This document shows positions 1-64,000 of a DNA stretch of 64,000 nt, in pieces. Position numbers and translations under genes: made by a program. The notes beneath the pieces were generated by a model. It searched no databases. It was not told the DNA's origin and worked only from the letters and a program-made list of their open reading frames with translations. The stretch's first letter is position 1. Each line of letters opens with the position of its first letter. The stretch comes from Prevotella communis (GTDB lineage: Bacteria > Bacteroidota > Bacteroidia > Bacteroidales > Bacteroidaceae): NCBI RefSeq assembly GCF_022024115.1, contig NZ_CP091792.1:744001-808000 (forward strand), in the 5' to 3' direction.

Positions 1-41
1 CCAACGAGCAGGGGCAATATGACAATCATCCAGTTATCCAT
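1..41 (-). CDS. cbiB: Start of probable CbiB (adenosylcobinamide-phosphate synthase), partial
   Basis: Only the first 13 codons lie in the window. They read MDNWMIVILPLLVG on the minus strand, a hydrophobic start of the kind seen in the membrane protein CbiB/CobD(Pseudomonas), which joins the aminopropanol side chain to adenosylcobyric acid. The ATG overlaps the end of the upstream decarboxylase gene by 8 bases, so the gene is translationally coupled to a B12 operon. The decarboxylase makes the substrate that CbiB attaches, and these two genes are commonly adjacent. The assignment rests on context and a few hydrophobic residues only. Confidence 0.45.
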   Translation of the reverse strand, partial: MDNWMIVILPLLV

Positions 42-1008
42 TTCTTGATGTGATATATTGGTTGATGGCATCTACAAGTGCATCATTCTCAGAAGGTGTC
101 TGTGATGCGATGCGGAAATGGCTGGGTGTTAGACCTTCGAAGTTGGAACAGTCGCGAATGAGAATATGATGCTCACGAGCCAGATACTCTTTAAGGTCAT
201 GAGCTGAAGCTTTTTCTTGGCGGCAGAGCATGAAATTGGTCTGAGTAGCTTCAACACTTATACCTTCAATATGACTGAGCATATCTCGTAATCGTTGAGC
301 TTCTGCAAGGTTGGGCCGACAGATGAGTTCGTCATGCTGAAGCAGGAACTTACCAGCCTCAATAGCTAATGAGGATACACTCCATGGGCGCAGGTTCTTT
401 CGCAATTTTTCAGCCAACTGCCTCGAAGTAACAATATAGCCTAAGCGTAGTCCTGGTACAGCGTATGTCTTTGTCATGGAGTGCAGCAGGATAATTTTCT
501 TTCTCCTGATGGCTTCTGCTGCTGTCATGAGAGGTTGGGTGGTGTAGTGTTCGTACGATTGATCTATGACGACCAGATTAAAATAAAACAGAGCGTCATC
601 CAGCTTCCCGGTAGAAAGCATGAGTCCTGTGGGGTTATTGGGATTGCATATCCAGATACTATTCTTACTCTTTGTGTAAGGGGAGAATATTTTGCAGGCA
701 TCGGCATATTCGCTGAATGTTGGCTGCGGTATGTGCGGCTGATAGCGGAAAGTCTGGGCTATAAGGTAGATGGCCTCAGTAGCACCACTGGTGACGATAA
801 TATTCTCAGGACTGACGTTTTCACGCTCAGCGAGTTTTTCTTCCAGTGACCATGCCTCAGGCTCTGGATAATGCGCTAACAACTCTGGGCGTTTTGACAG
901 ATAGTCTGTTACTGCCTGGCAGGCAGCTGGATTCTGGCAGATATTCGACGAAAAGTCGCTCTTGATGCCTTCATACTCATATATATCGTCACCGTGTCCT
1001 TTAATCAT
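34..1008 (-). CDS. cobD: Threonine-phosphate decarboxylase, CobD type (PLP-dependent)
   Basis: This 324-residue protein belongs to the class I/II aminotransferase fold shared with histidinol-phosphate aminotransferase. The family member in B12 operons decarboxylates L-threonine O-3-phosphate to (R)-1-amino-2-propanol phosphate, the linker between the corrin ring and the lower nucleotide. The PLP-binding landmarks are visible: SGATEAIYL near residues 74-82, CNPNNPTG at 121-128, and the Schiff-base lysine in SMTKTYA at K180, followed by GLRLGY. It overlaps cobQ by 8 bases and the probable cbiB by 8 bases, so it sits inside a tightly coupled operon. A histidinol-phosphate aminotransferase is the alternative by fold alone, but the neighbours argue strongly for the cobalamin role. 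It is about 30-40 residues shorter than HisC. Confidence 0.88.
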   Translation of the reverse strand: MIKGHGDDIYEYEGIKSDFSSNICQNPAACQAVTDYLSKRPELLAHYPEPEAWSLEEKLAERENVSPENIIVTSGATEAIYLIAQTFRYQPHIPQPTFSEYADACKIFSPYTKSKNSIWICNPNNPTGLMLSTGKLDDALFYFNLVVIDQSYEHYTTQPLMTAAEAIRRKKIILLHSMTKTYAVPGLRLGYIVTSRQLAEKLRKNLRPWSVSSLAIEAGKFLLQHDELICRPNLAEAQRLRDMLSHIEGISVEATQTNFMLCRQEKASAHDLKEYLAREHHILIRDCSNFEGLTPSHFRIASQTPSENDALVDAINQYITSRNG

Positions 1009-2470
1009 TGCTTGAGAGTATTTGATAGATGCGTTCTATATCCACATACTGACGTACGTGGGCAGCCAGTTTGTTGTATTGCTCCTCCTTGAAATCGCGA
1101 TAAGAAACAGCCCTCTCACCTCTTCGCTCTAACTTCTTACCTCTTAACACATACTCAATAACTGCTGCGTTGTCGAGGAAGCCGTGGATGTAGGTGCCGA
1201 TGCAATGGCCGGACTGCAGGATGGCCTCATCGGTATCGCTGACACCCTGATGAATCTCATAGCCCTGACATGTCTGTCCGTCGAATTGGAACGTGACCTG
1301 CTTCGTGGTCTTGTCAGCTCCCATGGTGGTGTGGATAGGCAGCAGACCGAGTCCCGGCAGATGCTTGATGTCGCCTTCGATACCTTCCGGGTCGTCGATG
1401 GTCTGACCCAACATCTGATAGCCTCCGCAGATGCCGATGACCATCTTCCCGTCACGATGGGCACGCTGAATAGCCTGCGCACATCCGTTGCGACGTAGTT
1501 CCATGAGGTCGTCGAGGGTTGACTTCGTGCCAGGCAGGATGATAATGTCCGCCTGACTGATGTCTTGCGTGTTGTTGGTATAGAAGAGGTTGACGCGTGG
1601 GTCGCGTTCCAGCGTGTCGAAATCGGTATAGTTGCTGATATGGCGTAGCAGGACGACGGCGATGTTTACCTTTCCCTCTGCCAGTTGCTTGCGCTTCTTC
1701 TCCAGACTGACGCTGTCTTCCTCCTCGATAAAGATATCCTTGTAATAAGGAATAACACCAAGAACCGGTACCCCACAGATGTCTTCCAACATCTTTCTGC
1801 CTTCATCGAAGAGACGCATATCGCCCCTGAACTTATTGATGATAACGCCCTTGATGAGTTTGCGGTCCTCTGGCGATTGAAGCATGATACTGCCATAGAC
1901 GCTGGCGAAGACACCGCCCCGGTCTATATCGCCTACTAAGATGACATCTGCCTTGGCATGGCGAGCCATCGACATATTGACCAGGTCTCTGTCCTTCAGG
2001 TTTATCTCTGCAATACTGCCTGCGCCCTCCATCACAATGGGGTTGTAGCGTGAGGCAAGACGGTCGAAAGCGGCATGGACCTCTGATTGGAAGTCGATGG
2101 GGGTGTTGGGCTTCGTGGGATTAATGGGCGATTTTTGGGTGGGACGCCAATAATCGTACGCATCCTTATTGCCAATGGGTCGCCCATTAAGAATGACCTG
2201 CGAGGTGTGGTCACTTTGGGGCTTCAGCAATAGCGGGTTCATGTCCGTATGACAGGGAATGCCTGCTGCCTCAGCCTGTACGGCCTGGGCACGTCCAATC
2301 TCCAGCCCCTCTGGCGTGGCGTAGGAATTAAGCGCCATGTTCTGTGCCTTAAAGGGTGCAGGCTCGTAGCCATCCTGCTTGAATATGCGACAGAATGCTG
2401 CAGCAACGATGCTTTTGCCTACATCGCTACCTGTACCTGCGAACATGATGGGATGGAGAGATTGTTTCAT
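1001..2470 (-). CDS. cobQ: Cobyric acid synthase (CobQ/CbiP)
   Basis: The 489-residue enzyme amidates carboxyl groups b, d, e and g of adenosylcobyrinic acid a,c-diamide, using glutamine and ATP. The N-terminal P-loop-like region contains AGTGSDVGKS at residues 11-20, followed by KAQNMALNSY, a hallmark of CobQ rather than CbiA. The C-terminal class I glutamine amidotransferase-like half has the nucleophile Cys in GICGGYQMLG near residue 348, and a GYEIHQG histidine motif typical of the CobB/CobQ type. Length is normal for the family. The start overlaps the stop of cbiA by 4 bases, and the end overlaps cobD by 8 bases. It is controlled by the cobalamin riboswitch at the head of the operon if transcription reads through, which the tight spacing supports. 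Confidence 0.95.
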   Translation of the reverse strand: MKQSLHPIMFAGTGSDVGKSIVAAAFCRIFKQDGYEPAPFKAQNMALNSYATPEGLEIGRAQAVQAEAAGIPCHTDMNPLLLKPQSDHTSQVILNGRPIGNKDAYDYWRPTQKSPINPTKPNTPIDFQSEVHAAFDRLASRYNPIVMEGAGSIAEINLKDRDLVNMSMARHAKADVILVGDIDRGGVFASVYGSIMLQSPEDRKLIKGVIINKFRGDMRLFDEGRKMLEDICGVPVLGVIPYYKDIFIEEEDSVSLEKKRKQLAEGKVNIAVVLLRHISNYTDFDTLERDPRVNLFYTNNTQDISQADIIILPGTKSTLDDLMELRRNGCAQAIQRAHRDGKMVIGICGGYQMLGQTIDDPEGIEGDIKHLPGLGLLPIHTTMGADKTTKQVTFQFDGQTCQGYEIHQGVSDTDEAILQSGHCIGTYIHGFLDNAAVIEYVLRGKKLERRGERAVSYRDFKEEQYNKLAAHVRQYVDIERIYQILSSND

Positions 2471-3723
2471 ATTTGATAGAGGTGCGTATAGCTTGCTAAT
2501 ACGTTTTTATATCTGAATACTGGCGTCGCCACAGGTTCACCTTTGGCATTATAGACCTGTGTGACGCTTTCTGGTGTTTCTACGAATTGGGTGTAATGGA
2601 ATTCATGTCCACGATATTCCTTGCCATCGAGTATAAAACGGCGATAACCCAAGGATAACTTGCGGTCTGCCTTGCGTGCTGTGATGGCGTAGGGCAGAAC
2701 ACCGCACATGGGATATTCGCCCTCGTCGGTGATAATTTTTTCACAGAGGTACATCATCCCTCCGCATTCTGCAATGATGCGTCCTCCCTGTTCAGCATAG
2801 TCTCTGATTGCCTTTCTGCAGGCTTCGTTCCTGACTAAGGCTTCTACATGCTTCTCTGGGTAGCCGCCTGGCAGATAGAGCAGGTCGATACCTTCCAGCG
2901 AGGGTATGTCTTTTTCTGGGTCAAAGAAACTGACGGAGGCAAATGAGTCGATGATTTCCTGATAAATGAAACTGAAACTTTCTGCATTGAGTGCGCAGCT
3001 CACTTTCAGTCCGTCGCCTTCGGACGCACAGTCCGTCGCCTTCGGACTCACAGTCCGTCGCTCTCGGACTAACGAGGAACAGATGCTTTTCCAATCGATA
3101 TGTGACTCTATCAAGTTGATGAGTTCCTCGTTTTCTGTTTTTTCAGAGAAGTCCAGCCCCAGGTAGCGTGAGCCTTGCTCCAGCGAACTGTTTTTGGGAA
3201 GATAGCCAAAACAGGTAATCTGCAAATCGTCGCATACCTGACGGAGCATCTCAAAATGTCTTGATGACCCCACCTTGTTGAATATCACACCTGCGATATG
3301 CACGTCCTTTCGGAAGTTGATGAAGCCTTGCAGCAGTGGTGCCATAGAGTAGGCAGCACTCTTGGCATCGACAACCAGGATGACAGGCAACTGCAGAATG
3401 CTGGCAATCTCGGCCGAGGACCCTTTATCGCGCTCATAGCCATCAAAGAGTCCCATCATCCCCTCTACGATACATACATCAGCCCCTTTGCCATAATGCT
3501 CAAAGAGATTGCGTACATGCTCAGGGGTAGTCATGAAAGTGTCCAAATTGATGCTCGGACGACCGCATACAGCTTTGTGAAATTTTGTGTCTATATAGTC
3601 TGGTCCGCATTTAAAGGGTTGTACACGATAGCCCTTCTGCGTGAAAAGAGCCATCAGGCCGCGTGCAATGGTTGTCTTACCACTGCCGCTGGTAGGTGCT
3701 GCTATGAGAAATGCGGACTTCAT
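2467..3723 (-). CDS. cbiA: Cobyrinic acid a,c-diamide synthase (CbiA/CobB)
   Basis: This 418-residue enzyme performs the first amidations of the corrin ring. The N-terminal half starts APTSGSGKTT, an ATP-binding loop at residues 10-18, followed by FKCGPDYID, diagnostic of CbiA. The C-terminal half is a glutamine amidotransferase with Cys in AECGGMMYL and a GHEFHYTQF motif. Between the halves is a short basic/acidic linker encoded by three tandem 22-bp repeats (3007-3072); the three copies add exactly 66 bases so the frame is kept, and the insertion lies where a change does least harm. A possible extra promoter with TACCTTTG (minus, 3732-3739) lies just upstream, but it would leave almost no leader. 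It ends with a 4-base overlap into cobQ. Confidence 0.94.
   Translation of the reverse strand: MKSAFLIAAPTSGSGKTTIARGLMALFTQKGYRVQPFKCGPDYIDTKFHKAVCGRPSINLDTFMTTPEHVRNLFEHYGKGADVCIVEGMMGLFDGYERDKGSSAEIASILQLPVILVVDAKSAAYSMAPLLQGFINFRKDVHIAGVIFNKVGSSRHFEMLRQVCDDLQITCFGYLPKNSSLEQGSRYLGLDFSEKTENEELINLIESHIDWKSICSSLVRERRTVSPKATDCASEGDGLKVSCALNAESFSFIYQEIIDSFASVSFFDPEKDIPSLEGIDLLYLPGGYPEKHVEALVRNEACRKAIRDYAEQGGRIIAECGGMMYLCEKIITDEGEYPMCGVLPYAITARKADRKLSLGYRRFILDGKEYRGHEFHYTQFVETPESVTQVYNAKGEPVATPVFRYKNVLASYTHLYQI
3007..3072. repeat. Three 22-bp tandem repeats inside cbiA
   Basis: Units at 3007-3028, 3029-3050 and 3051-3072 share the core CAGTCCGTCGCCTTCGGAC; the third has drifted slightly (CTCTCGGAC). 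Each unit can form a small hairpin, GTCCG ... CGGAC. The repeats encode part of the linker between the two CbiA domains. One unit is not a multiple of three, so only the present triple keeps the gene in frame. Confidence 0.9.
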
Positions 3724-3756
3724 ACAGGTGACAAAGGTACAAAGTTTTTTGCGAAA

Positions 3757-4455
3757 TCAGGCAGGATAGATGATGCAAAGTGAAAAATAGGGAAATTGAC
3801 GAGACTGAATCTCGTCAGACAATGAGGTATGATAGGCTTCGGGCGTGCCTACATTTTCGAAGTAATGACAAACGGTTTGTGGGTTCCGACGCAGGAATTC
3901 TTTGACTGCCTCCTGACATTGTGATAGTTTCATCACGACAACCACATGATTGCTGTCTAATAGCTGATGAAGCGTCTCTGCGTCAGCATCGCCTGGCAGA
4001 ATGGTGAGTCGCTGCTGCTGACTGACTAAGGACAGCCCTGCTGAGGCTGCGGCGGCAATAAACGAAGGGATGCCTGCCGATTGTACCACAGGAATACTTG
4101 CTTCCTCTAAGCGTTCCATCACATAATGGATAGAGGCATAGATGCTTACGTCGCCTTCAACAGCCACCACGATGCGTTGCCCTTCATGATAGAGCCTGAC
4201 GCAATCCGCAAAGATCCTGTTGTAAACCAAAGATACCGCTTGACGGTCTTTGAGCATGGGTAGCTCATAGACCATCAGGCGGTTGTCGTCGCACCACTCG
4301 CTGATAATGTCTGTGGCGCGTGATTTCATTACACCCTCATTGTTTCTTGTCGCAGGCACCATCACCACATCGGCATCCTTCAAGGTCTTCACGGCTTTGA
4401 AGGTCAGCAACTCAGGGTCGCCGGGGCCTAGCGATAGGAAAGTGATAGGCGTCAT
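3757..4455 (-). CDS. cbiL: Precorrin-2/cobalt-factor-II C20-methyltransferase
   Basis: This 232-residue protein belongs to the class III SAM-dependent uroporphyrin/corrin methyltransferases. The SAM-binding loop LSLGPGDPELLTFKA occupies residues 7-21, and a second conserved segment reads VAVEGDVSIYASIHYVMERL, where CbiL proteins have G-D-P/V-S-x-Y. The ring-contraction branch of B12 synthesis uses it to add the C20 methyl that is later lost. With an exported CbiK-type chelatase nearby, the cobalt-early anaerobic substrate (cobalt-factor II) is the more likely one. It lies 5 bases after the DUF4374 lipoprotein gene and about 33 bases before cbiA in the riboswitch-headed operon. Other pathway methyltransferases (CbiH, CbiF, CbiJ) are not in this window. 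Confidence 0.88.
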   Translation of the reverse strand: MTPITFLSLGPGDPELLTFKAVKTLKDADVVMVPATRNNEGVMKSRATDIISEWCDDNRLMVYELPMLKDRQAVSLVYNRIFADCVRLYHEGQRIVVAVEGDVSIYASIHYVMERLEEASIPVVQSAGIPSFIAAAASAGLSLVSQQQRLTILPGDADAETLHQLLDSNHVVVVMKLSQCQEAVKEFLRRNPQTVCHYFENVGTPEAYHTSLSDEIQSRQFPYFSLCIIYPA

Positions 4456-4460
4456 ACGTC

Positions 4461-5726
4461 TTATTTTTCAAAGAAGCGAATCTGGTCGAAGTAAACGCCG
4501 GTGGCCAGTTTTGAACCAAGGCTCACGTTGCCAGTAGCCACATCGTAGATATAGATACGGTTCTCTGTATCGTTGCTCACACCGAAGTAGGCCTTGTTCT
4601 CCTTGGCGTTATAGACAGAGCGCTGAGAGAAGCTGCCTGCGCTATAGGCGATATCCTCACCGTTATACTGCAGTCGGGTGGCCTGCTTCGTGTCGAGGTC
4701 TACGATAGAATAATAGTATGCTACATCCTGAATACCTGTGCCCACTGCGTTGTCGCCGGAGTAGACAAGTGCCTTGTTGCCACCCAGATACTGAATGGTC
4801 AGGATCTTACCTTTGGTGTCGGGGAATGCATTGTAACCCTTTTCGAAGTCGTACTCACCATTCTTGATGCGCAGCAGCTGACCGTAGTTCTTCTTGCTCT
4901 TGGTGCTGAAGGCGGTAAGATAGAGGTTGTCGTCCTTATCAAAGAAGATGAAGTCCTGGAGCAGTTCGCCGTAAGCAGAACCCTGCATCTGAGCAGCCTC
5001 ACTGTTGATAATCTCCTGCTCAACGGCCATCGTCTCAGGATTGATGACGGCAATGCGGAAGAAGGGTTCGTTGGTGCTCTTGTTGCTTCCGCTGGTCAAG
5101 CCCTTGTTGTTGTAGAAGTAGAACAGTTTTTTGTCGCTCTTACGATAGGTTAGCAGACCGCTGGTTGACAGCACGTTATAGCCTTCGGCCACTTTGATGC
5201 CGTCCACCGTTCCCTCATTAATGATGCTCATGTCCTTGACGTTCAACTTCGTCCAAATCACCTTGGTGTGATCTTCTGATGTTGACATGATAAGCAGGGT
5301 GTTCTTGTCGAGCCATGCGTGGGTGTAGTTACGTGGTGTGTAGGTGTTCTTGTCGAATCTCTGCTCCTGTACCACCGTCAGTTCGTTGTTCTTCAACTGC
5401 AGTTTAGAGAAACGGTCCATTGAAGAGGGCACCTGATACATGAACTCGTCGTCGTAGATGCTTTCAATTGTGTAGTCGGCAATCTCAACACCCTTGCCGT
5501 CGAACGTGATAGTCGTGTCGGGGTCGCTCAGCGAAGCCACGCTCAGTGTCACGTGGGTCTCTGTTTTTGCCATACCACCATGCTTTCCTACTGTAATAGT
5601 CAGGTCGTAGTGGGCACCTTTTGATGAGCTGGAAGTACCGTTGTCATCATCTTCAGAACATGCTGTAAAGGCAGCGGTGATCATCAGTACTGCCATCAGC
5701 GAATGAAGGAAACTTAGTTTTTTCAT
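4461..5726 (-). CDS. DUF4374-type surface lipoprotein of the B12 operon
   Basis: The 421-residue product begins with a lipoprotein signal ending AAFTAC (Cys23), followed by SEDDDN, an acidic stretch of the type that sends Bacteroidetes lipoproteins to the cell surface. The mature part has repeated short strands with motifs such as LLIMSTSEDHTKVIW, LLTYRKSDKKLFYFYN and NKAYFGVSNDTENRIYIYD, which suggest a beta-propeller. I assign it to DUF4374 from memory of that family; it typically sits beside TonB receptors. It lies 35 bases after the TonB receptor and directly before cbiL under the cobalamin riboswitch. A role in binding cobamides for the adjacent receptor, like the unrelated-by-name BtuG, is inference. 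Confidence 0.7.
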   Translation of the reverse strand: MKKLSFLHSLMAVLMITAAFTACSEDDDNGTSSSSKGAHYDLTITVGKHGGMAKTETHVTLSVASLSDPDTTITFDGKGVEIADYTIESIYDDEFMYQVPSSMDRFSKLQLKNNELTVVQEQRFDKNTYTPRNYTHAWLDKNTLLIMSTSEDHTKVIWTKLNVKDMSIINEGTVDGIKVAEGYNVLSTSGLLTYRKSDKKLFYFYNNKGLTSGSNKSTNEPFFRIAVINPETMAVEQEIINSEAAQMQGSAYGELLQDFIFFDKDDNLYLTAFSTKSKKNYGQLLRIKNGEYDFEKGYNAFPDTKGKILTIQYLGGNKALVYSGDNAVGTGIQDVAYYYSIVDLDTKQATRLQYNGEDIAYSAGSFSQRSVYNAKENKAYFGVSNDTENRIYIYDVATGNVSLGSKLATGVYFDQIRFFEK

Positions 5727-5761
5727 TTTGTCTTTTGAATTTAAATTAGTTGTTATATTGT

Positions 5762-7909
5762 TTATTGTAATAATAGCCTGAACTTGGCGAACAGTGTGCG
5801 ACCTGGTCTCTGCAACTTATAGTTGTCGTAGGTCGTTGCATCAAACAGATTGTCGCAGTCTATCGAGACGCTATATCTGTTGCGGCACCATGAATAGGTG
5901 ATATTTGCACCTATGGTATTCTTTGTCGGAATGCGGGCTTTGGTACTCTTGCTGCCGTAGGCCTCCCACGACAAGAAGAACCAATGGACCCATTGATAGT
6001 CGGCACTCACGGTCAGGTGGTCTTTTTCTTGGAAAAGGTCGAAGAACGAGTAGTGAGCTTCTGTCGATGCGAACAGCCAAGGACGGTTGGGCACGCGATT
6101 GTTGAAGGTGGCATTGGGCTGCCCGTTAGTCAGGTATTCCTGACGGTTGCGCGCATCTTGCCAACTCATGTTGCCCACTATCTGTAGGCGCTTATCCCAG
6201 TTGTAGCGCACCTCTCCCTCAATACCTTTGATATGCACGGCAGGTTCGTTGGTGTATTGCATCATACCTTCTTTCTCGGCTATTTGTGGTTGGATATAGT
6301 TGTCCACAAATCGCAGAAAACCATTGGCTTCATAGTAAAAGGTGTGTTGTCCGTATTGCAACGTACCAAAGAGACCTAGGTTTAGGTTGTCGCTACACTC
6401 AGGCTTTAATGCCATATTGGCGTAGATAGTAGTACCGTTGCCCAACAGTTCTCTTGCCAGGGGTAGTCGAACACTATGTTCGTAGCTGGCTTTGATGGCC
6501 AAAGGTCTGATAATTTCAAATCGGCTGCCTATGCCTCCACCAATGTTGTTCTGGGTGTTCGAACCGGTCACGTCTCGCGAGTTGGTCAGGAAAGCCAGGT
6601 CTGTCTGTTCTACTGACAGATAATTGATATAGTCTTTCACAAAGAAGGTGTTGTACCACCGCCCTTGCATTAACGACTGGTTATAGGCCAGTCCGATGAT
6701 ATGCTTGGCCAGTACGTCATTGGCAGGCTCAAACTCCTGGTCCACATCATCCCAGCGGTTGTTTCCTGTACGATTCAGCGCATAACTGATGTTCAGCATG
6801 TGTTCGTCAGAGAATAGGTAGTTCAGTTCGGCTCGCGCATTCGTCATGGGTCGCTTAATATGCCTCCGTTTGAAGTTTCTGCCGTTCAACTCGTTATGTC
6901 CGCTGACTATATAGTCGCCGTTCCAGTCGTACTGGCGGTGAGCGGTATCTGTGGCGATAGAATGGTCCCAGGTGTGAGAGAACGAGAAGTTGGCATTGAG
7001 ACCTTCCAACAGGAACGCGCGTTTCTGATAGCGGGCGCCAACGCTCCAGGCTTTTGTCTGTTTATCTGCCATACCGATGACACGTGTCTGCACCTGTCCT
7101 GTCTGCAGTTCTTTATCCGTCTGCTGGTAGGATGCGCTGACAAAGAACTCGTCTGTCCACCATTTATCCGTAAAGCCCACTTCCACCTGTCCTAACAATG
7201 AAAGGTAGGCATCGTGAAAACGCTTGCGGTCTTGTGGCAGGAACTTTCGTGCCGTCTCGTCCCAAAGTTCCACGCCTTTCATTGTATAGTCGTTCTTCGA
7301 GTAATTGATACCAAGGGTAGGGCGGATGGTCAGTCCGTTCCTGAAGATATACTGCGCGTTGAGGTCGGCTTTATGGGTATGGAAGGAACCCATGCCATAC
7401 GACGCATCGAGGTAATTGGTCTTCTTGCGATTAGTCACCACGTTGACGGCTCCTCCCAAGGCATCGCTACTGAGCCACGTAGGTACTACACCTTTATATA
7501 TCTCTACACGGTCAATCATACTGATGGGCAGATTGGCCAGTGTGACGCCAGAGCCTTTTGTGTCGAGAGGCACACCATCGATGAAGTATCTCACGGCATT
7601 GCCAGACATTCCGTTGATGCTCAGGTCGAAGTCGCTGCCCAGTCCACCTTCCTCGCGTATCTTCACACCTGCTGTATGGTCAATCAGACTGTTCAGGTTG
7701 CTGATACTGCTTATCATCGAACGTACGTCGATGGCATTCACGGTAAGAGCCCCCTCGCGCAGTTGCTGTGTCTTGCTCTTACCCAAAACGGTAACGTTGT
7801 CAAGTATCACGGAGTCGCGCATCGCGTTCTTTCGTGACTTTTGGGCAAAGGAAACCGCTGCGACCATAAGCCACAGTGCAAGCATCAGCAATAGTTTCTT
7901 TCTTCTCAC
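5762..7909 (-). CDS. TonB-dependent outer-membrane receptor, probably for cobamides
   Basis: The 715-residue protein has a signal peptide (LWLMVAAVSFA-QKS), a short N-terminal segment without the carboxypeptidase-like domain of SusC proteins, a plug domain (residues about 35-150, containing YFIDGVPLD, ISMIDRVEIYKGVVP and LGGAVNVVT) and a long beta-barrel ending in an aromatic-rich strand LFAKFRLLLQ. Family members import vitamin B12, iron chelates or similar. It is the first gene after a cobalamin riboswitch whose end lies about 60 bases upstream, and it heads an operon of corrin synthesis genes. That makes a cobamide or corrin precursor the likely ligand, though cobalt complexes cannot be excluded. 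Confidence 0.88.
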   Translation of the reverse strand: MRRKKLLLMLALWLMVAAVSFAQKSRKNAMRDSVILDNVTVLGKSKTQQLREGALTVNAIDVRSMISSISNLNSLIDHTAGVKIREEGGLGSDFDLSINGMSGNAVRYFIDGVPLDTKGSGVTLANLPISMIDRVEIYKGVVPTWLSSDALGGAVNVVTNRKKTNYLDASYGMGSFHTHKADLNAQYIFRNGLTIRPTLGINYSKNDYTMKGVELWDETARKFLPQDRKRFHDAYLSLLGQVEVGFTDKWWTDEFFVSASYQQTDKELQTGQVQTRVIGMADKQTKAWSVGARYQKRAFLLEGLNANFSFSHTWDHSIATDTAHRQYDWNGDYIVSGHNELNGRNFKRRHIKRPMTNARAELNYLFSDEHMLNISYALNRTGNNRWDDVDQEFEPANDVLAKHIIGLAYNQSLMQGRWYNTFFVKDYINYLSVEQTDLAFLTNSRDVTGSNTQNNIGGGIGSRFEIIRPLAIKASYEHSVRLPLARELLGNGTTIYANMALKPECSDNLNLGLFGTLQYGQHTFYYEANGFLRFVDNYIQPQIAEKEGMMQYTNEPAVHIKGIEGEVRYNWDKRLQIVGNMSWQDARNRQEYLTNGQPNATFNNRVPNRPWLFASTEAHYSFFDLFQEKDHLTVSADYQWVHWFFLSWEAYGSKSTKARIPTKNTIGANITYSWCRNRYSVSIDCDNLFDATTYDNYKLQRPGRTLFAKFRLLLQ

Positions 7910-7967
7910 TTTCTTAACTTTCTTCCGAAACCCTATTCCCGGGGCGTTCGTGTCAATGTTCGTAATG

Positions 7968-8123
7968 ACTGGCAGGTTTCCTGACTCTCTCCAAAAAAGC
8001 CTTCCTTCCCGATTGCCTCAGTGGATATCTTAGGCTTTTCATAATGGAGATTACAGTAGCGGGCACTGTTCAGGTCTTTCACCTGATTCCCTCTCTCCCC
8101 CTGTGAACCACAGGGAAATCACC
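7968..8123 (-). promoter_or_regulatory. Cobalamin riboswitch, left arm
   Basis: On the minus strand the element runs from GGTGATTTCCCTGTGG through GGGAATCAGGTG, the GCCCGCTACTGT core, CCACTGAGG and GGGAAGG, to the B12 box ending AGTCAGGAAACCTGCCAG. These blocks occur in the canonical order and spacing of the AdoCbl riboswitch. It lies between its promoter (8134-8141) and the TonB receptor start at 7909, and should repress the receptor and B12-synthesis operon when cobalamin is plentiful. The closeness of its end to the start codon suggests control of translation initiation; I see no clear terminator. Confidence 0.95.
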
Positions 8124-8128
8124 AAATC

Positions 8129-8198
8129 GGGTGCAAATATACGAACTTTTTCCTGAAATAATGTTTGGTTTTCAAAAAAAGTTGTATCTTTGCACCCG
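8129..8198. promoter_or_regulatory. Mirror-image divergent promoters of the B12 locus
   Basis: The minus-strand -7 element is TATATTTG (8134-8141) and the plus-strand one is TATCTTTG (8185-8192), both fitting the Bacteroidetes TAnnTTTG consensus. The whole segment is an imperfect inverted repeat: CGGGTGCAAATATACGAAC on the left against GTTGTATCTTTGCACCCG on the right, extended by A/T runs, with one mismatch and one single-base gap. Each promoter fires outward into its own cobalamin riboswitch. Confidence 0.85.
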
Positions 8199-8202
8199 CA
8201 AT

Positions 8203-8385
8203 GTCATACGTGACACTGCCCTGAAAGGTTCGCTTAGCCGCGATTAATTGGGAACTGGAGTGTGAATCTCCGACTGTCCCGCAGCAGTGAACTCCATTAT
8301 GACTCCTAAGCAAGCATGCCATTGCCCGTTTGGACGAGAAGGCGCTTGGGAGCGGAGGAAAGTCTGAAGACCAGCCTTTTACAGG
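8203..8385 (+). promoter_or_regulatory. Cobalamin riboswitch, right arm
   Basis: The plus-strand leader contains GGGAACTGGAGTGTGAATC, the core TCCCGCAGCAGTGA, a long variable arm, GGGAGCGGAGG, and a B12 box AGTCTGAAGACCAGCC. These are the conserved blocks of the cobalamin riboswitch. It sits about 20 bases after the TATCTTTG promoter. The distance to the btuB start (8562) is about 175 bases, much longer than on the left arm, leaving room for a separate expression platform. The region 8495-8560 could pair (GGAGG ... CCTC followed by TTTTT), which would be compatible with a terminator, but I did not resolve a clean hairpin. Confidence 0.92.
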
Positions 8386-8561
8386 AAGAAAAGTCAAATG
8401 CTCTCGATGTAAGGGCGTGCGACGCAAGTTTTGTTTTTTTTGTAGAATCAACGAGGGCGCAGGCCTTCATTGTACGTGTATACGTGTATTATTATATAAG
8501 TTCATACGGAGGCCGTCCTGTCGGGAGATAGCACGTCCTCTTTTTAAAAAACGAAACAAAG

Positions 8562-10739
8562 ATGCTGATGAGGCAATTAATGATAACTGGATTCATTCTT
8601 TTGGGGATGGTCTCTTTTGCTGAAGCTCAGGAACCCATCAAGGGCGACTCGTTGCAGGAAGTGGTGGTGACAGGCACTGGCACCCATCATCTGTTGCGTA
8701 CGGCTCCAGTCCAGACTGAGGTTATCACCCGTCGTGACCTGGAACAGTATGGCGGACGCAGCATCGAGGAAATTCTCAACGGACTATCTGCCAGTTTCTC
8801 CTTCAATGAAGACGATATGGGCAGTCAGATGCAGATGAATGGTCTGGGCAATTCCTATATTCTTGTCTTGGTTGACGGCAAACGCCTGCATGGTGATAAT
8901 GGTGGTGAGAATGACCTGGGACAGATTAATCCAGCCCGTATTGAGCGCATAGAGATTGTGAAAGGTGCGGCGTCAGCGCTCTATGGCTCAGATGCTATTG
9001 CTGGCGTTATCAATATCATCACACGAAAGCAGGAAAGCAATCTTCAGTTGGAAAACGAAACGCGTGGCGGATCGTATGGTGATTTCCGCCAGCATAATAC
9101 TCTGGGACTTACATTCGGCCCTGTTCGCAGCATGACGAACTTCCATTTCCGTCATTCTGATGGCTGGAAAAATTTCTCGATGGAGGCACCCGAGCGTTAT
9201 GGTGGACGCATCATCACGAATACGATGAATAAGACTGTCAGCAAGAACCAACTGTGGCAACTCTCCGAGCGTCTTTCCGTAGAACCGGCCAAGGGGATGG
9301 AGGTCTATGCGGAGGGAATGCTCTACCATAAGCATATCTATCACCCGCGTGGAGGTGATTCCGAGGTGGCTCATTATTATGACCTGTCATACGATGATGC
9401 AGCTGCCGCTGCGGGGTGGTCGTGGCGGATGAATAATGGAGACATGTTGACAGCCGATGTCACTTGGAATCGTCATGCCTATTATTACGACTACACCTCA
9501 CTCAATGGTGTTATCGATGAGACGGATCCCTCGCCTTATGCTGCTATCTATTTTGATGGCGACCGTATCCTGCAGTCTGACCAGCGCAGGATGATGACCC
9601 TACTGAAAGGTGTGTTCTCGTTGCCGTATAGTCAGCGTCTCAGCGTAGGTTATGATTATCGTTACGACTGGCTGAAAGCTCCTAATCGTGTGGCCGGCGG
9701 TACTGCTACCGACTGGACTCAGGCACTTTATGCGCAGGATGAGTGGTCGCCTCTCGACAATCTGAATGTGACAGCCGGCTTGCGCTTGGATCATAACCAG
9801 CAGTTTGGCTTGCATCTCACGCCAAAGATTAGTGCCATGTGGAGTCTTGGTGATATGACGCTGCGTGCTTCGTGGGCACAGGGATTTAAGTCGCCCACGC
9901 CCAAGGAACTGCATTATCGCTATATGAGCACGATGGCGGGCTTGTGTCTGGGTAATACCAGTCTGAAGCCCCAGACCAGTAATTACTTCTCTTTGAGTGC
10001 AGAGTATCGTATCCAGCAGGTGAATATCAGTCTGACGGGCTATTATAATAAGGTGGACCATATGATTAGCCTGGTGAAGATACCTCTTTCGCAGGCACCT
10101 GGCGAGTATATCGTCCAGTATCAGCCGCAGCTGGTGCAGCAGTACAAGAACCTGGAGGATGCCTATACCACCGGTCTTGATGTCAATGTGAAGTGGAATG
10201 CCACTAAAGAACTCTCTTTTGGTGGTGGCTATAGCTATCTGCAGGCTCGTGGTAGCGTGTATGATGAGGACACGGAACAGTTCCGTCGCCTGACTATCAA
10301 TGGCACGGCCCATCATAAGGGAAATGTCTATGCTACATGGACAAAGACCCACCCCCAGCCCCTCCCTGAGAAGGAGGGGAGTAAGATGCTGCGTCCAGTC
10401 AGTAAGGGCATCGGTCTTTACGGTCGTGCATCTACCAAGCGGTATTACGAGAAACATGGTGATGGCAAGGGATATATGATATGGCGTCTGGCTCTTCGGT
10501 ATAATGGGATACTAACTACTCCCCTCCTTCTCAGGGAGGGGCTGGGAGTGGGTCTCGAGGCTGGCATCGACAATATCTTCAATTATGTGGATGATACGCC
10601 TCATGGCCGTCATGTAGGCACCACTTCCGCAGGTACTACTGTCTATGCCTCATTGATTGTTCGTTTTAATCATGGTAAGAAAATCAAATATAATCAACAT
10701 TATTCAACTTTAAAATCAAATCACAATGAAGAGGATTAA
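8562..10739 (+). CDS. btuB: BtuB-like TonB-dependent cobalamin receptor
   Basis: This 725-residue outer-membrane protein has a signal peptide (LGMVSFAEA-QEP), a TonB box-like stretch DSLQEVVVTGTG (residues about 28-39), a plug domain (GRSIEEILNG, YILVLVDGKRLHG, IERIEIVKGAASALYGSDAIAGVINIIT in pieces) and a barrel ending ASLIVRFN. The plug pattern is that of the BtuB/FepA group rather than SusC. A cobalamin riboswitch precedes it, so it probably imports B12 or related corrinoids. Two 12-codon insertions from an inverted 36-bp repeat pair occur near residues 595-607 and 653-664, probably in loops, and make the protein longer than typical BtuB. Its end overlaps the cobaltochelatase gene by 14 bases. 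Confidence 0.88.
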   Translation: MLMRQLMITGFILLGMVSFAEAQEPIKGDSLQEVVVTGTGTHHLLRTAPVQTEVITRRDLEQYGGRSIEEILNGLSASFSFNEDDMGSQMQMNGLGNSYILVLVDGKRLHGDNGGENDLGQINPARIERIEIVKGAASALYGSDAIAGVINIITRKQESNLQLENETRGGSYGDFRQHNTLGLTFGPVRSMTNFHFRHSDGWKNFSMEAPERYGGRIITNTMNKTVSKNQLWQLSERLSVEPAKGMEVYAEGMLYHKHIYHPRGGDSEVAHYYDLSYDDAAAAAGWSWRMNNGDMLTADVTWNRHAYYYDYTSLNGVIDETDPSPYAAIYFDGDRILQSDQRRMMTLLKGVFSLPYSQRLSVGYDYRYDWLKAPNRVAGGTATDWTQALYAQDEWSPLDNLNVTAGLRLDHNQQFGLHLTPKISAMWSLGDMTLRASWAQGFKSPTPKELHYRYMSTMAGLCLGNTSLKPQTSNYFSLSAEYRIQQVNISLTGYYNKVDHMISLVKIPLSQAPGEYIVQYQPQLVQQYKNLEDAYTTGLDVNVKWNATKELSFGGGYSYLQARGSVYDEDTEQFRRLTINGTAHHKGNVYATWTKTHPQPLPEKEGSKMLRPVSKGIGLYGRASTKRYYEKHGDGKGYMIWRLALRYNGILTTPLLLREGLGVGLEAGIDNIFNYVDDTPHGRHVGTTSAGTTVYASLIVRFNHGKKIKYNQHYSTLKSNHNEED
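10346..10381 (+). repeat. 36-bp palindromic element, copy 1, inside btuB
   Basis: The copy reads GACCCACCCCCAGCCCC followed by TCCCTGAGAAGGAGGGGAG. It is the reverse complement of the copy at 10519-10554 with one mismatch in 36. Internally CCCTCCT and AGGAGGG-like arms can form a hairpin. It is in frame and encodes T-H-P-Q-P-L-P-E-K-E-G-S. Confidence 0.92.
10519..10554 (-). repeat. 36-bp palindromic element, copy 2, inside btuB
   Basis: This is the same element as 10346-10381 in the opposite direction (CTCCCCTCCTTCTCAGGGAG then GGGCTGGGAGTGGGTC), 137 bases downstream. In this orientation it encodes T-P-L-L-L-R-E-G-L-G-V-G. Its length of 12 codons preserves the frame. Confidence 0.92.
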
Positions 10740-11796
10740 GTTTCTTTTGATGGCCTTCATGGCTATGACATTGAGTGCTGGTCTCGTGGCTTGTAGCGAT
10801 GACGACAAGTCAAGTAGTAACTTCGAGAAGTACATGAAAGCTGTAGATTCTCAGGTAAAAAGCAAAAAGGCTAAGAGTGGCAATAAGAAGGCGCTCCTGC
10901 TGGTGGCTTTCGGTTCTACCTGGGAGAATGCTCACAAGACTTTTAAGGGCATCGTTGCCGACTATGAGAGTGATGCTTCTTTTAAGGACTATGATGTCTA
11001 TTTCGCATTCACCTCTGCTATCTGTATCAATCGTAGCCGTGAGGGCGAGCACTATGCCAGTCAGGATTTCTATGCTCCCAACTACTGGTTGGAGGCATTC
11101 GGTCGTCAGAAGTATGAAGAGGTGCGCGTGCAGTCTTTGCATGTCATCCCTGGTGAGGAGTTCCTCCGTCTGCGCGACTCTTACATCAAGGATTTTAAGA
11201 ATAATGTCTATGGCGACCTTGATGGTCAGTATCTGGAGGAGGGCGTGAAGGTCTTCGTTGGCGGTCCTCTGATGGCCGAGGAAGACGATGTTGAGGCTGT
11301 TGCCACAGCTCTTGACGACCAGTTCAGTAAGTATGTTGAGGGTGATAACGTGATGGCTTTCTTAGGTCATGGTAACCCTGAGGGATATAACTATGGTAAC
11401 GGTAATATCCGCTACAACCAGTTGGAGACTGCCCTTCAGAAGAAAAATGCCAACTATTTCGTAGCTACTGTTGACCAGGAAGATAATCTGCTCGATGACC
11501 TCTATCAGCGTATGCAGGAACAGGGTAAGGTGAAGCAAAATGTGACATTGACCCTTCATGCTCTGATGTGTATCGCCGGCGACCATGCCCACAACGATAT
11601 GTCAGGTATTGAGAACGAAAACGATAGCTGGCGCGAGTTCTTCGTTGAGAAGGGTTTCAAGTGTCAGTATGATGGCAACGATGCCAATGCTTTAAACAAC
11701 TGTATTCTGAAGGGACTGGGCGACTATGCCGCTATTCGTGCTATTTGGAAGCAGCACACGAAAGATGCTGTTGAGATGTTTGCTGAGGAGGAATAA
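10726..11796 (+). CDS. cbiK: Exported CbiK-type sirohydrochlorin cobaltochelatase, lipoprotein
   Basis: The 356-residue protein has a lipoprotein signal with Cys23 (GLVAC-SDDDKSSS); the acidic residues after the Cys resemble a surface-export signal. After a linker the CbiK chelatase fold begins at about residue 48 with KALLLVAFGSTWENAHK. Later come VQSLHVIPGEEF, FVGGPLM, FLGHGNP and TLHALMCIAGDHAHNDMSG. The histidines in SLHVIPGEE and CIAGDHAHND correspond to the metal-handling positions of CbiK. The cytoplasmic enzyme inserts Co2+ into sirohydrochlorin at the start of the anaerobic B12 pathway; an exported form is known from Desulfovibrio. Here it overlaps btuB by 14 bases and shares its riboswitch. 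A tetrapyrrole-binding or heme-related role outside the cytoplasm is possible. Confidence 0.86.
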   Translation: MKRIKFLLMAFMAMTLSAGLVACSDDDKSSSNFEKYMKAVDSQVKSKKAKSGNKKALLLVAFGSTWENAHKTFKGIVADYESDASFKDYDVYFAFTSAICINRSREGEHYASQDFYAPNYWLEAFGRQKYEEVRVQSLHVIPGEEFLRLRDSYIKDFKNNVYGDLDGQYLEEGVKVFVGGPLMAEEDDVEAVATALDDQFSKYVEGDNVMAFLGHGNPEGYNYGNGNIRYNQLETALQKKNANYFVATVDQEDNLLDDLYQRMQEQGKVKQNVTLTLHALMCIAGDHAHNDMSGIENENDSWREFFVEKGFKCQYDGNDANALNNCILKGLGDYAAIRAIWKQHTKDAVEMFAEEE

Positions 11797-11836
11797 CACA
11801 GATAACATAATCTACTATTTATATATTCAACGAACT

Positions 11837-11878
11837 CGGGCCGAAAAGCAGTGATGCTTTCGGCCCGATTCCTTTTTA
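11837..11878 (+). terminator. Intrinsic terminator after cbiK
   Basis: A 13-bp stem, CGGGCCGAAAAGCA / TGCTTTCGGCCCG, closes a GTGA loop and is followed by ATTCCTTTTT. It lies 41 bases after the cbiK stop and ends the btuB-cbiK transcript. Confidence 0.9.
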
Positions 11879-11916
11879 TCTCTTAATGTTTCTTTTTTGG
11901 GGGGGATTCTGTCTTT

Positions 11917-12018
11917 TTACAGACAGTAGATAGAACCTTTTGCAATTAATTCATTAGCTTCGTTCCAATTCTTTGTGATGGTCTTTACCATCTTCTTTGC
12001 AATCTTTTTCATTTTCAT
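11917..12018 (-). CDS. Very small basic protein, 31 or 33 residues
   Basis: A short open frame on the minus strand reads MKMKKIAKKMVKTITKNW and continues NEANELIAKGSIYCL, then TAA. An AAAGGAA ribosome-binding-like site lies upstream; its spacing suits the second ATG (12012) better than the first (12018), giving 31 residues. A good promoter, TACTTTTG at 12092-12099 (minus), precedes it by about 80 bases, and nothing else lies between. The product is Lys-rich at the N-terminus, amphipathic, and ends in Tyr-Cys-Leu. I do not recognise the family. A peptide toxin, leader peptide, or secreted-peptide precursor are possibilities, but none is shown. It lies in the 393-base gap between cbiK and the S41 peptidase. 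Confidence 0.6.
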   Translation of the reverse strand: MKMKKIAKKMVKTITKNWNEANELIAKGSIYCL

Positions 12019-12091
12019 TTCCTTTCTTTTAAATCCATCTGACCCTTTGTCAGAGGCGCATCAATAATCTGTTATCCTTTGTTTGAGACTG

Positions 12092-12122
12092 CAAAAGTAT
12101 CACTTTTTCTTGATGTGGGCAA
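12092..12122 (-). promoter_or_regulatory. Promoter for the tiny gene
   Basis: On the minus strand TTGCCC (12117-12122) is followed after about 17 bases by TACTTTTG (12092-12099), a match to the Bacteroidetes -33/-7 pattern. A small hairpin TCTGAC-CCTTT-GTCAGA (12039-12055) lies in the leader. Confidence 0.6.
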
Positions 12123-12189
12123 GAATTTGTTCTACTTTTCGGTAAGAAAAGCCTGTTATAGTGACTTAAATCAATTGCAAGGCGTGCTT

Positions 12190-13194
12190 TTATTGGACTA
12201 GTAACTGGCGGGCAAACTCTATCAGCGTATCTTTTCCCTTCGCAAAATCCTCATCAGTTTGCTGGACGTTATAGTCGGGCTCAATACCAAATTCCGCAGA
12301 TTCTTCCTGTGCATCATACATAGGTACGGCAGAGAAACGTACAGTCCATCCGCATGGCAGACTGCTGGTGAAGGGCATACCGGCACCACCACCAGTGTGA
12401 TCTCCTACCAGGCGTACATTGGGAAGCGTCTTCATATAGACCGCAAACTCGTTGGCTGCGCTATACACACGACGGTTGGTCAGTACGACAGCGGGCTTGT
12501 TCCAGCGTACATTGGCTGATGGCTCCAGATAGCGTGCCTCCTTGTCGGAGAAATCCTGATGCCCGGGGCCGGTCTTATGCTGATAGTAGCCCACGAGCGT
12601 TTTCTCCTGACAGAAGCGTGCTGCCAGTTTCTCGGCATTGGTCAACATGCCGCCACCGTTGCTCCTGATGTCAATGATGAGGCCCCTGCAAAGAATCATG
12701 TGCGACAAAGCCTCGTTCAGGTTGCCCTCGCCTATGGGGTCGCTGAAACTCTCGTATCGGATGTAACCGATGTTGTCGTCCAGTATCTTATAGGAGATAC
12801 CGGAGGCAATCTGATAGTCGGTACCCATATAGCGACGTATCAGCGTGTCGCTGAAATTGGTGGGGTAGTCCTCGAACCATGACCAGTAGCGACCGATGTC
12901 GTGGGCTGCGCTGAGGTTGACATGTCCGTCGCGCAGTTCGCCCAACATGTCGCATAGCACTTCAAACTGCTGTTTCCTTGTCAGTTGGCCTTTTACGCGC
13001 TCCTTGTATTTCTGGTGTACGGCATCCCAGTCCAGTCCGTATTCCTGTTGCTTGTAGTCCAGAAAACAGTAATGCTCATCAATAATCTTCCACAATGCCT
13101 CCATATTCCCTTGTGGGGTGTCGGCAAACTCCTCCTCGTCAACGCAGGAAATGAAAAGGGGTATCAGACAGAATATATACAAGAGTTTTCGCAT
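12190..13194 (-). CDS. S41-family peptidase, lipoprotein
   Basis: The 334-residue protein starts with a lipoprotein signal (LIPLFISC, Cys17) and continues with an N-terminal helical region (ALWKIIDEHYCFLDY). The S41 (C-terminal processing protease/tricorn) core shows IDIRSNGGGM, then the serine in TNRRVYSAANEFA and GDHTGGGAGMP, ending with GIEPDYNVQ. No PDZ domain is obvious between the N-terminal helices and the core, which is the short form common in Bacteroidetes. It probably degrades or trims envelope proteins. It is the last gene of a topoisomerase IV - DUF3316 - S41 run with gaps of 3 bases each. Confidence 0.85.
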   Translation of the reverse strand: MRKLLYIFCLIPLFISCVDEEEFADTPQGNMEALWKIIDEHYCFLDYKQQEYGLDWDAVHQKYKERVKGQLTRKQQFEVLCDMLGELRDGHVNLSAAHDIGRYWSWFEDYPTNFSDTLIRRYMGTDYQIASGISYKILDDNIGYIRYESFSDPIGEGNLNEALSHMILCRGLIIDIRSNGGGMLTNAEKLAARFCQEKTLVGYYQHKTGPGHQDFSDKEARYLEPSANVRWNKPAVVLTNRRVYSAANEFAVYMKTLPNVRLVGDHTGGGAGMPFTSSLPCGWTVRFSAVPMYDAQEESAEFGIEPDYNVQQTDEDFAKGKDTLIEFARQLLVQ

Positions 13195-13197
13195 ACG

Positions 13198-13953
13198 TTA
13201 GAATCCTTTGGCAATGCCTATCATGAGGCGATGTGAGTAAACATGCTGCTTCAGGTTGTTGACCTGCAGTTGCTGATAGTCGCCCAGGTAGCCCAGTGTC
13301 AGGGCCGTCTTCCTGTTGAATTGCCAGGCTACCGTCAACTGCTGGCGAAACGAAGGCGCAGATATGAAGGTGGTGGGCACCACGTTGCGGTCATAGTTGC
13401 CCAACGAGAATATCTCGTAGTACGACTGTCCGTAGTTGGGACTGAACACGATGCCCGCCAGCGGCAGGTCCAGTTCATAGCGGAATATGAACCGGCTGAT
13501 GTTGTAGGTGGCAATACCTGACGGACGTGCCTGCAAACCCAGTCGTGCCTGGGCTGGGTTGTTAGAGTTCTGCGTGTTGTAGATAAAACCCAGTCCGAAG
13601 TCGCCAAGCAGTCCTGCCTGTAGCTTCAGGTGGTTGTAAAGCAGATGCCAGGCACGGTAGCGACCGATATAGAGGTTGTAGATACCCTCCAGTTCAGAAC
13701 AATCCTTCGAACGGTCTTTCACTTGCGACAGATTGACCTGATGCTGCCATATGGTTGACCAGTTGGCATCAGGCTTGGCATGCTCGTTGACATTGAGGAA
13801 TGTCAGGCCTGTGCCTTTGAATTTCTCTTGTGTCAGGTAGGTATCCAGAATGTGGGTCGTACCCATACCAACCTGGTAATTGCTTTGGGCATTGGCATAG
13901 CCAACACCCAATGCCCAGCAGGCAATACCTAATACGAAACCCCTGACATTCAT
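13198..13953 (-). CDS. DUF3316-like secreted/outer-membrane protein
   Basis: The 251-residue protein has a signal peptide ([17 protein letters not shown]) and a body with many alternating aromatic strands, for example [27 protein letters not shown] and [23 protein letters not shown]. It ends [11 protein letters not shown], an outer-membrane-barrel-like terminal phenylalanine. I place it in DUF3316 with moderate confidence, a family of Bacteroidetes envelope proteins of unknown role. It sits 3 bases after the topoisomerase gene and 3 bases before the S41 peptidase. The function of the grouping is unclear; co-transcription with parC may simply be inherited gene order. Confidence 0.6.
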
Positions 13954-13956
13954 TAC

Positions 13957-16668
13957 TTACGCTTCATCATCAAAGAGCCTGAGCTGACCCGTCATTTCGT
14001 CAACAACCTGCTGCTGACTCTTACCTGCATCCGGATCGAGGTCTTGCTCTTCCTGAGTTTCCTGATTGTCTGTATTTTCAGAAGCCTCTGGCTCTTCAGG
14101 GAATCTTGTAGGCTCCAGTTCTACGATACTCTCTATCTGATAGGTACTGATACGCTTACCCTTGGCTTTGAAGCCCTTGACGGCAATAAACTGCTCGGCA
14201 TCAATCTCCTCAGAACCACGGAACTCGTCAGCACCACCGTAATTCACCTGGATACGTGGGTAAGCCACGTCGGTGAGCAGTACCAGCTGCGACTGTGCAT
14301 TCTCGCCCAGATAGTTCTGCTTACGCTTGGTGGCCTCCATCTGGAAGCGCTTCAGGTAGGGATAGCCCTGGTTGTCGGCATCAAAGAGCACACAGGTCCA
14401 TATCTTGTCGGCCTCAAATTTCTCGATGCGCAGGATATTCTCTTCGTAGTGGTTGTTCAAATCGAAGTTGGTCAGATAGAACTCACCACTCTTCAGTACT
14501 ACCAGGATCTGGTCCTCATCGAAGAACTCGCCTAGCAGTCTGCCGTGCTCGTCGTAGTTCAGACGGTTTACATCTGGGTCGAACCATACCTTGCGGCCAC
14601 CCAGCGTAGAATGTCCCTGACTCTTCAGCGTGATGCGATGAACGGGGAATTTCGTCAGGATATTACCCTTAGAAGTACGTCCCTTGATGTCGATAGAGGC
14701 AAACGAGCGCTCCAGGAACAGACTCATGCGAGGATGGTCATTGAGCACGGCGGCATCGAGCGTCACCTTGATAACCTCAGCCTCACCATTGGGGTTGGCT
14801 GTGAAGTAAAGCACACGTGTACCAGGTGTGCCCATGGTCAAATCCACCTCACGGTCGCGTGTGATACCCGTCACGTTGAAACGCTTGATATAGCATGTGC
14901 CCACCTTTCCGTCGCGGTATATCATATTATAGATAGTGCGCTTGTCGTTCTTCTTGAACACGCCCAGCCATATGATGTTCTTGCCTACGAAGAGCTTTTC
15001 AGCTACGCGTACCACCTTGAACTTACCGTCACGATAGAAGATGATGATATCGTCGATGTCAGAACAGTTGCATACAAACTCGTCTTTCTTCAGTCCCGTT
15101 CCGATGAATCCCTCGCTGCGGTTGATGTAGAGCTTCTGGTTGGCTTCTGCCACCTTGCTTGCCTCAATGGTGTCGAAATTGCGGATCTCCGTGAGTCGTG
15201 GATGAGTCTTTCCGTATTTATCCTTCAGGAACTGGAACCATGAAGCCGTTACCTCTACCAAGTTGGCCAGGTCGCGGTCAATCTCCTCTATCTCGGCCTT
15301 GATGCGGGCCATCAGCTCGTCGGCCTTCTCCTTATTGAATTTCAGGATGCGCTGCATCTTGATTTCCAACAGGCGCAGAATATCGTCTTTCGTCACCTCA
15401 CGTACCAGCTGTGGATAGAAAGGCGTGAGTCGGTTGTCGATATGCTCACAAACCTTGTCTACGTTGGGCGCCTCCTCGAATTTCTTGTCCTTATAGATAC
15501 GTTCTTCGATGAATATCTTTTCCAGAGAGCAGAAATGATACTGCTCCAGCAGTTCGTTCTTGCGAATCTCCAGTTCCTGACGAATCAGGTCCTTGGTACG
15601 CTCTACGCTATGGATAAGCACATCGCTCACCGTCAGGAACTGAGGCTTATCATCTTTGATGACACAGCAGTTGGGCGAGATGTTAATCTCACAATCCGTG
15701 AAGGCATACAGGGCATCGATGGTCTTGTCGCTGCTGACACCAGGAGCCAGATGTACCAATATCTCTACCTCGGCCGATGTCAGGTCGTCCACACGACGTG
15801 CCTTGATCTTACCCTTCTCAATGGCTTTGGTGATGCTTTCGCAAAGCGTTGACACGGTCTTGGTGAAAGGCAGTTCGCGGATGACCAGTGTCTTCTGGTC
15901 CAGTTTCTCAATCTTGGCACGAACCTTGACCACGCCACCACGCTGTCCGTCATTGTATTTTGATACGTCGATGCTGCCACCCGTCTGGAAGTCAGGGTAG
16001 AGATGGAACTCCTCGCCATGCAGGTAACTGATAGCTGCATCGCAGATTTCACAGAAGTTATGTGGCAGGATCTTAGACGACAAACCTACGGCGATACCTT
16101 CGGCACCTTGCGATAGCAGCAACGGGAATTTCACAGGGAGCGTGATAGGCTCCTTGTTACGTCCGTCGTAACTGAGCTGCCACTCGGTGGTCTTGGGATT
16201 AAACACCGTGTCCAAGGCAAACTTAGACAAGCGTGCCTCGATATATCGCGGAGCAGCGGCACGATCGCCTGTCAGGATGTTACCCCAGTTACCCTGCGTG
16301 TCAACCAGCAGGTCTTTCTGGCCCAGCTGCACCAGGGCATCACCAATAGAGGCATCACCGTGAGGGTGAAACTGCATGGTGTGACCCACGATGTTGGCCA
16401 CCTTGTTGTAGCGTCCGTCGTCCATACGCTTCATTGAGTGAAGGATACGGCGCTGTACGGGTTTCAGTCCGTCCTCGATATGAGGCACGGCACGCTCCAG
16501 AATAACATACGAGGCATAATCCAAGAACCAATTCTGATACATACCGCTCAGGTGATGCACCACCGAAGCGTCGAAACGGTTCACGGGCTTGTAATCAGAG
16601 TGACCCTCTGACCCTTGCTCTTCGTCATTAATTTCAATCAATTCGTCGTCTTTCTTTTCGTCGTCCAT
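13957..16668 (-). CDS. parC: DNA topoisomerase IV subunit A
   Basis: The 903-residue protein is the breakage-reunion subunit of a type IIA topoisomerase. Landmarks are YASYVILERAVPHIEDGLKP at residues 51-70, the quinolone-region motif HPHGDASIGD at 101-110, and the catalytic tyrosine in AAAPRYIEARL (Y142). It also has a long coiled-coil/tower region (IKAEIEEIDRDLANLVE) and a C-terminal beta-pinwheel with degenerate repeats. The GyrA-box QRRGGKG is absent, which fits topoisomerase IV rather than gyrase. The Glu/Asp-rich last 60 residues form an acidic tail. Alanine occupies the position of E. coli GyrA Ser83, which I recall as usual for this Bacteroidetes subgroup. It has its own promoter (16696-16703). 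Confidence 0.9.
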   Translation of the reverse strand: MDDEKKDDELIEINDEEQGSEGHSDYKPVNRFDASVVHHLSGMYQNWFLDYASYVILERAVPHIEDGLKPVQRRILHSMKRMDDGRYNKVANIVGHTMQFHPHGDASIGDALVQLGQKDLLVDTQGNWGNILTGDRAAAPRYIEARLSKFALDTVFNPKTTEWQLSYDGRNKEPITLPVKFPLLLSQGAEGIAVGLSSKILPHNFCEICDAAISYLHGEEFHLYPDFQTGGSIDVSKYNDGQRGGVVKVRAKIEKLDQKTLVIRELPFTKTVSTLCESITKAIEKGKIKARRVDDLTSAEVEILVHLAPGVSSDKTIDALYAFTDCEINISPNCCVIKDDKPQFLTVSDVLIHSVERTKDLIRQELEIRKNELLEQYHFCSLEKIFIEERIYKDKKFEEAPNVDKVCEHIDNRLTPFYPQLVREVTKDDILRLLEIKMQRILKFNKEKADELMARIKAEIEEIDRDLANLVEVTASWFQFLKDKYGKTHPRLTEIRNFDTIEASKVAEANQKLYINRSEGFIGTGLKKDEFVCNCSDIDDIIIFYRDGKFKVVRVAEKLFVGKNIIWLGVFKKNDKRTIYNMIYRDGKVGTCYIKRFNVTGITRDREVDLTMGTPGTRVLYFTANPNGEAEVIKVTLDAAVLNDHPRMSLFLERSFASIDIKGRTSKGNILTKFPVHRITLKSQGHSTLGGRKVWFDPDVNRLNYDEHGRLLGEFFDEDQILVVLKSGEFYLTNFDLNNHYEENILRIEKFEADKIWTCVLFDADNQGYPYLKRFQMEATKRKQNYLGENAQSQLVLLTDVAYPRIQVNYGGADEFRGSEEIDAEQFIAVKGFKAKGKRISTYQIESIVELEPTRFPEEPEASENTDNQETQEEQDLDPDAGKSQQQVVDEMTGQLRLFDDEA

Positions 16669-16695
16669 TGTGTATTATGGTTTTCGGTTTGTCTG

Positions 16696-16703
16696 CAAAA
16701 GTA
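16696..16703 (-). promoter_or_regulatory. Promoter of parC
   Basis: TACTTTTG on the minus strand, about 28 bases before the parC ATG, matches the TAnnTTTG -7 element. Confidence 0.65.
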
Positions 16704-16707
16704 CAAA

Positions 16708-16754
16708 AAAAAACTGAATATCTTCGCAAAATGCCGAGATATTCAGTTTTTTTT
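16708..16754 (-). terminator. Terminator after the 977-residue secreted protein
   Basis: The arms AAACTGAATATC and GATATTCAGTTT surround a short loop and are flanked by T/A runs on both sides, so the hairpin could work in both directions. It lies 30 bases after the minus-strand gene ending at 16785. Confidence 0.85.
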
Positions 16755-16784
16755 AAGAAAAGCCTCGTAGGAAGCTTCCACGTA

Positions 16785-19718
16785 TTACTTGATAATCACT
16801 TTCTTTATCTTCAGAGAGCCATCGGCCTGAGGCAAGCGGACAATGTTAATGCCTTTGCGGAGTTTTGTCTGGCGCATACCGTTGATGTCGTAGATTTCAG
16901 ATGTAGTAACGGTCTTCTCTCTGATATAAGCAATGCTGGTGGGAATCTCCTCGCTGTCGTAGCTCAAGCGGAAGTTGTCTACCTTGAACCATCCCTGGCC
17001 GCGAAGGTTGCCGTCGCCGTTGGGGTCATCCTCACCGTTCTTCACACCATTAATATTGATACCGTTGGTGCGGAAACCGATGGTCATCGTACTGTCGGGA
17101 CCTACGCCAAACGTTACTGACATAGGATGAAGCAGAGAAGAATTAGCATCACCCATCAAGCCGTTTGTGCAAGTATATCCGGCATAAGTTAACTCAGCGG
17201 CATTGATTGCGTCGGCAGGCATATTCAGTTCGCTATAAGCTTCAGGCGTGCCCCACATCTGTACGCAGTTGTTGGCGAAGATACGCTGTGTGGTGGTGTT
17301 GTCGTTGGCCCAGTTGTATTCAACCATCACGTCGGCTTTCAGTGTGTAGGTACCTGGAGGCATATTCATAAACGTCTGACTGAGTTCTACCTCAGGTATG
17401 TTTTCATTCCAGATGCCCCAAAGATACTCGCCATCAGTGGGTTGCTTTGTTGCTTCTGTGCCGTTGTCAAGGGTGACACTGATATTATCTCCCTTGTTGA
17501 TAGCGCACCATCCGCCGCTTACGGTTTGGGCAGCCTCACCGTCAACATATAGGTTCCATCCCTTAGGTGCGTTCTGTGCACCACTGTCTGGGATGTCGTT
17601 CTGGTTACTCAAATCCTCGAAACTCGGGTTTTTCAGAACAAACGTGATATCACCCAATGCGATAGCTGTGGCTTTGAGTTGTTCAATGCCGTCTTCCAAT
17701 TGCTTGATACAAGCCTTGATTTGCTCTTCGTTGGCATTGCCATCCTCGTAGATGTCATAAATGTCATAAAAGAGATCCTCAAAACTGTTAGCGCTTGCGC
17801 TATGTTCATAGATCTTAAGGTTCTCTTCACTCTTCACAAGAGCGGCTTTTAACTCACTATACACATCGGCAGAACGTTTTGCTTCGGCATAGATGTTCTT
17901 GATGGCTGTGAAAGCTGTGATAATCTGCTCTAATGTGCTTTTGTTGTCGATTTCGTATTGTTCCAGTATATTTCTTGCTTCTTTGTAAATCGAGGTCCCC
18001 ATCTTGTTGTTGAGAAGTTGTTCCAGAGCTTCAGCGAAATGTACGTAGATGGCAACAGCATTGTCGGACGAGAATTCTGTCTTTTCAATGCGGAAGTTGT
18101 CAACTTTGAACCATCCGTCGCCACCAGCGCCGTTGCCATTGTCGCGCAATGCTGCAGCATAGTCACCATTAGTGCGCACTCCGAAGGTTAAGGTGCCGTC
18201 GTAGACCAGTGCCTCGACGCTCATCTCTTGCATCTGACGGTCGGTAATAGGCTCTACCAGTTCTGCAAAACGGTACACCTCAGACTGGTCTAAGCGTGTC
18301 TCATCATATTCGTCTTGAGATGCGAAGTAGGTAGAGTTTAGGTTACCGAATATGCGCTGTGTGGTACGGCGTGAGCCACTGCCGTTAGCGCCTACCATCA
18401 GGGCGGCCCTAACAATGTATGTTCCGTTCTCCAATCCGCTGATGGTCTGTGAGATTTCGTATTCCGGAATACCGCCATTCCAGATTCCGAAAGCTAGATT
18501 TCCGTCTTTGGTTTCGCCTTCAGAGTCATCGTTCACACCATGCCAGGCGGTAATGCCAGCAGCTTTTATCTCGTCAACTGTGGTTACCTGTTTACCTTTG
18601 ATAAAAACATTCCATCCTGTGGGAGGCGCAGCAATGCTTGAACTCTGTGAACCATTTTGTGCCGACAGATCCTCGAAGCTCATGTTTGTTCCCAGGACAG
18701 TCAGATCGCCAGAGCCCTTGGCATAGGCCTCTTCGGCGGCCTTCAGCGTGCTGACTGCTGCATCGAGGTCGGCATTGGCATTGTTGAAGCTGCTTACTGC
18801 GTTGTTGATAGCATCTGTAAAGGTGGCATCGTTGTCGTTACCCAGCAACTCAAGGGCTTTCTGAATTTCATCATAAAGATCGGTGTAATGTTTGATGATG
18901 GCTGCTGCGGCCTCATAGTCTGTCTCGTCAAACTCTGCTTTCTGGTAGTAGGGCAGGGCAGCGTTGATGGCATTTTGGAAGCCCTCTTTGTACATATCAT
19001 CCTCAAGGTAGTTATCCTCAATGCCTTGTAGAAGTGAATAAAGTCGAACCTTTTGGTTGAATGATGCCAGATTGGTGGTAGTCTCAACGAAAGCCCAGTT
19101 CTGGGAAATGGTGTTCAGTGGTACGGGTAAGTAGCCGTTTTCATCTGTAATAGGCTCATCGTATTCGTTCTTCTGAACACCTCCATAGTAGTCGGGGAAC
19201 CATTGGTTGGAACTCTCAGAGATAACAACAAACTCATTGCCGTTGTTCAGGTGCAGATAGCCGCCAATGGTCTTTTCGTTGCCTTGACCCTCGCCAGCTT
19301 TCAACTTGTAGAAACCGGGATAATCGCCTTCTGTCACTTCCCATTTCACGGGTTCCTCAAGGTTGGCATTCAGGTTGTCTGTGCCACTTGGAATACCCAC
19401 GAAGTAAGTGGTGGTGATTGTCTCTTCATTTTCGCCTTTGGAATCGACGTCAATCGTAAACGACCATGTGTTGTCGTCGTTCTTAACTGCCTTGAAAGCT
19501 GAATTCTTGATGTTGTCTGCATTGTAGGGCTGTAGATAGAATGCACCGTCCCACGATGTGCGTGTCCAAAAATTAGAGGGATTAGAACGACTTGTCAAAA
19601 TGTAAACCTTCCCATCCTCTGGTGCTCCACCGATGGCAGGAAACTCAATGGCAGATGCTGAAACTGAGGTAACAAGAGCCAAAGCCAGCAATGCCTGTTT
19701 TGCGTAGTTTTTCTTCAT
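16785..19718 (-). CDS. Large secreted multidomain protein with C-terminal sorting-like tail
   Basis: The 977-residue product has a signal peptide (ALALVTSVSASA-IEF). Two long modules are internal repeats of each other: each has an NxSFEDLSxQN start (about residues 345 and 700), a W-N-x-(F/Y) carbohydrate-binding-like beta sandwich with FGVRTNG / IGFRTNG, and GWFKVDNFRL. Helical FIVAR-like bundles separate them (residues about 225-335 and 555-690). The tail IYDINGMRQTKLRKG followed by IKKVIIK resembles the short C-terminal tails on other secreted proteins here. A surface carbohydrate-binding or adhesive role is inferred from the domain types; no catalytic motif is visible. It is a single-gene unit with its own promoter (19771-19778) and terminator. 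Confidence 0.7.
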   Translation of the reverse strand: MKKNYAKQALLALALVTSVSASAIEFPAIGGAPEDGKVYILTSRSNPSNFWTRTSWDGAFYLQPYNADNIKNSAFKAVKNDDNTWSFTIDVDSKGENEETITTTYFVGIPSGTDNLNANLEEPVKWEVTEGDYPGFYKLKAGEGQGNEKTIGGYLHLNNGNEFVVISESSNQWFPDYYGGVQKNEYDEPITDENGYLPVPLNTISQNWAFVETTTNLASFNQKVRLYSLLQGIEDNYLEDDMYKEGFQNAINAALPYYQKAEFDETDYEAAAAIIKHYTDLYDEIQKALELLGNDNDATFTDAINNAVSSFNNANADLDAAVSTLKAAEEAYAKGSGDLTVLGTNMSFEDLSAQNGSQSSSIAAPPTGWNVFIKGKQVTTVDEIKAAGITAWHGVNDDSEGETKDGNLAFGIWNGGIPEYEISQTISGLENGTYIVRAALMVGANGSGSRRTTQRIFGNLNSTYFASQDEYDETRLDQSEVYRFAELVEPITDRQMQEMSVEALVYDGTLTFGVRTNGDYAAALRDNGNGAGGDGWFKVDNFRIEKTEFSSDNAVAIYVHFAEALEQLLNNKMGTSIYKEARNILEQYEIDNKSTLEQIITAFTAIKNIYAEAKRSADVYSELKAALVKSEENLKIYEHSASANSFEDLFYDIYDIYEDGNANEEQIKACIKQLEDGIEQLKATAIALGDITFVLKNPSFEDLSNQNDIPDSGAQNAPKGWNLYVDGEAAQTVSGGWCAINKGDNISVTLDNGTEATKQPTDGEYLWGIWNENIPEVELSQTFMNMPPGTYTLKADVMVEYNWANDNTTTQRIFANNCVQMWGTPEAYSELNMPADAINAAELTYAGYTCTNGLMGDANSSLLHPMSVTFGVGPDSTMTIGFRTNGININGVKNGEDDPNGDGNLRGQGWFKVDNFRLSYDSEEIPTSIAYIREKTVTTSEIYDINGMRQTKLRKGINIVRLPQADGSLKIKKVIIK

Positions 19719-19770
19719 GCTGATGTGATTTTAGTTTATTGTTCTTAGTTATATATTGTAAAAACAGTTG

Positions 19771-19778
19771 CAAATATA
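19771..19778 (-). promoter_or_regulatory. Promoter of the 977-residue protein gene
   Basis: TATATTTG on the minus strand, about 53 bases before the start codon at 19718, fits the TAnnTTTG consensus. Confidence 0.65.
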
Positions 19779-19820
19779 CACTTTTTATTGTGAAAAAACA
19801 TAGTTTTACAAATAATTTTG

Positions 19821-20025
19821 TATTTTTGCAACCAAATTTATAGAAATTTATAACATTGCCTAATGGTGTCAATGCACGTATGGTGATTGGTGGTGATGAA
19901 GAAGTTTTATAGTCTCTGGGATTGGGAAGGTGAGGATGGTGAGGCTTATTGACGGCTTTTTTGACCCCTTTAACTCCCTTTAACTACTTGTTATCCCTTT
20001 AACTCCTCAAAATATTGTATCTTTG
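19821..20025 (+). promoter_or_regulatory. Tandem promoters upstream of glyS
   Basis: Two plus-strand -7 elements, TATTTTTG (19821-19828) and TATCTTTG (20018-20025), lie 235 and 38 bases before glyS. Both are followed by a related leader, AAATTTATAGAAATTT after the first and GATTTCTAGAAATTT after the second. The 337-base gap between the secreted-protein gene and glyS holds these promoters, the divergent promoter at 19771 and a T/C-rich stretch with three TTTAACTCC-like repeats (19968-20007). I see no other gene in it. Confidence 0.6.
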
Positions 20026-20055
20026 CACGCAGATTTCTAGAAATTTCAAATAATT

Positions 20056-21597
20056 ATGGCACAAGAAGACGTATTTAAGAAGATTGTATCGCACTGTAAG
20101 GAATATGGTTTTGTATTCCCCTCAAGTGAGATTTACGATGGTTTAGGAGCCGTTTACGATTACGGTCAGAACGGTGTTGAGTTGAAGAATAACATTAAGC
20201 AGTATTGGTGGAAGGCTATGACGATGTTGCACGAGAATATCGTGGGTATCGACAGCGCCATCTTTATGCACCCGACAATATGGAAGGCTTCTGGTCACGT
20301 GGATGCTTTCAACGATCCCTTGATTGATAACCGCGACTCTAAGAAGCGCTATCGTGCTGACGTGCTGATCGAGGATCAGATTGCCAAGTACGACGAGAAG
20401 ATCCAGAAGGAAGTGGAGAAGGCTCGCAAGCGTTTCGGCGACAGCTTCGATGAGGCTAAGTATATGGAGACCAGCGAGCGCGTGAAGGAGACTAAGGAGA
20501 AGCGCGACAACCTGCACGCACGCTATGCTGCTGCCATGCAGGGGCCTGACTTGGCAGAACTGAAGCAGATCATCCTCGACGAGGAGATCGTGGATCCCAT
20601 CAGCGGCACGAAGAACTGGACTGACGTGCGCCAGTTCAACCTGATGTTCTCTACCGAGATGGGGGCCAGTGCAGATGCTTCGATGAAAATCTACCTGCGT
20701 CCTGAGACTGCTCAGGGTATCTTCGTGAACTACCTGAACGTACAGAAGACCGGTCGTATGAAGATTCCTTTCGGTATCGCCCAGATTGGTAAGGCTTTCC
20801 GTAACGAGATTGTGGCTCGTCAGTTCATTTTCCGTATGCGTGAGTTTGAGCAGATGGAGATGCAGTTCTTCGTACAGCCTGGTACGGAGCTGGAGTGGTT
20901 CCCCAAGTGGAAGGAGACCCGTATGAAGTGGCACCTGGCACTGGGCTTCGGTGCTGAGAACTATCGTTTCCACGACCACGAAAAGTTGGCTCACTATGCT
21001 AACGCCGCTACCGATATCGAGTTTAAGATGCCGTTTGGCTTCAAGGAGGTAGAGGGTATTCACTCTCGTACCAACTTCGACCTCTCACAGCATGAGAAAT
21101 ACTCTGGCAAGAGCATCAAGTACTTTGATCCTCAGACCAACGAGAGCTATACTCCGTATGTCATTGAGACCTCTATCGGTGTAGACCGTATGTTCCTGAG
21201 CATCATGTGCCATGCCTTTGACGAGGAGAAGCTGGAGAATGGCGAGACACGTACCGTACTGCGTCTGCCTGCTGCTCTGGCACCTGTCAAGTGTGCTGTG
21301 ATGCCTCTGGTGAAGAAGGACGGTCTGCCCGAGAAGGCTCGTGAGATTATTGACCAGCTGAAGTATCACTTCGCCTGCCAGTATGACGAGAAGGACTCTA
21401 TCGGTAAGCGCTATCGCCGTCAGGACGCTATTGGTACACCATACTGCGTCACCGTCGACCACGACTCGCTCGTTGATGGCAAGGTTACGCTGCGCTTCCG
21501 CGACACCATGGAGCAGGAGCGCGTGAACATCAGCGATCTGAACAGCATTATCGAAGATAAGGTGAGCATTGCTTCTCTGCTGAAAAAATTGCAGTAA
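20056..21597 (+). CDS. glyS: Glycyl-tRNA synthetase, single-chain dimeric type
   Basis: The 513-residue class II synthetase attaches glycine to tRNA-Gly. It starts with the family signature VSHCKEYGFVFPSSEIYDGL, has the motif 2 region QIGKAFRNEIVARQFIFRMREFEQMEMQFF, a motif 3 region ETSIGVDRMFLS, and a C-terminal anticodon-binding domain (KCAVMPLVKKDGLPEKA...). It is the alpha2 archaeal/eukaryote-like type found in Bacteroidetes, with the expected internal insertion rich in Lys and Glu (residues about 100-165). The codon use is strongly biased, as expected for a highly expressed gene. The FKBP gene begins at the base after its stop. Confidence 0.97.
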   Translation: MAQEDVFKKIVSHCKEYGFVFPSSEIYDGLGAVYDYGQNGVELKNNIKQYWWKAMTMLHENIVGIDSAIFMHPTIWKASGHVDAFNDPLIDNRDSKKRYRADVLIEDQIAKYDEKIQKEVEKARKRFGDSFDEAKYMETSERVKETKEKRDNLHARYAAAMQGPDLAELKQIILDEEIVDPISGTKNWTDVRQFNLMFSTEMGASADASMKIYLRPETAQGIFVNYLNVQKTGRMKIPFGIAQIGKAFRNEIVARQFIFRMREFEQMEMQFFVQPGTELEWFPKWKETRMKWHLALGFGAENYRFHDHEKLAHYANAATDIEFKMPFGFKEVEGIHSRTNFDLSQHEKYSGKSIKYFDPQTNESYTPYVIETSIGVDRMFLSIMCHAFDEEKLENGETRTVLRLPAALAPVKCAVMPLVKKDGLPEKAREIIDQLKYHFACQYDEKDSIGKRYRRQDAIGTPYCVTVDHDSLVDGKVTLRFRDTMEQERVNISDLNSIIEDKVSIASLLKKLQ

Positions 21598-22197
21598 ATG
21601 AAAAAGTATATCCTATATCTTTTCGCTATGACGATAGGTCTTGTAGGCCTGTCGTCATGCAGCGAGGAGGCTTCTGAGGAGGAAGAGTACGCTAACTGGA
21701 AGAATCGCAACGAGCAGTTCCTTGCTTCTTTGGCCAATGACTCGCTGAAGCAGTCTAACTGGCAACGCATTAAGTTGTTCTCTCTTGATCCTAACACGGA
21801 AGGTGCAGCTTCTGACTATATCTATGTGAAGAAGATTTCTAATGGAGAAGGTACGGAGATGCCAATCTATACGGATTCTGTCCGCGTGGTCTATCGTGGA
21901 CGCCTGATCCCCTCGAAGTCTTATCCTAAGGGCTTTATCTTTGACAGTACAGTCTTTGGCGAGTATTCTGTCAAGACCGCCTATACAAAACGCCAGGCGG
22001 TGTCGAATACTATCTTAGGCTATGCCACGGCTTTGCAGAATATGCATAAGGGCGACTACTGGCGTGTCTATATCCCCAGTGAGTTAGGCTATGGCACATC
22101 GGACTATAGCACCATTCCTGGCTACAGCGTCCTGGTGTTCGACCTGACCCTGCTTGATTTTTCTCCTGTTGGTGAGGCTATGAAGCCTTGGAGGTAA
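21598..22197 (+). CDS. FKBP-type peptidyl-prolyl isomerase, lipoprotein
   Basis: The 199-residue protein starts with a lipoprotein signal (GLVGLSSC, Cys21, then SEEASEEEE). The FKBP domain covers about residues 75-190, with VRVVYRGRLI, FDSTVFGEYSV, LGYATALQNMHKGDYWRVYIPSELGYG and YSVLVFDLTLLDF. Such proteins speed proline isomerisation and assist folding of envelope proteins. The start codon immediately follows the glyS stop, so the two are co-transcribed, an arrangement that looks ancestral for this group rather than functional. A strong terminator follows. Confidence 0.92.
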   Translation: MKKYILYLFAMTIGLVGLSSCSEEASEEEEYANWKNRNEQFLASLANDSLKQSNWQRIKLFSLDPNTEGAASDYIYVKKISNGEGTEMPIYTDSVRVVYRGRLIPSKSYPKGFIFDSTVFGEYSVKTAYTKRQAVSNTILGYATALQNMHKGDYWRVYIPSELGYGTSDYSTIPGYSVLVFDLTLLDFSPVGEAMKPWR

Positions 22198-22216
22198 TTC
22201 ATATATGAGATAAAAG

Positions 22217-22254
22217 AAAAAGGCAATCACTTTACTTGGTGACTGCCTTTTTTT
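22217..22254 (+). terminator. Intrinsic terminator after the glyS-FKBP operon
   Basis: Stem AAAAAGGCAATCAC / GTGACTGCCTTTTT with one mismatch, closed by a TTTACTTG loop, followed by a T run. It is 20 bases beyond the FKBP stop. Confidence 0.92.
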
Positions 22255-22349
22255 CTTGCACTTCCATAGACTAAACCAAAAAATATTACGTTTTCTTTTT
22301 GACTTTTGCCTTTCTTGGTTGTATGCTATAATAGAAGGACCTACAAACA

Positions 22350-22907
22350 ATGATACAGATAGAGGACGATATTCTCACACGATGCCAGGGCGGCGACAAG
22401 GCCGCTTTCCGATGGGTGGTGCAGACCTATCAGCGCATGCTGTTCTCGCTTGCGCTGAAGATGCTGGCAGATGAGGAGGAAGCCAAGGACGTGGTGCAGG
22501 ATACGTTTGTACGGGCTTGGACGGCTATCAGAAGCTACAATCCACAGCAGCCTTTCGCCTCGTGGCTTTACACCATCGCCTCCCGACTGTGTCTCAATAG
22601 GCTCAAAGCCGTGAAGAAAGTCGCTGCCCTGCCGGAAGACATGACCGTGTTGCGACAGTTTGCCTCTGATGATGACAACCAGCGTATCCTCGAGAACAGC
22701 GAGTGGGTGGCAATCGTGAGGATACTGGCTGAGGGACTGAGCGAGAAGCAGCGTCTGGTCTTCACGCTCTGCCAACTGGAAGGACTGTCATCTGAGGAAG
22801 CAGAACAGATTACCGGCATGGATGCCCGACAGATAAAGAGTAACCTCTACGTGGCCCGACAGACAATTCGTAAACGACTAAAGGATTTAGGATATGAAGA
22901 AGATTGA
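22350..22907 (+). CDS. ECF-family RNA polymerase sigma factor
   Basis: This 185-residue protein has the two domains of an ECF sigma factor. Sigma region 2 covers about residues 20-90 (YQRMLFSLALKMLADEEEAKDVVQDTFVRAW, FASWLYTIASRLCLNRLK). Region 4 covers about 125-180 (LSEKQRLVFTLCQLEGLSSEEAEQITGM and the recognition helix SNLYVARQTIRKRLK). It overlaps the next gene, a probable anti-sigma factor, by 14 bases. Together they head a five-gene run that ends with thioredoxin-fold exported proteins, so an envelope or redox stress response is a reasonable guess. I found no obvious TAnnTTTG promoter upstream, which is compatible with self-activation from a non-standard promoter. Confidence 0.93.
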   Translation: MIQIEDDILTRCQGGDKAAFRWVVQTYQRMLFSLALKMLADEEEAKDVVQDTFVRAWTAIRSYNPQQPFASWLYTIASRLCLNRLKAVKKVAALPEDMTVLRQFASDDDNQRILENSEWVAIVRILAEGLSEKQRLVFTLCQLEGLSSEEAEQITGMDARQIKSNLYVARQTIRKRLKDLGYEED

Positions 22908-23511
22908 CGACATATTGAATGGATTGCAGGGGCAGCAGCCCGACGTCAGCAACCCTGACGAATGGACTGACCGTATCATGGACAGTCTGCCAGACTTACC
23001 CACTGAGCAGCCTAAGCCTGCACGACGTATCAGGCTCTACATCGCATCGGCAATAGCCGCAGCCGCCAGTGTCCTGCTGCTTATCTCTTTAGGCATCGTT
23101 ACCAATAATCAAAATGATGAAGGAAACAACCTTGTGGTACAAACAGACACCACGATTGTCAGTCCACAAACAGGGACTAAGGAAGTAGAGACTCTTCCGC
23201 AGGAGAAGAAAGAAAGTAAGGAGATGGCTGACACGGTGAAAAGGGTGAAAGAGATTCTTCACATGTCCAAACCATCGAAACACTACATGGCGAAAGCAGA
23301 AACGACAGAAAGCACACTAGAGCCTGAGTTCATGGATGCAACAGAACTTGCGGAAAAAGCCATCGCTGAGGAAATGAGACGTATGGAAATGGCAGTACAA
23401 ATAAACGGCAGCCTTCAAACCGACTTCCAAAAGATGACCAGAGAAATCCGCCAACGCGGTAAACATATGACCCAGCAAGTGGAAATGGCAATCAATAACG
23501 AGGAGTATTAA
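22894..23511 (+). CDS. Probable membrane anti-sigma factor
   Basis: The 205-residue protein has a cytoplasmic N-terminus of about 45 residues, one membrane segment (LYIASAIAAAASVLLLISLGIV, residues about 48-69) and an extracytoplasmic part rich in Lys, Glu and Thr. That part includes a helical stretch with regular Met (MRRMEMAVQINGSLQTDF). This layout and its 14-base overlap with the sigma gene are typical of anti-sigma factors. No zinc HxxxCxxC motif is present. The C-terminal part could sense an envelope signal. The assignment comes from context and topology rather than from a recognised domain. Confidence 0.65.
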   Translation: MKKIDDILNGLQGQQPDVSNPDEWTDRIMDSLPDLPTEQPKPARRIRLYIASAIAAAASVLLLISLGIVTNNQNDEGNNLVVQTDTTIVSPQTGTKEVETLPQEKKESKEMADTVKRVKEILHMSKPSKHYMAKAETTESTLEPEFMDATELAEKAIAEEMRRMEMAVQINGSLQTDFQKMTREIRQRGKHMTQQVEMAINNEEY

Positions 23512-23536
23512 TTTGTAACTAAATGACGAACAAGAT

Positions 23537-24763
23537 ATGAAAAAAATCGCATTTACACTTTGTGCCACATTCATTGCCCTTAGCACGATGGCTCAGGGGA
23601 CGCTTCAGGAGCGCATGCAAGGCAATCCGAAGATCGATAGTCTTGTGAGCGTAGTGCAGGCGCTGGGAGGCAGCGCACAAGTTTCCTATGACTACCACGG
23701 GAGACTCCACAAGACGGTCCACATCACCTGCCGACTGATGAACGACTTCCAGCCCACGCCACCTACGGGTGACCCCAAAAAGGACGCTCAGAACCTTAAG
23801 ATAGACAGCATCCGAAAGGAGCAGAACGAGCGGACAAACGGGATATACAATGCTGTACGCAATACCTGTAAGTCGATCACCGACGACGCCACGGAGAGCT
23901 ACACATGGGAATACCACCGGGGCGGGGTGGACAGTGTGCGCTATACCATCGCGTTAGGAGAATATGAGAGTGGCGACACCCTCAAGACTTGGCAGCGCCA
24001 AAGAGAGGTGCTGTATGACGGTGCGCCCGAAATCATCACCTTCCGCTATGACCCTATGGCTGGCAACAACGAGAACCCATGGATACCCAAGGGGTTAGGT
24101 TTTTTCAGCTATGAGTACACGCCCGACAGCGTGGGTAGGCAGATGAAGGAGTTGGTGCCCTTCAATAAAGCGGCCTACACGTCCTTGCTCCAGCCCATCC
24201 TAAAACAGCAGGGCATCGCCACCCGCCAGTTCAATGTCTATTGCGATACCACCTATACTTTCAAAGAGGTGAAATGGAATGACAACGACGACTTCGTCAT
24301 TCACCAAAAAACGCTCACTCCCCTGCAGCCAAAGAGCGAGACGAAGGGAACCGTCTATACCATGCATTCCAGGGCACTGGCCGACTCGGTGCTAAGCCAA
24401 CTGATACAGACGACATGGGCGTTCTTAGAGGACAATCCAGGCATCTGCTTCCGATTTATGCCCCACACCACTTACGGACTTAGAACCATGAGCGAACTGT
24501 TCGAGAATCTCGACTACCGTAGAGCTTTGGGCTTCTACCACATCTATCTTCACTGCATCGACGACCAGGAGTTCAACATCGTCGTCGTCGAGGGAACGGG
24601 CGACATGATAGTGCCCATGGAGTGGCTCATCCTGAAGAGTTGGAAGAATGGCAAGGTGGTCTATGACAAGAAAAGGATGAAGGCCCTGACACCCAAGCAG
24701 GCAAGGAACAGCACCTCCGGCCATCGCTTCACTCAAACCAGACAATACGAGCCCATCGACTAA
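23537..24763 (+). CDS. Secreted protein of unknown function in the sigma operon
   Basis: The 408-residue protein has a signal peptide (CATFIALSTMA-QGT). I do not recognise a domain. The mature part contains tyrosine-rich strands such as TESYTWEYHRGGVDSVRYTI and GLGFFSYEYTPDSVGRQ. A later region has DNPGICFRFMPHTTYG and FYHIYLHCIDDQEFNIVVVEG. There are scattered single cysteines but no CxxC pair. It lies 25 bases after the probable anti-sigma gene and 9 bases before the first thioredoxin-like gene, so it is very likely part of the sigma-controlled transcript. Similar unnamed proteins after ECF sigma/anti-sigma pairs in Bacteroidetes are often linked to envelope stress, but this is only an analogy. 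Confidence 0.6.
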   Translation: MKKIAFTLCATFIALSTMAQGTLQERMQGNPKIDSLVSVVQALGGSAQVSYDYHGRLHKTVHITCRLMNDFQPTPPTGDPKKDAQNLKIDSIRKEQNERTNGIYNAVRNTCKSITDDATESYTWEYHRGGVDSVRYTIALGEYESGDTLKTWQRQREVLYDGAPEIITFRYDPMAGNNENPWIPKGLGFFSYEYTPDSVGRQMKELVPFNKAAYTSLLQPILKQQGIATRQFNVYCDTTYTFKEVKWNDNDDFVIHQKTLTPLQPKSETKGTVYTMHSRALADSVLSQLIQTTWAFLEDNPGICFRFMPHTTYGLRTMSELFENLDYRRALGFYHIYLHCIDDQEFNIVVVEGTGDMIVPMEWLILKSWKNGKVVYDKKRMKALTPKQARNSTSGHRFTQTRQYEPID

Positions 24764-24767
24764 AGCA

Positions 24768-24807
24768 GAACAATGAACAAGCAAACCATCATCACCATCC
24801 TCCTCGC
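24768..24807 (+). repeat. 40-bp start region shared by two neighbouring genes, copy 1
   Basis: The 40 bases from GAACAATGAACAAGCAAACC through ATCATCACCATCCTCCTCGC are identical to 25876-25915, covering the start codon and the signal peptide of the two thioredoxin-like genes. Confidence 0.95.
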
Positions 24808-25867
24808 CCTCGCTGCAATGGCGGGGCAGGGGCAAGTGAGGTGTCACGTCATTGGCACGGTGGCCGAAGGGACAACGTCCGTAGAACTGAGGATATACCG
24901 CGACGGTGAAGACCCGAAGGACAGTACGTTACGACCCGTGTTAAAGAACGGACGCTTTGAGTGCGACGTGGAGGACGCACAGATAGAGCGATGGCACATC
25001 GTGGACTTCGGCGAGGTGATGGAGAAGGGCATGACCCTCCGCTCAGGAGAGTTTTTCGTGGAGGGCGGCGCGACCGTGACCATCCAGCTCGACGGCGACA
25101 AATTCGACATCCAATCCACAGGCAAGGAGTATCAGGCGTGGCACGCTAGGGAGCAAGCTGCCGAAGAGAAGTTCATGTCTGCCTATGAGAAACTGGACGA
25201 GAACGACAAGCAGAAGATGGCGGAACTGGAGAACGAATACCACGAATGGACGCTCGACTACTACAAAGCCCACCCGATGCTCGGTTTCCTGTTCGAACTC
25301 GACGGGCAGCTCAAGGGCTTTCATTTCAATGACACGGGCCTTGCCGCTATGCTTGACATTTACCACCGCCAATACACCACGCTCTATCCTGACCACCCCG
25401 TGCATCAGCGTATCGCCAAGCAAGAGGCTGTGGGTTATCAGATTTGCGGGCGAAAGTACAATGACTACGATGTGCGCACAATGGACGGCCAGCAAGTCTG
25501 CGCCTCTGAATACTACAAGGGCAAGTTGACGCTCGTCATCTGCTGGGCCTCATGGTGCTCGCCCTGCATCCGTGACGCTTGTGACATCATCCCTATCTAC
25601 AACGAATACCGCAATCGTGGTCTGAACGTGTTCAGCCTTGCTCACGAATTCAAGTCCACCGATGCCATGCGCAAGGCCATCGAGCGTCACGCCTTCCCCT
25701 GGCCCTGTCTCGTTGACCTTGACGATGAGTTCGGCGTATTCCATAAGCACGGCACTCAAAACAGTGCCCTATTCCTCATCGACCGCGACGGCACCATCAT
25801 CGCCGTGCCAAACAGTGTAGAAGAACTGAAAGCGAAGCTCGAAGAGATTTTCCCCAACAACAAATAA
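24773..25867 (+). CDS. TlpA/ResA-like thioredoxin-fold protein with DUF4369-type N-terminus
   Basis: The 364-residue exported protein starts MNKQTIITILLALAAMAG, an uncleaved or short signal. Residues about 22-115 match the DUF4369 pattern (CHVIGTVAEGTTSVELRIYR, VLKNGRFECDVE, LRSGEFFVEGGATVTIQLDG). After a charged helical region comes a thioredoxin domain (about 235-360) with the redox pair in CWASWCSPCIRD near residue 260. Its role is probably reduction or isomerisation of disulfides in the periplasm. The first 40 bases around the start codon are identical to those of the next gene. It belongs to the ECF sigma operon. Confidence 0.85.
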   Translation: MNKQTIITILLALAAMAGQGQVRCHVIGTVAEGTTSVELRIYRDGEDPKDSTLRPVLKNGRFECDVEDAQIERWHIVDFGEVMEKGMTLRSGEFFVEGGATVTIQLDGDKFDIQSTGKEYQAWHAREQAAEEKFMSAYEKLDENDKQKMAELENEYHEWTLDYYKAHPMLGFLFELDGQLKGFHFNDTGLAAMLDIYHRQYTTLYPDHPVHQRIAKQEAVGYQICGRKYNDYDVRTMDGQQVCASEYYKGKLTLVICWASWCSPCIRDACDIIPIYNEYRNRGLNVFSLAHEFKSTDAMRKAIERHAFPWPCLVDLDDEFGVFHKHGTQNSALFLIDRDGTIIAVPNSVEELKAKLEEIFPNNK

Positions 25868-25875
25868 ACCAAATC

Positions 25876-25915
25876 GAACAATGAACAAGCAAACCATCAT
25901 CACCATCCTCCTCGC
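25876..25915 (+). repeat. 40-bp start region shared by two neighbouring genes, copy 2
   Basis: Identical to 24768-24807. The similarity fades in the next 25 bases (GGCGGGGCAGG is still shared), and the encoded proteins then differ completely until their thioredoxin domains. Confidence 0.95.
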
Positions 25916-27941
25916 TATCGTCGCATTGGCGGGGCAGGCAAAGACATTCAAGACCATCAAGAACCCCGTGGCAATGGCCTGCGTGAATGTGGCGAACGGT
26001 GAGCTGAAAGCTCGCGAAGTTATATTCAGAGACACAGCAACCACAGTACATTTCACAATGGAGTACTCCAAGGGACAGAGTTTCCAATTTGTCTCATCAT
26101 CCTATCTCATGGACGAGGACGGCAACCGCTACCCGTTGCACTCTGCCGAGGGACTGAAACTCAACACATGGGTGCAGTCACCAGAGAGTGGAATCACCGA
26201 GTTTACCATGCATTTCGCGCCATTACCGAAGAAGATACAGATATTCGACTTCATCGAGGGCGATGGCTCTGGGGCATTCAAACTGTTAGGCATCCACGAC
26301 AAGAAATACAAAATCAAATTCCCAACGATGCAGGAACTCGCCGACGCTAATCCGTGGACGGTGCCACAGGATTGGTTTAAATCCGACACGATTACTATTA
26401 AAGGGCGCATTGAGGACTTCAACGCTGAACAGTTAGGATTTGACATGCTGCACTGCTACTACGAGGATGAGTTCGAAAAGGAGGATGCCGTGCAGGTACT
26501 CAACATTGCACCCGACGGTACATTCTGCAAGAAGTTCAAAATCAGCTATCCCTTCCGGCAACTGTTCTGGACCAAGGAAGCGAAAACACAGTTCGACGAA
26601 ATTCCATTCTTCGCCCGTCCGGGCGAGACCATTGACATCACCGTCAAGAAAGACAATCAAGGTAGGTACGTTTGCGTCTATAACAGCGGCAGCAGCCACG
26701 ACGTGGAGCGGTGGTTGCACACCGACGACTACAGCGATGTATTCAGACCGCTTTCTTCTTTTAAAGGTAAGTTGGAGGATGCTAACAGCCAGGCCGAAAG
26801 CGTCTGGCAGAATGCAATGTACCGCCTACAGACGGTGAGCCGCCGCGAGCATTACACGCCGATGGAGATGCAACTGGCACTGGCCGACATACAGGCGAAC
26901 TTCATAGAACGTTATTTGTCATACGTCGACAACTATGCAAGTGACTTGGTAAAATATGAGGAGCGAGACGGAAAATGGAGCGAAGAGATACTTGACAGCG
27001 TGGAGTACGAGAAGATTTACGACGCCAAGAACTACTACCCGCTGCACCGCATCGACTTTGATAATCCGCTGCTTCTCGCGAATCAGGATTTCCACTTTAC
27101 GCTCAACCACATTCAGTTTGCCAATTATGTCAGAAACCGCCAGTACAAGGGGCTTATGGACGAGAACGGCGGCATGGAGACAAACTTTAAGAACTACTCC
27201 GCAGCTCTCAGCAACTACCTCTCAGCCCTCCGCGACCTTATGGGAACTGACAAGGACAATATGATGGTGCAGCTGTGCGCCTACAAGGATATGCTGTCAG
27301 ACTTCGATAACTGGGTTGACGATGAAATTCTGAATCAATGGCAACCCAATGACACGACTATTACCGAAGCTAGAAAAAAGGAATATATAGAGAACTGGCC
27401 TACACGCAACAAGATGCTGTCGCTCTATCTCGCAACCTTCACCAACCCCTATATCCACCAGAAGGCCGAGCAGTTCTGTGCTTACAAGAAGTCGCAGACC
27501 AACCTCGCTACGCCCCTCCCTGACGCGCCGATGGCCGACCTTATCCGCTCACTCTGCACCAAATATCCAGGCAAGATTCTGATGATTGACTTCTGGGGTA
27601 TGAGTTGCGGCCCTTGCCGTGGTGCTATCCAAGCAAGTAAGGAACTACGTGCCGAGATAGCCAAACGCGACGATGTGAAACTTATATTCATTGCTGGGGA
27701 GCGCACTGCCGATGGCAGCGACGCCTACAAGCAGTACGTGGCCGAATGGTTATCTAATGAAGAGACCGTCTGTGTAACCAATGCCGACTTCACCCGCCTG
27801 CAAGAGTTGTTTCGCTTCAATGGCATTCCACACTACGAGACCATCACCCCCGACTGCCGCCGCGTCCGCGATGACCTCCGCATAGATGGATATGACTACT
27901 TCGATTACAAACTTCAAAGGTTATTAGATAAACTCAAATAA
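25881..27941 (+). CDS. Large exported protein with C-terminal thioredoxin domain
   Basis: This 686-residue protein has the same signal sequence as its neighbour, then a beta-rich N-terminal region (residues about 20-260; VIFRDTATTVHFTMEY, FCKKFKISYPFRQLFWT, FFARPGETIDITV). A long helical middle follows (about 280-540), and the thioredoxin domain starts near residue 545. The redox motif WGMSCGPCRG is at about 572-581, followed by LIFIAGERTADGSDAYKQYV and a cis-Pro-like GIPHYETI. The pattern resembles the large TlpA-like proteins of Bacteroidetes with a carbohydrate-like sandwich at the N-terminus. It is the last gene of the sigma operon and is followed by a terminator (27992-28016). Confidence 0.8.
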   Translation: MNKQTIITILLAIVALAGQAKTFKTIKNPVAMACVNVANGELKAREVIFRDTATTVHFTMEYSKGQSFQFVSSSYLMDEDGNRYPLHSAEGLKLNTWVQSPESGITEFTMHFAPLPKKIQIFDFIEGDGSGAFKLLGIHDKKYKIKFPTMQELADANPWTVPQDWFKSDTITIKGRIEDFNAEQLGFDMLHCYYEDEFEKEDAVQVLNIAPDGTFCKKFKISYPFRQLFWTKEAKTQFDEIPFFARPGETIDITVKKDNQGRYVCVYNSGSSHDVERWLHTDDYSDVFRPLSSFKGKLEDANSQAESVWQNAMYRLQTVSRREHYTPMEMQLALADIQANFIERYLSYVDNYASDLVKYEERDGKWSEEILDSVEYEKIYDAKNYYPLHRIDFDNPLLLANQDFHFTLNHIQFANYVRNRQYKGLMDENGGMETNFKNYSAALSNYLSALRDLMGTDKDNMMVQLCAYKDMLSDFDNWVDDEILNQWQPNDTTITEARKKEYIENWPTRNKMLSLYLATFTNPYIHQKAEQFCAYKKSQTNLATPLPDAPMADLIRSLCTKYPGKILMIDFWGMSCGPCRGAIQASKELRAEIAKRDDVKLIFIAGERTADGSDAYKQYVAEWLSNEETVCVTNADFTRLQELFRFNGIPHYETITPDCRRVRDDLRIDGYDYFDYKLQRLLDKLK

Positions 27942-27991
27942 CAATTCGTGCCCCATTCACTTTATGTCAAACTTTCAAAAAAACAGTAAGG

Positions 27992-28016
27992 ATTATGGAG
28001 AACCCATAATTTTTTT
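27992..28016 (+). terminator. Terminator after the sigma operon
   Basis: ATTATGG / CCATAAT stem with an AGAAC loop and seven following T residues. It lies 50 bases after the last thioredoxin-like gene. Confidence 0.8.
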
Positions 28017-28080
28017 AACATAGACTGTACTCTCGTCATTTATCTTTTATCACGCCAAAACGACGCCAAAATAGGAAAAG

Positions 28081-28122
28081 AAAAATCTCCAAATTGTTGA
28101 TTTTTCAACGACTTGGAGATTT
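28081..28122 (-). terminator. Terminator after tRNA-Val
   Basis: On the minus strand AAATCTCCAA ... GTTGA-AAAA-TCAAC ... TTTGGAGATTT forms a long two-part hairpin ending in a T run, starting 7 bases past the tRNA 3' end. Confidence 0.85.
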
Positions 28123-28128
28123 GTTTTG

Positions 28129-28202
28129 TGTCGACACTTGGATTCGAACCAAGGACCCCCACCATGTCAAGGTGATACTCTAACCAACTGAGCTATGCCG
28201 AC
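28129..28202 (-). tRNA. tRNA-Val(GAC)
   Basis: The 74-base minus-strand sequence folds as a cloverleaf: acceptor GTCGGCA / TGTCGAC, D-arm GCTC-AGTTGGTTA-GAGT, anticodon stem TCACC / GGTGG around TTGACAT (anticodon GAC, valine), variable loop GGGTC-like, and T-arm CTTGG-TTCGAAT-CCAAG. The discriminator base is A and no full CCA is encoded. Its promoter (28222-28229) and terminator (28081-28122) are both visible. Confidence 0.96.
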
Positions 28203-28221
28203 CTTTTTTCTAAAGCGGGTG

Positions 28222-28229
28222 CAAAGGTA
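28222..28229 (-). promoter_or_regulatory. Promoter of tRNA-Val
   Basis: TACCTTTG on the minus strand, 20 bases upstream of the mature tRNA 5' end. Confidence 0.7.
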
Positions 28230-28240
28230 CGAATTTAAAT

Positions 28241-28268
28241 TGAGATTTGAGGTTTGAGGTTTGAGATT
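28241..28268. repeat. Four 7-bp tandem repeats
   Basis: The units TGAGATT, TGAGGTT, TGAGGTT, TGAGATT lie directly upstream of the tRNA promoter, in the gap between it and the ATPase promoter. Confidence 0.85.
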
Positions 28269-28346
28269 TTTCGCGTTGAATAAGATATTTAACATTTCTT
28301 TGAGAAAAATCTGTGCGCTGATAGAGCCTGTATCGGAAAATAGTTG

Positions 28347-28354
28347 TATATTTG
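28347..28354 (+). promoter_or_regulatory. Promoter of the ATPase/DUF4435 pair
   Basis: TATATTTG on the plus strand. A start about 7 bases downstream rules out the upstream in-frame ATG at 28344 and supports the ATG at 28380. Confidence 0.7.
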
Positions 28355-28379
28355 CGACATAATTAAAAATCTGAAGACT

Positions 28380-29222
28380 ATGCAGAAGTACGCAGATTAT
28401 ATCAAGAAGATTGAGATTGATTCGCTGTGGAGTGGTAAGAAGCACATTGTGTGGGAACTGGATCCGCATGTAAATATCCTGAGTGGTATCAATGGCGTTG
28501 GTAAGAGCACCATCCTGAATAAGGTGGTGAAGGGACTTGCTGCTGGTGGCGAGTTTCCCAGTCACATGCTGAAGGGTGTCCGTCTGGAAGTGATGCCCGA
28601 TGAATGCAAGTGGATTCGCTATGATATGATTCGTTCCCTTGACTCGAATCTGTCGCAGGCATTTACGGAGAGCGATGGCTTTGTACGTCAGGCGCTGACT
28701 GCCTTGGCCGGGGTAGGGGGCGGCTCTCTGCTCGATATCCAGCTCTATAATCTGCAACGCAAATATCTGGATTATCAGGTAAATATAGGCAATCGTATCA
28801 TCGAACAGCTGCAGCAGGGGCATGCGGATGCAGCCCAGCAGCTGTCGCAGAAGAAGACGCGCTTCCAGGATATGGTCGACGAACTCTTTGCTGAGACGGG
28901 TAAGCGTATCGTCCGTACAGAGAACGAGATCCGCTTCACGCAGATTGGCGAGGTGTTGGTGCCTTATCAGTTGTCGAGTGGCGAGAAGCAGATGCTGGCC
29001 ATCCTGCTCACCGTCCTGGTGCAGGACGATCAGCCTTATGTCCTCTTTATGGACGAGCCAGAGGTAAGTCTGCACCTGGAGTGGCAGAAACGGTTGATTG
29101 ACCTGGTCATGGAGCTGAATCCTAATGTGCAGATTATCATGACCACCCATTCGCCTGCCGTGGTGATGAACGGTTGGGCAGATCGTGTAACTGAAGTGAG
29201 CGAGATTACTGTCAATGGCTAA
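28380..29222 (+). CDS. ABC/SMC-like AAA ATPase, AriA-like
   Basis: From the ATG at 28380 the protein is 280 residues. It has Walker A GINGVGKS (37-44), a Q/coiled-coil-like middle (residues about 110-165), signature LSSGEKQMLAIL (about 197-208), Walker B YVLFMDEPEVSLHLEW, and an H-loop MTTHSPAVVMNGW. This is the compact AAA_21/AAA_15 type, found as the ATPase of overcoming-lysogenization-like and PARIS systems. The stop overlaps the start of a DUF4435 gene by 8 bases, a pairing that defines PARIS (AriA/AriB). An ancient house-keeping pair in this lineage is the alternative, since base composition is like that of its neighbours. Confidence 0.85.
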   Translation: MQKYADYIKKIEIDSLWSGKKHIVWELDPHVNILSGINGVGKSTILNKVVKGLAAGGEFPSHMLKGVRLEVMPDECKWIRYDMIRSLDSNLSQAFTESDGFVRQALTALAGVGGGSLLDIQLYNLQRKYLDYQVNIGNRIIEQLQQGHADAAQQLSQKKTRFQDMVDELFAETGKRIVRTENEIRFTQIGEVLVPYQLSSGEKQMLAILLTVLVQDDQPYVLFMDEPEVSLHLEWQKRLIDLVMELNPNVQIIMTTHSPAVVMNGWADRVTEVSEITVNG

Positions 29223-30231
29223 CCGGCTGATAGACAATATAGATAGTCGTTACTTCGAGGCGGCCAATGCCTTGAGGGGTAAGTCGGCGCGACGTAGAAT
29301 CGTGGCTTATGTCGAGAGCTATGATGATATCTATTTCTGGCGTACGGTGCTCAGTCGTTTCGAGAACGAGAAACGCTATTTCGAGGTGATGCTGCCTTCG
29401 AAGATGAACCTGACGCGAGGCAAGAAGTCGGTGCTGATGAATTTTGTGGGCGAACATGTGGGGCCTGATATGATAGCCTGTGTGGATGCCGACTTCGACT
29501 ACCTGATGCAGGGCGCCACGGAACAGTCGCGCCGTGTCATCAATAGTCCTTACGTATTCCATACCTATGTCTATGCCATCGAGAACTACCAGTGCTATGC
29601 GCCCTCGCTGCATGATGTCTGTGTGGCTGTGACGCTCAATGACCATCGTATCTTTGACTTCGAGGACTATTTCCGCCAGTTCAGCGAGGCCTGTTTCCCG
29701 CTCTTTGTCTGGTCTGTCTGGGCTTATCGCACAGGGCATCACGGACGCTTCTCCCTGTCTGATTTCAATCGTGTCATCGACCCAGGTGGCTTCACGGTTC
29801 AGAATCCGGGTGTGTCCATTGCCAATATCCGTCGTAAGGTGGGTACCAAGATACGTGAACTGCAACGCCAGTATCCCAATAATAAGGAGGCTTACCTGAA
29901 GGTGAAGAATGATATCCAGGCTCTAGGCGTCACGCCTCAGACTACCTATCTCTATGTGCAGGGCCATCATCTTTTTGATACGGTTGTCAGTCCTATCCTT
30001 ACCAAGGTGTGTAATATCCTGCGTCAGGAGCGTCAGAACGAGATATACTATTCTCAGGCTCATCGCACTCAGAAGCGCAATGAGATGTCGTGCTACGAGA
30101 ACTCGCAGCAGGATGTCAAGTCAATGCTCAAGAAAAATGTAGGCTATCAGCACTGTCCTCTGTTCTTGCAGTTGCAAGATGACATAGCTGATTTCTTGGG
30201 AAAGCCCCAAAGCAGCGAGGCAACAGAGTAA
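29215..30231 (+). CDS. DUF4435 TOPRIM-like protein, AriB-like
   Basis: The 338-residue protein begins its conserved part with RRRIVAYVESYDDIYFWRTVL, where E34 matches the TOPRIM glutamate. DMIACVDADFDYL follows, whose Asp pair (D91, D93) matches the TOPRIM DxD. It continues VFHTYVYAIENYQCY, a block typical of DUF4435. In PARIS, AriB is the effector nuclease released by the ATPase when a phage anti-restriction protein is sensed, and it cleaves host tRNA. Here it is translationally coupled to the ATPase. No mobile-element gene flanks the pair; a tRNA gene lies just upstream on the other strand. The family call is fairly secure; the defence role is inferred. Confidence 0.82.
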   Translation: MANRLIDNIDSRYFEAANALRGKSARRRIVAYVESYDDIYFWRTVLSRFENEKRYFEVMLPSKMNLTRGKKSVLMNFVGEHVGPDMIACVDADFDYLMQGATEQSRRVINSPYVFHTYVYAIENYQCYAPSLHDVCVAVTLNDHRIFDFEDYFRQFSEACFPLFVWSVWAYRTGHHGRFSLSDFNRVIDPGGFTVQNPGVSIANIRRKVGTKIRELQRQYPNNKEAYLKVKNDIQALGVTPQTTYLYVQGHHLFDTVVSPILTKVCNILRQERQNEIYYSQAHRTQKRNEMSCYENSQQDVKSMLKKNVGYQHCPLFLQLQDDIADFLGKPQSSEATE

Positions 30232-30324
30232 CTGTGTCACATTTTTGAAATAAATGACAAAAGATGAAACTTTTTGCATCATTCTTGCGTCTAATGTATA
30301 GAAAACTTATTAAAGAATACGATT

Positions 30325-30642
30325 ATGATACTAACAACAACTCCACAGATTGAAGGTCAGACCATCCGCGAATACAAGGGTGTGGTGACTGGTGAAACGA
30401 TTATTGGTGCTAACTTCGTGAAGGATTTCTTTGCTGGCATACGTGACATCGTTGGCGGTCGTGCTGCCAGTTATGAGCAAGTGCTCCAGGAGGCAAAGGA
30501 GACCTCGATGCGTGAGATGATGCAGCGTGCACAGGCTATGGGTGCCAACGCCATCGTGGGCATCGACATAGATTACGAGACAATAGGGGCTTCAGGTTCT
30601 ATGCTGATGGTTGCCACCAGTGGCACAGCCGTGGTTATTTAA
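30325..30642 (+). CDS. YbjQ/UPF0145 family protein
   Basis: The 105-residue protein matches the YbjQ (UPF0145, 'heavy-metal-binding') family along its entire length. The landmarks are the N-terminal [61 protein letters not shown] and a C-terminal [10 protein letters not shown]. The family forms a pentameric ring; its physiological role is not settled. It is 93 bases after the DUF4435 gene, with no obvious link to it. After its stop the strange repeat block of 30.65-31.1 kb begins. Confidence 0.93.
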
Positions 30643-30685
30643 TGTTTTTCACCTTGCTCTCATCTAACAACCGCACTTCCCTCGC

Positions 30686-30805
30686 TTTAGCCATACTGCA
30701 GTCTGCTTCTAGCCTCGTTCGTGAGTGCTCCACGGAGCAGCCTAGAAGCAGGCTAGGAGCAGCCTAGGAGCAGAGTGATTGCTGCCTAAGAGCAGGCTAA
30801 AGCAT
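30686..30805. repeat. CTAG-rich 11-bp repeat block A
   Basis: The right half has seven consecutive 11-bp units from 30729: TCCACGGAGCA, GCCTAGAAGCA, GGCTAGGAGCA, GCCTAGGAGCA, GAGTGATTGCT, GCCTAAGAGCA, GGCTAAAGCAT. The left half (30686-30728) runs in the same 11-bp rhythm in the complementary sense (TTTAGCCATAC, TGCAGTCTGCT, TCTAGCCTCGT). The block can thus fold on itself around TCGTGAG. Confidence 0.88.
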
Positions 30806-30827
30806 TTTTGACAGTAAAGTAATAAAG

Positions 30828-30909
30828 AAATTCTCTAGAGAATTTTGTCCTTACTAAGTGATATAGCATTTGCAACTTAGTTATACAGGGAATAATTCTC
30901 TAGAGAATT
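30828..30909. repeat. Pair of CTCTAGAG palindromes
   Basis: AAATTCTCTAGAGAATTT (30828-30845) is a perfect 18-bp palindrome, and AATTCTCTAGAGAATT (30894-30909) a perfect 16-bp one, with centres 65 bp apart. Between them lies a third, looser inverted repeat, ACTAAGT ... ACTTAGT (30853-30881). Confidence 0.92.
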
Positions 30910-30978
30910 TTCTTGCTATCATATACAAGGCAGATTGAAAGTCAGTAATATCGTTTTTGTTTCTAGGTAAATCTTCTC

Positions 30979-31106
30979 TTACTCTAGCCTTACTCTAGCC
31001 TTACTCTAGCCTTACTATAGCCATACTGCTGCCTTACTCTAGCCTTACTCGTGAGTATGGCTAGAAGCAGCCTAGAAGCAGAGTGATAGCAGTCTGAAAG
31101 CAGGCT
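30979..31106. repeat. CTAG-rich 11-bp repeat block B
   Basis: Left half: units of 11 bp from 30979, TTACTCTAGCC three times, TTACTATAGCC, ATACTGCTGCC, TTACTCTAGCC. A CGTGAG turn follows, then the complementary half from 31059: GGCTAGAAGCA, GCCTAGAAGCA, GAGTGATAGCA, GTCTGAAAGCA, GGCTAA. Units of the right half are shared with block A. The 498-base gap between ybjQ and the fructokinase gene (30643-31140), where two operons end face to face, holds blocks A and B and the palindromes and no supported gene. Confidence 0.9.
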
Positions 31107-31140
31107 AATGGAGTGTACTGATTCGTTTAGAACTGATGTG

Positions 31141-32025
31141 TTATATCTTGGCAATCAGCGTGTCAGGGTATTTGGGCATAGCGCCATTCTGTGTGCAGAC
31201 ATAGGCACTGACCTCTACAGCTATGCGGTGAGCAGCCTCTAAGGGTTTGCCGTTGAGGATGGCTGCGCAGAACGAGCCCGTGAACGAGTCGCCAGCACCT
31301 ACCGTGTCAGCAACGGTCACCTTCGGCGTCTCCTGGAAAGACGTCAGACCAGGCGCAAAGACGTACGAGCCATTGGTGCCACACGTCAGAACCAGCATCT
31401 TCAGCTTATATTCTGCCAGCATCTTCTCGCAGATGCCACGCATATCCAGATCGTCATAGCCATACATGCGCTTGATGACAACCAATTCTTCATCGTTAAT
31501 CTTCAGGATGTTGCAGCGCTTCAGCGACTCCTCAATGACATCCTTGGTATAGAACTGCTGGCGCAGATTGATATCGAAAATCTTCAGGCAGTCCTCTGGC
31601 GTGTTGTCAAGGAACTGGCGGATGGTAGCCCATGAAGTGACATTGCGCTGAGCCAGCGAACCGAAACAAACGGCACGGCACTGACGGGCAATCTCTGCAA
31701 TTTCTGGTGTGTAGGGAATGTTGTCCCATGCCACATTCTCCTTGATCTCATAGGCAGGAATGCCATCGCCTGATAGCGTAACCTGTACTGTACCGGTAGG
31801 ATAGGCCACGCGTGGCATCAGGTAATTTAAGTGATGTTCCTTCAGTGCTTCGATGGTTTCTTCTGCCAAATCGTCTTGACCCAAGGCACTGATAGCTACT
31901 GTCGGCAGTCCAAACTGTCCAGCATGATAGGCAAAGTTGGCGGGTGCACCACCCAGTTTCTTACCTTCGGGAAGAACATCCCATAAAGCCTCACCGAGAC
32001 CTACTACAAATCGTTTCTGTTCCAT
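31141..32025 (-). CDS. PfkB-family sugar kinase, probable fructokinase
   Basis: The 294-residue kinase has the PfkB features: GLGEALWDVLPEGKKLGGAPANFAYHAGQFG at the N-terminus (residues about 9-39), a middle FDINLRQQFY, and the ATP/anion-hole motif VADTVGAGDSFTGSF with the catalytic Asp near residue 244. The N-terminal pattern GEALWD with GGAPANFA is typical of bacterial fructokinases. It phosphorylates fructose produced by the neighbouring GH32 enzymes. It is 4 bases after the transporter gene and is the last gene of the left arm of the fructan locus. Confidence 0.9.
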   Translation of the reverse strand: MEQKRFVVGLGEALWDVLPEGKKLGGAPANFAYHAGQFGLPTVAISALGQDDLAEETIEALKEHHLNYLMPRVAYPTGTVQVTLSGDGIPAYEIKENVAWDNIPYTPEIAEIARQCRAVCFGSLAQRNVTSWATIRQFLDNTPEDCLKIFDINLRQQFYTKDVIEESLKRCNILKINDEELVVIKRMYGYDDLDMRGICEKMLAEYKLKMLVLTCGTNGSYVFAPGLTSFQETPKVTVADTVGAGDSFTGSFCAAILNGKPLEAAHRIAVEVSAYVCTQNGAMPKYPDTLIAKI

Positions 32026-32029
32026 TGTC

Positions 32030-33193
32030 TTATGCGGTTTTTAATTGTTTGATATACGTAAAGAGGTAGATGACGCCAACAGCCATGACCAACACGGCTC
32101 CTGCCTGTCCCATAGCGTCGCTCATGAAGCCCATCAGCAGCGGGAAGATGGTGCCACCAAACAGTCCCATTATCATCAGACCGCTCACCTCGTTCTGTTT
32201 CTCAGGCATCGACTCCAAAGCGGTAGCGAAACACATGGAGAAGACATTCGAGTTGCCGTAACCCACCAGGGCTATGGCAGTATAGAGCATCCACTGCTCA
32301 GTGCCGACGAACAGTCCGCACATCGACAGGGCCATCATGGCGATAGAGATGGTGAAGAAGGTGCGCATCTTCAGTACGCGGAGGAAGAACGAACCCGTCA
32401 GACAGCCCAGGGTACGGAAGATGAAGTACAGACTTGTGGCAAATGCCGCCTCGTTGAGCGTCATTCCCAGGCGCTCCATCAGAATCTTCGGTGCGGTAGT
32501 GTTAGTACCTACGTCAATACCCACATGACACATGATTCCCAAGAACGATAAGAGGACGATAGGTGTTCCCAGCAGTTTGAAACACTCTACAAAGGTCGAC
32601 GGCCTGCCCTCAATGGGTGGCTCCTCGATAGGTGTTACGAAGAGCAGCACCGTAGACAGGATGCCCACCACGAAGAAGATGCCGAAGAGCACGCGCCAGT
32701 TCAGTCCGAACTCAGGAATGACCTGTGTAGCGCCCCACATAGCCAGATAAGGTGCCGAGAAGGAGGCAATAGCCTTGATGAACTGACCAAAGGTCAGCGT
32801 TGCTGCCAGGTTGCCGCCACCCATCACCGTTGATACCAGCGGGTTCAGCGAGGTCTGCATCAGTGCGTTGCCGATGCCCAGCAGTGAGAAGGCGATAAGC
32901 ATCAGTGTAAACGTCTCGCCAAACAGTGGCAAGAGTAGCGACACGACAGTCACCCCCAGTGACAGCAGTACAGTCTTCTTACGACCAATCTTGTTCATTA
33001 GCATGCCCGTGGGTACGCTGAAGATGAGGAACCAGAAGAATACTAGCGATGGCAGTACGTTGGCTACCGAGTCGCTCAGTGCGAGGTCTTCTTTTACATA
33101 GTTGGAGGCAATGCCCACCAAGTCCACGAAGCCCATGCAGAAGAAGCAGAGCATCACGGGAATCAGGTAAATTGTTTTGTTTTGCTTAGTCAT
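32030..33193 (-). CDS. FHS/MFS sugar:H+ symporter, probably fructose
   Basis: The 387-residue protein is hydrophobic throughout with about 12 membrane segments. It opens TIYLIPVMLCFFCMGFVDLVGIASNYVKEDL, close to the FucP/GlcP (FHS) branch of the major facilitators. Typical loops are PTGMLMNKIGRKKTV after segment 2, NALMQTSLNPLVSTVMGGGN in segment 5 and SMPEKQNEVSGLMIMGLFGGTIFPLLMG in the second half. It lies between a GH32 gene and a fructokinase gene, so it most likely carries fructose across the inner membrane. The 63-base gap before it is A/T-rich with repeated TCTTAAC. Confidence 0.88.
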   Translation of the reverse strand: MTKQNKTIYLIPVMLCFFCMGFVDLVGIASNYVKEDLALSDSVANVLPSLVFFWFLIFSVPTGMLMNKIGRKKTVLLSLGVTVVSLLLPLFGETFTLMLIAFSLLGIGNALMQTSLNPLVSTVMGGGNLAATLTFGQFIKAIASFSAPYLAMWGATQVIPEFGLNWRVLFGIFFVVGILSTVLLFVTPIEEPPIEGRPSTFVECFKLLGTPIVLLSFLGIMCHVGIDVGTNTTAPKILMERLGMTLNEAAFATSLYFIFRTLGCLTGSFFLRVLKMRTFFTISIAMMALSMCGLFVGTEQWMLYTAIALVGYGNSNVFSMCFATALESMPEKQNEVSGLMIMGLFGGTIFPLLMGFMSDAMGQAGAVLVMAVGVIYLFTYIKQLKTA

Positions 33194-33256
33194 AATATTT
33201 TATAATTATCAATTCTTAGCTGTTAGCTCTTCACTATCTTTCTTAACTCTTAATTT

Positions 33257-34918
33257 TTAATTCTTAACTTGATAGATCGTAGCCTTTCCACCTTTCACCT
33301 TGAGGGTGTTGTAGGGCTCTGACGGGAATACCAAGTTGGTCATAGCCATCTTGCCCTCTGCATCAAACACCTCGATGCTGCAGCGGTCGATGAAGATGCG
33401 CAGTTGTTTGACGGTGCCAAACGTTGGGGCTACCGTCACAGCAGGGAATGCCTCGCTGAAGCTGACGTCGCCACTCTTCACACGCTCCATCATAAACGTC
33501 TGCTGTTGGCCGTCGTATTTCATCGTCACCTTCTCGCCCTTGTTGTTGGAGAGTACTATCTCCGTCTGGCTCTTTGTGTCGATGAGAATCTCGCAGGCCT
33601 CGGTAGGATTCTTTATCTTTGCGCCACGCACGGCCAGCATCTCCTTGGAAGGTATTACGCTGACGTAAGTCTCTTCACCATGACGGAACAGTCCTAGGTC
33701 GCGGGGTATGGAGTTGGCTGAGCGGAACTGCTTGGTGGGTACCTGGTTGGCATACTGCCAGTTGGACATCCATGCCAGTACCGTGCGGCGGTTGTCGGGT
33801 GCATTGTAGAACGACACCGTAGCATAGTGGTCTTTGCCGTAGTCCAGCCACTTCGTCACCTTCGGCATCGACTCGCACGTGAACTTGTGACCATCGAACT
33901 GTCCTACGAAATATTGCGTAGCACTACCGCCAAAGGGGCCACCAGGATTGATGTTGCAGATGAGCACCCACTTGTTGTCTATCTTGAACAGGTCAGGACA
34001 CTCCCACACACCACTGTGGTTGCCATACTCTTTGCCAAACGACGACTCATACTTCCATGCCTTCAAGTCCTTTGACGAGTAGATGCGCATCTCCTGGCCT
34101 GCAGCCAGGATGAGGTTCCACATCTTGGCATCCTCGTTCCAGAATGCTTTGGGGTCGCGGAAGTCGGCAATGTCGCTGGTCGTCAGGATAGGATTGCCGC
34201 TATACTTCTTAAAGGTGCGGCCGCCATCCTTTGATACCGCCATGGATTGTGTTTGATGATGACCTGCAGAGGTGTAGAAAGCCACCACCTCGCTGCCGTT
34301 CGTTACACACGAGCCGCTGAAGATAGAACCTAACCAGTCGGCCTCGATAGCCAGTGGCTGAGCCTCCCAGTGTATTAAGTCCTTCGAGGTGCTGTGCCCC
34401 CATGTCATATTCTCCCACTGACTGCCGTAAGGATTATACTGGTAGTAGAGGTGCCACACACCGTCCTTGTAAAACATTCCGTTGGGATCGTTCATCCAAC
34501 CATAGAGAGGGGTGTGGTGGTAGACAGGACGGAAGTGCTCACGGTTCTGAGTGTCGAAAGTATTGGAGTACTTCATCTCTCGCCAGCAAGCAAACTCACC
34601 CACAGCGCCCTTCTGGCGGCGGTCTCCGTGGAATTCGATATCCAACAGACAAGCACCCTTCAGTTCGTAAGGCACATAATAGTCTACGCGGTCAACGGCC
34701 AGCTTCACGTTGAGGCGTTGTACCATATTATTATAGTTGTCTAACACGGCGATGGCTGCGATGTCTTCCGTTTCCTGTACAGGCAATAGCAGATAGCGGG
34801 AGCTTTGCTCCATTTTCAACATGGCGTGCTTGTCGCCCAGCACGATAGGCTTCACCTGTGCTCCAACCGTACAGGTTAGCATGACAGTCATCAGTGTCAG
34901 TAAAAATCTTTTCTTCAT
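33257..34918 (-). CDS. Glycoside hydrolase family 32, beta-fructosidase
   Basis: From the start MKKRFLLTLM (34918) the protein is 553 residues with a signal peptide (LTCTVGA-QVK); the longer frame is ruled out by the promoter at 34952-34959. An N-terminal beta domain of about 125 residues (DUF4980-like) precedes the five-bladed catalytic domain. GH32 motifs are all present: WMNDPNG (nucleophile D144), WGHSTSKDLIHWE, FSGS, DFRDPKAF and WECPDLF with the acid/base Glu. A C-terminal beta-sandwich ends FIDRCSIEVFDAEGKMAMTNLVFP. It releases fructose from levan, inulin or sucrose. It is first in the operon with the transporter and fructokinase. Confidence 0.95.
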   Translation of the reverse strand: MKKRFLLTLMTVMLTCTVGAQVKPIVLGDKHAMLKMEQSSRYLLLPVQETEDIAAIAVLDNYNNMVQRLNVKLAVDRVDYYVPYELKGACLLDIEFHGDRRQKGAVGEFACWREMKYSNTFDTQNREHFRPVYHHTPLYGWMNDPNGMFYKDGVWHLYYQYNPYGSQWENMTWGHSTSKDLIHWEAQPLAIEADWLGSIFSGSCVTNGSEVVAFYTSAGHHQTQSMAVSKDGGRTFKKYSGNPILTTSDIADFRDPKAFWNEDAKMWNLILAAGQEMRIYSSKDLKAWKYESSFGKEYGNHSGVWECPDLFKIDNKWVLICNINPGGPFGGSATQYFVGQFDGHKFTCESMPKVTKWLDYGKDHYATVSFYNAPDNRRTVLAWMSNWQYANQVPTKQFRSANSIPRDLGLFRHGEETYVSVIPSKEMLAVRGAKIKNPTEACEILIDTKSQTEIVLSNNKGEKVTMKYDGQQQTFMMERVKSGDVSFSEAFPAVTVAPTFGTVKQLRIFIDRCSIEVFDAEGKMAMTNLVFPSEPYNTLKVKGGKATIYQVKN

Positions 34919-34951
34919 TGTCGTTTGATGTTTTAGTGTAGAAATCTGTTG

Positions 34952-34959
34952 CAAATATA
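34952..34959 (-). promoter_or_regulatory. Promoter of the GH32-transporter-fructokinase operon
   Basis: TATATTTG on the minus strand, 34 bases before the GH32 start codon. Confidence 0.7.
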
Positions 34960-35010
34960 CATGATTTCTCTTTTTGCTCCTATAAATTATGATACAAAAG
35001 CTAATAAAAA

Positions 35011-35046
35011 ACGTTCATTGCAACAAAAAAGACAGACAATGAACGT
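35011..35046. promoter_or_regulatory. Candidate operator between the two fructan arms
   Basis: A perfect 10-bp inverted repeat, ACGTTCATTG (35011-35020) and CAATGAACGT (35037-35046), with a 16-bp spacer. It lies between the two divergent promoters and shares the core CGTTCATT with the repeat in front of susC. Confidence 0.7.
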
Positions 35047-35064
35047 ATTTTCTATTTTTTTTCG

Positions 35065-35072
35065 TATTTTTG
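35065..35072 (+). promoter_or_regulatory. Promoter of the fructan regulator gene
   Basis: TATTTTTG on the plus strand, 30 bases before the regulator start. The right half of the inverted repeat at 35037-35046 covers its expected upstream element. Confidence 0.65.
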
Positions 35073-35101
35073 CCAACAAAACCTGTTAATACAATTCTAA
35101 A

Positions 35102-36649
35102 ATGATGCATAAACAACTTTTGGGGGCTTTGCTGTTGGCGTTGCTACTGACTATATTAGGATGTGCCAACCCTAAACCTCATTATATAATAGGTGTATCT
35201 CAGTGTTCGGCAGATATCTGGCGTGAGAAGCAGAATGCCGAGCTGCGTATGGGAGCCTATTGTCAGGAAAATGTAGAGCTGCGTTTTGCTGCAGCCCACG
35301 ATAGCGACGAGCGGCAGGTACAACAGATAGACTCGCTGGTGGACAGCGGCATTGACCTGCTGATTGTTGCTCCCAACCAGCTGAAAACCATCTCGTCAGC
35401 CATCGACCGCGCCTACGATAAGGGCATTCCTGTTATTGTCTTTGAACGAAAGACCAATTCACAGAAATATACGTCATTCATCAGTGCCGACAACTACGAG
35501 ATGGGGCGCATCATGGGTGAATACATCGCCAGTCGACTGCATGGCAAAGGACGTGTCATGGAAATCATGGGACTCAAGGGCTCGTCACCAGCCATCGAGC
35601 GCCACAACGGTTTCGCTGATGCCCTGAAGAATTACCCAGACATCACTGTCGTTGCAACCCTGCAAGGCGACTGGACAGAGGAGAGTGCCGTCAAGGCCGT
35701 GAAAGCCTATCCTGGCAATCTGGACCATATCGACTTTGTCTTTGGGCAGAACGACCGCATGGCCATGGGTGCCCGTCGTGCCTTGCAAGAAAGCCAACAG
35801 CTATCAGCTGACAGCCATCAGCCACTCTACTGCGGCATTGACGGTCTGCCTGGTGAAGATGGCGGCATCCGTCTGGTACGCGACAGCATCCTGGATGCTT
35901 CCTATGTCTATCCTACCCATGGTGACAAAATCATAGAGTTGGCTATCAACATCCTTGAAGGCAAACCCTACGAGAAGGAAACTCTTCTGCAGTCAGCACT
36001 GGTTACTCGCGACAATGCTAAGGTGCTGTTGATGCAAAACGAAGAGATAATGCACCAGGCTGAGTATCTCGACCAGTTGCATAGCAGGGCAGACACCTAT
36101 CTGAAAGAGTTAGCTACGCAGCATGTCGTCAACTGGATGTCGATGGGTGTCATTCTGCTCTTGGTGGTAACCATCGTGTTGTTCTATCTGTATCATCTCC
36201 GTAACGTGAAGTTACAGCAAGAGCGTGTTGTCAGTACCCTGTGGAATATGGAGATAGAGCCAGCACCTGTTGCTGACGAAACAAAGGAGCATACAGCAGA
36301 CAGCTCGGCAGACGAGAATCCATCCGTCGTTGCCGAAAGTGCCTTCCTGGCACGGTTCCGCGAGGTCGTTGAGGCTCGCATGGAAGATAGCGAGGTCAGT
36401 GTCGACGACCTGGCAGCAGAGATGAGCCTCAGTCGTGTACAGCTCTATCGTAAGATTAAGGCGATAACCGGTTCCTCACCCGTAGAACTGCTGCGCACCA
36501 CGCGCTTGAAGCGCGCCTATCAGATGCTGCTCACCACCGACAAGAGTGTCAGCGAGGTGGCATACGCTGTAGGATTCACTGCCCCCAGCTACTTCTCCAA
36601 ATGTTTCAAAGAGGAGTACGGCATGGTGCCTGGCGACATCCGGAAATAG
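35102..36649 (+). CDS. Membrane-spanning sugar-binding/AraC regulator
   Basis: The 515-residue protein joins three parts. A signal or lipoprotein-like start (LLLTILGC, Cys21) leads into a periplasmic-binding-protein domain of the ribose/LacI type (residues about 30-320: YIIGVSQCSADIWREKQ, DLLIVAPNQLKTISSAIDRAYDKGIPVIVFER, GQNDRMAMGARRAL). One membrane helix follows (about 345-366, GVILLLVVTIVLFYLY). A cytoplasmic AraC-type HTH pair ends it (about 418-515: VSVDDLAAEMSLSRVQLYRKIK and VSEVAYAVGFTAPSYFSKCFKEEYG). There is no histidine kinase part, unlike hybrid two-component systems. It probably senses fructose or a fructo-oligosaccharide in the periplasm and switches on the locus. Confidence 0.88.
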   Translation: MMHKQLLGALLLALLLTILGCANPKPHYIIGVSQCSADIWREKQNAELRMGAYCQENVELRFAAAHDSDERQVQQIDSLVDSGIDLLIVAPNQLKTISSAIDRAYDKGIPVIVFERKTNSQKYTSFISADNYEMGRIMGEYIASRLHGKGRVMEIMGLKGSSPAIERHNGFADALKNYPDITVVATLQGDWTEESAVKAVKAYPGNLDHIDFVFGQNDRMAMGARRALQESQQLSADSHQPLYCGIDGLPGEDGGIRLVRDSILDASYVYPTHGDKIIELAINILEGKPYEKETLLQSALVTRDNAKVLLMQNEEIMHQAEYLDQLHSRADTYLKELATQHVVNWMSMGVILLLVVTIVLFYLYHLRNVKLQQERVVSTLWNMEIEPAPVADETKEHTADSSADENPSVVAESAFLARFREVVEARMEDSEVSVDDLAAEMSLSRVQLYRKIKAITGSSPVELLRTTRLKRAYQMLLTTDKSVSEVAYAVGFTAPSYFSKCFKEEYGMVPGDIRK

Positions 36650-36679
36650 CACGGAAATATTTGTAATACTAAGATTATT

Positions 36680-36734
36680 CGTTCATTCCATTGTAATTTT
36701 GTTACATTGCAACAATTTTTGAATGGGATGAACG
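36680..36734. promoter_or_regulatory. Candidate operator upstream of susC (fructan)
   Basis: An inverted repeat, CGTTCATTCCATT (36680-36692) and AATGGGATGAACG (36722-36734), one mismatch in 13, with the core CGTTCATT seen also at 35011. It lies 32-86 bases upstream of the promoter -7 element, the usual place for an AraC-type activator. Confidence 0.68.
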
Positions 36735-36765
36735 ATATTTTTCATACCAATAACTATATCATTAC

Positions 36766-36773
36766 TACTTTTG
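36766..36773 (+). promoter_or_regulatory. Promoter of the fructan susC operon
   Basis: TACTTTTG on the plus strand, 45 bases before the ATG at 36818. It excludes the in-frame ATG at 36707 as the real start. Confidence 0.7.
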
Positions 36774-36817
36774 CGTCAGAATCTAAAACGAGAGTATTAA
36801 CTAAAAACGTAAAGCAA

Positions 36818-39800
36818 ATGAAACAATCGAAACGAGTGTTTTTGAGTTTCCTGACTCTGATGCTGAGTACTTTAATGTACGCGCAAACAGAGATTACGGG
36901 AACGGTGATCGATGATTTCGGCGACGGAGTTATCGGAGCTACGGTGAAGGAGAAAGGCACGGCCAATGGCACGGTGACCGACTTAGTCGGTAACTTCAAG
37001 ATTAAAGTCAAGGCGGGTGCTATCCTTTCCATCTCTTATGTCGGCTACCAGACGCAGGATGTTCCTGCGCAGAACGGTATGAAGGTGCAATTGCAACCCG
37101 ATGACAAAGTGCTGCAGGAGGTGGTGGTGACGGGTTATACCACCCAGCGCAAGGCTGATCTGACAGGTGCCATCTCAACGGTGAGTATTGACGAGATAGC
37201 CAAGCAGAATGAAAATAACCCGATGAAGGCTCTGCAAGGTCGTGTACCGGGCATGAACATCTCTGCCGATGGTAATCCATCAGGAGCTGCCACGGTACGT
37301 ATCCGTGGTTTGGGTACGTTGAACAACAATGATCCTTTATATATTATAGATGGTGTGCCCACCAAGTCGGGCATGCACGAGCTGAACGGCAATGATATCG
37401 AGTCTATTCAGGTTCTGAAGGATGCCGCTTCGGCTTCTATCTATGGTTCGCGTGCTGCCAATGGTGTGATTATCATCACGACCAAGCGCGGCAAGGAAGG
37501 AAAGGTGAGAGTAGATTTTGACGGTAGTGTCGCTGCTTCTTTCTACGCTCATAAGATTGAGACCCTCAATGCCCGCCAGTTTGGTCAGGCACTTTGGCAG
37601 GCAAACATCAACGATGGCAAGAATCCCAATAATAATATTGTGGGCTATAACTTTGACTGGGGATACGATCAGAACGGTCATCCGCAGCTCTATGGCGTGA
37701 CCATGGACAACTATCTGGACGCCAACGGCACAGTGCACGCTGGCGACACCGACTGGTTTGACGAGGTCACTCGCACAGGCATCGTTCAGCAGTACAACCT
37801 CTCTGTGAGCAGTGGTTCGGAGAAGGGTAGCTCGTTCTTCTCTATGGGCTATTACGATAATAAAGGTACGATCAAAGAGTCAGAGTTCAGTCGTCTGTCG
37901 GCACGTGCCAATACCGAATATAAGTTGCTGGATGGCATTGTAACGATTGGTGAGAACTTTACCCTGAACCGCACCAAGGGAACCGATGCTCCTGGCGATA
38001 TTCTCAGAAACGCCTTGCAGTTCAGTCCCAATTTCCCCATCTACGCCGAAAATGGTGAGTACGCTCAGCCCGTGGAAGCATTCCCAGAGCGTGAGAATCC
38101 CCTGAGTATGCTTTCAAGAACGAAAGACAACGAATATACGATGTGGCGTATCTTTGGTGATGCCCACATCAGCATTACGCCGTTTAAGAACTTCATGATT
38201 CGTTCTACCGTCGGCTTGGACTACAGTCAGAAGCAACAGCGCAATTTCCAGTATCCCGTGGCTAATGGTAAGATTGCCAACTCCGAGACCGCTGCTGAGA
38301 TGCGTCAGGAGCATGCCCAGCGCTGGATGTGGAATGCCATTGCTACTTATAATTTGGAGATTGGCAAGCATCGTGCAGACGCAATGATTGGTACAGAGTT
38401 GAACCGCACGGACGACAACTGGAGTAATGCCCGTCGCTATGGCATGGCAGTACTCACTACCGATTATATGTGGCCCACAGCAGGCTCTGGTCGTCAGGTG
38501 GCCGAAGGCTCAGGTGGTGGCTTCTCGCTGGTTTCTTTCTTCGGAAAAGCCAACTATACCTATAATGATACTTACATGGCATCTTTCACCTTGCGTCGCG
38601 ATGGTTCAAGCCGTTTTGGTAAGAACAACCGATACGGTACCTTCCCCTCTGCATCAGCTGGTTGGCGTATCACTCAGGAGAAATTCATGGAAGGCACCAG
38701 AAGTTGGCTCGATGATTTGAAGGTACGTTATTCTTGGGGTATGACTGGTAACCAGGAAATCTCGAATACAGCCCGGTTCACCATGTATGCACCCGTCGTT
38801 ACCACCGAGTTGTGGAATGGTGAGGCCCCTGCCGGCACCGTTTACGACATCACCGGAAGCAATGGTGGCACCAACCTCCCCAGTGGCTATATCCGCAAGC
38901 AGATTGGCAACGAGGATATCAAGTGGGAAACCACCACGCAGCATAACATCGGTTTGGACTTTGCATTGAAAGGTAATGAGATTTACGGTTCGTTTGATTG
39001 GTTCAATAAGAAAACGACAGACATCCTCGTCGAGATGAAAGGACTTGGCACACAGGGTGAAGGTTCTTCGCAGTGGATCAATGCCGGCGAGGTGAAGAAC
39101 GTAGGTTGGGAGTTCTCGTTGGGCTATCGTCATAAACAGGCCAACGGCTTCTCTTGGGACATCACCGGAAACATCAGTAAGTACACCAACGAAGTAACGA
39201 AACTGCCAGAGACCGTCGCTGCTGCCGGTACCTACGGTGGCAATGGCGTGTTCAGCATCATCGGTCACCCCATGTATTCAGAGGTTGGCTATGTGGCAGA
39301 CGGTTTGTTCCGCACGCAGGAAGAAATCAATAACCACGCCTCTCAGGAGGCTGCCGGACTGGGCCGTATTCGCTATCTCGATGTGGTTAAGGACGGCACT
39401 ATCAACGAGAGCGACCAGGCATGGATCTACGACCCCACACCCGACTTTACCTGGGGTCTGAACATCTATCTGCAGTATAAGGATTGGGACCTGTCCATGT
39501 TCTGGCAGGGCGTTCAGGGCGTTGATGTCAACTGCTACGACTATAAGACCCAGACCGATTTCTGGACCAATACTTATGATAAGGTGAACCTTCCCTATTT
39601 GAATAAGGGCACCCGAGTACTTGACGCATGGAGCCCTGCCAATCCTGGTAGCGATATCCCTGCGCTGAGCACCAGAGATGTTGCCAACGAAGGCCGTCTG
39701 TCTTCATATTACATAGAGGATGGCTCATTTGCTAAGCTTCGTACCATTCAGCTGGGCTACAACCTGCCCAAGTCTCTTGTCAACAAGTTGAAGATGGAAC

Positions 39801-39937
39801 GTGTACGTCTTTATGCTTCAGCCCAGAACCTGCTGACCATCAAGAGCAGCAAGTTCACGGGTGTCGATCCTGAGAATCCTGGCTTCGGCTATCCAATCCC
39901 TCTCAACCTCACATTCGGCATGAATGTATCGTTTTAA
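36818..39937 (+). CDS. SusC-type TonB-dependent receptor (fructan)
   Basis: From MKQSKRVFLSF the protein is 1039 residues. After the signal peptide (STLMYA-QTE) comes a carboxypeptidase-regulatory-like domain (ITGTVIDDFGDGVIGATV, YVGYQTQDV; residues about 25-100). A TonB box-like LQEVVVTGYTTQR follows, then the plug (GRVPGMNISADG, VRIRGLGTLNNNDPLYIIDGVP, SIQVLKDAASASIYGSRAANGVIIITTK in pieces), and a 22-strand-type barrel ending LNLTFGMNVSF. It imports oligosaccharides together with the SusD partner encoded 30 bases downstream. The fructan assignment comes from the flanking GH32 enzymes and fructokinase. It has its own promoter and operator-like repeat. Confidence 0.95.
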   Translation: MKQSKRVFLSFLTLMLSTLMYAQTEITGTVIDDFGDGVIGATVKEKGTANGTVTDLVGNFKIKVKAGAILSISYVGYQTQDVPAQNGMKVQLQPDDKVLQEVVVTGYTTQRKADLTGAISTVSIDEIAKQNENNPMKALQGRVPGMNISADGNPSGAATVRIRGLGTLNNNDPLYIIDGVPTKSGMHELNGNDIESIQVLKDAASASIYGSRAANGVIIITTKRGKEGKVRVDFDGSVAASFYAHKIETLNARQFGQALWQANINDGKNPNNNIVGYNFDWGYDQNGHPQLYGVTMDNYLDANGTVHAGDTDWFDEVTRTGIVQQYNLSVSSGSEKGSSFFSMGYYDNKGTIKESEFSRLSARANTEYKLLDGIVTIGENFTLNRTKGTDAPGDILRNALQFSPNFPIYAENGEYAQPVEAFPERENPLSMLSRTKDNEYTMWRIFGDAHISITPFKNFMIRSTVGLDYSQKQQRNFQYPVANGKIANSETAAEMRQEHAQRWMWNAIATYNLEIGKHRADAMIGTELNRTDDNWSNARRYGMAVLTTDYMWPTAGSGRQVAEGSGGGFSLVSFFGKANYTYNDTYMASFTLRRDGSSRFGKNNRYGTFPSASAGWRITQEKFMEGTRSWLDDLKVRYSWGMTGNQEISNTARFTMYAPVVTTELWNGEAPAGTVYDITGSNGGTNLPSGYIRKQIGNEDIKWETTTQHNIGLDFALKGNEIYGSFDWFNKKTTDILVEMKGLGTQGEGSSQWINAGEVKNVGWEFSLGYRHKQANGFSWDITGNISKYTNEVTKLPETVAAAGTYGGNGVFSIIGHPMYSEVGYVADGLFRTQEEINNHASQEAAGLGRIRYLDVVKDGTINESDQAWIYDPTPDFTWGLNIYLQYKDWDLSMFWQGVQGVDVNCYDYKTQTDFWTNTYDKVNLPYLNKGTRVLDAWSPANPGSDIPALSTRDVANEGRLSSYYIEDGSFAKLRTIQLGYNLPKSLVNKLKMERVRLYASAQNLLTIKSSKFTGVDPENPGFGYPIPLNLTFGMNVSF

Positions 39938-39967
39938 TTGATAACAGACAATCGAAATATGATAATT

Positions 39968-41728
39968 ATGAAGACTATATATAAAGCATTTTTCGCATGT
40001 TGTGCGCTTGGTGGTTTAACTTCTTGCTCTGACTTCCTCGACGACCAACTGCCACAGGCTACACTGACCGAGGAACAAGCAAAGGATCCTGCTAACGCAG
40101 ACAACATCCTTACCTCTGCATATGCCGGACTGGTAACCATCGAGGATATGAACGCCTCGTTCTCCTTGTGGAACTACGACACGCGCTCGGACGATGCATA
40201 TGTTGGTGGTGCCGACCATTCTGATGGTACTCCTTTCCATAACCTGGAGCTATGTACCGGTGTGATGACCACCGACTGGAACTTCAGTTCCATCTGGACC
40301 AGACTCTATAAGTATTTGTCGCGCGTTAATCTTTGTCTTAATGTGCTGTCGAATGGCAATCAGGACGATGCAGCCGTTCAGGAGCGCATAGCAGAGATGC
40401 GCTTCCTGCGTGCCTACGGTCACTTCCAGCTGAAGCGCTTGTTCAAGAAGATTCCTTTTGTCAACAAGCCTAATCTGGGGGAAGAAGATATTAAGAATAT
40501 CTCAAATACCGAATACACCAACGACGAAGGTTGGATGCAGATCATCGAGGACTTGAACTACGCCTACGAGCATCTGCCTCAGACGCAGGCCGACAAAGGT
40601 CGCCCCAACAAGTCTGCTGCCGCTGCCTTCCTCGCCAAGGCTTATCTCTACAAGGCCTACCGCCAGGACGATGCCAACAGCAATCAGGTAACCAGCATCA
40701 ATGAGGACGACCTGAAGAAAGTGGTGGAATACACCGAGCTCACCCTGTATCGTGGCTACGACCTTGAGGGCGACCTGCACAACAACTTCCGTCCTGAAGA
40801 AGCCTACGAGAATGGCAAGGAGAGCATCTGGGCCATTCAGTATTCAAAGAACGACGGTACGAACTACGGTAACCTGAACTTCTCAAACCGTCTGATTCCA
40901 CCTGAGCTTGAAGGTATCCTGGGCGGTTGCGACTTCTACAAGCCCTCACACAATTTGGTGAATGCCTACAAGACCGACTTCGAGGGCCATCCCATGTTTG
41001 ATGAGGCTAATGCCACAGACTATGCTGTGCTTGTAGGCAAGACCGTCGGCAACAGCCAGACTGTTGATCCACGACTCTTTATCACCGTGGGCATGCCCGG
41101 TACACAGTTTATGTTCAATCCCAGTCCCAAACTTACCATTGGTGAGGGCAAGCCTTGGAGTCGTTCTAATGGCAACTATGGCAATTTCATCTCCCTCAAG
41201 CAGTGCGTTGACCCCGACCTGACAGATAAGTACATCTTCAATGCAGACAACCAGTGGGCCACATCAATGAACCGCATCGTGTTCCGCTATGCCGACGTGC
41301 TGCTGATGCGTGCAGAGGCACTGGCACAACTGAACCGGACTGGCGAGGCTATTCAGCTGGTGAACAAACTGCGCAATCGCGCCAAGAGCATGCAGTCAAG
41401 CAGTGTTGTGGCCAACTATCCCAGTACGCTGAACGTACGTTACAATGTGAAGCCCTACGAAGGCACTTACGACAAAGCCAAGACATTGAGTATTGTCAAG
41501 ATGGAACGTCGTCTGGAACTGGCTATGGAGTGCGAGCGCTTCTTCGACTTAGTGCGTTGGGGCGAAGCAGCCAGCGTGATCAATAACTTCTATGCCACCG
41601 AGAGCAAAAGTGCCAAATTCCTTGAAGGTGCACAATTCGTGGCCGACAAGAACGAATACCTGCCTGTGCCTCACGAGCAGATGGCTGCCTCTAATGGAAA
41701 GTACACTCAGAACTGTGGTAATTGGTAA
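39968..41728 (+). CDS. SusD-type surface glycan-binding lipoprotein (fructan)
   Basis: From MKTIYKAFFACC the protein is 586 residues with a lipoprotein signal (GGLTSC then SDFLDDQ). It shows the RagB/SusD features: a helical start with AYAGLVTIEDMNASF, a TPR-like segment EMRFLRAYGHFQLKRLFKKIPFV, and the C-terminal block MNRIVFRYADVLLMRAEALAQ ... VKMERRLELAMECERFFDLVRWG, ending EYLPVPHEQMAAS. It forms the lid of the SusC transporter. Earlier in-frame starts at 39938 (TTG) and 39959 are possible, but the signal peptide is best from 39968. Confidence 0.95.
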   Translation: MKTIYKAFFACCALGGLTSCSDFLDDQLPQATLTEEQAKDPANADNILTSAYAGLVTIEDMNASFSLWNYDTRSDDAYVGGADHSDGTPFHNLELCTGVMTTDWNFSSIWTRLYKYLSRVNLCLNVLSNGNQDDAAVQERIAEMRFLRAYGHFQLKRLFKKIPFVNKPNLGEEDIKNISNTEYTNDEGWMQIIEDLNYAYEHLPQTQADKGRPNKSAAAAFLAKAYLYKAYRQDDANSNQVTSINEDDLKKVVEYTELTLYRGYDLEGDLHNNFRPEEAYENGKESIWAIQYSKNDGTNYGNLNFSNRLIPPELEGILGGCDFYKPSHNLVNAYKTDFEGHPMFDEANATDYAVLVGKTVGNSQTVDPRLFITVGMPGTQFMFNPSPKLTIGEGKPWSRSNGNYGNFISLKQCVDPDLTDKYIFNADNQWATSMNRIVFRYADVLLMRAEALAQLNRTGEAIQLVNKLRNRAKSMQSSSVVANYPSTLNVRYNVKPYEGTYDKAKTLSIVKMERRLELAMECERFFDLVRWGEAASVINNFYATESKSAKFLEGAQFVADKNEYLPVPHEQMAASNGKYTQNCGNW

Positions 41729-41751
41729 TAAGAACATTTAAACTCAATATT

Positions 41752-43161
41752 ATGAAGACTAAAATATTTAATATCATCTGTGCACTGATGGTTGCCTGCG
41801 GGTTTGCTGCCTGCTCAGACGATCATACAGGCAGTCTCAGCGTCGGTGGCGATTGTCTGGTGCAGAAGTTCGTGCTTAACGACCAGTACGAAGCAACCAT
41901 CGACATGGCCACCAAGCTGATCAAAGTGAAGGTGCCCGTCGATTTTACCGCTAAGAACGACATGGTTGTCACCAGCATGATTGTTTCGCCAGGAGCATCC
42001 AGCAATATCAAGCAGGGCGACCATATCAATGTGGAAGCCGACCAGACCTTGCGCATCACCAATGGCGACCTGATGATGGAATATCGCATTGCCGTGCGCA
42101 ATGACGAGGCCAAGCTCTATAACTTCTACCTTTCAGGCATCAAAGGTGCCATCAACGAAGAAGACAAAACCATCACCGTCTATGTGCTGGGCATCAGTGG
42201 CATCGACCTGAGCAATGCTTCCTTCACTGTAGATAATAGCGAGGATGCTGTCAGTTTCCCGGCCAGCGGTTCGACTGCCGATTTTAGCGATCCGAACAAT
42301 CCGTTCCAGCTCACGCTGAACGATGGTACGGCTACTAATACATATACCGTGAAGATCGTGCTGATCGATAAACCTGTAGCCATCTTCGCAGGCAACGCAG
42401 CTAATGTCGATGAACTGAAAGACGAAGAGAAGGCTGCTGCCAAATGGCTGACCAGCAATATTCAGGGCTCGGCTTATGTCTCTTGGGAACAGATTGCCAA
42501 CTTCGACGGTCTGCTGGACGAGTGTAAGTTCATCTTCTTCCATCGCCAGACAGGTGCTTATACCTCCTTCTCTGGATTTGAGGGAGGCGAGAAGAGTGCC
42601 ATGGATGCTCTGCCAAAACTGAAGGAATACTGGAAGAAGGGTGGCGCTTTCGTGCTGCAGCGCATGGGTGTTAACCTGGCAGCAGCGTTAGGTGCTATGC
42701 CACAAGACGGTTGTCCTAACAACTGTTGGGGTGGCAATGGCGAAGGTGGTCCACAGATGGGGGATGATCCCTGGACGTTGCCTGTCTTCGACAAGAACCA
42801 TGCTTTGTGGCAAGGACTTGTTGTCAACCCTGCCAATCCCGAAGCCATTTACACGCTTGATAAGGATTACACCATCTGTAACTCAGCATCTCAGTATCAC
42901 TGGGACGGCGTTTCCGACGAAGCCCTCTATCAGAAGTTCGACGAAGTGACTGGTGGTAAGGCTCGCCGCCTGACCGGACATGGCAACGAGATATCCTCTT
43001 GGGAGTTGAAGAATTACGATGGCAATTTCGGAAAGGGTGGTATCATCTGTTTCGGTGCCGGTCTGCTCGACTGGTATTCTCCCACCGACTATACCTCTGT
43101 TTACCATGAGAACATGGGCAAGATTCTGATGAATGCCTATCATTATCTCACCGGTGAATAA
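41752..43161 (+). CDS. DUF4960 surface lipoprotein, fructan-binding candidate
   Basis: From MKTKIFNIIC the protein is 469 residues, with a lipoprotein signal (CGFAAC-SDDHTGS). Two Ig-like beta domains come first (residues about 25-115 and 116-205; MEYRIAVRNDEAKLYNFYL and NTYTVKIVLIDKPVAIF at their ends). A larger alpha/beta domain follows with SAYVSWEQIANFDGLLDECKFIFFHRQ, WKKGGAFVLQRMGVN and GKGGIICFGAGLLDWY. That domain has a DUF4960 / ThuA-like glutamine-amidotransferase-fold character and no clear catalytic triad. In Bacteroides fructan loci this position encodes a levan/inulin-binding surface protein, which is the likely role. It is between susD and the GH32-like gene. Confidence 0.82.
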   Translation: MKTKIFNIICALMVACGFAACSDDHTGSLSVGGDCLVQKFVLNDQYEATIDMATKLIKVKVPVDFTAKNDMVVTSMIVSPGASSNIKQGDHINVEADQTLRITNGDLMMEYRIAVRNDEAKLYNFYLSGIKGAINEEDKTITVYVLGISGIDLSNASFTVDNSEDAVSFPASGSTADFSDPNNPFQLTLNDGTATNTYTVKIVLIDKPVAIFAGNAANVDELKDEEKAAAKWLTSNIQGSAYVSWEQIANFDGLLDECKFIFFHRQTGAYTSFSGFEGGEKSAMDALPKLKEYWKKGGAFVLQRMGVNLAAALGAMPQDGCPNNCWGGNGEGGPQMGDDPWTLPVFDKNHALWQGLVVNPANPEAIYTLDKDYTICNSASQYHWDGVSDEALYQKFDEVTGGKARRLTGHGNEISSWELKNYDGNFGKGGIICFGAGLLDWYSPTDYTSVYHENMGKILMNAYHYLTGE

Positions 43162-43195
43162 TCAATAACTGTCTAACCTTATATAATAGAACAAT

Positions 43196-44815
43196 ATGAA
43201 CACTAAAAGCATAAAAAAATTGTCCCACACAATGACAGTGATGAGTTTTTGCTTGGCGGCCATTGCACTCTTTTCCTGCTCTGACGACAAGATTATAGGC
43301 GATCCCGGCAAGGACTGGAATAGCAGCGAAGAGCGTTATTCGCCTGTTGACGAAGATGCTTTTTTGACCTACTTTAAGCCCGCACTTGGACGCGTAGGCG
43401 ACCCCATGCCGTTCTACGACCAGAAGGCAGGCAACTTCAAGGTGCTCTATCTGCAAGACTATGATGACAATGCCAAGTATTGTTTCCACCCCTATTGGGG
43501 CGTTCAGACCACCGATGGATGTAACTATCAGTCGATTGGCGAGGTGCTGGCAGTAGGTAGCAACGACTATCAGCAGGATGCTGCGCTTGGCACTGGCTGC
43601 TGTTATTATAACGAGAGTGAAGGTCTGTACTATATTTACTACACTGGCGAGAACGCCGACTGTAAGGATCGCCAGGTGGTAATGCGTGCCACATCACCCG
43701 ACTTCAAGACCTGGACGCGCGACAATCTTTGGCAGCTCCATGGTTCCGACTATGGCTATTCTGGCTGGGACTTCCGCGACCCACAGATCTTCGTGGCCGA
43801 CGACGGTCTCTATCACATGGTCATCTCTACCAAACCTTCCTACGGTGGCGATCCCAAGTTCGCCGACTTCAAGTCTGCCGATATGAAGAACTGGGAGCAC
43901 GTCGGTCAGTTCAACATGGTGTGGGAGCGCATGTGCGAATGCCCCGATGTGTTTAAGATGGGCGACTGGTGGTATCTCGTGTTCAGCGAGGGACAGGCAG
44001 TCAACTGGAGCCGCAAGGTGAAGTATGTCAAGGCCAAGAGCTGGGACGAGCTGAAGACTTGCCTCAACGACCCCAAGGTGTGGCCCGACTATAAGGAAGG
44101 CGTGCTCGACAGTCGTGGTTTCTATGCCGGCAAGACGGCCTCAAACGGCACCGACCGTTATATTTGGGGATGGTGCCCATACCGTTCTGGCGCAGATATC
44201 GATGCCAAGAATGTCAATGTGGGTGCTGGCGGCGAGCCAAACTGGGGTGGTGCGCTGGTTTGCCACAAGATTATCCAGCACGAAGACGGTACCATCTCAC
44301 TCGGCGAGGTGCCTGCCATGGCAGCCAAGTACAACAAGCAGCAGGCGCTTCAGGTGGTGGCTAGCAATGGTTACGCCAATAGTCAGCTCACTGGCGAAGG
44401 CGCCTATGTGATGTTCGGCCGACTGGGCACCTGCAACCACATCAGCATGACGGTGAAGACCGAAGGCAATGCCGACAGATTCGGCATCTCGCTGGTTCGC
44501 AGTGTCGATGCCAAGAAGTACTATACGCTGATGGTAAACCCCGAGGCCGGTGGCGAAAAGCGCAAGGTGAACTTCGAGCAGGAGGGCGAGGAAGGCAAGG
44601 GCTTCATCGAGGCAATCGATGGCTACGAGGTTCCACGTCCTGAGGATAATACCTATCAGATTGATATCTACACCGACAACTCCGTTTGTGTGATGTACAT
44701 CAACGACAACGTCTGCTACACCAACCGCATCTATGGCATCCAGAAAAACTGCTGGAGCATCAACAACTATGGTGGTAACATCACCATTAGCGACTTGAAG
44801 ATCAGTCAGCAGTAA
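43196..44815 (+). CDS. Divergent GH32-like surface lipoprotein (candidate endo-fructanase)
   Basis: The 539-residue lipoprotein (AAIALFSC, Cys28) has a five-bladed propeller of clan GH-J. The usual WMNDPNG is missing; in its place is GRVGDPMPFYD, whose D69 is the probable nucleophile. The other two catalytic signatures are kept: DFRDPQIF (D195) and ECPDVF (E248 as acid/base). A C-terminal sandwich (about residues 390-539; YVMFGRLGTCNHISMTVKT, YTDNSVCVMYINDNVCYTN) resembles DUF4975. The extra Cys pair near 135-136 is unusual. Surface location and position in the locus suggest an endo-acting levanase or inulinase supplying the SusC/D importer; loss of activity with retained binding is the alternative. 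Confidence 0.82.
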   Translation: MNTKSIKKLSHTMTVMSFCLAAIALFSCSDDKIIGDPGKDWNSSEERYSPVDEDAFLTYFKPALGRVGDPMPFYDQKAGNFKVLYLQDYDDNAKYCFHPYWGVQTTDGCNYQSIGEVLAVGSNDYQQDAALGTGCCYYNESEGLYYIYYTGENADCKDRQVVMRATSPDFKTWTRDNLWQLHGSDYGYSGWDFRDPQIFVADDGLYHMVISTKPSYGGDPKFADFKSADMKNWEHVGQFNMVWERMCECPDVFKMGDWWYLVFSEGQAVNWSRKVKYVKAKSWDELKTCLNDPKVWPDYKEGVLDSRGFYAGKTASNGTDRYIWGWCPYRSGADIDAKNVNVGAGGEPNWGGALVCHKIIQHEDGTISLGEVPAMAAKYNKQQALQVVASNGYANSQLTGEGAYVMFGRLGTCNHISMTVKTEGNADRFGISLVRSVDAKKYYTLMVNPEAGGEKRKVNFEQEGEEGKGFIEAIDGYEVPRPEDNTYQIDIYTDNSVCVMYINDNVCYTNRIYGIQKNCWSINNYGGNITISDLKISQQ

Positions 44816-44837
44816 GAGATTATTTGCGACAAATAAG

Positions 44838-44888
44838 AAAAAACGTTCAAGGTGGCGTAAAAATGTTACCCTGAACGTTTTTTTTTTA
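44838..44888 (+). terminator. Terminator of the fructan susCD operon
   Basis: Arms AAAACGTTCA-AGGT and ACCC-TGAACGTTTT close a loop and are followed by a run of more than eight T. The arms contain ACGTTCA, so similarity to the operator motif may be chance. Confidence 0.85.
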
Positions 44889-44931
44889 TTCTATGAAACA
44901 TTATTGATAGTACTTATTGTAATTTGATACT

Positions 44932-44939
44932 AATTTTGC
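44932..44939 (+). promoter_or_regulatory. Promoter of the 305-residue secreted protein
   Basis: TAATTTTG on the plus strand, 41 bases before the start codon. Confidence 0.6.
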
Positions 44940-44979
44940 AGCAACCAAAAACAATATTAACTCTAAAACAACAACGCTT

Positions 44980-45897
44980 ATGAAAAAAGTATTTTTACTC
45001 GCAATGCTCTTCGCAGCAACAGTTTGTAACGCACAGGTAGTTCTCTGGGACGGAACGGACAAGGAAGTCGGTTCGGACGGTGGTTTCTGGAACCGTGCAG
45101 ATCCTACTGTAGTAGAAGAAGATGGCAACAAGATAATGAAGTTCACGCTGAAGGCTAACCCTGGTGGCTGGAACGACGAGCACCACAACGCAGCACTGCC
45201 TGTTGGCGATGTAGACTTCAAGGCACTGCGCCGTTTGACCATGCGCCTGAAAATGACTGATGCACACAATGTACTGGTACAGCTTGAGGGTAAGGATGGT
45301 GCCTATAATGCTGAGCGTATAGCATGGTACAATGGTGGTGACGGATGGCAGGTTATGGTTTATGAGTTCGCTGCCGGTCCTGACAACGAAAAGGTTACGG
45401 ATAATGGTAATAATGTGCTGGCTATCTGGCCTTTTGAAAAGACGCCTCAAGGTGAAGGTAAAACCTTCTATGTCGATGATATCAAATTTGAGGGTACGAT
45501 GGTGAATGGCAAGGGTATTCTTGCATGTGCCGACAATTCGCTGACAGGTGAAGTCAAGGTGACTGGTGTCATTGGCAAGGGCACCTATCAGTGTACATGG
45601 GATGGCGACTGGCATCCGGAGGCTTACGACGACTATGCTCTGCTGGCTAAGAAACTGGCTTCTACAGCTACTGTTCTCGACGTCTCAGAAGCTGGCCGTT
45701 GGGACGAGGACTGGACAGCCATTCAGACTAAGTGTCCTGGCATCGTCATCCGTACCGATGCTACTGGCATTGCCAATGTAGCAAAGAGCCAAGAGCAAAC
45801 TGCCAACAGCCAGTACTTCAACCTCGCTGGTCAGCGCGTTGCTCATCCTGCTAAAGGCCTGTATATCGTCAATGGAAAGAAGGTTATTGTTAAATAG
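44980..45897 (+). CDS. Secreted beta-sandwich protein with C-terminal sorting-like tail
   Basis: The 305-residue protein has a signal peptide (LFAATVCNA-QVV). A carbohydrate-binding-like beta sandwich follows (residues about 20-170; VLWDGTDKEVGSDGGFWN, LRRLTMRLKMTDAHNVLVQL, FYVDDIKFEG), then a short alpha/beta part and the tail YFNLAGQRVAHPAKG + LYIVNGKKVIVK. The order resembles Prevotella secreted glycan-binding proteins. It has its own promoter and terminator and lies directly after the fructan operon, so it may be a fructan-induced accessory binding protein, but no direct link is seen. Confidence 0.7.
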   Translation: MKKVFLLAMLFAATVCNAQVVLWDGTDKEVGSDGGFWNRADPTVVEEDGNKIMKFTLKANPGGWNDEHHNAALPVGDVDFKALRRLTMRLKMTDAHNVLVQLEGKDGAYNAERIAWYNGGDGWQVMVYEFAAGPDNEKVTDNGNNVLAIWPFEKTPQGEGKTFYVDDIKFEGTMVNGKGILACADNSLTGEVKVTGVIGKGTYQCTWDGDWHPEAYDDYALLAKKLASTATVLDVSEAGRWDEDWTAIQTKCPGIVIRTDATGIANVAKSQEQTANSQYFNLAGQRVAHPAKGLYIVNGKKVIVK

Positions 45898-45951
45898 TTA
45901 GGATTGGTTAGTAGTTTTTTTTGATGAAAAGATTTTTAGTTAGTTAGTGTG

Positions 45952-45987
45952 CCGCCCGCGTCTATAGAGACTGCGGGCGGTTTTTTA
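45952..45987 (+). terminator. Terminator after the secreted protein
   Basis: CCGCCCGC / GCGGGCGG stem (with GTCT/AGAC extension) followed by TTTTTTA. Confidence 0.93.
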
Positions 45988-46090
45988 TTGCCAGAGCAGT
46001 TTTTAGAACACCTGGGGACACTCGACCGCCCCCTATGTACTTCTAGTATCTTCTGTAGCTGGGTCGTGCTGCGACGACTGAACTCAATCG

Positions 46091-46336
46091 TTAGAGCCAT
46101 TTCGCAAACATCGTTTTGAATTCACCCATCGAAACTGTCTCGCCACGATCTACGGCAGCTATTTCCTCCTCAATATCTGGAGTCACCTGCAATACGCCGT
46201 CCACGATATTTGCATAATCCATATCTTCAGGAATTGCCAGTACTTCAGGCTCTGCAAATGCCACAGCGGCCTCAGAGGCTTTCATGCAACTGCCGTCCTC
46301 TTCCTCAATACGTGGATATGGTTTACTCTTTTTCAT
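46091..46336 (-). CDS. Small acidic protein, antitoxin-like
   Basis: The 81-residue protein starts MKKSKPYPRIEEEDG and ends PDIEEEIAAVDRGETVSMGEFKTMFAKWL. The C-terminal block, with 'DRGETVS...F...W', resembles the end of Phd/RelB-type antitoxins and of similar small Bacteroidetes genes. No toxin gene lies next to it. A promoter-like TATTTTTG (minus, 46362-46369) precedes it by about 25 bases. It stands at the left edge of the accessory region. Antitoxin is a guess from the C-terminal pattern only; an orphan regulatory protein is equally possible. Confidence 0.55.
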   Translation of the reverse strand: MKKSKPYPRIEEEDGSCMKASEAAVAFAEPEVLAIPEDMDYANIVDGVLQVTPDIEEEIAAVDRGETVSMGEFKTMFAKWL

Positions 46337-46361
46337 GACGATTATCTTTCATATTTTCTGC

Positions 46362-46369
46362 AAAAATAC
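46362..46369 (-). promoter_or_regulatory. Promoter of the antitoxin-like gene
   Basis: TATTTTTG on the minus strand, 26 bases before the start at 46336. Confidence 0.6.
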
Positions 46370-46517
46370 GACAAAAGAATGATACTTCCAAATTTATCTT
46401 CCACAAATCTTCGATTCACATCGCACTTTTCTGATTATTGAATAGTATAGTTCGCAAATGGATGAATGCAGAGGTTTTTAGGAGTCACTTGATGTCACAG
46501 ATTGTGATTTCAAGTCT

Positions 46518-46544
46518 TTTGCGGTCGCAATTCGCGACCGCAAA
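46518..46544. repeat. Inverted repeat GCGGTCGC/GCGACCGC
   Basis: TTTGCGGTCGC-AATTC-GCGACCGCAAA, an 11-bp perfect inverted repeat. A second looser one lies just upstream (CTTGATGTCACA / TGTGATTTCAAG, about 46488-46514). The 527-base gap 46337-46863 holds these, the antitoxin-like promoter, the transposase remnant and the nuclease promoter. Confidence 0.85.
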
Positions 46545-46559
46545 GTATTCCACTCTTAT

Positions 46560-46691
46560 TTAGTAAGTAAAACATCTGATGTGATGACAGAAGACTGTGA
46601 TGGCAGGTGTCAGTCCCCTGCCATCTTTCCTGAGCTCGTAGTTAGGGATGAGAGACATCAGTTGCGAGAATACAGTATTTCCGGCATTCAT
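46560..46691 (-). pseudogene. IS4-family transposase, N-terminal remnant
   Basis: The minus-strand frame reads MNAGNTVFSQLMSLIPNYEL, a good match to my recollection of the N-terminal (DUF4372) start of IS4-family transposases in Bacteroidetes. It then runs into unrelated residues (RKDGRGLTPAIT...) and stops after 43 codons. A full transposase would have about 350-400. A promoter-like TATCTTTG (minus, about 46729-46736) still stands upstream. The rest of the element is gone, and no terminal inverted repeats were found. Confidence 0.6.
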
Positions 46692-46840
46692 ATCCTGTGC
46701 TATCTTATATATGAGACAGTACAAAGATACAAAATCAAATCGGAAAATTTTAAAATCGCTGTATCTCATTGATAATTAAGTATTTAGTTAACGTTCTAAA
46801 AAATATTACCGGACACTAGTGATTCTCCATTTATATTTTG

Positions 46841-46848
46841 TATCTTTG
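46841..46848 (+). promoter_or_regulatory. Promoter of the zinc-repeat nuclease cassette
   Basis: TATCTTTG on the plus strand. With a start about 7 bases on, the leader before the ATG at 46864 is only some 9-10 bases. Confidence 0.65.
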
Positions 46849-46863
46849 CAAAAAAGTTAGGCT

Positions 46864-48567
46864 ATGAGAAGAAAGACAAATGAACAGTTCATTAAAGATG
46901 CTAAATTAATATGGGGTAATCGCTATGATTATTCACATGTGGTATATACCAATTCCAAGAATAAAGTACTGATTAGGTGTATTGAACATGATGAACTATT
47001 TGAACAAACTCCCTTCTGCCATGTTGTTATGAAAAGAGAAGGATGCCCAAAATGCCAAGAAATTGGGAAGGAAAAAAGTCGAAAGAAAAGGGCTTTGTCA
47101 ACAGAAGAATTTATCCGTAGATCAAAAGTAAGGTTTGGTGAAAAGTTTAATTATTCATGTACAAAGTATGTCAATCAAAATACTAGTATTGAAATAATCT
47201 GTCCTATAAATGGGCATGGCAGAGTAAAGATGTCACCGCAGGCCCATTTAAATTCTGATTATGGTTGCCCAAAATGTGCTCGTGAACATTGCCAGAATAG
47301 CCGGAAAATTAGCAAAGATGAGTTTTTAATAAGGGCAAAGAACAAATATGGGAACGGCTTTGACTATTCAAAAATCGAATATGTAGGGTATGAAAAACCC
47401 ATCATCATTTATTGCAATGAGCATGGATATTTCCAAACCACACCATTTTACCATTTGCTTACAGATAATGGTGGTTGTAAAGAATGCGCAAAAGAATCAG
47501 TAGCGAAAGCTATAAGAAAAATGACTACGGCCGAGTTTATAGATAAAGCTCGTGAGATACATGGGGATCTGTTCGACTACTCCTATACCAAATATGCTTC
47601 ATACAAGAAAAAACTCAAAATTAGATGTCCTAAACACGATTTTGTTTTTGAGATGCTTCCTCAAACCCATCTCAACGGAAAGGGGTGTCCAATTTGCGAT
47701 TTGGACAAACTAACAGATTACGAGAAAAGAAGAGATGTTGCATTGGCAGAGCGCAAGACTTTTAGAGAGAGACAAGCATTAAAGCGAGAGAGGAGTAATA
47801 GACTCCTTGCAGGGAAACCTGCAGGCATAGCTTATGGCGTCGAAGAGTTTTTGCGCCTAGCGCATTTAATTCACGATGATGACTTTGACTACAGATATGT
47901 AAAATCACAATACGTAAATCTTAATACACCTGTAACTTTTATTTGCAAGCGGCACAATAAAGAATTTTCTCAAACTCCAATAAAACATCTTAGAGGACAG
48001 GGATGCCCTAGATGTATTGGAAGATTACGTACAACAGAATCCTTTATTGAAGAGGCAAAAGAAGTACATGGTGACAGATACTCTTATGAGCATGTTAGAT
48101 ACAAAGATTGTGGAACAAAAGTTTCTATCACATGTAAAGAACATGGTGATTTTGATATGATTCCGGTGGAACATTTACGTGGCAAGGGATGCCCTGATTG
48201 TTCAACATCAATTTTGGAAACTCAAGTTCAGGTTTTCCTTCAAACTCATCTTGATGTAGAATTTGAAACACAAGCACAATTCCCTTGGCTCAAAACGACA
48301 AGAACAATGCCACTTGATATTTATATTCCCCAATATCATGTTGCAATAGAGTGTCAAGGTGCTCAACACTTCGCAGAAAGAGGAAGATATGAAGATTTAA
48401 AAGTTCGACAAAAGAAAGACAGACTAAAATATGATCTTTGCAAAGAACATGACATAACGGTTCTATACTATGCTAAAACGACTTATGAAGTCCCTAAAGA
48501 CTATTGGGCCAATGTGTATATAAGGTTAGATGACTTATATGAGGCCATTATGGCCTCGAAGCATTAA
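46864..48567 (+). CDS. Six-repeat DUF723-like zinc-binding protein with EDxHD-type nuclease domain
   Basis: The 567-residue protein has six copies of a ~60-residue unit, F(I/L)xxAxxxxGDxYDYSxxxY...IxCxxHGxFxxxPxxHLxGxGCPxC. They start near residues 8, 82, 153, 224, 328 and 393, each with a C-x(3-5)-H and a CxxC (e.g. C61/C64, C135/C138, C205/C208, C275/C278, C381/C384, C443/C446). A charged helix (285-318) separates units 4 and 5. The last domain (450-567) has E452, D485 (PLDIYIP), E496 and H502 (IECQGAQHF) and D519 (KKDRLK), the order of EDxHD homing and Vsr-like PD-(D/E)XK nucleases. The base composition is AT-rich compared with the flanks. The next gene starts 15 bases on. Homing endonuclease or defence nuclease are both possible. 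Confidence 0.75.
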   Translation: MRRKTNEQFIKDAKLIWGNRYDYSHVVYTNSKNKVLIRCIEHDELFEQTPFCHVVMKREGCPKCQEIGKEKSRKKRALSTEEFIRRSKVRFGEKFNYSCTKYVNQNTSIEIICPINGHGRVKMSPQAHLNSDYGCPKCAREHCQNSRKISKDEFLIRAKNKYGNGFDYSKIEYVGYEKPIIIYCNEHGYFQTTPFYHLLTDNGGCKECAKESVAKAIRKMTTAEFIDKAREIHGDLFDYSYTKYASYKKKLKIRCPKHDFVFEMLPQTHLNGKGCPICDLDKLTDYEKRRDVALAERKTFRERQALKRERSNRLLAGKPAGIAYGVEEFLRLAHLIHDDDFDYRYVKSQYVNLNTPVTFICKRHNKEFSQTPIKHLRGQGCPRCIGRLRTTESFIEEAKEVHGDRYSYEHVRYKDCGTKVSITCKEHGDFDMIPVEHLRGKGCPDCSTSILETQVQVFLQTHLDVEFETQAQFPWLKTTRTMPLDIYIPQYHVAIECQGAQHFAERGRYEDLKVRQKKDRLKYDLCKEHDITVLYYAKTTYEVPKDYWANVYIRLDDLYEAIMASKH

Positions 48568-48582
48568 AACATTATTATTTTT

Positions 48583-49791
48583 ATGAAACAGTATTTAGAA
48601 TTACTGGACAGAGTTCTTGGCAATTCCAAAACTCTTAGTAAAATTGAGTTTGAAAAAGAGTACAAAGGAAATCCAATTCAAATTATCCTTAGTGCTCCAC
48701 TTGTCTTCAATGACTCAATGAGCCTATATAGAGGTAGGCTTGCTGATGATGTTGGGAAAAAAGAAGATTTGTCAAGCCCTGCAACGTTTTCTTATGTTCC
48801 CCTTGTGTTGAACAAAGATGGACTGCCAAAAATGGGAAGGGCTAACTATAAGGGGCAGTCTATCTTCTATGCATCTGAGCAAATGAAGACTAATTTCAAG
48901 GAGATTAGTAAAGACAGTAATATAGGCGATGAGGCATATATGGCGAAATGGAAACTCAAGCCTAATTCAAATCTTTGTTTGTATCGTACAATACCTGCAT
49001 GGGGAATTAATACAGATAATGAGCCTAATAGCATCTTCACGATAACAGAACCTAATATCGTTAATAGCGAATTAGGAGTTTATTTGAAACGTTTAGGCTA
49101 TATAATGATGTCAACTGAAGAGATTGGAAAGTATCTAGGCTCTTCGTATATTGCGAATTGTATTTATTCTGCTAATGGTTTTGCCAAAGATTCAGCTGGA
49201 AACAAATATGAAATTCATTATGATGGTATTATTTACCCCAGTGTTGCCTCTGGTGGAACGGAAGAGGTAAATATCGCACTAAAACCAGAATTCGTAGACA
49301 AGAACCTTGAACTTGAATGTGTAATCAAAGGACGCTTAGCTCCAGATATGCGGTCTGTGAAATATGAAAAAATTGGAATCAATGAAAATGGAAAAATCGT
49401 ATGGTATACATCTTTTATAGACGAGGATTCTATTATGAATATTGTTACTCAATATTATGGCTCTGATGGAAATAATGTTGATGTATCAAAAGGAAAGATT
49501 CTTGATGCTGACAATAATGTCGTTTCAGAGTTGATACCATTGGTTCATGCTTTAAAATTTCATCGTGATGAAGTGTTTAATGCTTTGGCGCAATTTATAC
49601 AGACAGAAGTTAAGGAGAACCAAACGGTAACGAAAACATCTTTGGAAAAGAGTGTGAATCTAGGCCTCATTCGAGAATTTAATGGTTGGAAGTTACTTAG
49701 TGGCGGAAAGAGTACACCACTAAGTAAAGTCATGTATTCTTTCACATTGAAGAACCAGTTAAGAGAAATTATAACTGACGAAGTGAGATAA
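48583..49791 (+). CDS. Unknown protein with possible RES-like N-terminal region
   Basis: The 402-residue protein is not recognised with certainty. Residues 47-110 show SLYRGRLADD, then MGRANYKGQSIFYASEQMKTNFKEI. This resembles the RES domain pattern (an Arg early, then GR-x-N-x-x-G-x-x-(I/L)-Y-x-A ... E), with R50/R52, R86, Y97 and E107 as possible equivalents. RES proteins are NAD+-degrading toxins. The middle (about 185-290) is beta-rich, with YDGIIYPSVASGGTEEVNIALKPEF, and the C-terminal 80 residues look helical and positively charged. There is no signal peptide. It is 15 bases after the nuclease gene and shares its AT-rich composition, so the two form one cassette. The RES call is tentative. 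Confidence 0.5.
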   Translation: MKQYLELLDRVLGNSKTLSKIEFEKEYKGNPIQIILSAPLVFNDSMSLYRGRLADDVGKKEDLSSPATFSYVPLVLNKDGLPKMGRANYKGQSIFYASEQMKTNFKEISKDSNIGDEAYMAKWKLKPNSNLCLYRTIPAWGINTDNEPNSIFTITEPNIVNSELGVYLKRLGYIMMSTEEIGKYLGSSYIANCIYSANGFAKDSAGNKYEIHYDGIIYPSVASGGTEEVNIALKPEFVDKNLELECVIKGRLAPDMRSVKYEKIGINENGKIVWYTSFIDEDSIMNIVTQYYGSDGNNVDVSKGKILDADNNVVSELIPLVHALKFHRDEVFNALAQFIQTEVKENQTVTKTSLEKSVNLGLIREFNGWKLLSGGKSTPLSKVMYSFTLKNQLREIITDEVR

Positions 49792-50004
49792 ATTGTTTGC
49801 AATTGACGATGCCAGATCTAGGAACACCTGGTGTCCGCTGCTGCTCCGACATACCTTAATTATTCTCAAAAACAGCCACAAAATTACTCATAAAACCTCA
49901 GAATTTATCAGAAATGACTAATTTTGCAACATTGTTTAAGTAAAAAGGTCTTGGTAGTTTAGAGCCCCTTGATAAGGGGCGGCTATAATGCAGGGATTAA
50001 GAGT

Positions 50005-50127
50005 ATGAAGAAAGTAATGTTTTTGCTGGCAGTAGGAGTGATGTGCCGCAGTTCGCGACTGGCTGTTCAGACAAAGCAAATAGACCTTGGCAAATCCAAA
50101 CCGACAGATGAAAAGATTATATATTGA
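50005..50127 (+). pseudogene. Truncated signal-peptide ORF, 40 residues
   Basis: ATG at 50005 gives MKKVMFLLAVGVMCRSSRLA and 20 further residues before TGA. The start looks like a secreted protein, but the body is only a fusion into the start of the next gene, with which it overlaps by 20 bases. It is probably the 5' remnant of a lost exported gene; a leader peptide is the other option. Upstream, 49792-50004 holds a short hairpin (GCCCCTT-GAT-AAGGGGC, 49964-49980) and no gene. Confidence 0.4.
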
Positions 50128-51403
50128 GCGTTTCTACTTGAATAGGGCCGATGACGAGTACCCTATGACAGTGCGCATCATCCTGCAGATGAGGGATGGC
50201 GTGGACGGGCATCTGCTCGAAGAAGCAGTGGCAGCAGCACAGACGAGATACCCTTACCTGTGTGTCAAACTTGGTGTCGAACGCGATGCTGACGGCAACG
50301 AGCACTATGTCTATCACGACAATCCACAGCCTTGGAAAGTCAATGGCTGCCGACAGCCGGTATGTTTGTGCAGTGAAGAAGCCAACGAACATCTGATGGC
50401 TTTTTCATGGTGGGACGATTGCGTGGCATTGGATTTCTTTCATGCGCTCATCGACGGGACTGCCGCCTATCGCATCCTCAAGACATTGCTCTATGAATAC
50501 TGCCGGCGACGCTACGATAGTGAGTTAGACCCTGCAGGAGTCTGGGTGGCAGGTGACATCATCGACGAGGCAGAGTGGACTGATCCTGCCACACTGCCAA
50601 GACCAACGAGCATCCACCCGCAGCAGCTGCCTGAACGTCCTAAGGTTATCAATCTGGCCACCGATGCCATCGTACCCCTTGCTGATAAGAAAGAAGTGGT
50701 ACAGATACGCATCTCTGAGGAGCAGATGATGAAGCGTGTGCGGGCATGCGGTGCCACGCCTACTTCTTTCCTAACCCTGCTTCTGGCAAGAGCCATCGCT
50801 CGTCTGCATCCAGAGAGTGCGCCTCTGGCACCAACCGTTACAGTAGCAGTTGATTTGAGAAAGACACTCGGAACCACTGCGGCACACCATTCACAAGTAG
50901 GCGGACTGTTCCTGCCACTGGGGCAAGATATGCGGCAGGCGGACTTTGATACTCAGATAGCAGCTTTCCGCAAGATGATAGCCGAGCAGACTTATCCAGA
51001 CAACCTGCAAGACTATTTCTGGCAGACCCAAGACCGGATGGAAAGGGTGGAACAGCTGCCCACGCTTCAAGCCCGCTATCAGGCCTTTGCTCCGACAAAC
51101 CAACTGAGCCAGCAGTACGGTTCATGCATGTTCAGCTATGTAGGGAAGGCTGGTCTTGGTGCTGCCGAACAATATATCAGGGAGATGCGCACGGAGACCG
51201 ACTCTGCCTATATGATTGTAGTGGAAGTAAGTGCTGCCGCAGGTGTTTTCAGCATCAGTTTCATGCAGCGTTTTGCAACCGATGTATATCTTGATACGTT
51301 CCTCGACGAGCTGCATCAGCAGGGGCTGACTTACGAGATTCCAGACCGTCATCCGCTACAGATAGCCCCCATTGCCGATTATCGAAATGCTAAGCCGAAA
51401 TGA
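50108..51403 (+). CDS. Condensation/alcohol-acyltransferase-like enzyme
   Basis: The best start is the ATG at 50108 (MKRLYIERFYLNRADD), giving 431 residues; a TTG seven codons earlier also fits. The protein belongs to the CoA-dependent acyltransferase/condensation superfamily. It has a HxxxDG active site in FFHALIDGTAAYRILKTLLYEY near residues 110-130, and a second-half pattern (VAVDLRKTLGT, SQVGGLFLPLGQ) as in the alcohol O-acetyltransferase branch. The substrate cannot be told. It is translationally coupled (ATGA overlap) to a YjbR gene. It has no signal peptide and is expected to be cytoplasmic. Confidence 0.75.
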   Translation: MKRLYIERFYLNRADDEYPMTVRIILQMRDGVDGHLLEEAVAAAQTRYPYLCVKLGVERDADGNEHYVYHDNPQPWKVNGCRQPVCLCSEEANEHLMAFSWWDDCVALDFFHALIDGTAAYRILKTLLYEYCRRRYDSELDPAGVWVAGDIIDEAEWTDPATLPRPTSIHPQQLPERPKVINLATDAIVPLADKKEVVQIRISEEQMMKRVRACGATPTSFLTLLLARAIARLHPESAPLAPTVTVAVDLRKTLGTTAAHHSQVGGLFLPLGQDMRQADFDTQIAAFRKMIAEQTYPDNLQDYFWQTQDRMERVEQLPTLQARYQAFAPTNQLSQQYGSCMFSYVGKAGLGAAEQYIREMRTETDSAYMIVVEVSAAAGVFSISFMQRFATDVYLDTFLDELHQQGLTYEIPDRHPLQIAPIADYRNAKPK

Positions 51404-51750
51404 ATATAGAAGACTATCGCGAGTATTGCCTGTCGTTAGGCGAAGACATAGAAGAGAAACTGCCTTTTCAGAAGTTCAAGAACGGAGAGGGAGTATTGGT
51501 GTTTTACGTAGCAGGACACATGTTCTCATTCTTCGATTGCAATGATTTCTCCGTTATCTCGCTGAAATGCCAGCCAGAACGCATTGAAGATCTTAAGGCA
51601 CAGTATGAGTGTATCGGGAACCCGTACAACGAATCACCCAAACACTGGATAGGCATTAATCCAACGACAGCCCCTGATGATCTGCTGAAGGAACTGACTC
51701 GAAACTCATACAAGGTAGTCAAGGCGAAATATACGAAAAAAAAGATATGA
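51400..51750 (+). CDS. MmcQ/YjbR family protein
   Basis: The 116-residue protein has the full MmcQ/YjbR (DUF419) pattern: MNIEDYREYCLSLGEDIEEKLPF at the start, a middle FYVAGHMFSFFDCNDFSVISLKCQPERIEDLKAQY, and GIGNPYNESPKHWIGINPTT-like block before LTRNSYKVVKAK. The family has a CyaY-like double-wing fold; DNA binding has been proposed but the role is unclear. The ATGA overlap with the acyltransferase stop means coupled translation. Length is normal for the family. Confidence 0.9.
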   Translation: MNIEDYREYCLSLGEDIEEKLPFQKFKNGEGVLVFYVAGHMFSFFDCNDFSVISLKCQPERIEDLKAQYECIGNPYNESPKHWIGINPTTAPDDLLKELTRNSYKVVKAKYTKKKI

Positions 51751-51839
51751 AACTGTTATTATCCTTATTATTGACTGTGGCCAGTCTTTCAGCTTTTGCA
51801 CTTGAAAATAGATTAATCAATGGTAAACAATACAAATAA
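51747..51839 (+). pseudogene. Truncated signal-peptide ORF, 30 residues
   Basis: ATG at 51747 overlaps the YjbR stop (ATGA) and gives MKLLLSLLLTVASLSAFALE then NRLINGKQYK and TAA. This is a clear signal peptide with a ten-residue body. The start of the ORF6N gene (51820) lies inside it. It looks like a secreted gene whose body was replaced when the ORF6N gene inserted, so the insertion point is near 51820. Confidence 0.55.
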
Positions 51840-52778
51840 AAAGAATCATAAAAAGGAACTGGTCGCAAAATGCGACCAGTCCAAGGAGGTGGTTGCAAAT
51901 TGTGATAACCTTCAAGAAACCAATCTCAGTCAATATGATATTGAGAAGCTAATTGTTACAGTAAGAGGTGAGCAAGTGCTTATAGACCAAGATATTGCAA
52001 GGCTTTATGGAGTAACGACAAAACGTCTTAATCAACAGGCAAAGCGTAATATTGAAAGGTTTCCTGAGTCTTTTCGTTTTGAATTGACAAAAGAAGAAGT
52101 TGGCGAGGTGGTTGCAAATTGTGACCACCTCCAGTCTTTGAAGTTTCGTCCCACCTTACCTTATGCTTTTACAGAGCAGGGAATAGGACAACTTTCAAGC
52201 GTTGTGCATAGTAAAATTGCTATAGAAAGGAGCATTACTATTATGAATGCTTTCGTGGCTATGCGACGTTTTATGGTTCAGAATGCTGGCATACTGATGC
52301 GAATCGCTCATCTGGAAAGACAACAGATAGAGACTGACGAGAAGATCGACAAGATTCTCAACAGAATGGACGAACAATCGCCCAAACTCCTGCCAGAGCA
52401 GATTTTTGCCACTGGTTGCAGTGGGATGCATGGACGTACGTATCTGACTTAGTGAGGAGTGCTAAGCAGCGCATAGTGCTGATAGATAACTATGTAGACG
52501 ATCGAGTGCTTTCGCTTTTGGATAAGCGAGCTGATGATGTGGAAGCTATGATTAATAGCCGCTATTACGAGCCGTTCCTGGTGGATCTGAAGAAGCATAA
52601 TGAGCAGTATCGTGAAATTAAGTTCATACAATTGCCACAAAGGAACCATGATAGATTTTTGATTATCGACGATGATGTCTATCTGCTTGGTGCCAGCGTG
52701 AAGGATATGGGCGCAGGCATGTGTGCTGTTACGAAGATGGAGGTGTCGCCAGAAACTGTATTGCAATTATTGAAGTAA
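51820..52778 (+). pseudogene. ORF6N-domain protein, frameshifted, with PLD-like C-terminus
   Basis: Two overlapping frames belong to one gene. Frame one (51820-52452) carries an ORF6N DNA-binding domain (YDIEKLIVTVRGEQVLIDQDIARLYGVTTKRLNQQAKRN) and a coiled-coil (LERQQIETDEKIDKILNRM). It ends soon after PEQIFATGC. Frame two (52416-52778) continues WDAWTYVSDLVRSAKQRIVLIDNYVDD ... RNHDRFLIIDDDVYLLGASVKDMG, a PLD/HKD-like end with the basic residue changed (HDRF). The break is at about 52415-52422 (GGTTGCAGTGGG), where one base seems to be missing. The motif VAxCDxxxE is repeated three times near the N-terminus. Such genes are phage- or island-borne. Confidence 0.8.
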
Positions 52779-52854
52779 CGGCCATGAGATCAAGTAAATA
52801 AAAAAGTAAACAAAATTACGGGCCTTAAAAATGGCCAGTTAACTAATTTAATCG

Positions 52855-52914
52855 TTTGAGTTAACTAAAATCATCAATCGAGTTAAATCAAATCATGATT
52901 TTAGTTAACTCAAA
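52855..52914. repeat. 20-bp perfect inverted repeat
   Basis: TTTGAGTTAACTAAAATCAT (52855-52874) and its complement ATGATTTTAGTTAACTCAAA (52895-52914) with a 20-base loop. Short AGTTAACT and GAGTTAA copies lie nearby (52837, 52880). The 248-base gap between the ORF6N gene and murQ holds nothing else that I can identify. It may be a terminator for both converging genes, or the scar of an element. Confidence 0.88.
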
Positions 52915-53026
52915 ATTTTAGGGGTGTTTTAGGGGGATTTTAGGGATATTAAAAAATATCTTACAAGGCAACTTGATTACGGCAATTGTTCAGTCGCTCG
53001 TTCAGTATCTCGAACAGTTCTTCTGT

Positions 53027-53836
53027 TTATTTATTGTTTAATACGCCATCCACGCTGCCTGCCTCCAGCAGACGGCGTTCGGCTTCTTCATAGGAGATGC
53101 CAAGCGACTCCTGAATCATGCGGGTGCCGCGGTCTACGAGCTTGGCATTTGTGAGCTGCATCTTCACCATGCGGTTACCCTCTACACGTCCCATGCGTAT
53201 CATCAGCGTGGTGGAAATCATGTTGAGCACCATCTTTTGTGCTGTGCCGCTTTTCATACGACTGGAGCCTGTGACGAACTCAGGGCCTACAATCGTTTCA
53301 ATGGGAAAAGCAACGGCCGAGGCAAGGGGCGTTTCTGGGTTGCTGGTGATGCAACCAGTAAGCAGTCCGTGCTGACGGGCTTCACGAACGGCACCTATGA
53401 CATAAGGCGTGGTGCCGGAAGCGGCAATGCCTATCACGGTGTCGTCTGCTGTAGGCTGGAAAGACGCGAGGTCCTTCCAACCTTGTTCAGCAATATCTTC
53501 AGCGTTTTCTACGGCGTGGCGTAACGCCTTGTCGCCACCAGCAATGAGTCCAATCACCCAGTCTTCTGGCACACCAAAGGTAGGAGGCAGTTCGCTGGCA
53601 TCGAGCACACCCAGACGGCCGCTGGTGCCTGCGCCCACATAGAAGAGTCGGCCTCCACGTTTCATCCTTGGCTCAATAGCTTCCACCAAAGCCTGAATCT
53701 GCGGCATAGCCTTGTGTACAGCCTCTGCCACCAGCATATCCTCTTCGTTGATATGTTGGAGCAACTCAGCTACCGACATCTGTTCCAGGTGATCGTAGCG
53801 TGAAGGCTGTTCGGTGATTTTATTTTCTATCTTCAT
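53027..53836 (-). CDS. murQ: N-acetylmuramic acid 6-phosphate etherase
   Basis: The 269-residue SIS-domain enzyme splits the lactyl ether of MurNAc-6-P to give GlcNAc-6-P, recycling cell-wall sugar. Family motifs are visible: TEQPSRYDHLEQMSVAELLQHINEED at the start, LFYVGAGTSGRLGVLDASELPPTFG (residues about 64-88), GLIAGGDKALRHAVENAED, VIGIAASGTTPYVIGA and VTGSSRMKSGTAQKMVLNMIST. It is about 25-30 residues shorter than E. coli MurQ, at the C-terminus. It starts 16 bases after the metalloprotease gene, so they may share a transcript. Confidence 0.96.
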   Translation of the reverse strand: MKIENKITEQPSRYDHLEQMSVAELLQHINEEDMLVAEAVHKAMPQIQALVEAIEPRMKRGGRLFYVGAGTSGRLGVLDASELPPTFGVPEDWVIGLIAGGDKALRHAVENAEDIAEQGWKDLASFQPTADDTVIGIAASGTTPYVIGAVREARQHGLLTGCITSNPETPLASAVAFPIETIVGPEFVTGSSRMKSGTAQKMVLNMISTTLMIRMGRVEGNRMVKMQLTNAKLVDRGTRMIQESLGISYEEAERRLLEAGSVDGVLNNK

Positions 53837-53852
53837 TGCTGATATGAAATAG

Positions 53853-56099
53853 TTATCTCAGGTATATCTTTCCGTTGCTCACAAAGGCACCCTTGGACGG
53901 CTTCTTGCTGAGACGACGTCCCTGCAGGTCGTAGATGGGTGCTGACTGACGGGTGATGGATGACAGCGTGATGCCAGAAGCATCGGTAACACCCGTAATC
54001 TCTACATCGTCAATCTGCCACCAGTACTGCAGACCTTCGTTGGTGGTGTCGTAACAATGGAAACGAATCTTCATGGTCTCTGACTGATAGGGTGTCAGGT
54101 CGAGCACTATCTTCTGATAGCCAGAGGCTGGTGTAACGGTCTTTCCTTCTGCATCGCGAGGATAATCGCCCAGCACATTAAAGAGCGAGGTCCATGAGTT
54201 GCCATTGTCGCTGCTCACCTCAACAAGATAGAGGGGGGGCTGCTTAGGCGTGGCGTTGCCACCATTGGTGTGTGAATAGAATGTCAGCAGCGTGCCATTG
54301 GCAAAGGTGGGAGAGGTGAGCTTGGCATCCTGATGGATCTCCTCAGAGAAGGTCTCGAGCATAGACATGGCGTGCGTACCGCTATTCACCATCTTCTTGG
54401 CCTTTCCATTGGTGGTGCCCTCAGTATATTGCCATCCCTTGCCGCTCTCGCCCTCGTTCTCGATAACCCAGCCGAGAGGATTCTGCGTGTTCTCGAAATT
54501 ATCAGAGAGAATCACATTACCCGTCTGCTGTTCCTGGGCAATGGTGAACGACTTGTTAAGAGCGGCATCGCTGTTGCTGGTCACGATTAGCGTAGCCTCG
54601 CGAGTAGCACCCGTGGTGTTGTCGCTATTGGCTGTGAGGCTTACGGTAGTGGTGCCGGCATTACCAGATACAGGTGTCACGGTGAGCCATGCAGGCACGC
54701 CAGTAATGGTCCAGTCATCGTCAGAGGCGATGGTGAGGCTGGCAGCAGCATTAGCCTGTCCTTTCAGGGTGAACGACTCCTGAGAGAGAATCAACTGCTT
54801 GTTACTCTCCAGAAGGTCGAAAGAGATGGTCTCGCCACAGGTTGACACGTTGGCAATGGCGAAGTTGGCCTTCGTACCATCGCTATAGAAAGGCTGCAGG
54901 GTAGCAGCACCTCCGATGCCTGTGCGACCACTCTCGGCACTCAGCGTAGCCTGGGAGATGGTGCCGTCGGCCGTTGTGGTGCCACCAGGACGGAAGATAT
55001 ATTGCTCGTCCAGACGGGTGGTGCCGTTGTAGTTGACATTACCACCTGTATAGGCGGGATTGATACGATAAACGAGCAGACCCTCGGCAGGCAGAATGCT
55101 GTCGAAGCCCGCCTTGCGACGATATTCCAGGACGAAGTATTCGTCACGTCCTACGGGGTGAATCTTATAGGCGATATTGTCCTTTGTGTCGCTCTCTACA
55201 GGATGAAGCGTATAGGTGCCGTGAGCCTTGATCTCAGGAATCTCGTCAATCCACTTGCAATAGCGCCACTTGGTATAGACCGTCATCTGTTGGGCTTGCA
55301 TCTGATTGTCGCTCATCAGGTCCCACACGCCAACAGGATTCAATTTGTCGTTGACATGATAGAGGTCGTAGGTGCCCAGCGAGTGAGACATCTCGTGGCA
55401 GAGTGTTCCTGTATTCAGTTTCAGTGGGTTGAACTGTGAGCCATAGCCATTGGCATAGTCGAACACCATGAGGTAGCTGGTCATCTTTTTGCCTTTGATG
55501 CGTACTGCCTTGTCGTCAGGCAGTGCCAGGTCAGAACGGTGAGGCCACAACAGGTGCTTGTTGCCAATCTCAGAACCATTACTCAATACGATGGTAAGGT
55601 TGTCCACGATGCCATCGTTATTCTGGTCTATCATTACACCGTCATCAAGGGCGTTGTTCAGTTTGTTGCAAATCTCTGTGACAAGCGTCAGCTCACGGTT
55701 GGCTTTCTCTGTGTCGTCCTCATAGCCATCGGGTGCTACGCTTGACTTCTGTTGATAATAGGTACGCGTATGGGCTACCTGCATAGACGTGATGTTCTCG
55801 CCCTGCTGAACAGGGTAGAACGTGCTGCGCCATGACAGTTGACCATAGCTGGCCACGCGGAAATAGTTGAATACGGAATTGGCTCCACTCGTCTCGTCAT
55901 TGAACAACTGCTGATAGGTGGTCACGCTCTGATCGAAGGCGCGACGCTCAGTCTCAGTGTTCACCTCATCTTCATCGGCAAAGCGCACAAAGCACACCAG
56001 GTTCTGCAAATCACCTGTGTTCTTGTCGAAGGCCTGCGTCGTTGTGGGAACCAAGAGTAGAAGGATGGCCGTAATGACCTGAAAAAATCTTTTTATCAT
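53853..56099 (-). CDS. Secreted M6-type metalloprotease with BACON domain and sorting-like tail
   Basis: From MIKRFFQVITA (56099) the protein is 748 residues with a signal peptide (LLLVPTTTQA-FDK). The peptidase part (residues about 20-420) has HExxH in LCHEMSHSLGTYDLYH near residue 235 and a following VWDLMSDNQ, as in immune-inhibitor-A/M6 proteases. A BACON domain (about 435-530; SLTIASDDDWTITGVPAWLTVTP, AALNKSFTIAQEQQ) follows. A MAM/jelly-roll-like domain comes next (about 535-700; ILSDNFENTQNPLGWVIEN ... QIDDVEITG), and the tail is IYDLQGRRLSKKPSKG + FVSNGKIYLR. It probably degrades host or dietary proteins outside the cell. Upstream ATGs at 56114 and 56135 are less likely given the promoter at 56133-56140. 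Confidence 0.85.
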   Translation of the reverse strand: MIKRFFQVITAILLLLVPTTTQAFDKNTGDLQNLVCFVRFADEDEVNTETERRAFDQSVTTYQQLFNDETSGANSVFNYFRVASYGQLSWRSTFYPVQQGENITSMQVAHTRTYYQQKSSVAPDGYEDDTEKANRELTLVTEICNKLNNALDDGVMIDQNNDGIVDNLTIVLSNGSEIGNKHLLWPHRSDLALPDDKAVRIKGKKMTSYLMVFDYANGYGSQFNPLKLNTGTLCHEMSHSLGTYDLYHVNDKLNPVGVWDLMSDNQMQAQQMTVYTKWRYCKWIDEIPEIKAHGTYTLHPVESDTKDNIAYKIHPVGRDEYFVLEYRRKAGFDSILPAEGLLVYRINPAYTGGNVNYNGTTRLDEQYIFRPGGTTTADGTISQATLSAESGRTGIGGAATLQPFYSDGTKANFAIANVSTCGETISFDLLESNKQLILSQESFTLKGQANAAASLTIASDDDWTITGVPAWLTVTPVSGNAGTTTVSLTANSDNTTGATREATLIVTSNSDAALNKSFTIAQEQQTGNVILSDNFENTQNPLGWVIENEGESGKGWQYTEGTTNGKAKKMVNSGTHAMSMLETFSEEIHQDAKLTSPTFANGTLLTFYSHTNGGNATPKQPPLYLVEVSSDNGNSWTSLFNVLGDYPRDAEGKTVTPASGYQKIVLDLTPYQSETMKIRFHCYDTTNEGLQYWWQIDDVEITGVTDASGITLSSITRQSAPIYDLQGRRLSKKPSKGAFVSNGKIYLR

Positions 56100-56132
56100 G
56101 TTGTATTTAATCATAGTTTCTCTTTCGGCATG

Positions 56133-56140
56133 CAAAGGTA
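56133..56140 (-). promoter_or_regulatory. Promoter of the M6 protease gene
   Basis: TACCTTTG on the minus strand, 34 bases before the ATG at 56099. Confidence 0.65.
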
Positions 56141-56236
56141 TATCTTTTTTTGAACATCTTGATTGTTCGTGGTCAGTTTTTTTAATAAAAATATAATAAT
56201 TATTATTTTTTATGTGGGTTTTTCGTGCATTTTTAT

Positions 56237-56244
56237 TACTTTTG
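56237..56244 (+). promoter_or_regulatory. Promoter of the leucine-rich-repeat gene
   Basis: TACTTTTG on the plus strand, 39 bases before the ATG at 56283. Confidence 0.65.
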
Positions 56245-56282
56245 CAGCCATTATTTAAAATAATTGTTATAAAAACACCATT

Positions 56283-57578
56283 ATGAAGGAAAAAGTATTA
56301 CTTATGATTACTTTGCTCTCTGTTTTCGTTGGAGGGGCAAAGGCGCAGGAGCCTGCAATCACGTTGACAGCTCCTGCCGTAGAGCGTACCATCACCATTG
56401 GCTTGAATGCAGCCGGCAAGGTACAGATTGATTGGGGTAACGGCGAGAAGGTAGAGCAAGAGGCTACTGCAGCCTATGACGGTTGGGACAATGCGCTGGA
56501 GTTCACTGGCACACCTTCTGGCGAGGTGAAGATCTATGGTGAGGGCATCAATTACTTGCAGAGCTTCACCAAGATGGTTGACGGCAAGGTAGAGAATGGT
56601 ATAACTGCTATTGACCTGAGCAAGGCTACAACCATTACTGAGCTCGATCTGCATCAGAATAACCTGACTGCTCTGGATCTCTCTAAGCTCGCAGCTCTTG
56701 ATAAACTGACTATTGGCGTAAACAATTTTGAGACGATTGACCTCAGCGCCAACACAGAACTGACAACTTTTGATGCTAACTGCACCGCAGATGGTAATCT
56801 TACATCACTCGACCTGTCGAAGAATACTAAGTTGACTACACTCAAGGCTAACAACAATAAGATTCAGACTATCGATCTCTCAAAGAACCTGTCTCTGAAG
56901 AACGTCTACCTCTTGGGTAATGGCCTGACTGCAGTTAACTTTGGTGAGAACACCACTGCCAAGATCTATATCTCGCTGAACAATAATAAGCTGGAGACAC
57001 TTGATGTGACAGCACTTACAGGTTTGTCTACTGGCTCTTTGCTTCTCTTGAATAACAACCTGACCGAGGTGAAGCTGCCTACAGCAGTAAAGACTTTGAA
57101 TGTTACAGGCAACAAGTTCACACTGGCTTCTCTCTATGCATTGACCAATAGTTCTACAATCACTTCGCTTACCGCTGCTTCTATGCAGGATATGGTTATC
57201 GCTGACGCTATCAACGAGAGCATCGACCTCTCTGAACAGGCTATTCTGGGCGAGAATGCTTCTACTATCAAATGGTTCCAGAAGGATGGCACAGAACTGG
57301 TAGAGGGTACTGACTATACCGTAGAGAATGGTGTCTATACCTTTATCAAGGCACAGAATGATTCTGTTTATGCTACCTTGCAGAATACTGTGGCTCTGCC
57401 TAAGTTGACCACTGCTATCAAGACTACGCTGGCAAAGGTTACGCCTGTTGTCGCAAATGGTATCAATACCGTAGCAACAGGTCGTAAGACTGGTGTGGTG
57501 TATAACCTGAAGGGACAGCGCATCGCCGCTCCTCGCAAGGGCTTGTACATCATGGATGGCAAACTGATGAGAAAATAA
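56283..57578 (+). CDS. Secreted leucine-rich-repeat protein with sorting-like tail
   Basis: The 431-residue protein has a signal peptide (LSVFVGGAKA-QEP) and a short beta domain (residues about 22-95). Six to seven leucine-rich repeats of about 21 residues run from about residue 100 to 290: LDLHQNNLTALDLSKLAAL, LTTLKANNNKIQTIDLSKN and so on. Another beta stretch (TIKWFQKDGTELVEGTDYTV) and the tail VYNLKGQRIAAPRKG + LYIMDGKLMRK close it. Bacteroidetes LRR proteins of this type often act as adhesins or protein binders. It is alone between its promoter and a terminator. Confidence 0.82.
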   Translation: MKEKVLLMITLLSVFVGGAKAQEPAITLTAPAVERTITIGLNAAGKVQIDWGNGEKVEQEATAAYDGWDNALEFTGTPSGEVKIYGEGINYLQSFTKMVDGKVENGITAIDLSKATTITELDLHQNNLTALDLSKLAALDKLTIGVNNFETIDLSANTELTTFDANCTADGNLTSLDLSKNTKLTTLKANNNKIQTIDLSKNLSLKNVYLLGNGLTAVNFGENTTAKIYISLNNNKLETLDVTALTGLSTGSLLLLNNNLTEVKLPTAVKTLNVTGNKFTLASLYALTNSSTITSLTAASMQDMVIADAINESIDLSEQAILGENASTIKWFQKDGTELVEGTDYTVENGVYTFIKAQNDSVYATLQNTVALPKLTTAIKTTLAKVTPVVANGINTVATGRKTGVVYNLKGQRIAAPRKGLYIMDGKLMRK

Positions 57579-57599
57579 CCTTTCAGGTAGCTGAATACA

Positions 57600-57641
57600 A
57601 AATGCCCTGGCAGTCATGATGACGCCAGGGCATTTCTTTTT
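57600..57641. terminator. Terminator between converging genes
   Basis: AATGCCCTGGC / GCCAGGGCATT stem, loop AGTCATGATGAC-like, with CTTTTT on the plus-strand side and A-rich bases on the other side. It could serve both the LRR gene (+) and the secreted-protein gene (-). Confidence 0.88.
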
Positions 57642-57663
57642 GTATCTATTAAAGATGTGTTGC

Positions 57664-58521
57664 TTACATAATCACCTTCTTACCTGCAATGATGTTGATA
57701 CCCTTAACAGGTGAAGTCATACGCTGACCAGCCAGGTTGTAGTAGGCGTTGCGCTCCTGCTTGTTTGTAATAGTCTCCTGAATACCTACAGTCTCCTGCT
57801 TAGGAGTGGTGATGCGGATAGCATGGACGTAGATAGGGTATTTGTGGCAGTTCTGCAATGCGAAGTAAACAGGGCTCTCGCTTTTGAAGGTTATATCATT
57901 GTTGAAACCATTGTTCAATGACTCAACGCCTTCCCACTTCCACTGTCCTGCGCCATGAAGTGAACCAAGCACAGATGCTTTGGCATAGATAGACTTCGTG
58001 TCGCCAGTCCAGGGATTCTCACCAGTACTGTTATCATTATCGATACCATTAGTGGACGAAAGCATCAAGGTACGTCCCAACATACGTGCTTCGGAAGAAA
58101 GCATCAGGTCGATGGTAGCGCATGAAGGCAAGTTGAGTACCAAGCAACCACCATTCGTAGCCATCATGGCACTGGCAGGAGCAAGTACGATAGCGCCCTT
58201 GATGCACTCATCCTTGTTGACGCCCTCGTCAAGGATTGTGTTTCCTTGTGTGTCAACACCGTATGCTTCAGGATCAGCATAGGTCTCTGTGTAGTCAGGG
58301 TTGATATTGGCAAAAGCCAGCTGAATCACTTTGCCGTTGGGGTCAACGGTGTAAGCATCTTCGTTGATCTTACCAACGTATCTGTCAATCTTCTCTTGTG
58401 TGTTCAACCAGAGCCAACCATCTGCATCGCAGTCGGCTGGTGAGAACAGGTTGAAGGTTTCCTGAGCGCTGGCACTCATCGTTGCAACGGCCAGCATGGC
58501 AAGTGTAACAATCTTTTTCAT
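57664..58521 (-). CDS. Secreted protein of unknown function encoded after SusD
   Basis: The 285-residue protein has a signal peptide (AMLAVATMSASA-QET). I do not recognise a domain. The body is beta-rich with many Asn, Gly and Asp (FNLFSPADCDADGWLWLNTQ, GGCLVLNLPSCATIDLMLSSEARM, SPVYFALQNCHKYPIYVHAIRI), and has four Cys, which may form disulfides. The jelly-roll-like order could mean a carbohydrate- or ligand-binding protein. The tail is YYNLAGQRMTSPVKG + INIIAGKKVIM. It lies 47 bases after susD on the same strand, where SusE/F-like binding proteins are usually encoded, so a surface binding role is the best guess. Confidence 0.6.
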   Translation of the reverse strand: MKKIVTLAMLAVATMSASAQETFNLFSPADCDADGWLWLNTQEKIDRYVGKINEDAYTVDPNGKVIQLAFANINPDYTETYADPEAYGVDTQGNTILDEGVNKDECIKGAIVLAPASAMMATNGGCLVLNLPSCATIDLMLSSEARMLGRTLMLSSTNGIDNDNSTGENPWTGDTKSIYAKASVLGSLHGAGQWKWEGVESLNNGFNNDITFKSESPVYFALQNCHKYPIYVHAIRITTPKQETVGIQETITNKQERNAYYNLAGQRMTSPVKGINIIAGKKVIM

Positions 58522-58568
58522 AATCCTTTTTTATTATCCTTTTTTGTTATTATTGAAAATTTCAAATA

Positions 58569-60308
58569 TTAAATCTCATTCCAGTCAGGGTTCTGGTCGA
58601 ACTGCTGATACTTCACCTCGCTCCAGGGGATAGGCAGGTAGTACTGCTTGAGCTGGAAGATGTAATTGGCACTGGCACGACGGTCAATGTTGCTAACTTG
58701 ATACTTCGTGGTGCCTTTAGTCACCGTGATGGTTATTTTCTTCAGAGGATTGGTAGAGCCATTGCGCTTCTGATAGACGGTGCCCAGACGGAACATATCC
58801 CAATAGGTGCTCTCCTCGAATGCCAGTTCCACACGACGCTCATTGAGAATCTGGTCGATGGTGATAGTGGGCAGAGCGTCCATGTGGACACGCTGACGGA
58901 TATCGTTGACCTGCACACGTGCTTCCTCTGTATAGCCCAGATTGAACAGCACTTCGGCATAGTCGAGCTTGGCCTCTGCCAGTCGCCAGATGATATAGTT
59001 CTGCTTAGAGGCATAGGTGTCGTTATTGTCGATTGCCTGTGTCTCGTCAACAAACTTACCCATGTAATAGCCTGTAAGGGTGTAGCCGGCTGTGGTAGAT
59101 GTGCCGTAGGGCTGGAGGTCGGCTCCTGCTACGCCGTCGGTGGTGTGCATGTTGAGCGTCTGACCTTTATATACAGAGCCGTCATAGAGGATGTTGGCAT
59201 AGAAACGATAGTCCAGATTGTCGTAGGGATGGTTGGCATCGTAAACGGCACCATCGCGCATGCCGTATTCCAGCACATGGTTATGCGTGGGAGTATATGC
59301 ACAATAGGTGCCCGTGAGTGATGGGGGTGCGGCATAGCGGTCCAGACGGTGTCCGAACTTGTTGGCATAGTCGCCATCATCAGAATGCTGTACCTCCAGG
59401 ATGCTCTCCTTGCTATTCTTGGTGAGGAATATCTGACGATACTCGTTCTTAATGCCATCTTGTGTAGTGGCTGCGATAGGAATCAACTCGTAGGCGTTGA
59501 GGGCAAAGAGGTCTTCGTAGGCTGTCTTGGCTTTCTCCAGCATGTTCTGACGCTGGTTGTCTGTGAAGCCTAGGTATGACTTTGAATTGTCCTGATAAAC
59601 CTCGCTGGCAGCCCAGAGATAAGCTTTTGCCTTGAGCATAAGGGCGGCACCACGCGTCACGCGACCTGCTTCAGAGGATGATTGCGTGACAGGGAGGATA
59701 CGTGCTGCTTCGTCGGCCTCCTTCACAATGAAATCAAGCATCTCCGTATAGCTGGCACGAGGCGTGCGCTCCGCATTCTTCAAGGGGTCGATAGTGTGGT
59801 CAATGAGAGGTACACCACCAAAACTACGCCACAGCATATAATAATAGTACGCACGGAAGAAATGGGCCTCGCCATTGATGCGCTCACGCAGGGTAGCATC
59901 GCTAATGCGGTTGCTATTCTCAAAGAAGGCGTTGATATACTGTATCTGTGTGTAGTCGTTTGTCCACAGATTCTCTGCATAGTCGGTCAGCGTCTTCTCA
60001 TTGCCTTTGAGCATATCGCTATAGCCTGAGTTGAGCCAGTCTTTCTTGCTGATGGTAATCTGGTCACCAAGCCAGGGAAGGAAATAGCGCGACATGGAGC
60101 CGAATCCAGACGAGGTGAAGATAAAGTTATTGAAACCGCTGTTCATGTTGCGGTACCACGTGTTTACATATTCATCGAGCAGCATGGAGTTGGTCCAGAC
60201 ATCTTTCTCTGAAATCTGGTTCATGGGCGCGTCGTCAAACAGACTGTTACAGCTGGTAACAGACAGCGAGAGCAGGGCTCCTATGATATAAGTATATAGT
60301 TTCTTCAT
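58569..60308 (-). CDS. SusD/RagB-type surface lipoprotein, second locus
   Basis: The 579-residue protein has a lipoprotein signal (LSLSVTSC then NSLFDDAP) and RagB/SusD features: EHFFRAYYYYMLWRSFGGVPLIDH-like block (GEAHFFRAYYYYMLWRSFGG), ASYTEMLDFIVKEADEAARILP, and the C-terminal IIWRLAEAKLDYAEVLFNLGYTEEARVQVNDIRQRV ... NERRVELAFEESTYWDMFRLG, ending YYLPIPWSEVKYQQFDQNPDW. It pairs with the SusC encoded 20 bases upstream. The ligand is not known; no glycosidase lies in this operon, while a metalloprotease gene is first in it. Confidence 0.95.
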   Translation of the reverse strand: MKKLYTYIIGALLSLSVTSCNSLFDDAPMNQISEKDVWTNSMLLDEYVNTWYRNMNSGFNNFIFTSSGFGSMSRYFLPWLGDQITISKKDWLNSGYSDMLKGNEKTLTDYAENLWTNDYTQIQYINAFFENSNRISDATLRERINGEAHFFRAYYYYMLWRSFGGVPLIDHTIDPLKNAERTPRASYTEMLDFIVKEADEAARILPVTQSSSEAGRVTRGAALMLKAKAYLWAASEVYQDNSKSYLGFTDNQRQNMLEKAKTAYEDLFALNAYELIPIAATTQDGIKNEYRQIFLTKNSKESILEVQHSDDGDYANKFGHRLDRYAAPPSLTGTYCAYTPTHNHVLEYGMRDGAVYDANHPYDNLDYRFYANILYDGSVYKGQTLNMHTTDGVAGADLQPYGTSTTAGYTLTGYYMGKFVDETQAIDNNDTYASKQNYIIWRLAEAKLDYAEVLFNLGYTEEARVQVNDIRQRVHMDALPTITIDQILNERRVELAFEESTYWDMFRLGTVYQKRNGSTNPLKKITITVTKGTTKYQVSNIDRRASANYIFQLKQYYLPIPWSEVKYQQFDQNPDWNEI

Positions 60309-60328
60309 CGTTCTTTATATTTATGTGT

Positions 60329-63300
60329 TTAGAAACCTAAGTTCAGCGTGAGTCCATAACTGCGCTGTATGGGATAGCCTCTGCTGGTCTGCTCAGGATC
60401 CATATCGGTCAGGTCGGTCAGCGTGAAGAGGTTGCTTCCCTGAAGGGCAATACTAGCCGATGTGAGGTGGGCCTTCTTGATCAGCGCCTGGGGGAACTGG
60501 TAACCGATGTTGAGCATCTTGAGGCGCAGGAAATTACAGTTCTTTACCCAGAAGGTTGACTCCTTGCGGTTGTTGTCGCTGCTGGTAGCAAACTTGACTC
60601 GTGGATACTCGGCATTAGGGTTCTCTGGTGTCCAGGAGTCCGTGAGGTGATATCTCTGAAAACGCTGCAGGGTTCCGTTGTCCAGTGAGTAATACTCCTT
60701 GATATTCTTCTTGTAGCCAGTCTCGCCCTGGAACATGGCATTGATGAAGAATCCTTTGTAGGAAGCACCCAGTCGTACGGCAATATCCATATCGGGATAT
60801 GATGAGTTCTTCACATAGATCATATCATTGACATCAATCTTATGGTCATCGTTCTGGTCCACATACTTGATGTCGCCAGGAGCAATAGAGGTGTTGCCCT
60901 GTCCGTCCTGGTCGGCCCAGCCGTCAATTTCTTCCTGACTCTGGAAGAGTCCGCAGGCTTCATACATCGTCCACACCATGCTGGGCATACCCTTACGGCG
61001 CAGGTTGGCATTCTGTGCACTCTCGTCACCGAAGTCCAGATACTCGTCGTCGGTCTTCGACAGTACCACACCGACATTATACTTGAACTTGCCGATCGTG
61101 TTGCGGTGGTTGATGCTGAGATCCCATCCCCATGCCTTCAACTCGGAGAAATTCAGATTGGGCACATTACCGCTGACGCCGATTGAAGGCGGATAGAGAT
61201 AGTCGGGTGCTGCTGTAATCTTGTCAGTCTCATAGCGCCAGAAATATTCTGCAGAGAGACCTATGCGACCACCCCAGAAACCAAGGTCGAGGGCCAGGTT
61301 GTAGTCGTGGGTCTTACCCCATGTGAGGTCGGCATTGGGATTGCCGTTCATCTGGATACCAGGACGGTAGTTGCCGCCAATGGTATAGCCGGAGCGTGGC
61401 ACCTCCATATAGGTCTTCAGATAACTATAGGCAGCTGCCACTCCATCGTTGCCTAACCATCCGGTTGAGGCTCTCAACTTGGCATTGGTGAGCACCGACT
61501 GGTTCCAGTGACGGAAGAAGGGCTCGTTGCTGATGACCCATGCACCAGAGATAGAAGGGAAGAATCCCCAACGTTTTGAGGGGGCGAAATTATTAGAGCC
61601 GTCAACACGGAAGCTGAACTCCACGAAGTAACGGTTGTCATAGCCGTACTTGGCACGTCCGATGAGTGACGCACGCTGATTCCTGCTCTCATTACCTGTA
61701 AGCGTCTTGTCGCCCAGCGCTGTTCCCATCGTTTCCGGATAGATGCCCTTATCCTGATTGGTACCTTCCATATAGAGCGTATGGGTGCGCTGGTAGTTGG
61801 CTACCAGGGTTCCCTCCACGTCATGACGGGCGTTAAACGTTCTGTTGTAGTTCAGACCTATTTCGTAAATCTGACTGTCGTAGAACTGGTCGTACTGGCT
61901 GAGAGAGACCTTTGCAGTGGGATATACTGTGTTGGGATCGGGACTATAGCTGTCTGCCGTTGCATCATAGGTATATAATGTCACTGGCTTGCTGAAGGTC
62001 TTGCGTACCTGACTATTGTCATCGAAAGTACCTCTTGCATAGGCGTTCAGGCCTTTCACCCAGGGTATTTCCCAGTTAAGGGTGGCTGTGATAGCCTGCA
62101 TCTTGAAATTGTCCTGTCTGTAGCCGCCCAGTCCCAGGATATTGATAAGTGGGTTACTGCCGTCGGCACTGGCCAGTTCGCCATTGGTGAAACGGAGCAC
62201 CTGAACAGGCGAGAAGCTATAGGCGGCATCAACCGTGGTATAACTGGAATTCTTGGCATTGGTGCGTGAACCGTTGAAATCGAGCGAGAGAACCAGTCCC
62301 TTGGCAAGTGTGGCATCCAGCTTCGCCATATAGTTCAGTCGCTGACGGCCCACGCCGCTATAGATACCCTTGGTGTCGGCATAGCCAAATGACATATAGT
62401 ACTTCACTGCATCGCTGCCACCAGAGGCTGATAGGCTGTGGGTGGTTGACCAACCTGTCTTGTCGAGGTAGTCGAGCATATTCTCGTCACCATAGACATT
62501 GGGATTGCTGTGTGTGCGGATCTCTTCGAGCTGGGCATCCGTATAGGGTGTCAGCGTAGAGCCGCTATTCTCGATAGCCTGGTTGCGCAACTTGGCAAAC
62601 TCATAGGCATTCAGGAAGTCGGGCAGGTGAGTGGCTTCCTGCAGGTTGAACTGTCCGCGATAGTTCAGGTGCAACTTCTGCTTGCCGCTTGCCCGCTTGG
62701 TCTGAACGAGGATGACGCCATTGGCAGCACGGGCACCATAGACAGCTGCAGCTGCAGCGTCCTTCAGTACGGTGACACTCTCGATATCATCGGGGTTAAG
62801 GTCGCTCAGGCGCATCTCACCATCGCTGGTGTTTGTACCAAAACGGGGCACACCGTCGATAACCAACAGTGGGTTACTGTTGATACCACGTACATGGAGG
62901 TCTGCCTCACGAGCCGAACTGGGGTCGCCTGTTGACTGCATCACCTGCAGACCGGCTACCTGTCCTACCAATGCCTGGTCGAGATTGGTGGTCGGCATCA
63001 TCAGCAGGTCCTCTGCCTTGATGGTCTCTACCGAGCCAGTGAGGGCGGCTTTCTTCTGCAAGCCATAGCCCACAACAACTACTTCATCAAGATTCTGAGC
63101 ATCGTCTTCCATCTTGATGCTTACCTGGGTCTGTCCTTCGCCAAGAGTCAGCTGTCTGGTCTTGTAGCCGATAAAGGAGACCACTAAGGTGCGGGTCTGC
63201 TCACTGGGAGCAATAGAAAAAGTTCCGTCAATGGCAGTGGTGGTAGCTTCTTTCGTTTCTTTCCACCTTACCTGTGCGCCTATGACGGGTTCATTGCCGC

Positions 63301-63391
63301 CATCGACTACCTTACCCGTCACTTTCTGTTGTGCAAACAGTGAGGTGACTGAAAAGGTCAGGAACGCTAATAAAAATAGAATGCGTTTCAA
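60329..63391 (-). CDS. SusC/RagA-type TonB-dependent receptor, second locus
   Basis: The 1020-residue protein has a signal peptide (LTFSVTSLFA-QQK), a carboxypeptidase-regulatory-like domain (VTGKVVDGGNEPVIGAQVRW, VSFIGYKTRQLTL; residues about 22-95), a TonB box-like NLDEVVVVGYGLQ, a plug (DQALVGQVAGLQVMQS, VRGINSNPLLVIDGVP, SVTVLKDAAAAAVYGARAANG) and a barrel ending SYGLTLNLGF. It starts 2 bases after a zinc metalloprotease gene and is followed by susD. It probably imports ligands captured by SusD; the neighbouring proteases suggest peptides or glycopeptides, as with RagAB of Porphyromonas. Confidence 0.95.
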   Translation of the reverse strand: MKRILFLLAFLTFSVTSLFAQQKVTGKVVDGGNEPVIGAQVRWKETKEATTTAIDGTFSIAPSEQTRTLVVSFIGYKTRQLTLGEGQTQVSIKMEDDAQNLDEVVVVGYGLQKKAALTGSVETIKAEDLLMMPTTNLDQALVGQVAGLQVMQSTGDPSSAREADLHVRGINSNPLLVIDGVPRFGTNTSDGEMRLSDLNPDDIESVTVLKDAAAAAVYGARAANGVILVQTKRASGKQKLHLNYRGQFNLQEATHLPDFLNAYEFAKLRNQAIENSGSTLTPYTDAQLEEIRTHSNPNVYGDENMLDYLDKTGWSTTHSLSASGGSDAVKYYMSFGYADTKGIYSGVGRQRLNYMAKLDATLAKGLVLSLDFNGSRTNAKNSSYTTVDAAYSFSPVQVLRFTNGELASADGSNPLINILGLGGYRQDNFKMQAITATLNWEIPWVKGLNAYARGTFDDNSQVRKTFSKPVTLYTYDATADSYSPDPNTVYPTAKVSLSQYDQFYDSQIYEIGLNYNRTFNARHDVEGTLVANYQRTHTLYMEGTNQDKGIYPETMGTALGDKTLTGNESRNQRASLIGRAKYGYDNRYFVEFSFRVDGSNNFAPSKRWGFFPSISGAWVISNEPFFRHWNQSVLTNAKLRASTGWLGNDGVAAAYSYLKTYMEVPRSGYTIGGNYRPGIQMNGNPNADLTWGKTHDYNLALDLGFWGGRIGLSAEYFWRYETDKITAAPDYLYPPSIGVSGNVPNLNFSELKAWGWDLSINHRNTIGKFKYNVGVVLSKTDDEYLDFGDESAQNANLRRKGMPSMVWTMYEACGLFQSQEEIDGWADQDGQGNTSIAPGDIKYVDQNDDHKIDVNDMIYVKNSSYPDMDIAVRLGASYKGFFINAMFQGETGYKKNIKEYYSLDNGTLQRFQRYHLTDSWTPENPNAEYPRVKFATSSDNNRKESTFWVKNCNFLRLKMLNIGYQFPQALIKKAHLTSASIALQGSNLFTLTDLTDMDPEQTSRGYPIQRSYGLTLNLGF

Positions 63392-63393
63392 CT

Positions 63394-64000
63394 TTATTTA
63401 TTCTTTAGTTTCTCAATTTGCAGTATCTGATAGTCGTAGAAGTCGCGCGTGCTTCCTGTTGACTGATTACGATAGACGCGGTACTTCTGTAGTACGCGGT
63501 TCAGGCGTCCGGTCATGATGGCACCCAACTGACTGGCAGAGAGTGATGCAGTGCCCAGGTTGATTCGTACAAAGTTGTTGTCGCCAGTCATACTGCACCA
63601 GTTGTCCTCTTCCTGCATGGGTTCATCGGCAAATGAAGATGAAGAAGAGCTTGTCTTAGCTTTCAGTCCGGAGTTGTTCATCATCAGTGCGATAGCACTT
63701 CCCTGCAGGTCCTGTTCTGCCTGTGAGAGTTTTCCACCCTGAGGTGCCTTGAAGAGCTCATTTGTCAGGTCGTCCAGATAGTTGTCCAACTGATAACATT
63801 CTGCGGCGTTGGTCTCGCCTCCCTCTTTGATACGATAGAGAGTTGGTGAACTGAACAGGGAGTTGACAATCGTGGTTCTCAACTTGTCGTTGACGTTCAT
63901 GTCGAGCTCCAGTTTTGAGATAATGGAAGAGGGGGTCAGCCAGTTGTTATAGGTGCGTGCCTGACTGAGCAGCCATTTCATGGCCTGTCTCTGCTTGGCT
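63394..64000 (-). CDS. Zinc-dependent metalloprotease (DUF5117/DUF4953 type), C-terminal part
   Basis: The frame is open to the window edge (AKQRQAMKWLLSQARTYNNW at the edge), so this is the last ~202 residues of a longer protein. The part seen is helical: WLTPSSIISKLELDMNVNDKLRTTIVNSLF, then QLDNYLDDLTNELFKAP, a Ser-rich linker, and a C-terminal helix GAIMTGRLNRVLQKYRVYR. The segment fits the C-terminal end of the large zinc-dependent metalloproteases annotated as DUF5117/DUF4953, which often come right before SusC/D genes in Bacteroidetes. The catalytic HExxH would lie outside the window, so the call is tentative. It ends 2 bases before susC. Confidence 0.6.
   Translation of the reverse strand, partial: AKQRQAMKWLLSQARTYNNWLTPSSIISKLELDMNVNDKLRTTIVNSLFSSPTLYRIKEGGETNAAECYQLDNYLDDLTNELFKAPQGGKLSQAEQDLQGSAIALMMNNSGLKAKTSSSSSSFADEPMQEEDNWCSMTGDNNFVRINLGTASLSASQLGAIMTGRLNRVLQKYRVYRNQSTGSTRDFYDYQILQIEKLKNK

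Follow-up and report, generated by a model that had tools for sequence, protein, structure and literature searches.

Several described systems come close to the locus presented here. In excerpts of PMC3710099, the restriction system PrrI holds the toxin PrrC quiet until a phage disables PrrI, and links to restriction systems are described for at least 16 clades of HEPN toxins. Known phage defences that target NAD engage TIR or SIR2 domains, as stated in the excerpt of PMC11535050. RES itself has been named among the NAD enzymes of prokaryotic immune systems (PMC9503650, in part). Both the toxin role of RES and its part in prokaryotic immunity (excerpts of PMC9503650 and PMC11535050), as well as the idea of toxins encoded behind restriction systems, are already in print. 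Searches of an open-licence library yielded no description of RES genes associated with EDxHD nucleases or located downstream of BREX, Dnd, Pbe, MmeI or Mrr. In the main text of PMC11834463, which deals with rumen defence systems, the terms RES and NADase are absent except for a journal name in the references.

The window, i.e., the whole stretch of 64,000 nucleotides that was analysed, belongs to the contig NZ_CP091792.1 of Prevotella communis. Two ORFs placed head to tail and separated by 15 bases make up most of an AT-rich island. We give even chances to the reading that this island is a two-gene defence module, in which a DNA-cutting nuclease would be joined to a portable NAD+-degrading RES effector in a two-level defence comparable to that of PrrC. 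This reading draws on both domains, recognized by sequence and predicted fold, on their conserved active sites, on the island, on the swapped partners of the RES gene and on its defence neighbourhoods. The features of the window are located as follows:

46043..49831, no strand: island (about 46043-49831), GC 0.369 versus 0.486 for the whole window, missing in the same-species genome G233
46841..46848, + strand: candidate Bacteroidetes-type -7 promoter box TATCTTTG, 5' of the nuclease gene, found by a search for the pattern TANNTTTG
46864..48567, + strand: nuclease gene, encoding six units of the treble-clef/DUF723-DUF4379 type followed by an EDxHD (Vsr-fold) nuclease domain at the C-terminus
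48205..48564, + strand: EDxHD nuclease domain, spanning roughly residues 448-567 and carrying E452, D485, H502 and D519
48583..49791, + strand: RES-domain gene, 402 aa
48709..49359, + strand: RES domain, about residues 43-259 (VIA-align ranges), with R50, R52, R86, Y96, E107, S220 and N230
49360..49788, + strand: C-terminal beta-rich extension of the RES protein, about 140 residues, from the secondary structure of the model
48583..49814, + strand: exchange unit, 97.4% DNA identity to locus L002, beginning at the start codon of RES and ending 23 bases after its stop codon

BLASTN revealed an empty allele in G233 (locus L025), where the equivalent of window 38001-46042 (99.5%) directly adjoins that of 49832-53028 (93.8%), the junctions of the island being accurate to within a few bases. 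The first-pass annotation had described a compositionally foreign patch, which the GC of 0.37 and the absence from this same-species genome bear out. The nuclease has no match in G233 at E <= 1e-50, and it is also missing from 39 of 40 genomes that were searched as those of relatives; the remaining one is the genome of the window itself. The flanks are unequally diverged from G233 (99.5% on the left versus 93.8% on the right), as if recombination had imported the island together with one flank. Since the pattern assumed for the Bacteroidetes-type -7 box occurs frequently across the window, TATCTTTG is a possible, weak candidate for the promoter of the nuclease gene. Rfam gave 0 matches in 45000-51000.

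The nuclease would bind DNA through its zinc-finger array and cut it through its Vsr/EDxHD domain. The best structural matches of the model of this domain are I-Bth0305I and Vsr, and fold comparison and residue conservation indicate that the EDxHD catalytic fold and residues are present. The two-gene cassette with a six-unit EDxHD nuclease, as first described, is thus confirmed by six treble-clef-like units and a Vsr/EDxHD domain model. Unlike the EDxHD homing endonucleases such as I-Bth0305I and unlike Vsr, the enzyme described here is chromosomal, belongs to a two-gene island and carries six treble-clef units. It matches phrog_681 (endonuclease) and phrog_559 (HNH endonuclease) in PHROGs, whereas PADLOC gave no match above 15 bits and a sequence profile search of the PDB gave none.

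The EDxHD enzymes are a family of homing endonucleases, mostly from phages (PMC3943268, in part). Furthermore, relatives of the nuclease are common in viral contigs, in which 254 of the 265 candidate stretches encode one, and the related PHROGs families are named endonuclease, HNH endonuclease and homing endonuclease. A selfish homing endonuclease could therefore have landed upstream of an unrelated RES gene with which it would share no function. We regard this origin as unlikely: the best 80 viral relatives share 30-39% identity with the nuclease against 53% for the bacterial relative from G038, G233 lacks the whole 3.8-kb island and not the nuclease gene alone, and in L002 the equivalent position, upstream of a RES gene whose protein is 96% identical, is taken by a second zinc-finger/Vsr-like nuclease.

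Some relatives of the nuclease were found without RES genes. The relative from G038, which is full-length and lies on a 161-kb contig of a bacterial genome, has no RES relative nearby, nor have the partial ones from G263 and G176, 12-18 kb being surveyed. The 80 viral nuclease loci and the three genomic loci L173-L175 together have 744 ORFs, none of which is related to RES at E <= 0.01. The G263 relative is followed by a WYL-domain gene, while the one from G038 is preceded, 56 bases upstream and on the same strand, by the gene of a 342-aa SIR2-like protein, itself preceded by that of an HTH protein:

L173:10296-11324, - strand: SIR2-like protein beside the DUF723/EDxHD nuclease relative, K-[LIV]-N-G motif family

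Among the 120 members of the SIR2-like family listed out of 1408 matches, 113 carry K-[LIV]-N-G-[ST] and two have database entries annotated with PF13289, which we take to be SIR2_2. Sirtuins need a catalytic histidine. Since 113 of the 120 listed members have an asparagine at the position of the sirtuin histidine, this neighbour was rejected as a sure NADase and is retained as a lead. The same longest contig value (63,746) recorded for the nuclease P0112, among the 120 nuclease relatives listed of 2822 matches, and for the SIR2-like protein P0276 is a hint of a second nuclease/SIR2-like pair.

The second protein passes the Pfam RES cut-off narrowly (PF08808, 23.5 bits for a curated cut-off of 23.2), and 26 of the 31 rows of the alignment A1 match RES at E <= 0.01. 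Its model (pLDDT 89.4, pTM 0.83) has eight best matches among solved structures, all of them RES-type toxins: MbcT (11.0), ParT (10.2 and 10.1), NatT (10.1 for two entries), VPA0770 (9.6) and P. putida RES (9.5 and 9.2). The next ones, an insecticidal-protein domain and diphtheria toxin, score 6.3 or less. Foldseek gave no match for the model at E <= 0.001, the RES profile matched no PDB sequence, and PADLOC, NCBIfam and PHROGs yielded no usable name. R50, R52, R86, N88, Y96, E107 and N230 are invariant in the 91 full-length sequences and S220 is found in 90 of them, 15 of the 105 matches being left out of this set (14 under 380 aa and the distant P0105).

The active site of NatT comprises R23, R82, Y93, S184 and N193 (PMC11535050, in part). 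The set R82, Y93, S184 and N193 has its counterpart, in the same order, in R86, Y96, S220 and N230 of the second protein, the correspondence being one of motif order and spacing and not of atom superposition. RES enzymes split NAD+ with phosphate and have Y and N where other members have S and E (excerpt of PMC9503650). A chance match over the 14 residues of the RES motif was rejected on fold and conservation. The resemblance to RES noticed in the first-pass annotation, which a protein devoid of the RES fold would have contradicted, therefore holds: by predicted fold and active-site set, the protein is assigned to the RES family and is predicted to degrade NAD+. It differs from the described RES toxins (P. 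putida RES, MbcT, ParT, NatT) by its C-terminal extension, which is hardly covered by the structural matches of the whole model and is included in the 402-441 aa of the family as called. It also differs in that no Xre-type antitoxin gene is seen, the RES genes being found behind nucleases and restriction systems.

The full-length relatives of this gene occupy nine distinct loci, window included. In all nine, a gene of the same strand lies directly upstream at a short distance:

Window: DUF723/EDxHD nuclease, gap 15
L002: protein of 656 aa combining a Vsr-like core with seven DUF4379 units, gap 84
L003: Mrr-type nuclease, gap 29
G747: DpdF-like helicase, after DndF, DndG and DndH, gap 10
G113: AlbA_2 ATPase, gap 39
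G129: AlbA_2 ATPase, behind a cytosine methyltransferase, MzaC and MzaE, gap 90
G394: MmeI-type IIG enzyme, gap 39
G1247: protein of 153 aa in which no known domain is recognized, downstream of PbeA and PbeC, gap 10
G066: BrxL, gap 17

This small sample was drawn from a contig scan by peptide pattern, from 399, 398, 393, 13, 139 and 45 genomes (overlapping sets that cover part of the family) and from the window, G113, G129, G394 and G1247 being taken as the same loci as L004-L007. In the family, 11 of the 399 genomes match the RES profile, five of them, including the window's, with a full-length protein. No RES relative was found in plasmids and phages, and none of the 28 IMG/VR stretches that fit the pattern was confirmed.

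The nine RES proteins all match one another (36 of 36 pairs, BLASTP E <= 1e-3), whereas their partners do not at the same threshold (PbeC being used for G1247), except those of G113 and G129, which are 90% identical and precede RES proteins that are 99% identical. Within the genes chosen for domain scans at each locus, PADLOC matches of at least 100 bits lie directly upstream of RES in four of the nine loci (L003, G394, G747 and G066) and anywhere upstream on the same strand in six, with G1247 and G129 added; the defence genes concerned are Mrr, MmeI, DndFGH, Pbe, BrxL and Mza. The three others, window included, have no match of 100 bits among the genes scanned. In the close branch of RES (about 69% identity or more), the three partners are all predicted single-protein nucleases, Vsr-type twice and Mrr once. 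The window pair is thus one case of a wider pattern, in which members of the RES family follow genes of several DNA-acting kinds, including many with a known role in defence.

Only this genome yielded the exact pair of nuclease and RES genes. None of the other full-length RES loci encodes a close relative of the nuclease, and conservation of the pair as such was rejected within the genomes searched. For the first-pass annotation, which would be refuted if homologues of the two genes did not occur together elsewhere, the outcome is mixed: close homologues of both are not found together and the 53% identical nuclease of G038 adjoins a SIR2-like protein instead of RES, while in L002 a RES protein of 96% identity is encoded behind a remotely related zinc-finger/Vsr-like nuclease. 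A defence role, as initially suggested, fits the neighbourhoods of the related RES genes; RES, however, is not specific to the DUF723 nuclease. The restriction of the pair to a single genome, the nuclease relatives devoid of RES, the three loci without PADLOC match and the barely passing Pfam score count against the module. So do the negative Foldseek and PDB searches, the lack of an evident antitoxin or immunity gene, the presence of short RES genes near defence genes and the small number of loci, two of which (G113 and G129) have almost the same RES protein.

Comparison of the window with L002 revealed no similarity directly outside the exchange unit, apart from one 150-base match (84%) located far from RES in both. 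Downstream of the RES stop, L002 carries a terminator-like hairpin (-19.4 kcal/mol, z -4.1), whose left arm alone remains in the window. Nearly the same homology borders surround the RES gene of L003 (72%). Since the homology stops at the borders of the RES gene, this gene appears to be the unit exchanged, with replacement of the gene that precedes it. BLASTP detected no similarity between the nuclease core of the window protein and the L002 partner; profile comparison, run against the single L002 sequence, indicates a remote relation (82 columns, probability 91-95%) that leaves the catalytic histidine unaligned. About 3 kb before RES, L002 also harbours a lone broken-off DUF723-like unit (6791-7081, + strand) that is not part of any longer open frame, up to 43% identical to units of the window nuclease (best E about 5e-10). 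It is perhaps the remnant of a DUF723-type nuclease gene.

The dissimilarity of the partners, and the separate travel of RES and partner between the window and L002, would also be expected if RES acted on its own in abortive infection or stasis and accumulated in defence islands without functional coupling to its neighbours, nuclease included. Short distant RES genes are likewise found near defence genes: in 24 loci (251-432 aa), the 20 upstream neighbours of the same strand matched 11 PADLOC families at E <= 1e-20, i.e., about 5-7 proteins, the counts being of families and the protein numbers being read from family names. In this control, the neighbours located on the opposite strand (4 of 24) were dropped, the fragmented L051 and L075 were left out, and L058 and L065 had no upstream ORF. 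For comparison, 100 ORFs from 20 arbitrary stretches matched 30 families at E <= 1e-20 (about 5-6 proteins). These were sampled from 200 ORFs with a minimum length of 200 aa that were called mechanically, some surely spurious, so that the random rate is an underestimate. Long RES genes are thus clearly associated with defence genes, and the distant ones show this association as well. We nevertheless hold an independent RES gene to be rather doubtful, as a direct upstream partner of the same strand in nine of nine full-length loci is tighter than loose clustering, as the exchange begins at the RES start codon and as G113 and G129 share AlbA_2 and RES behind different upstream genes.

Characterized RES toxins have an antitoxin, and the solved complexes RES-Xre, MbcT-MbcA, ParT-ParS and NatRT, like the NatR-NatT pair described in an excerpt of PMC11535050, could suggest an addiction unit, in which RES would be the toxin, the upstream protein its neutralizer and the stabilization of the island its function. 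However, the gene that adjoins RES upstream in the window encodes a predicted nuclease and not an Xre, MbcA or ParS antitoxin, and no antitoxin or immunity gene is evident. With small ORFs and downstream genes covered in part, no Xre/ParS/MbcA-like domain was found in the direct upstream partners scanned (by Pfam for the window, L002, L003, L004, L006 and L007, by PADLOC only for L048 and L049, the G129 partner being outside the scan). An addiction unit would moreover require a neutralizing role for all eight dissimilar kinds of partners, which makes it very improbable.

In the two-level module, by analogy with PrrC, RES probably serves defence systems that target DNA as a suicide arm held in reserve. 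The two genes would be transcribed as an operon and their products physically or regulatorily coupled, with phages as the target. The DNA-acting partner would attack the invading DNA and either keep RES quiet or sense trouble; once it engages phage DNA or is overcome, RES would remove NAD+ and growth would stop or the cell would die. The RES gene would be portable and, in relatives, attached behind different DNA-attacking systems. Such a scheme would account for a RES that stays constant while its partners change, and for the attack on DNA that these partners have in common.

The likeness to PrrC with the type Ic restriction system PrrI and to the HEPN toxins linked to restriction systems (PMC3710099, in part) lies in a self-directed toxin gene linked, as a second line, to a DNA-attacking system, RES standing in an operon-like array with PADLOC defence genes upstream in six of nine loci and behind a predicted nuclease in the window. 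However, the effector is here a RES protein, predicted to act on NAD+, and not an RNase, and the partners include single-gene zinc-finger nucleases. The likeness to TIR and SIR2 defences lies in the expected loss of NAD+ and growth arrest, the difference being the RES domain.

The neighbourhoods of the RES genes suggest that RES is a reusable module of self-shutdown against phages. If so, a single effector family would back several unlike restriction-type systems, and the old idea of a two-level immunity, in which the cell is shut down when the attack on the invader fails, could be tested with one interchangeable part. One and the same RES protein could be combined with BREX, Dnd, MmeI, Mrr or a zinc-finger nuclease in order to search for the signal that these systems share. 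RES, known mainly from toxin-antitoxin pairs, would gain a defined place in phage defence, and homing-type nucleases would have been turned into chromosomal defence enzymes. More tentatively, the long RES lineage could be a general plug-in suicide arm on at least eight DNA-attacking machineries (BREX, DndFGH, Pbe, Mza, MmeI, Mrr, Schlafen-like AlbA ATPases and zinc-finger/Vsr nucleases), reading a state common to all of them through its C-terminal extension, the zinc-finger EDxHD nucleases, otherwise known as selfish homing enzymes, being recruited as chromosomal restriction enzymes.

Other observations concern the surroundings of these loci. In the window, an 81-aa ORF (46091-46336) of the - strand is followed by an overlapping ORF that starts at 46100 and leaves the island across its left junction. 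This pair (45944-46336), which has no Pfam match above cut-off, resembles an antitoxin gene and a cut-off RelE/ParE-type toxin. In the AT-rich region 51820-52778, an ORF of 210 aa is overlapped in another frame by one of 120 aa that begins at 52416; we take them to resemble an ORF6N-type protein and a PLD-like piece, perhaps of a single broken gene. In G113 and G129 (L162 and L163), AlbA_2 and RES lie behind differing upstream genes, the set of G129 being Mza-like with a Schlafen-type helicase, and both genes seem to have moved together. Lastly, the proteins encoded by L160:12213-13625 (- strand), without Pfam match, and L166:8714-10828 (+ strand) share a near-identical N-terminus (MAKRKIKIGLVDADLLCNGTRHPNL) and are encoded ahead of DndFGH-RES in G747 and of Pbe-RES in G1247.
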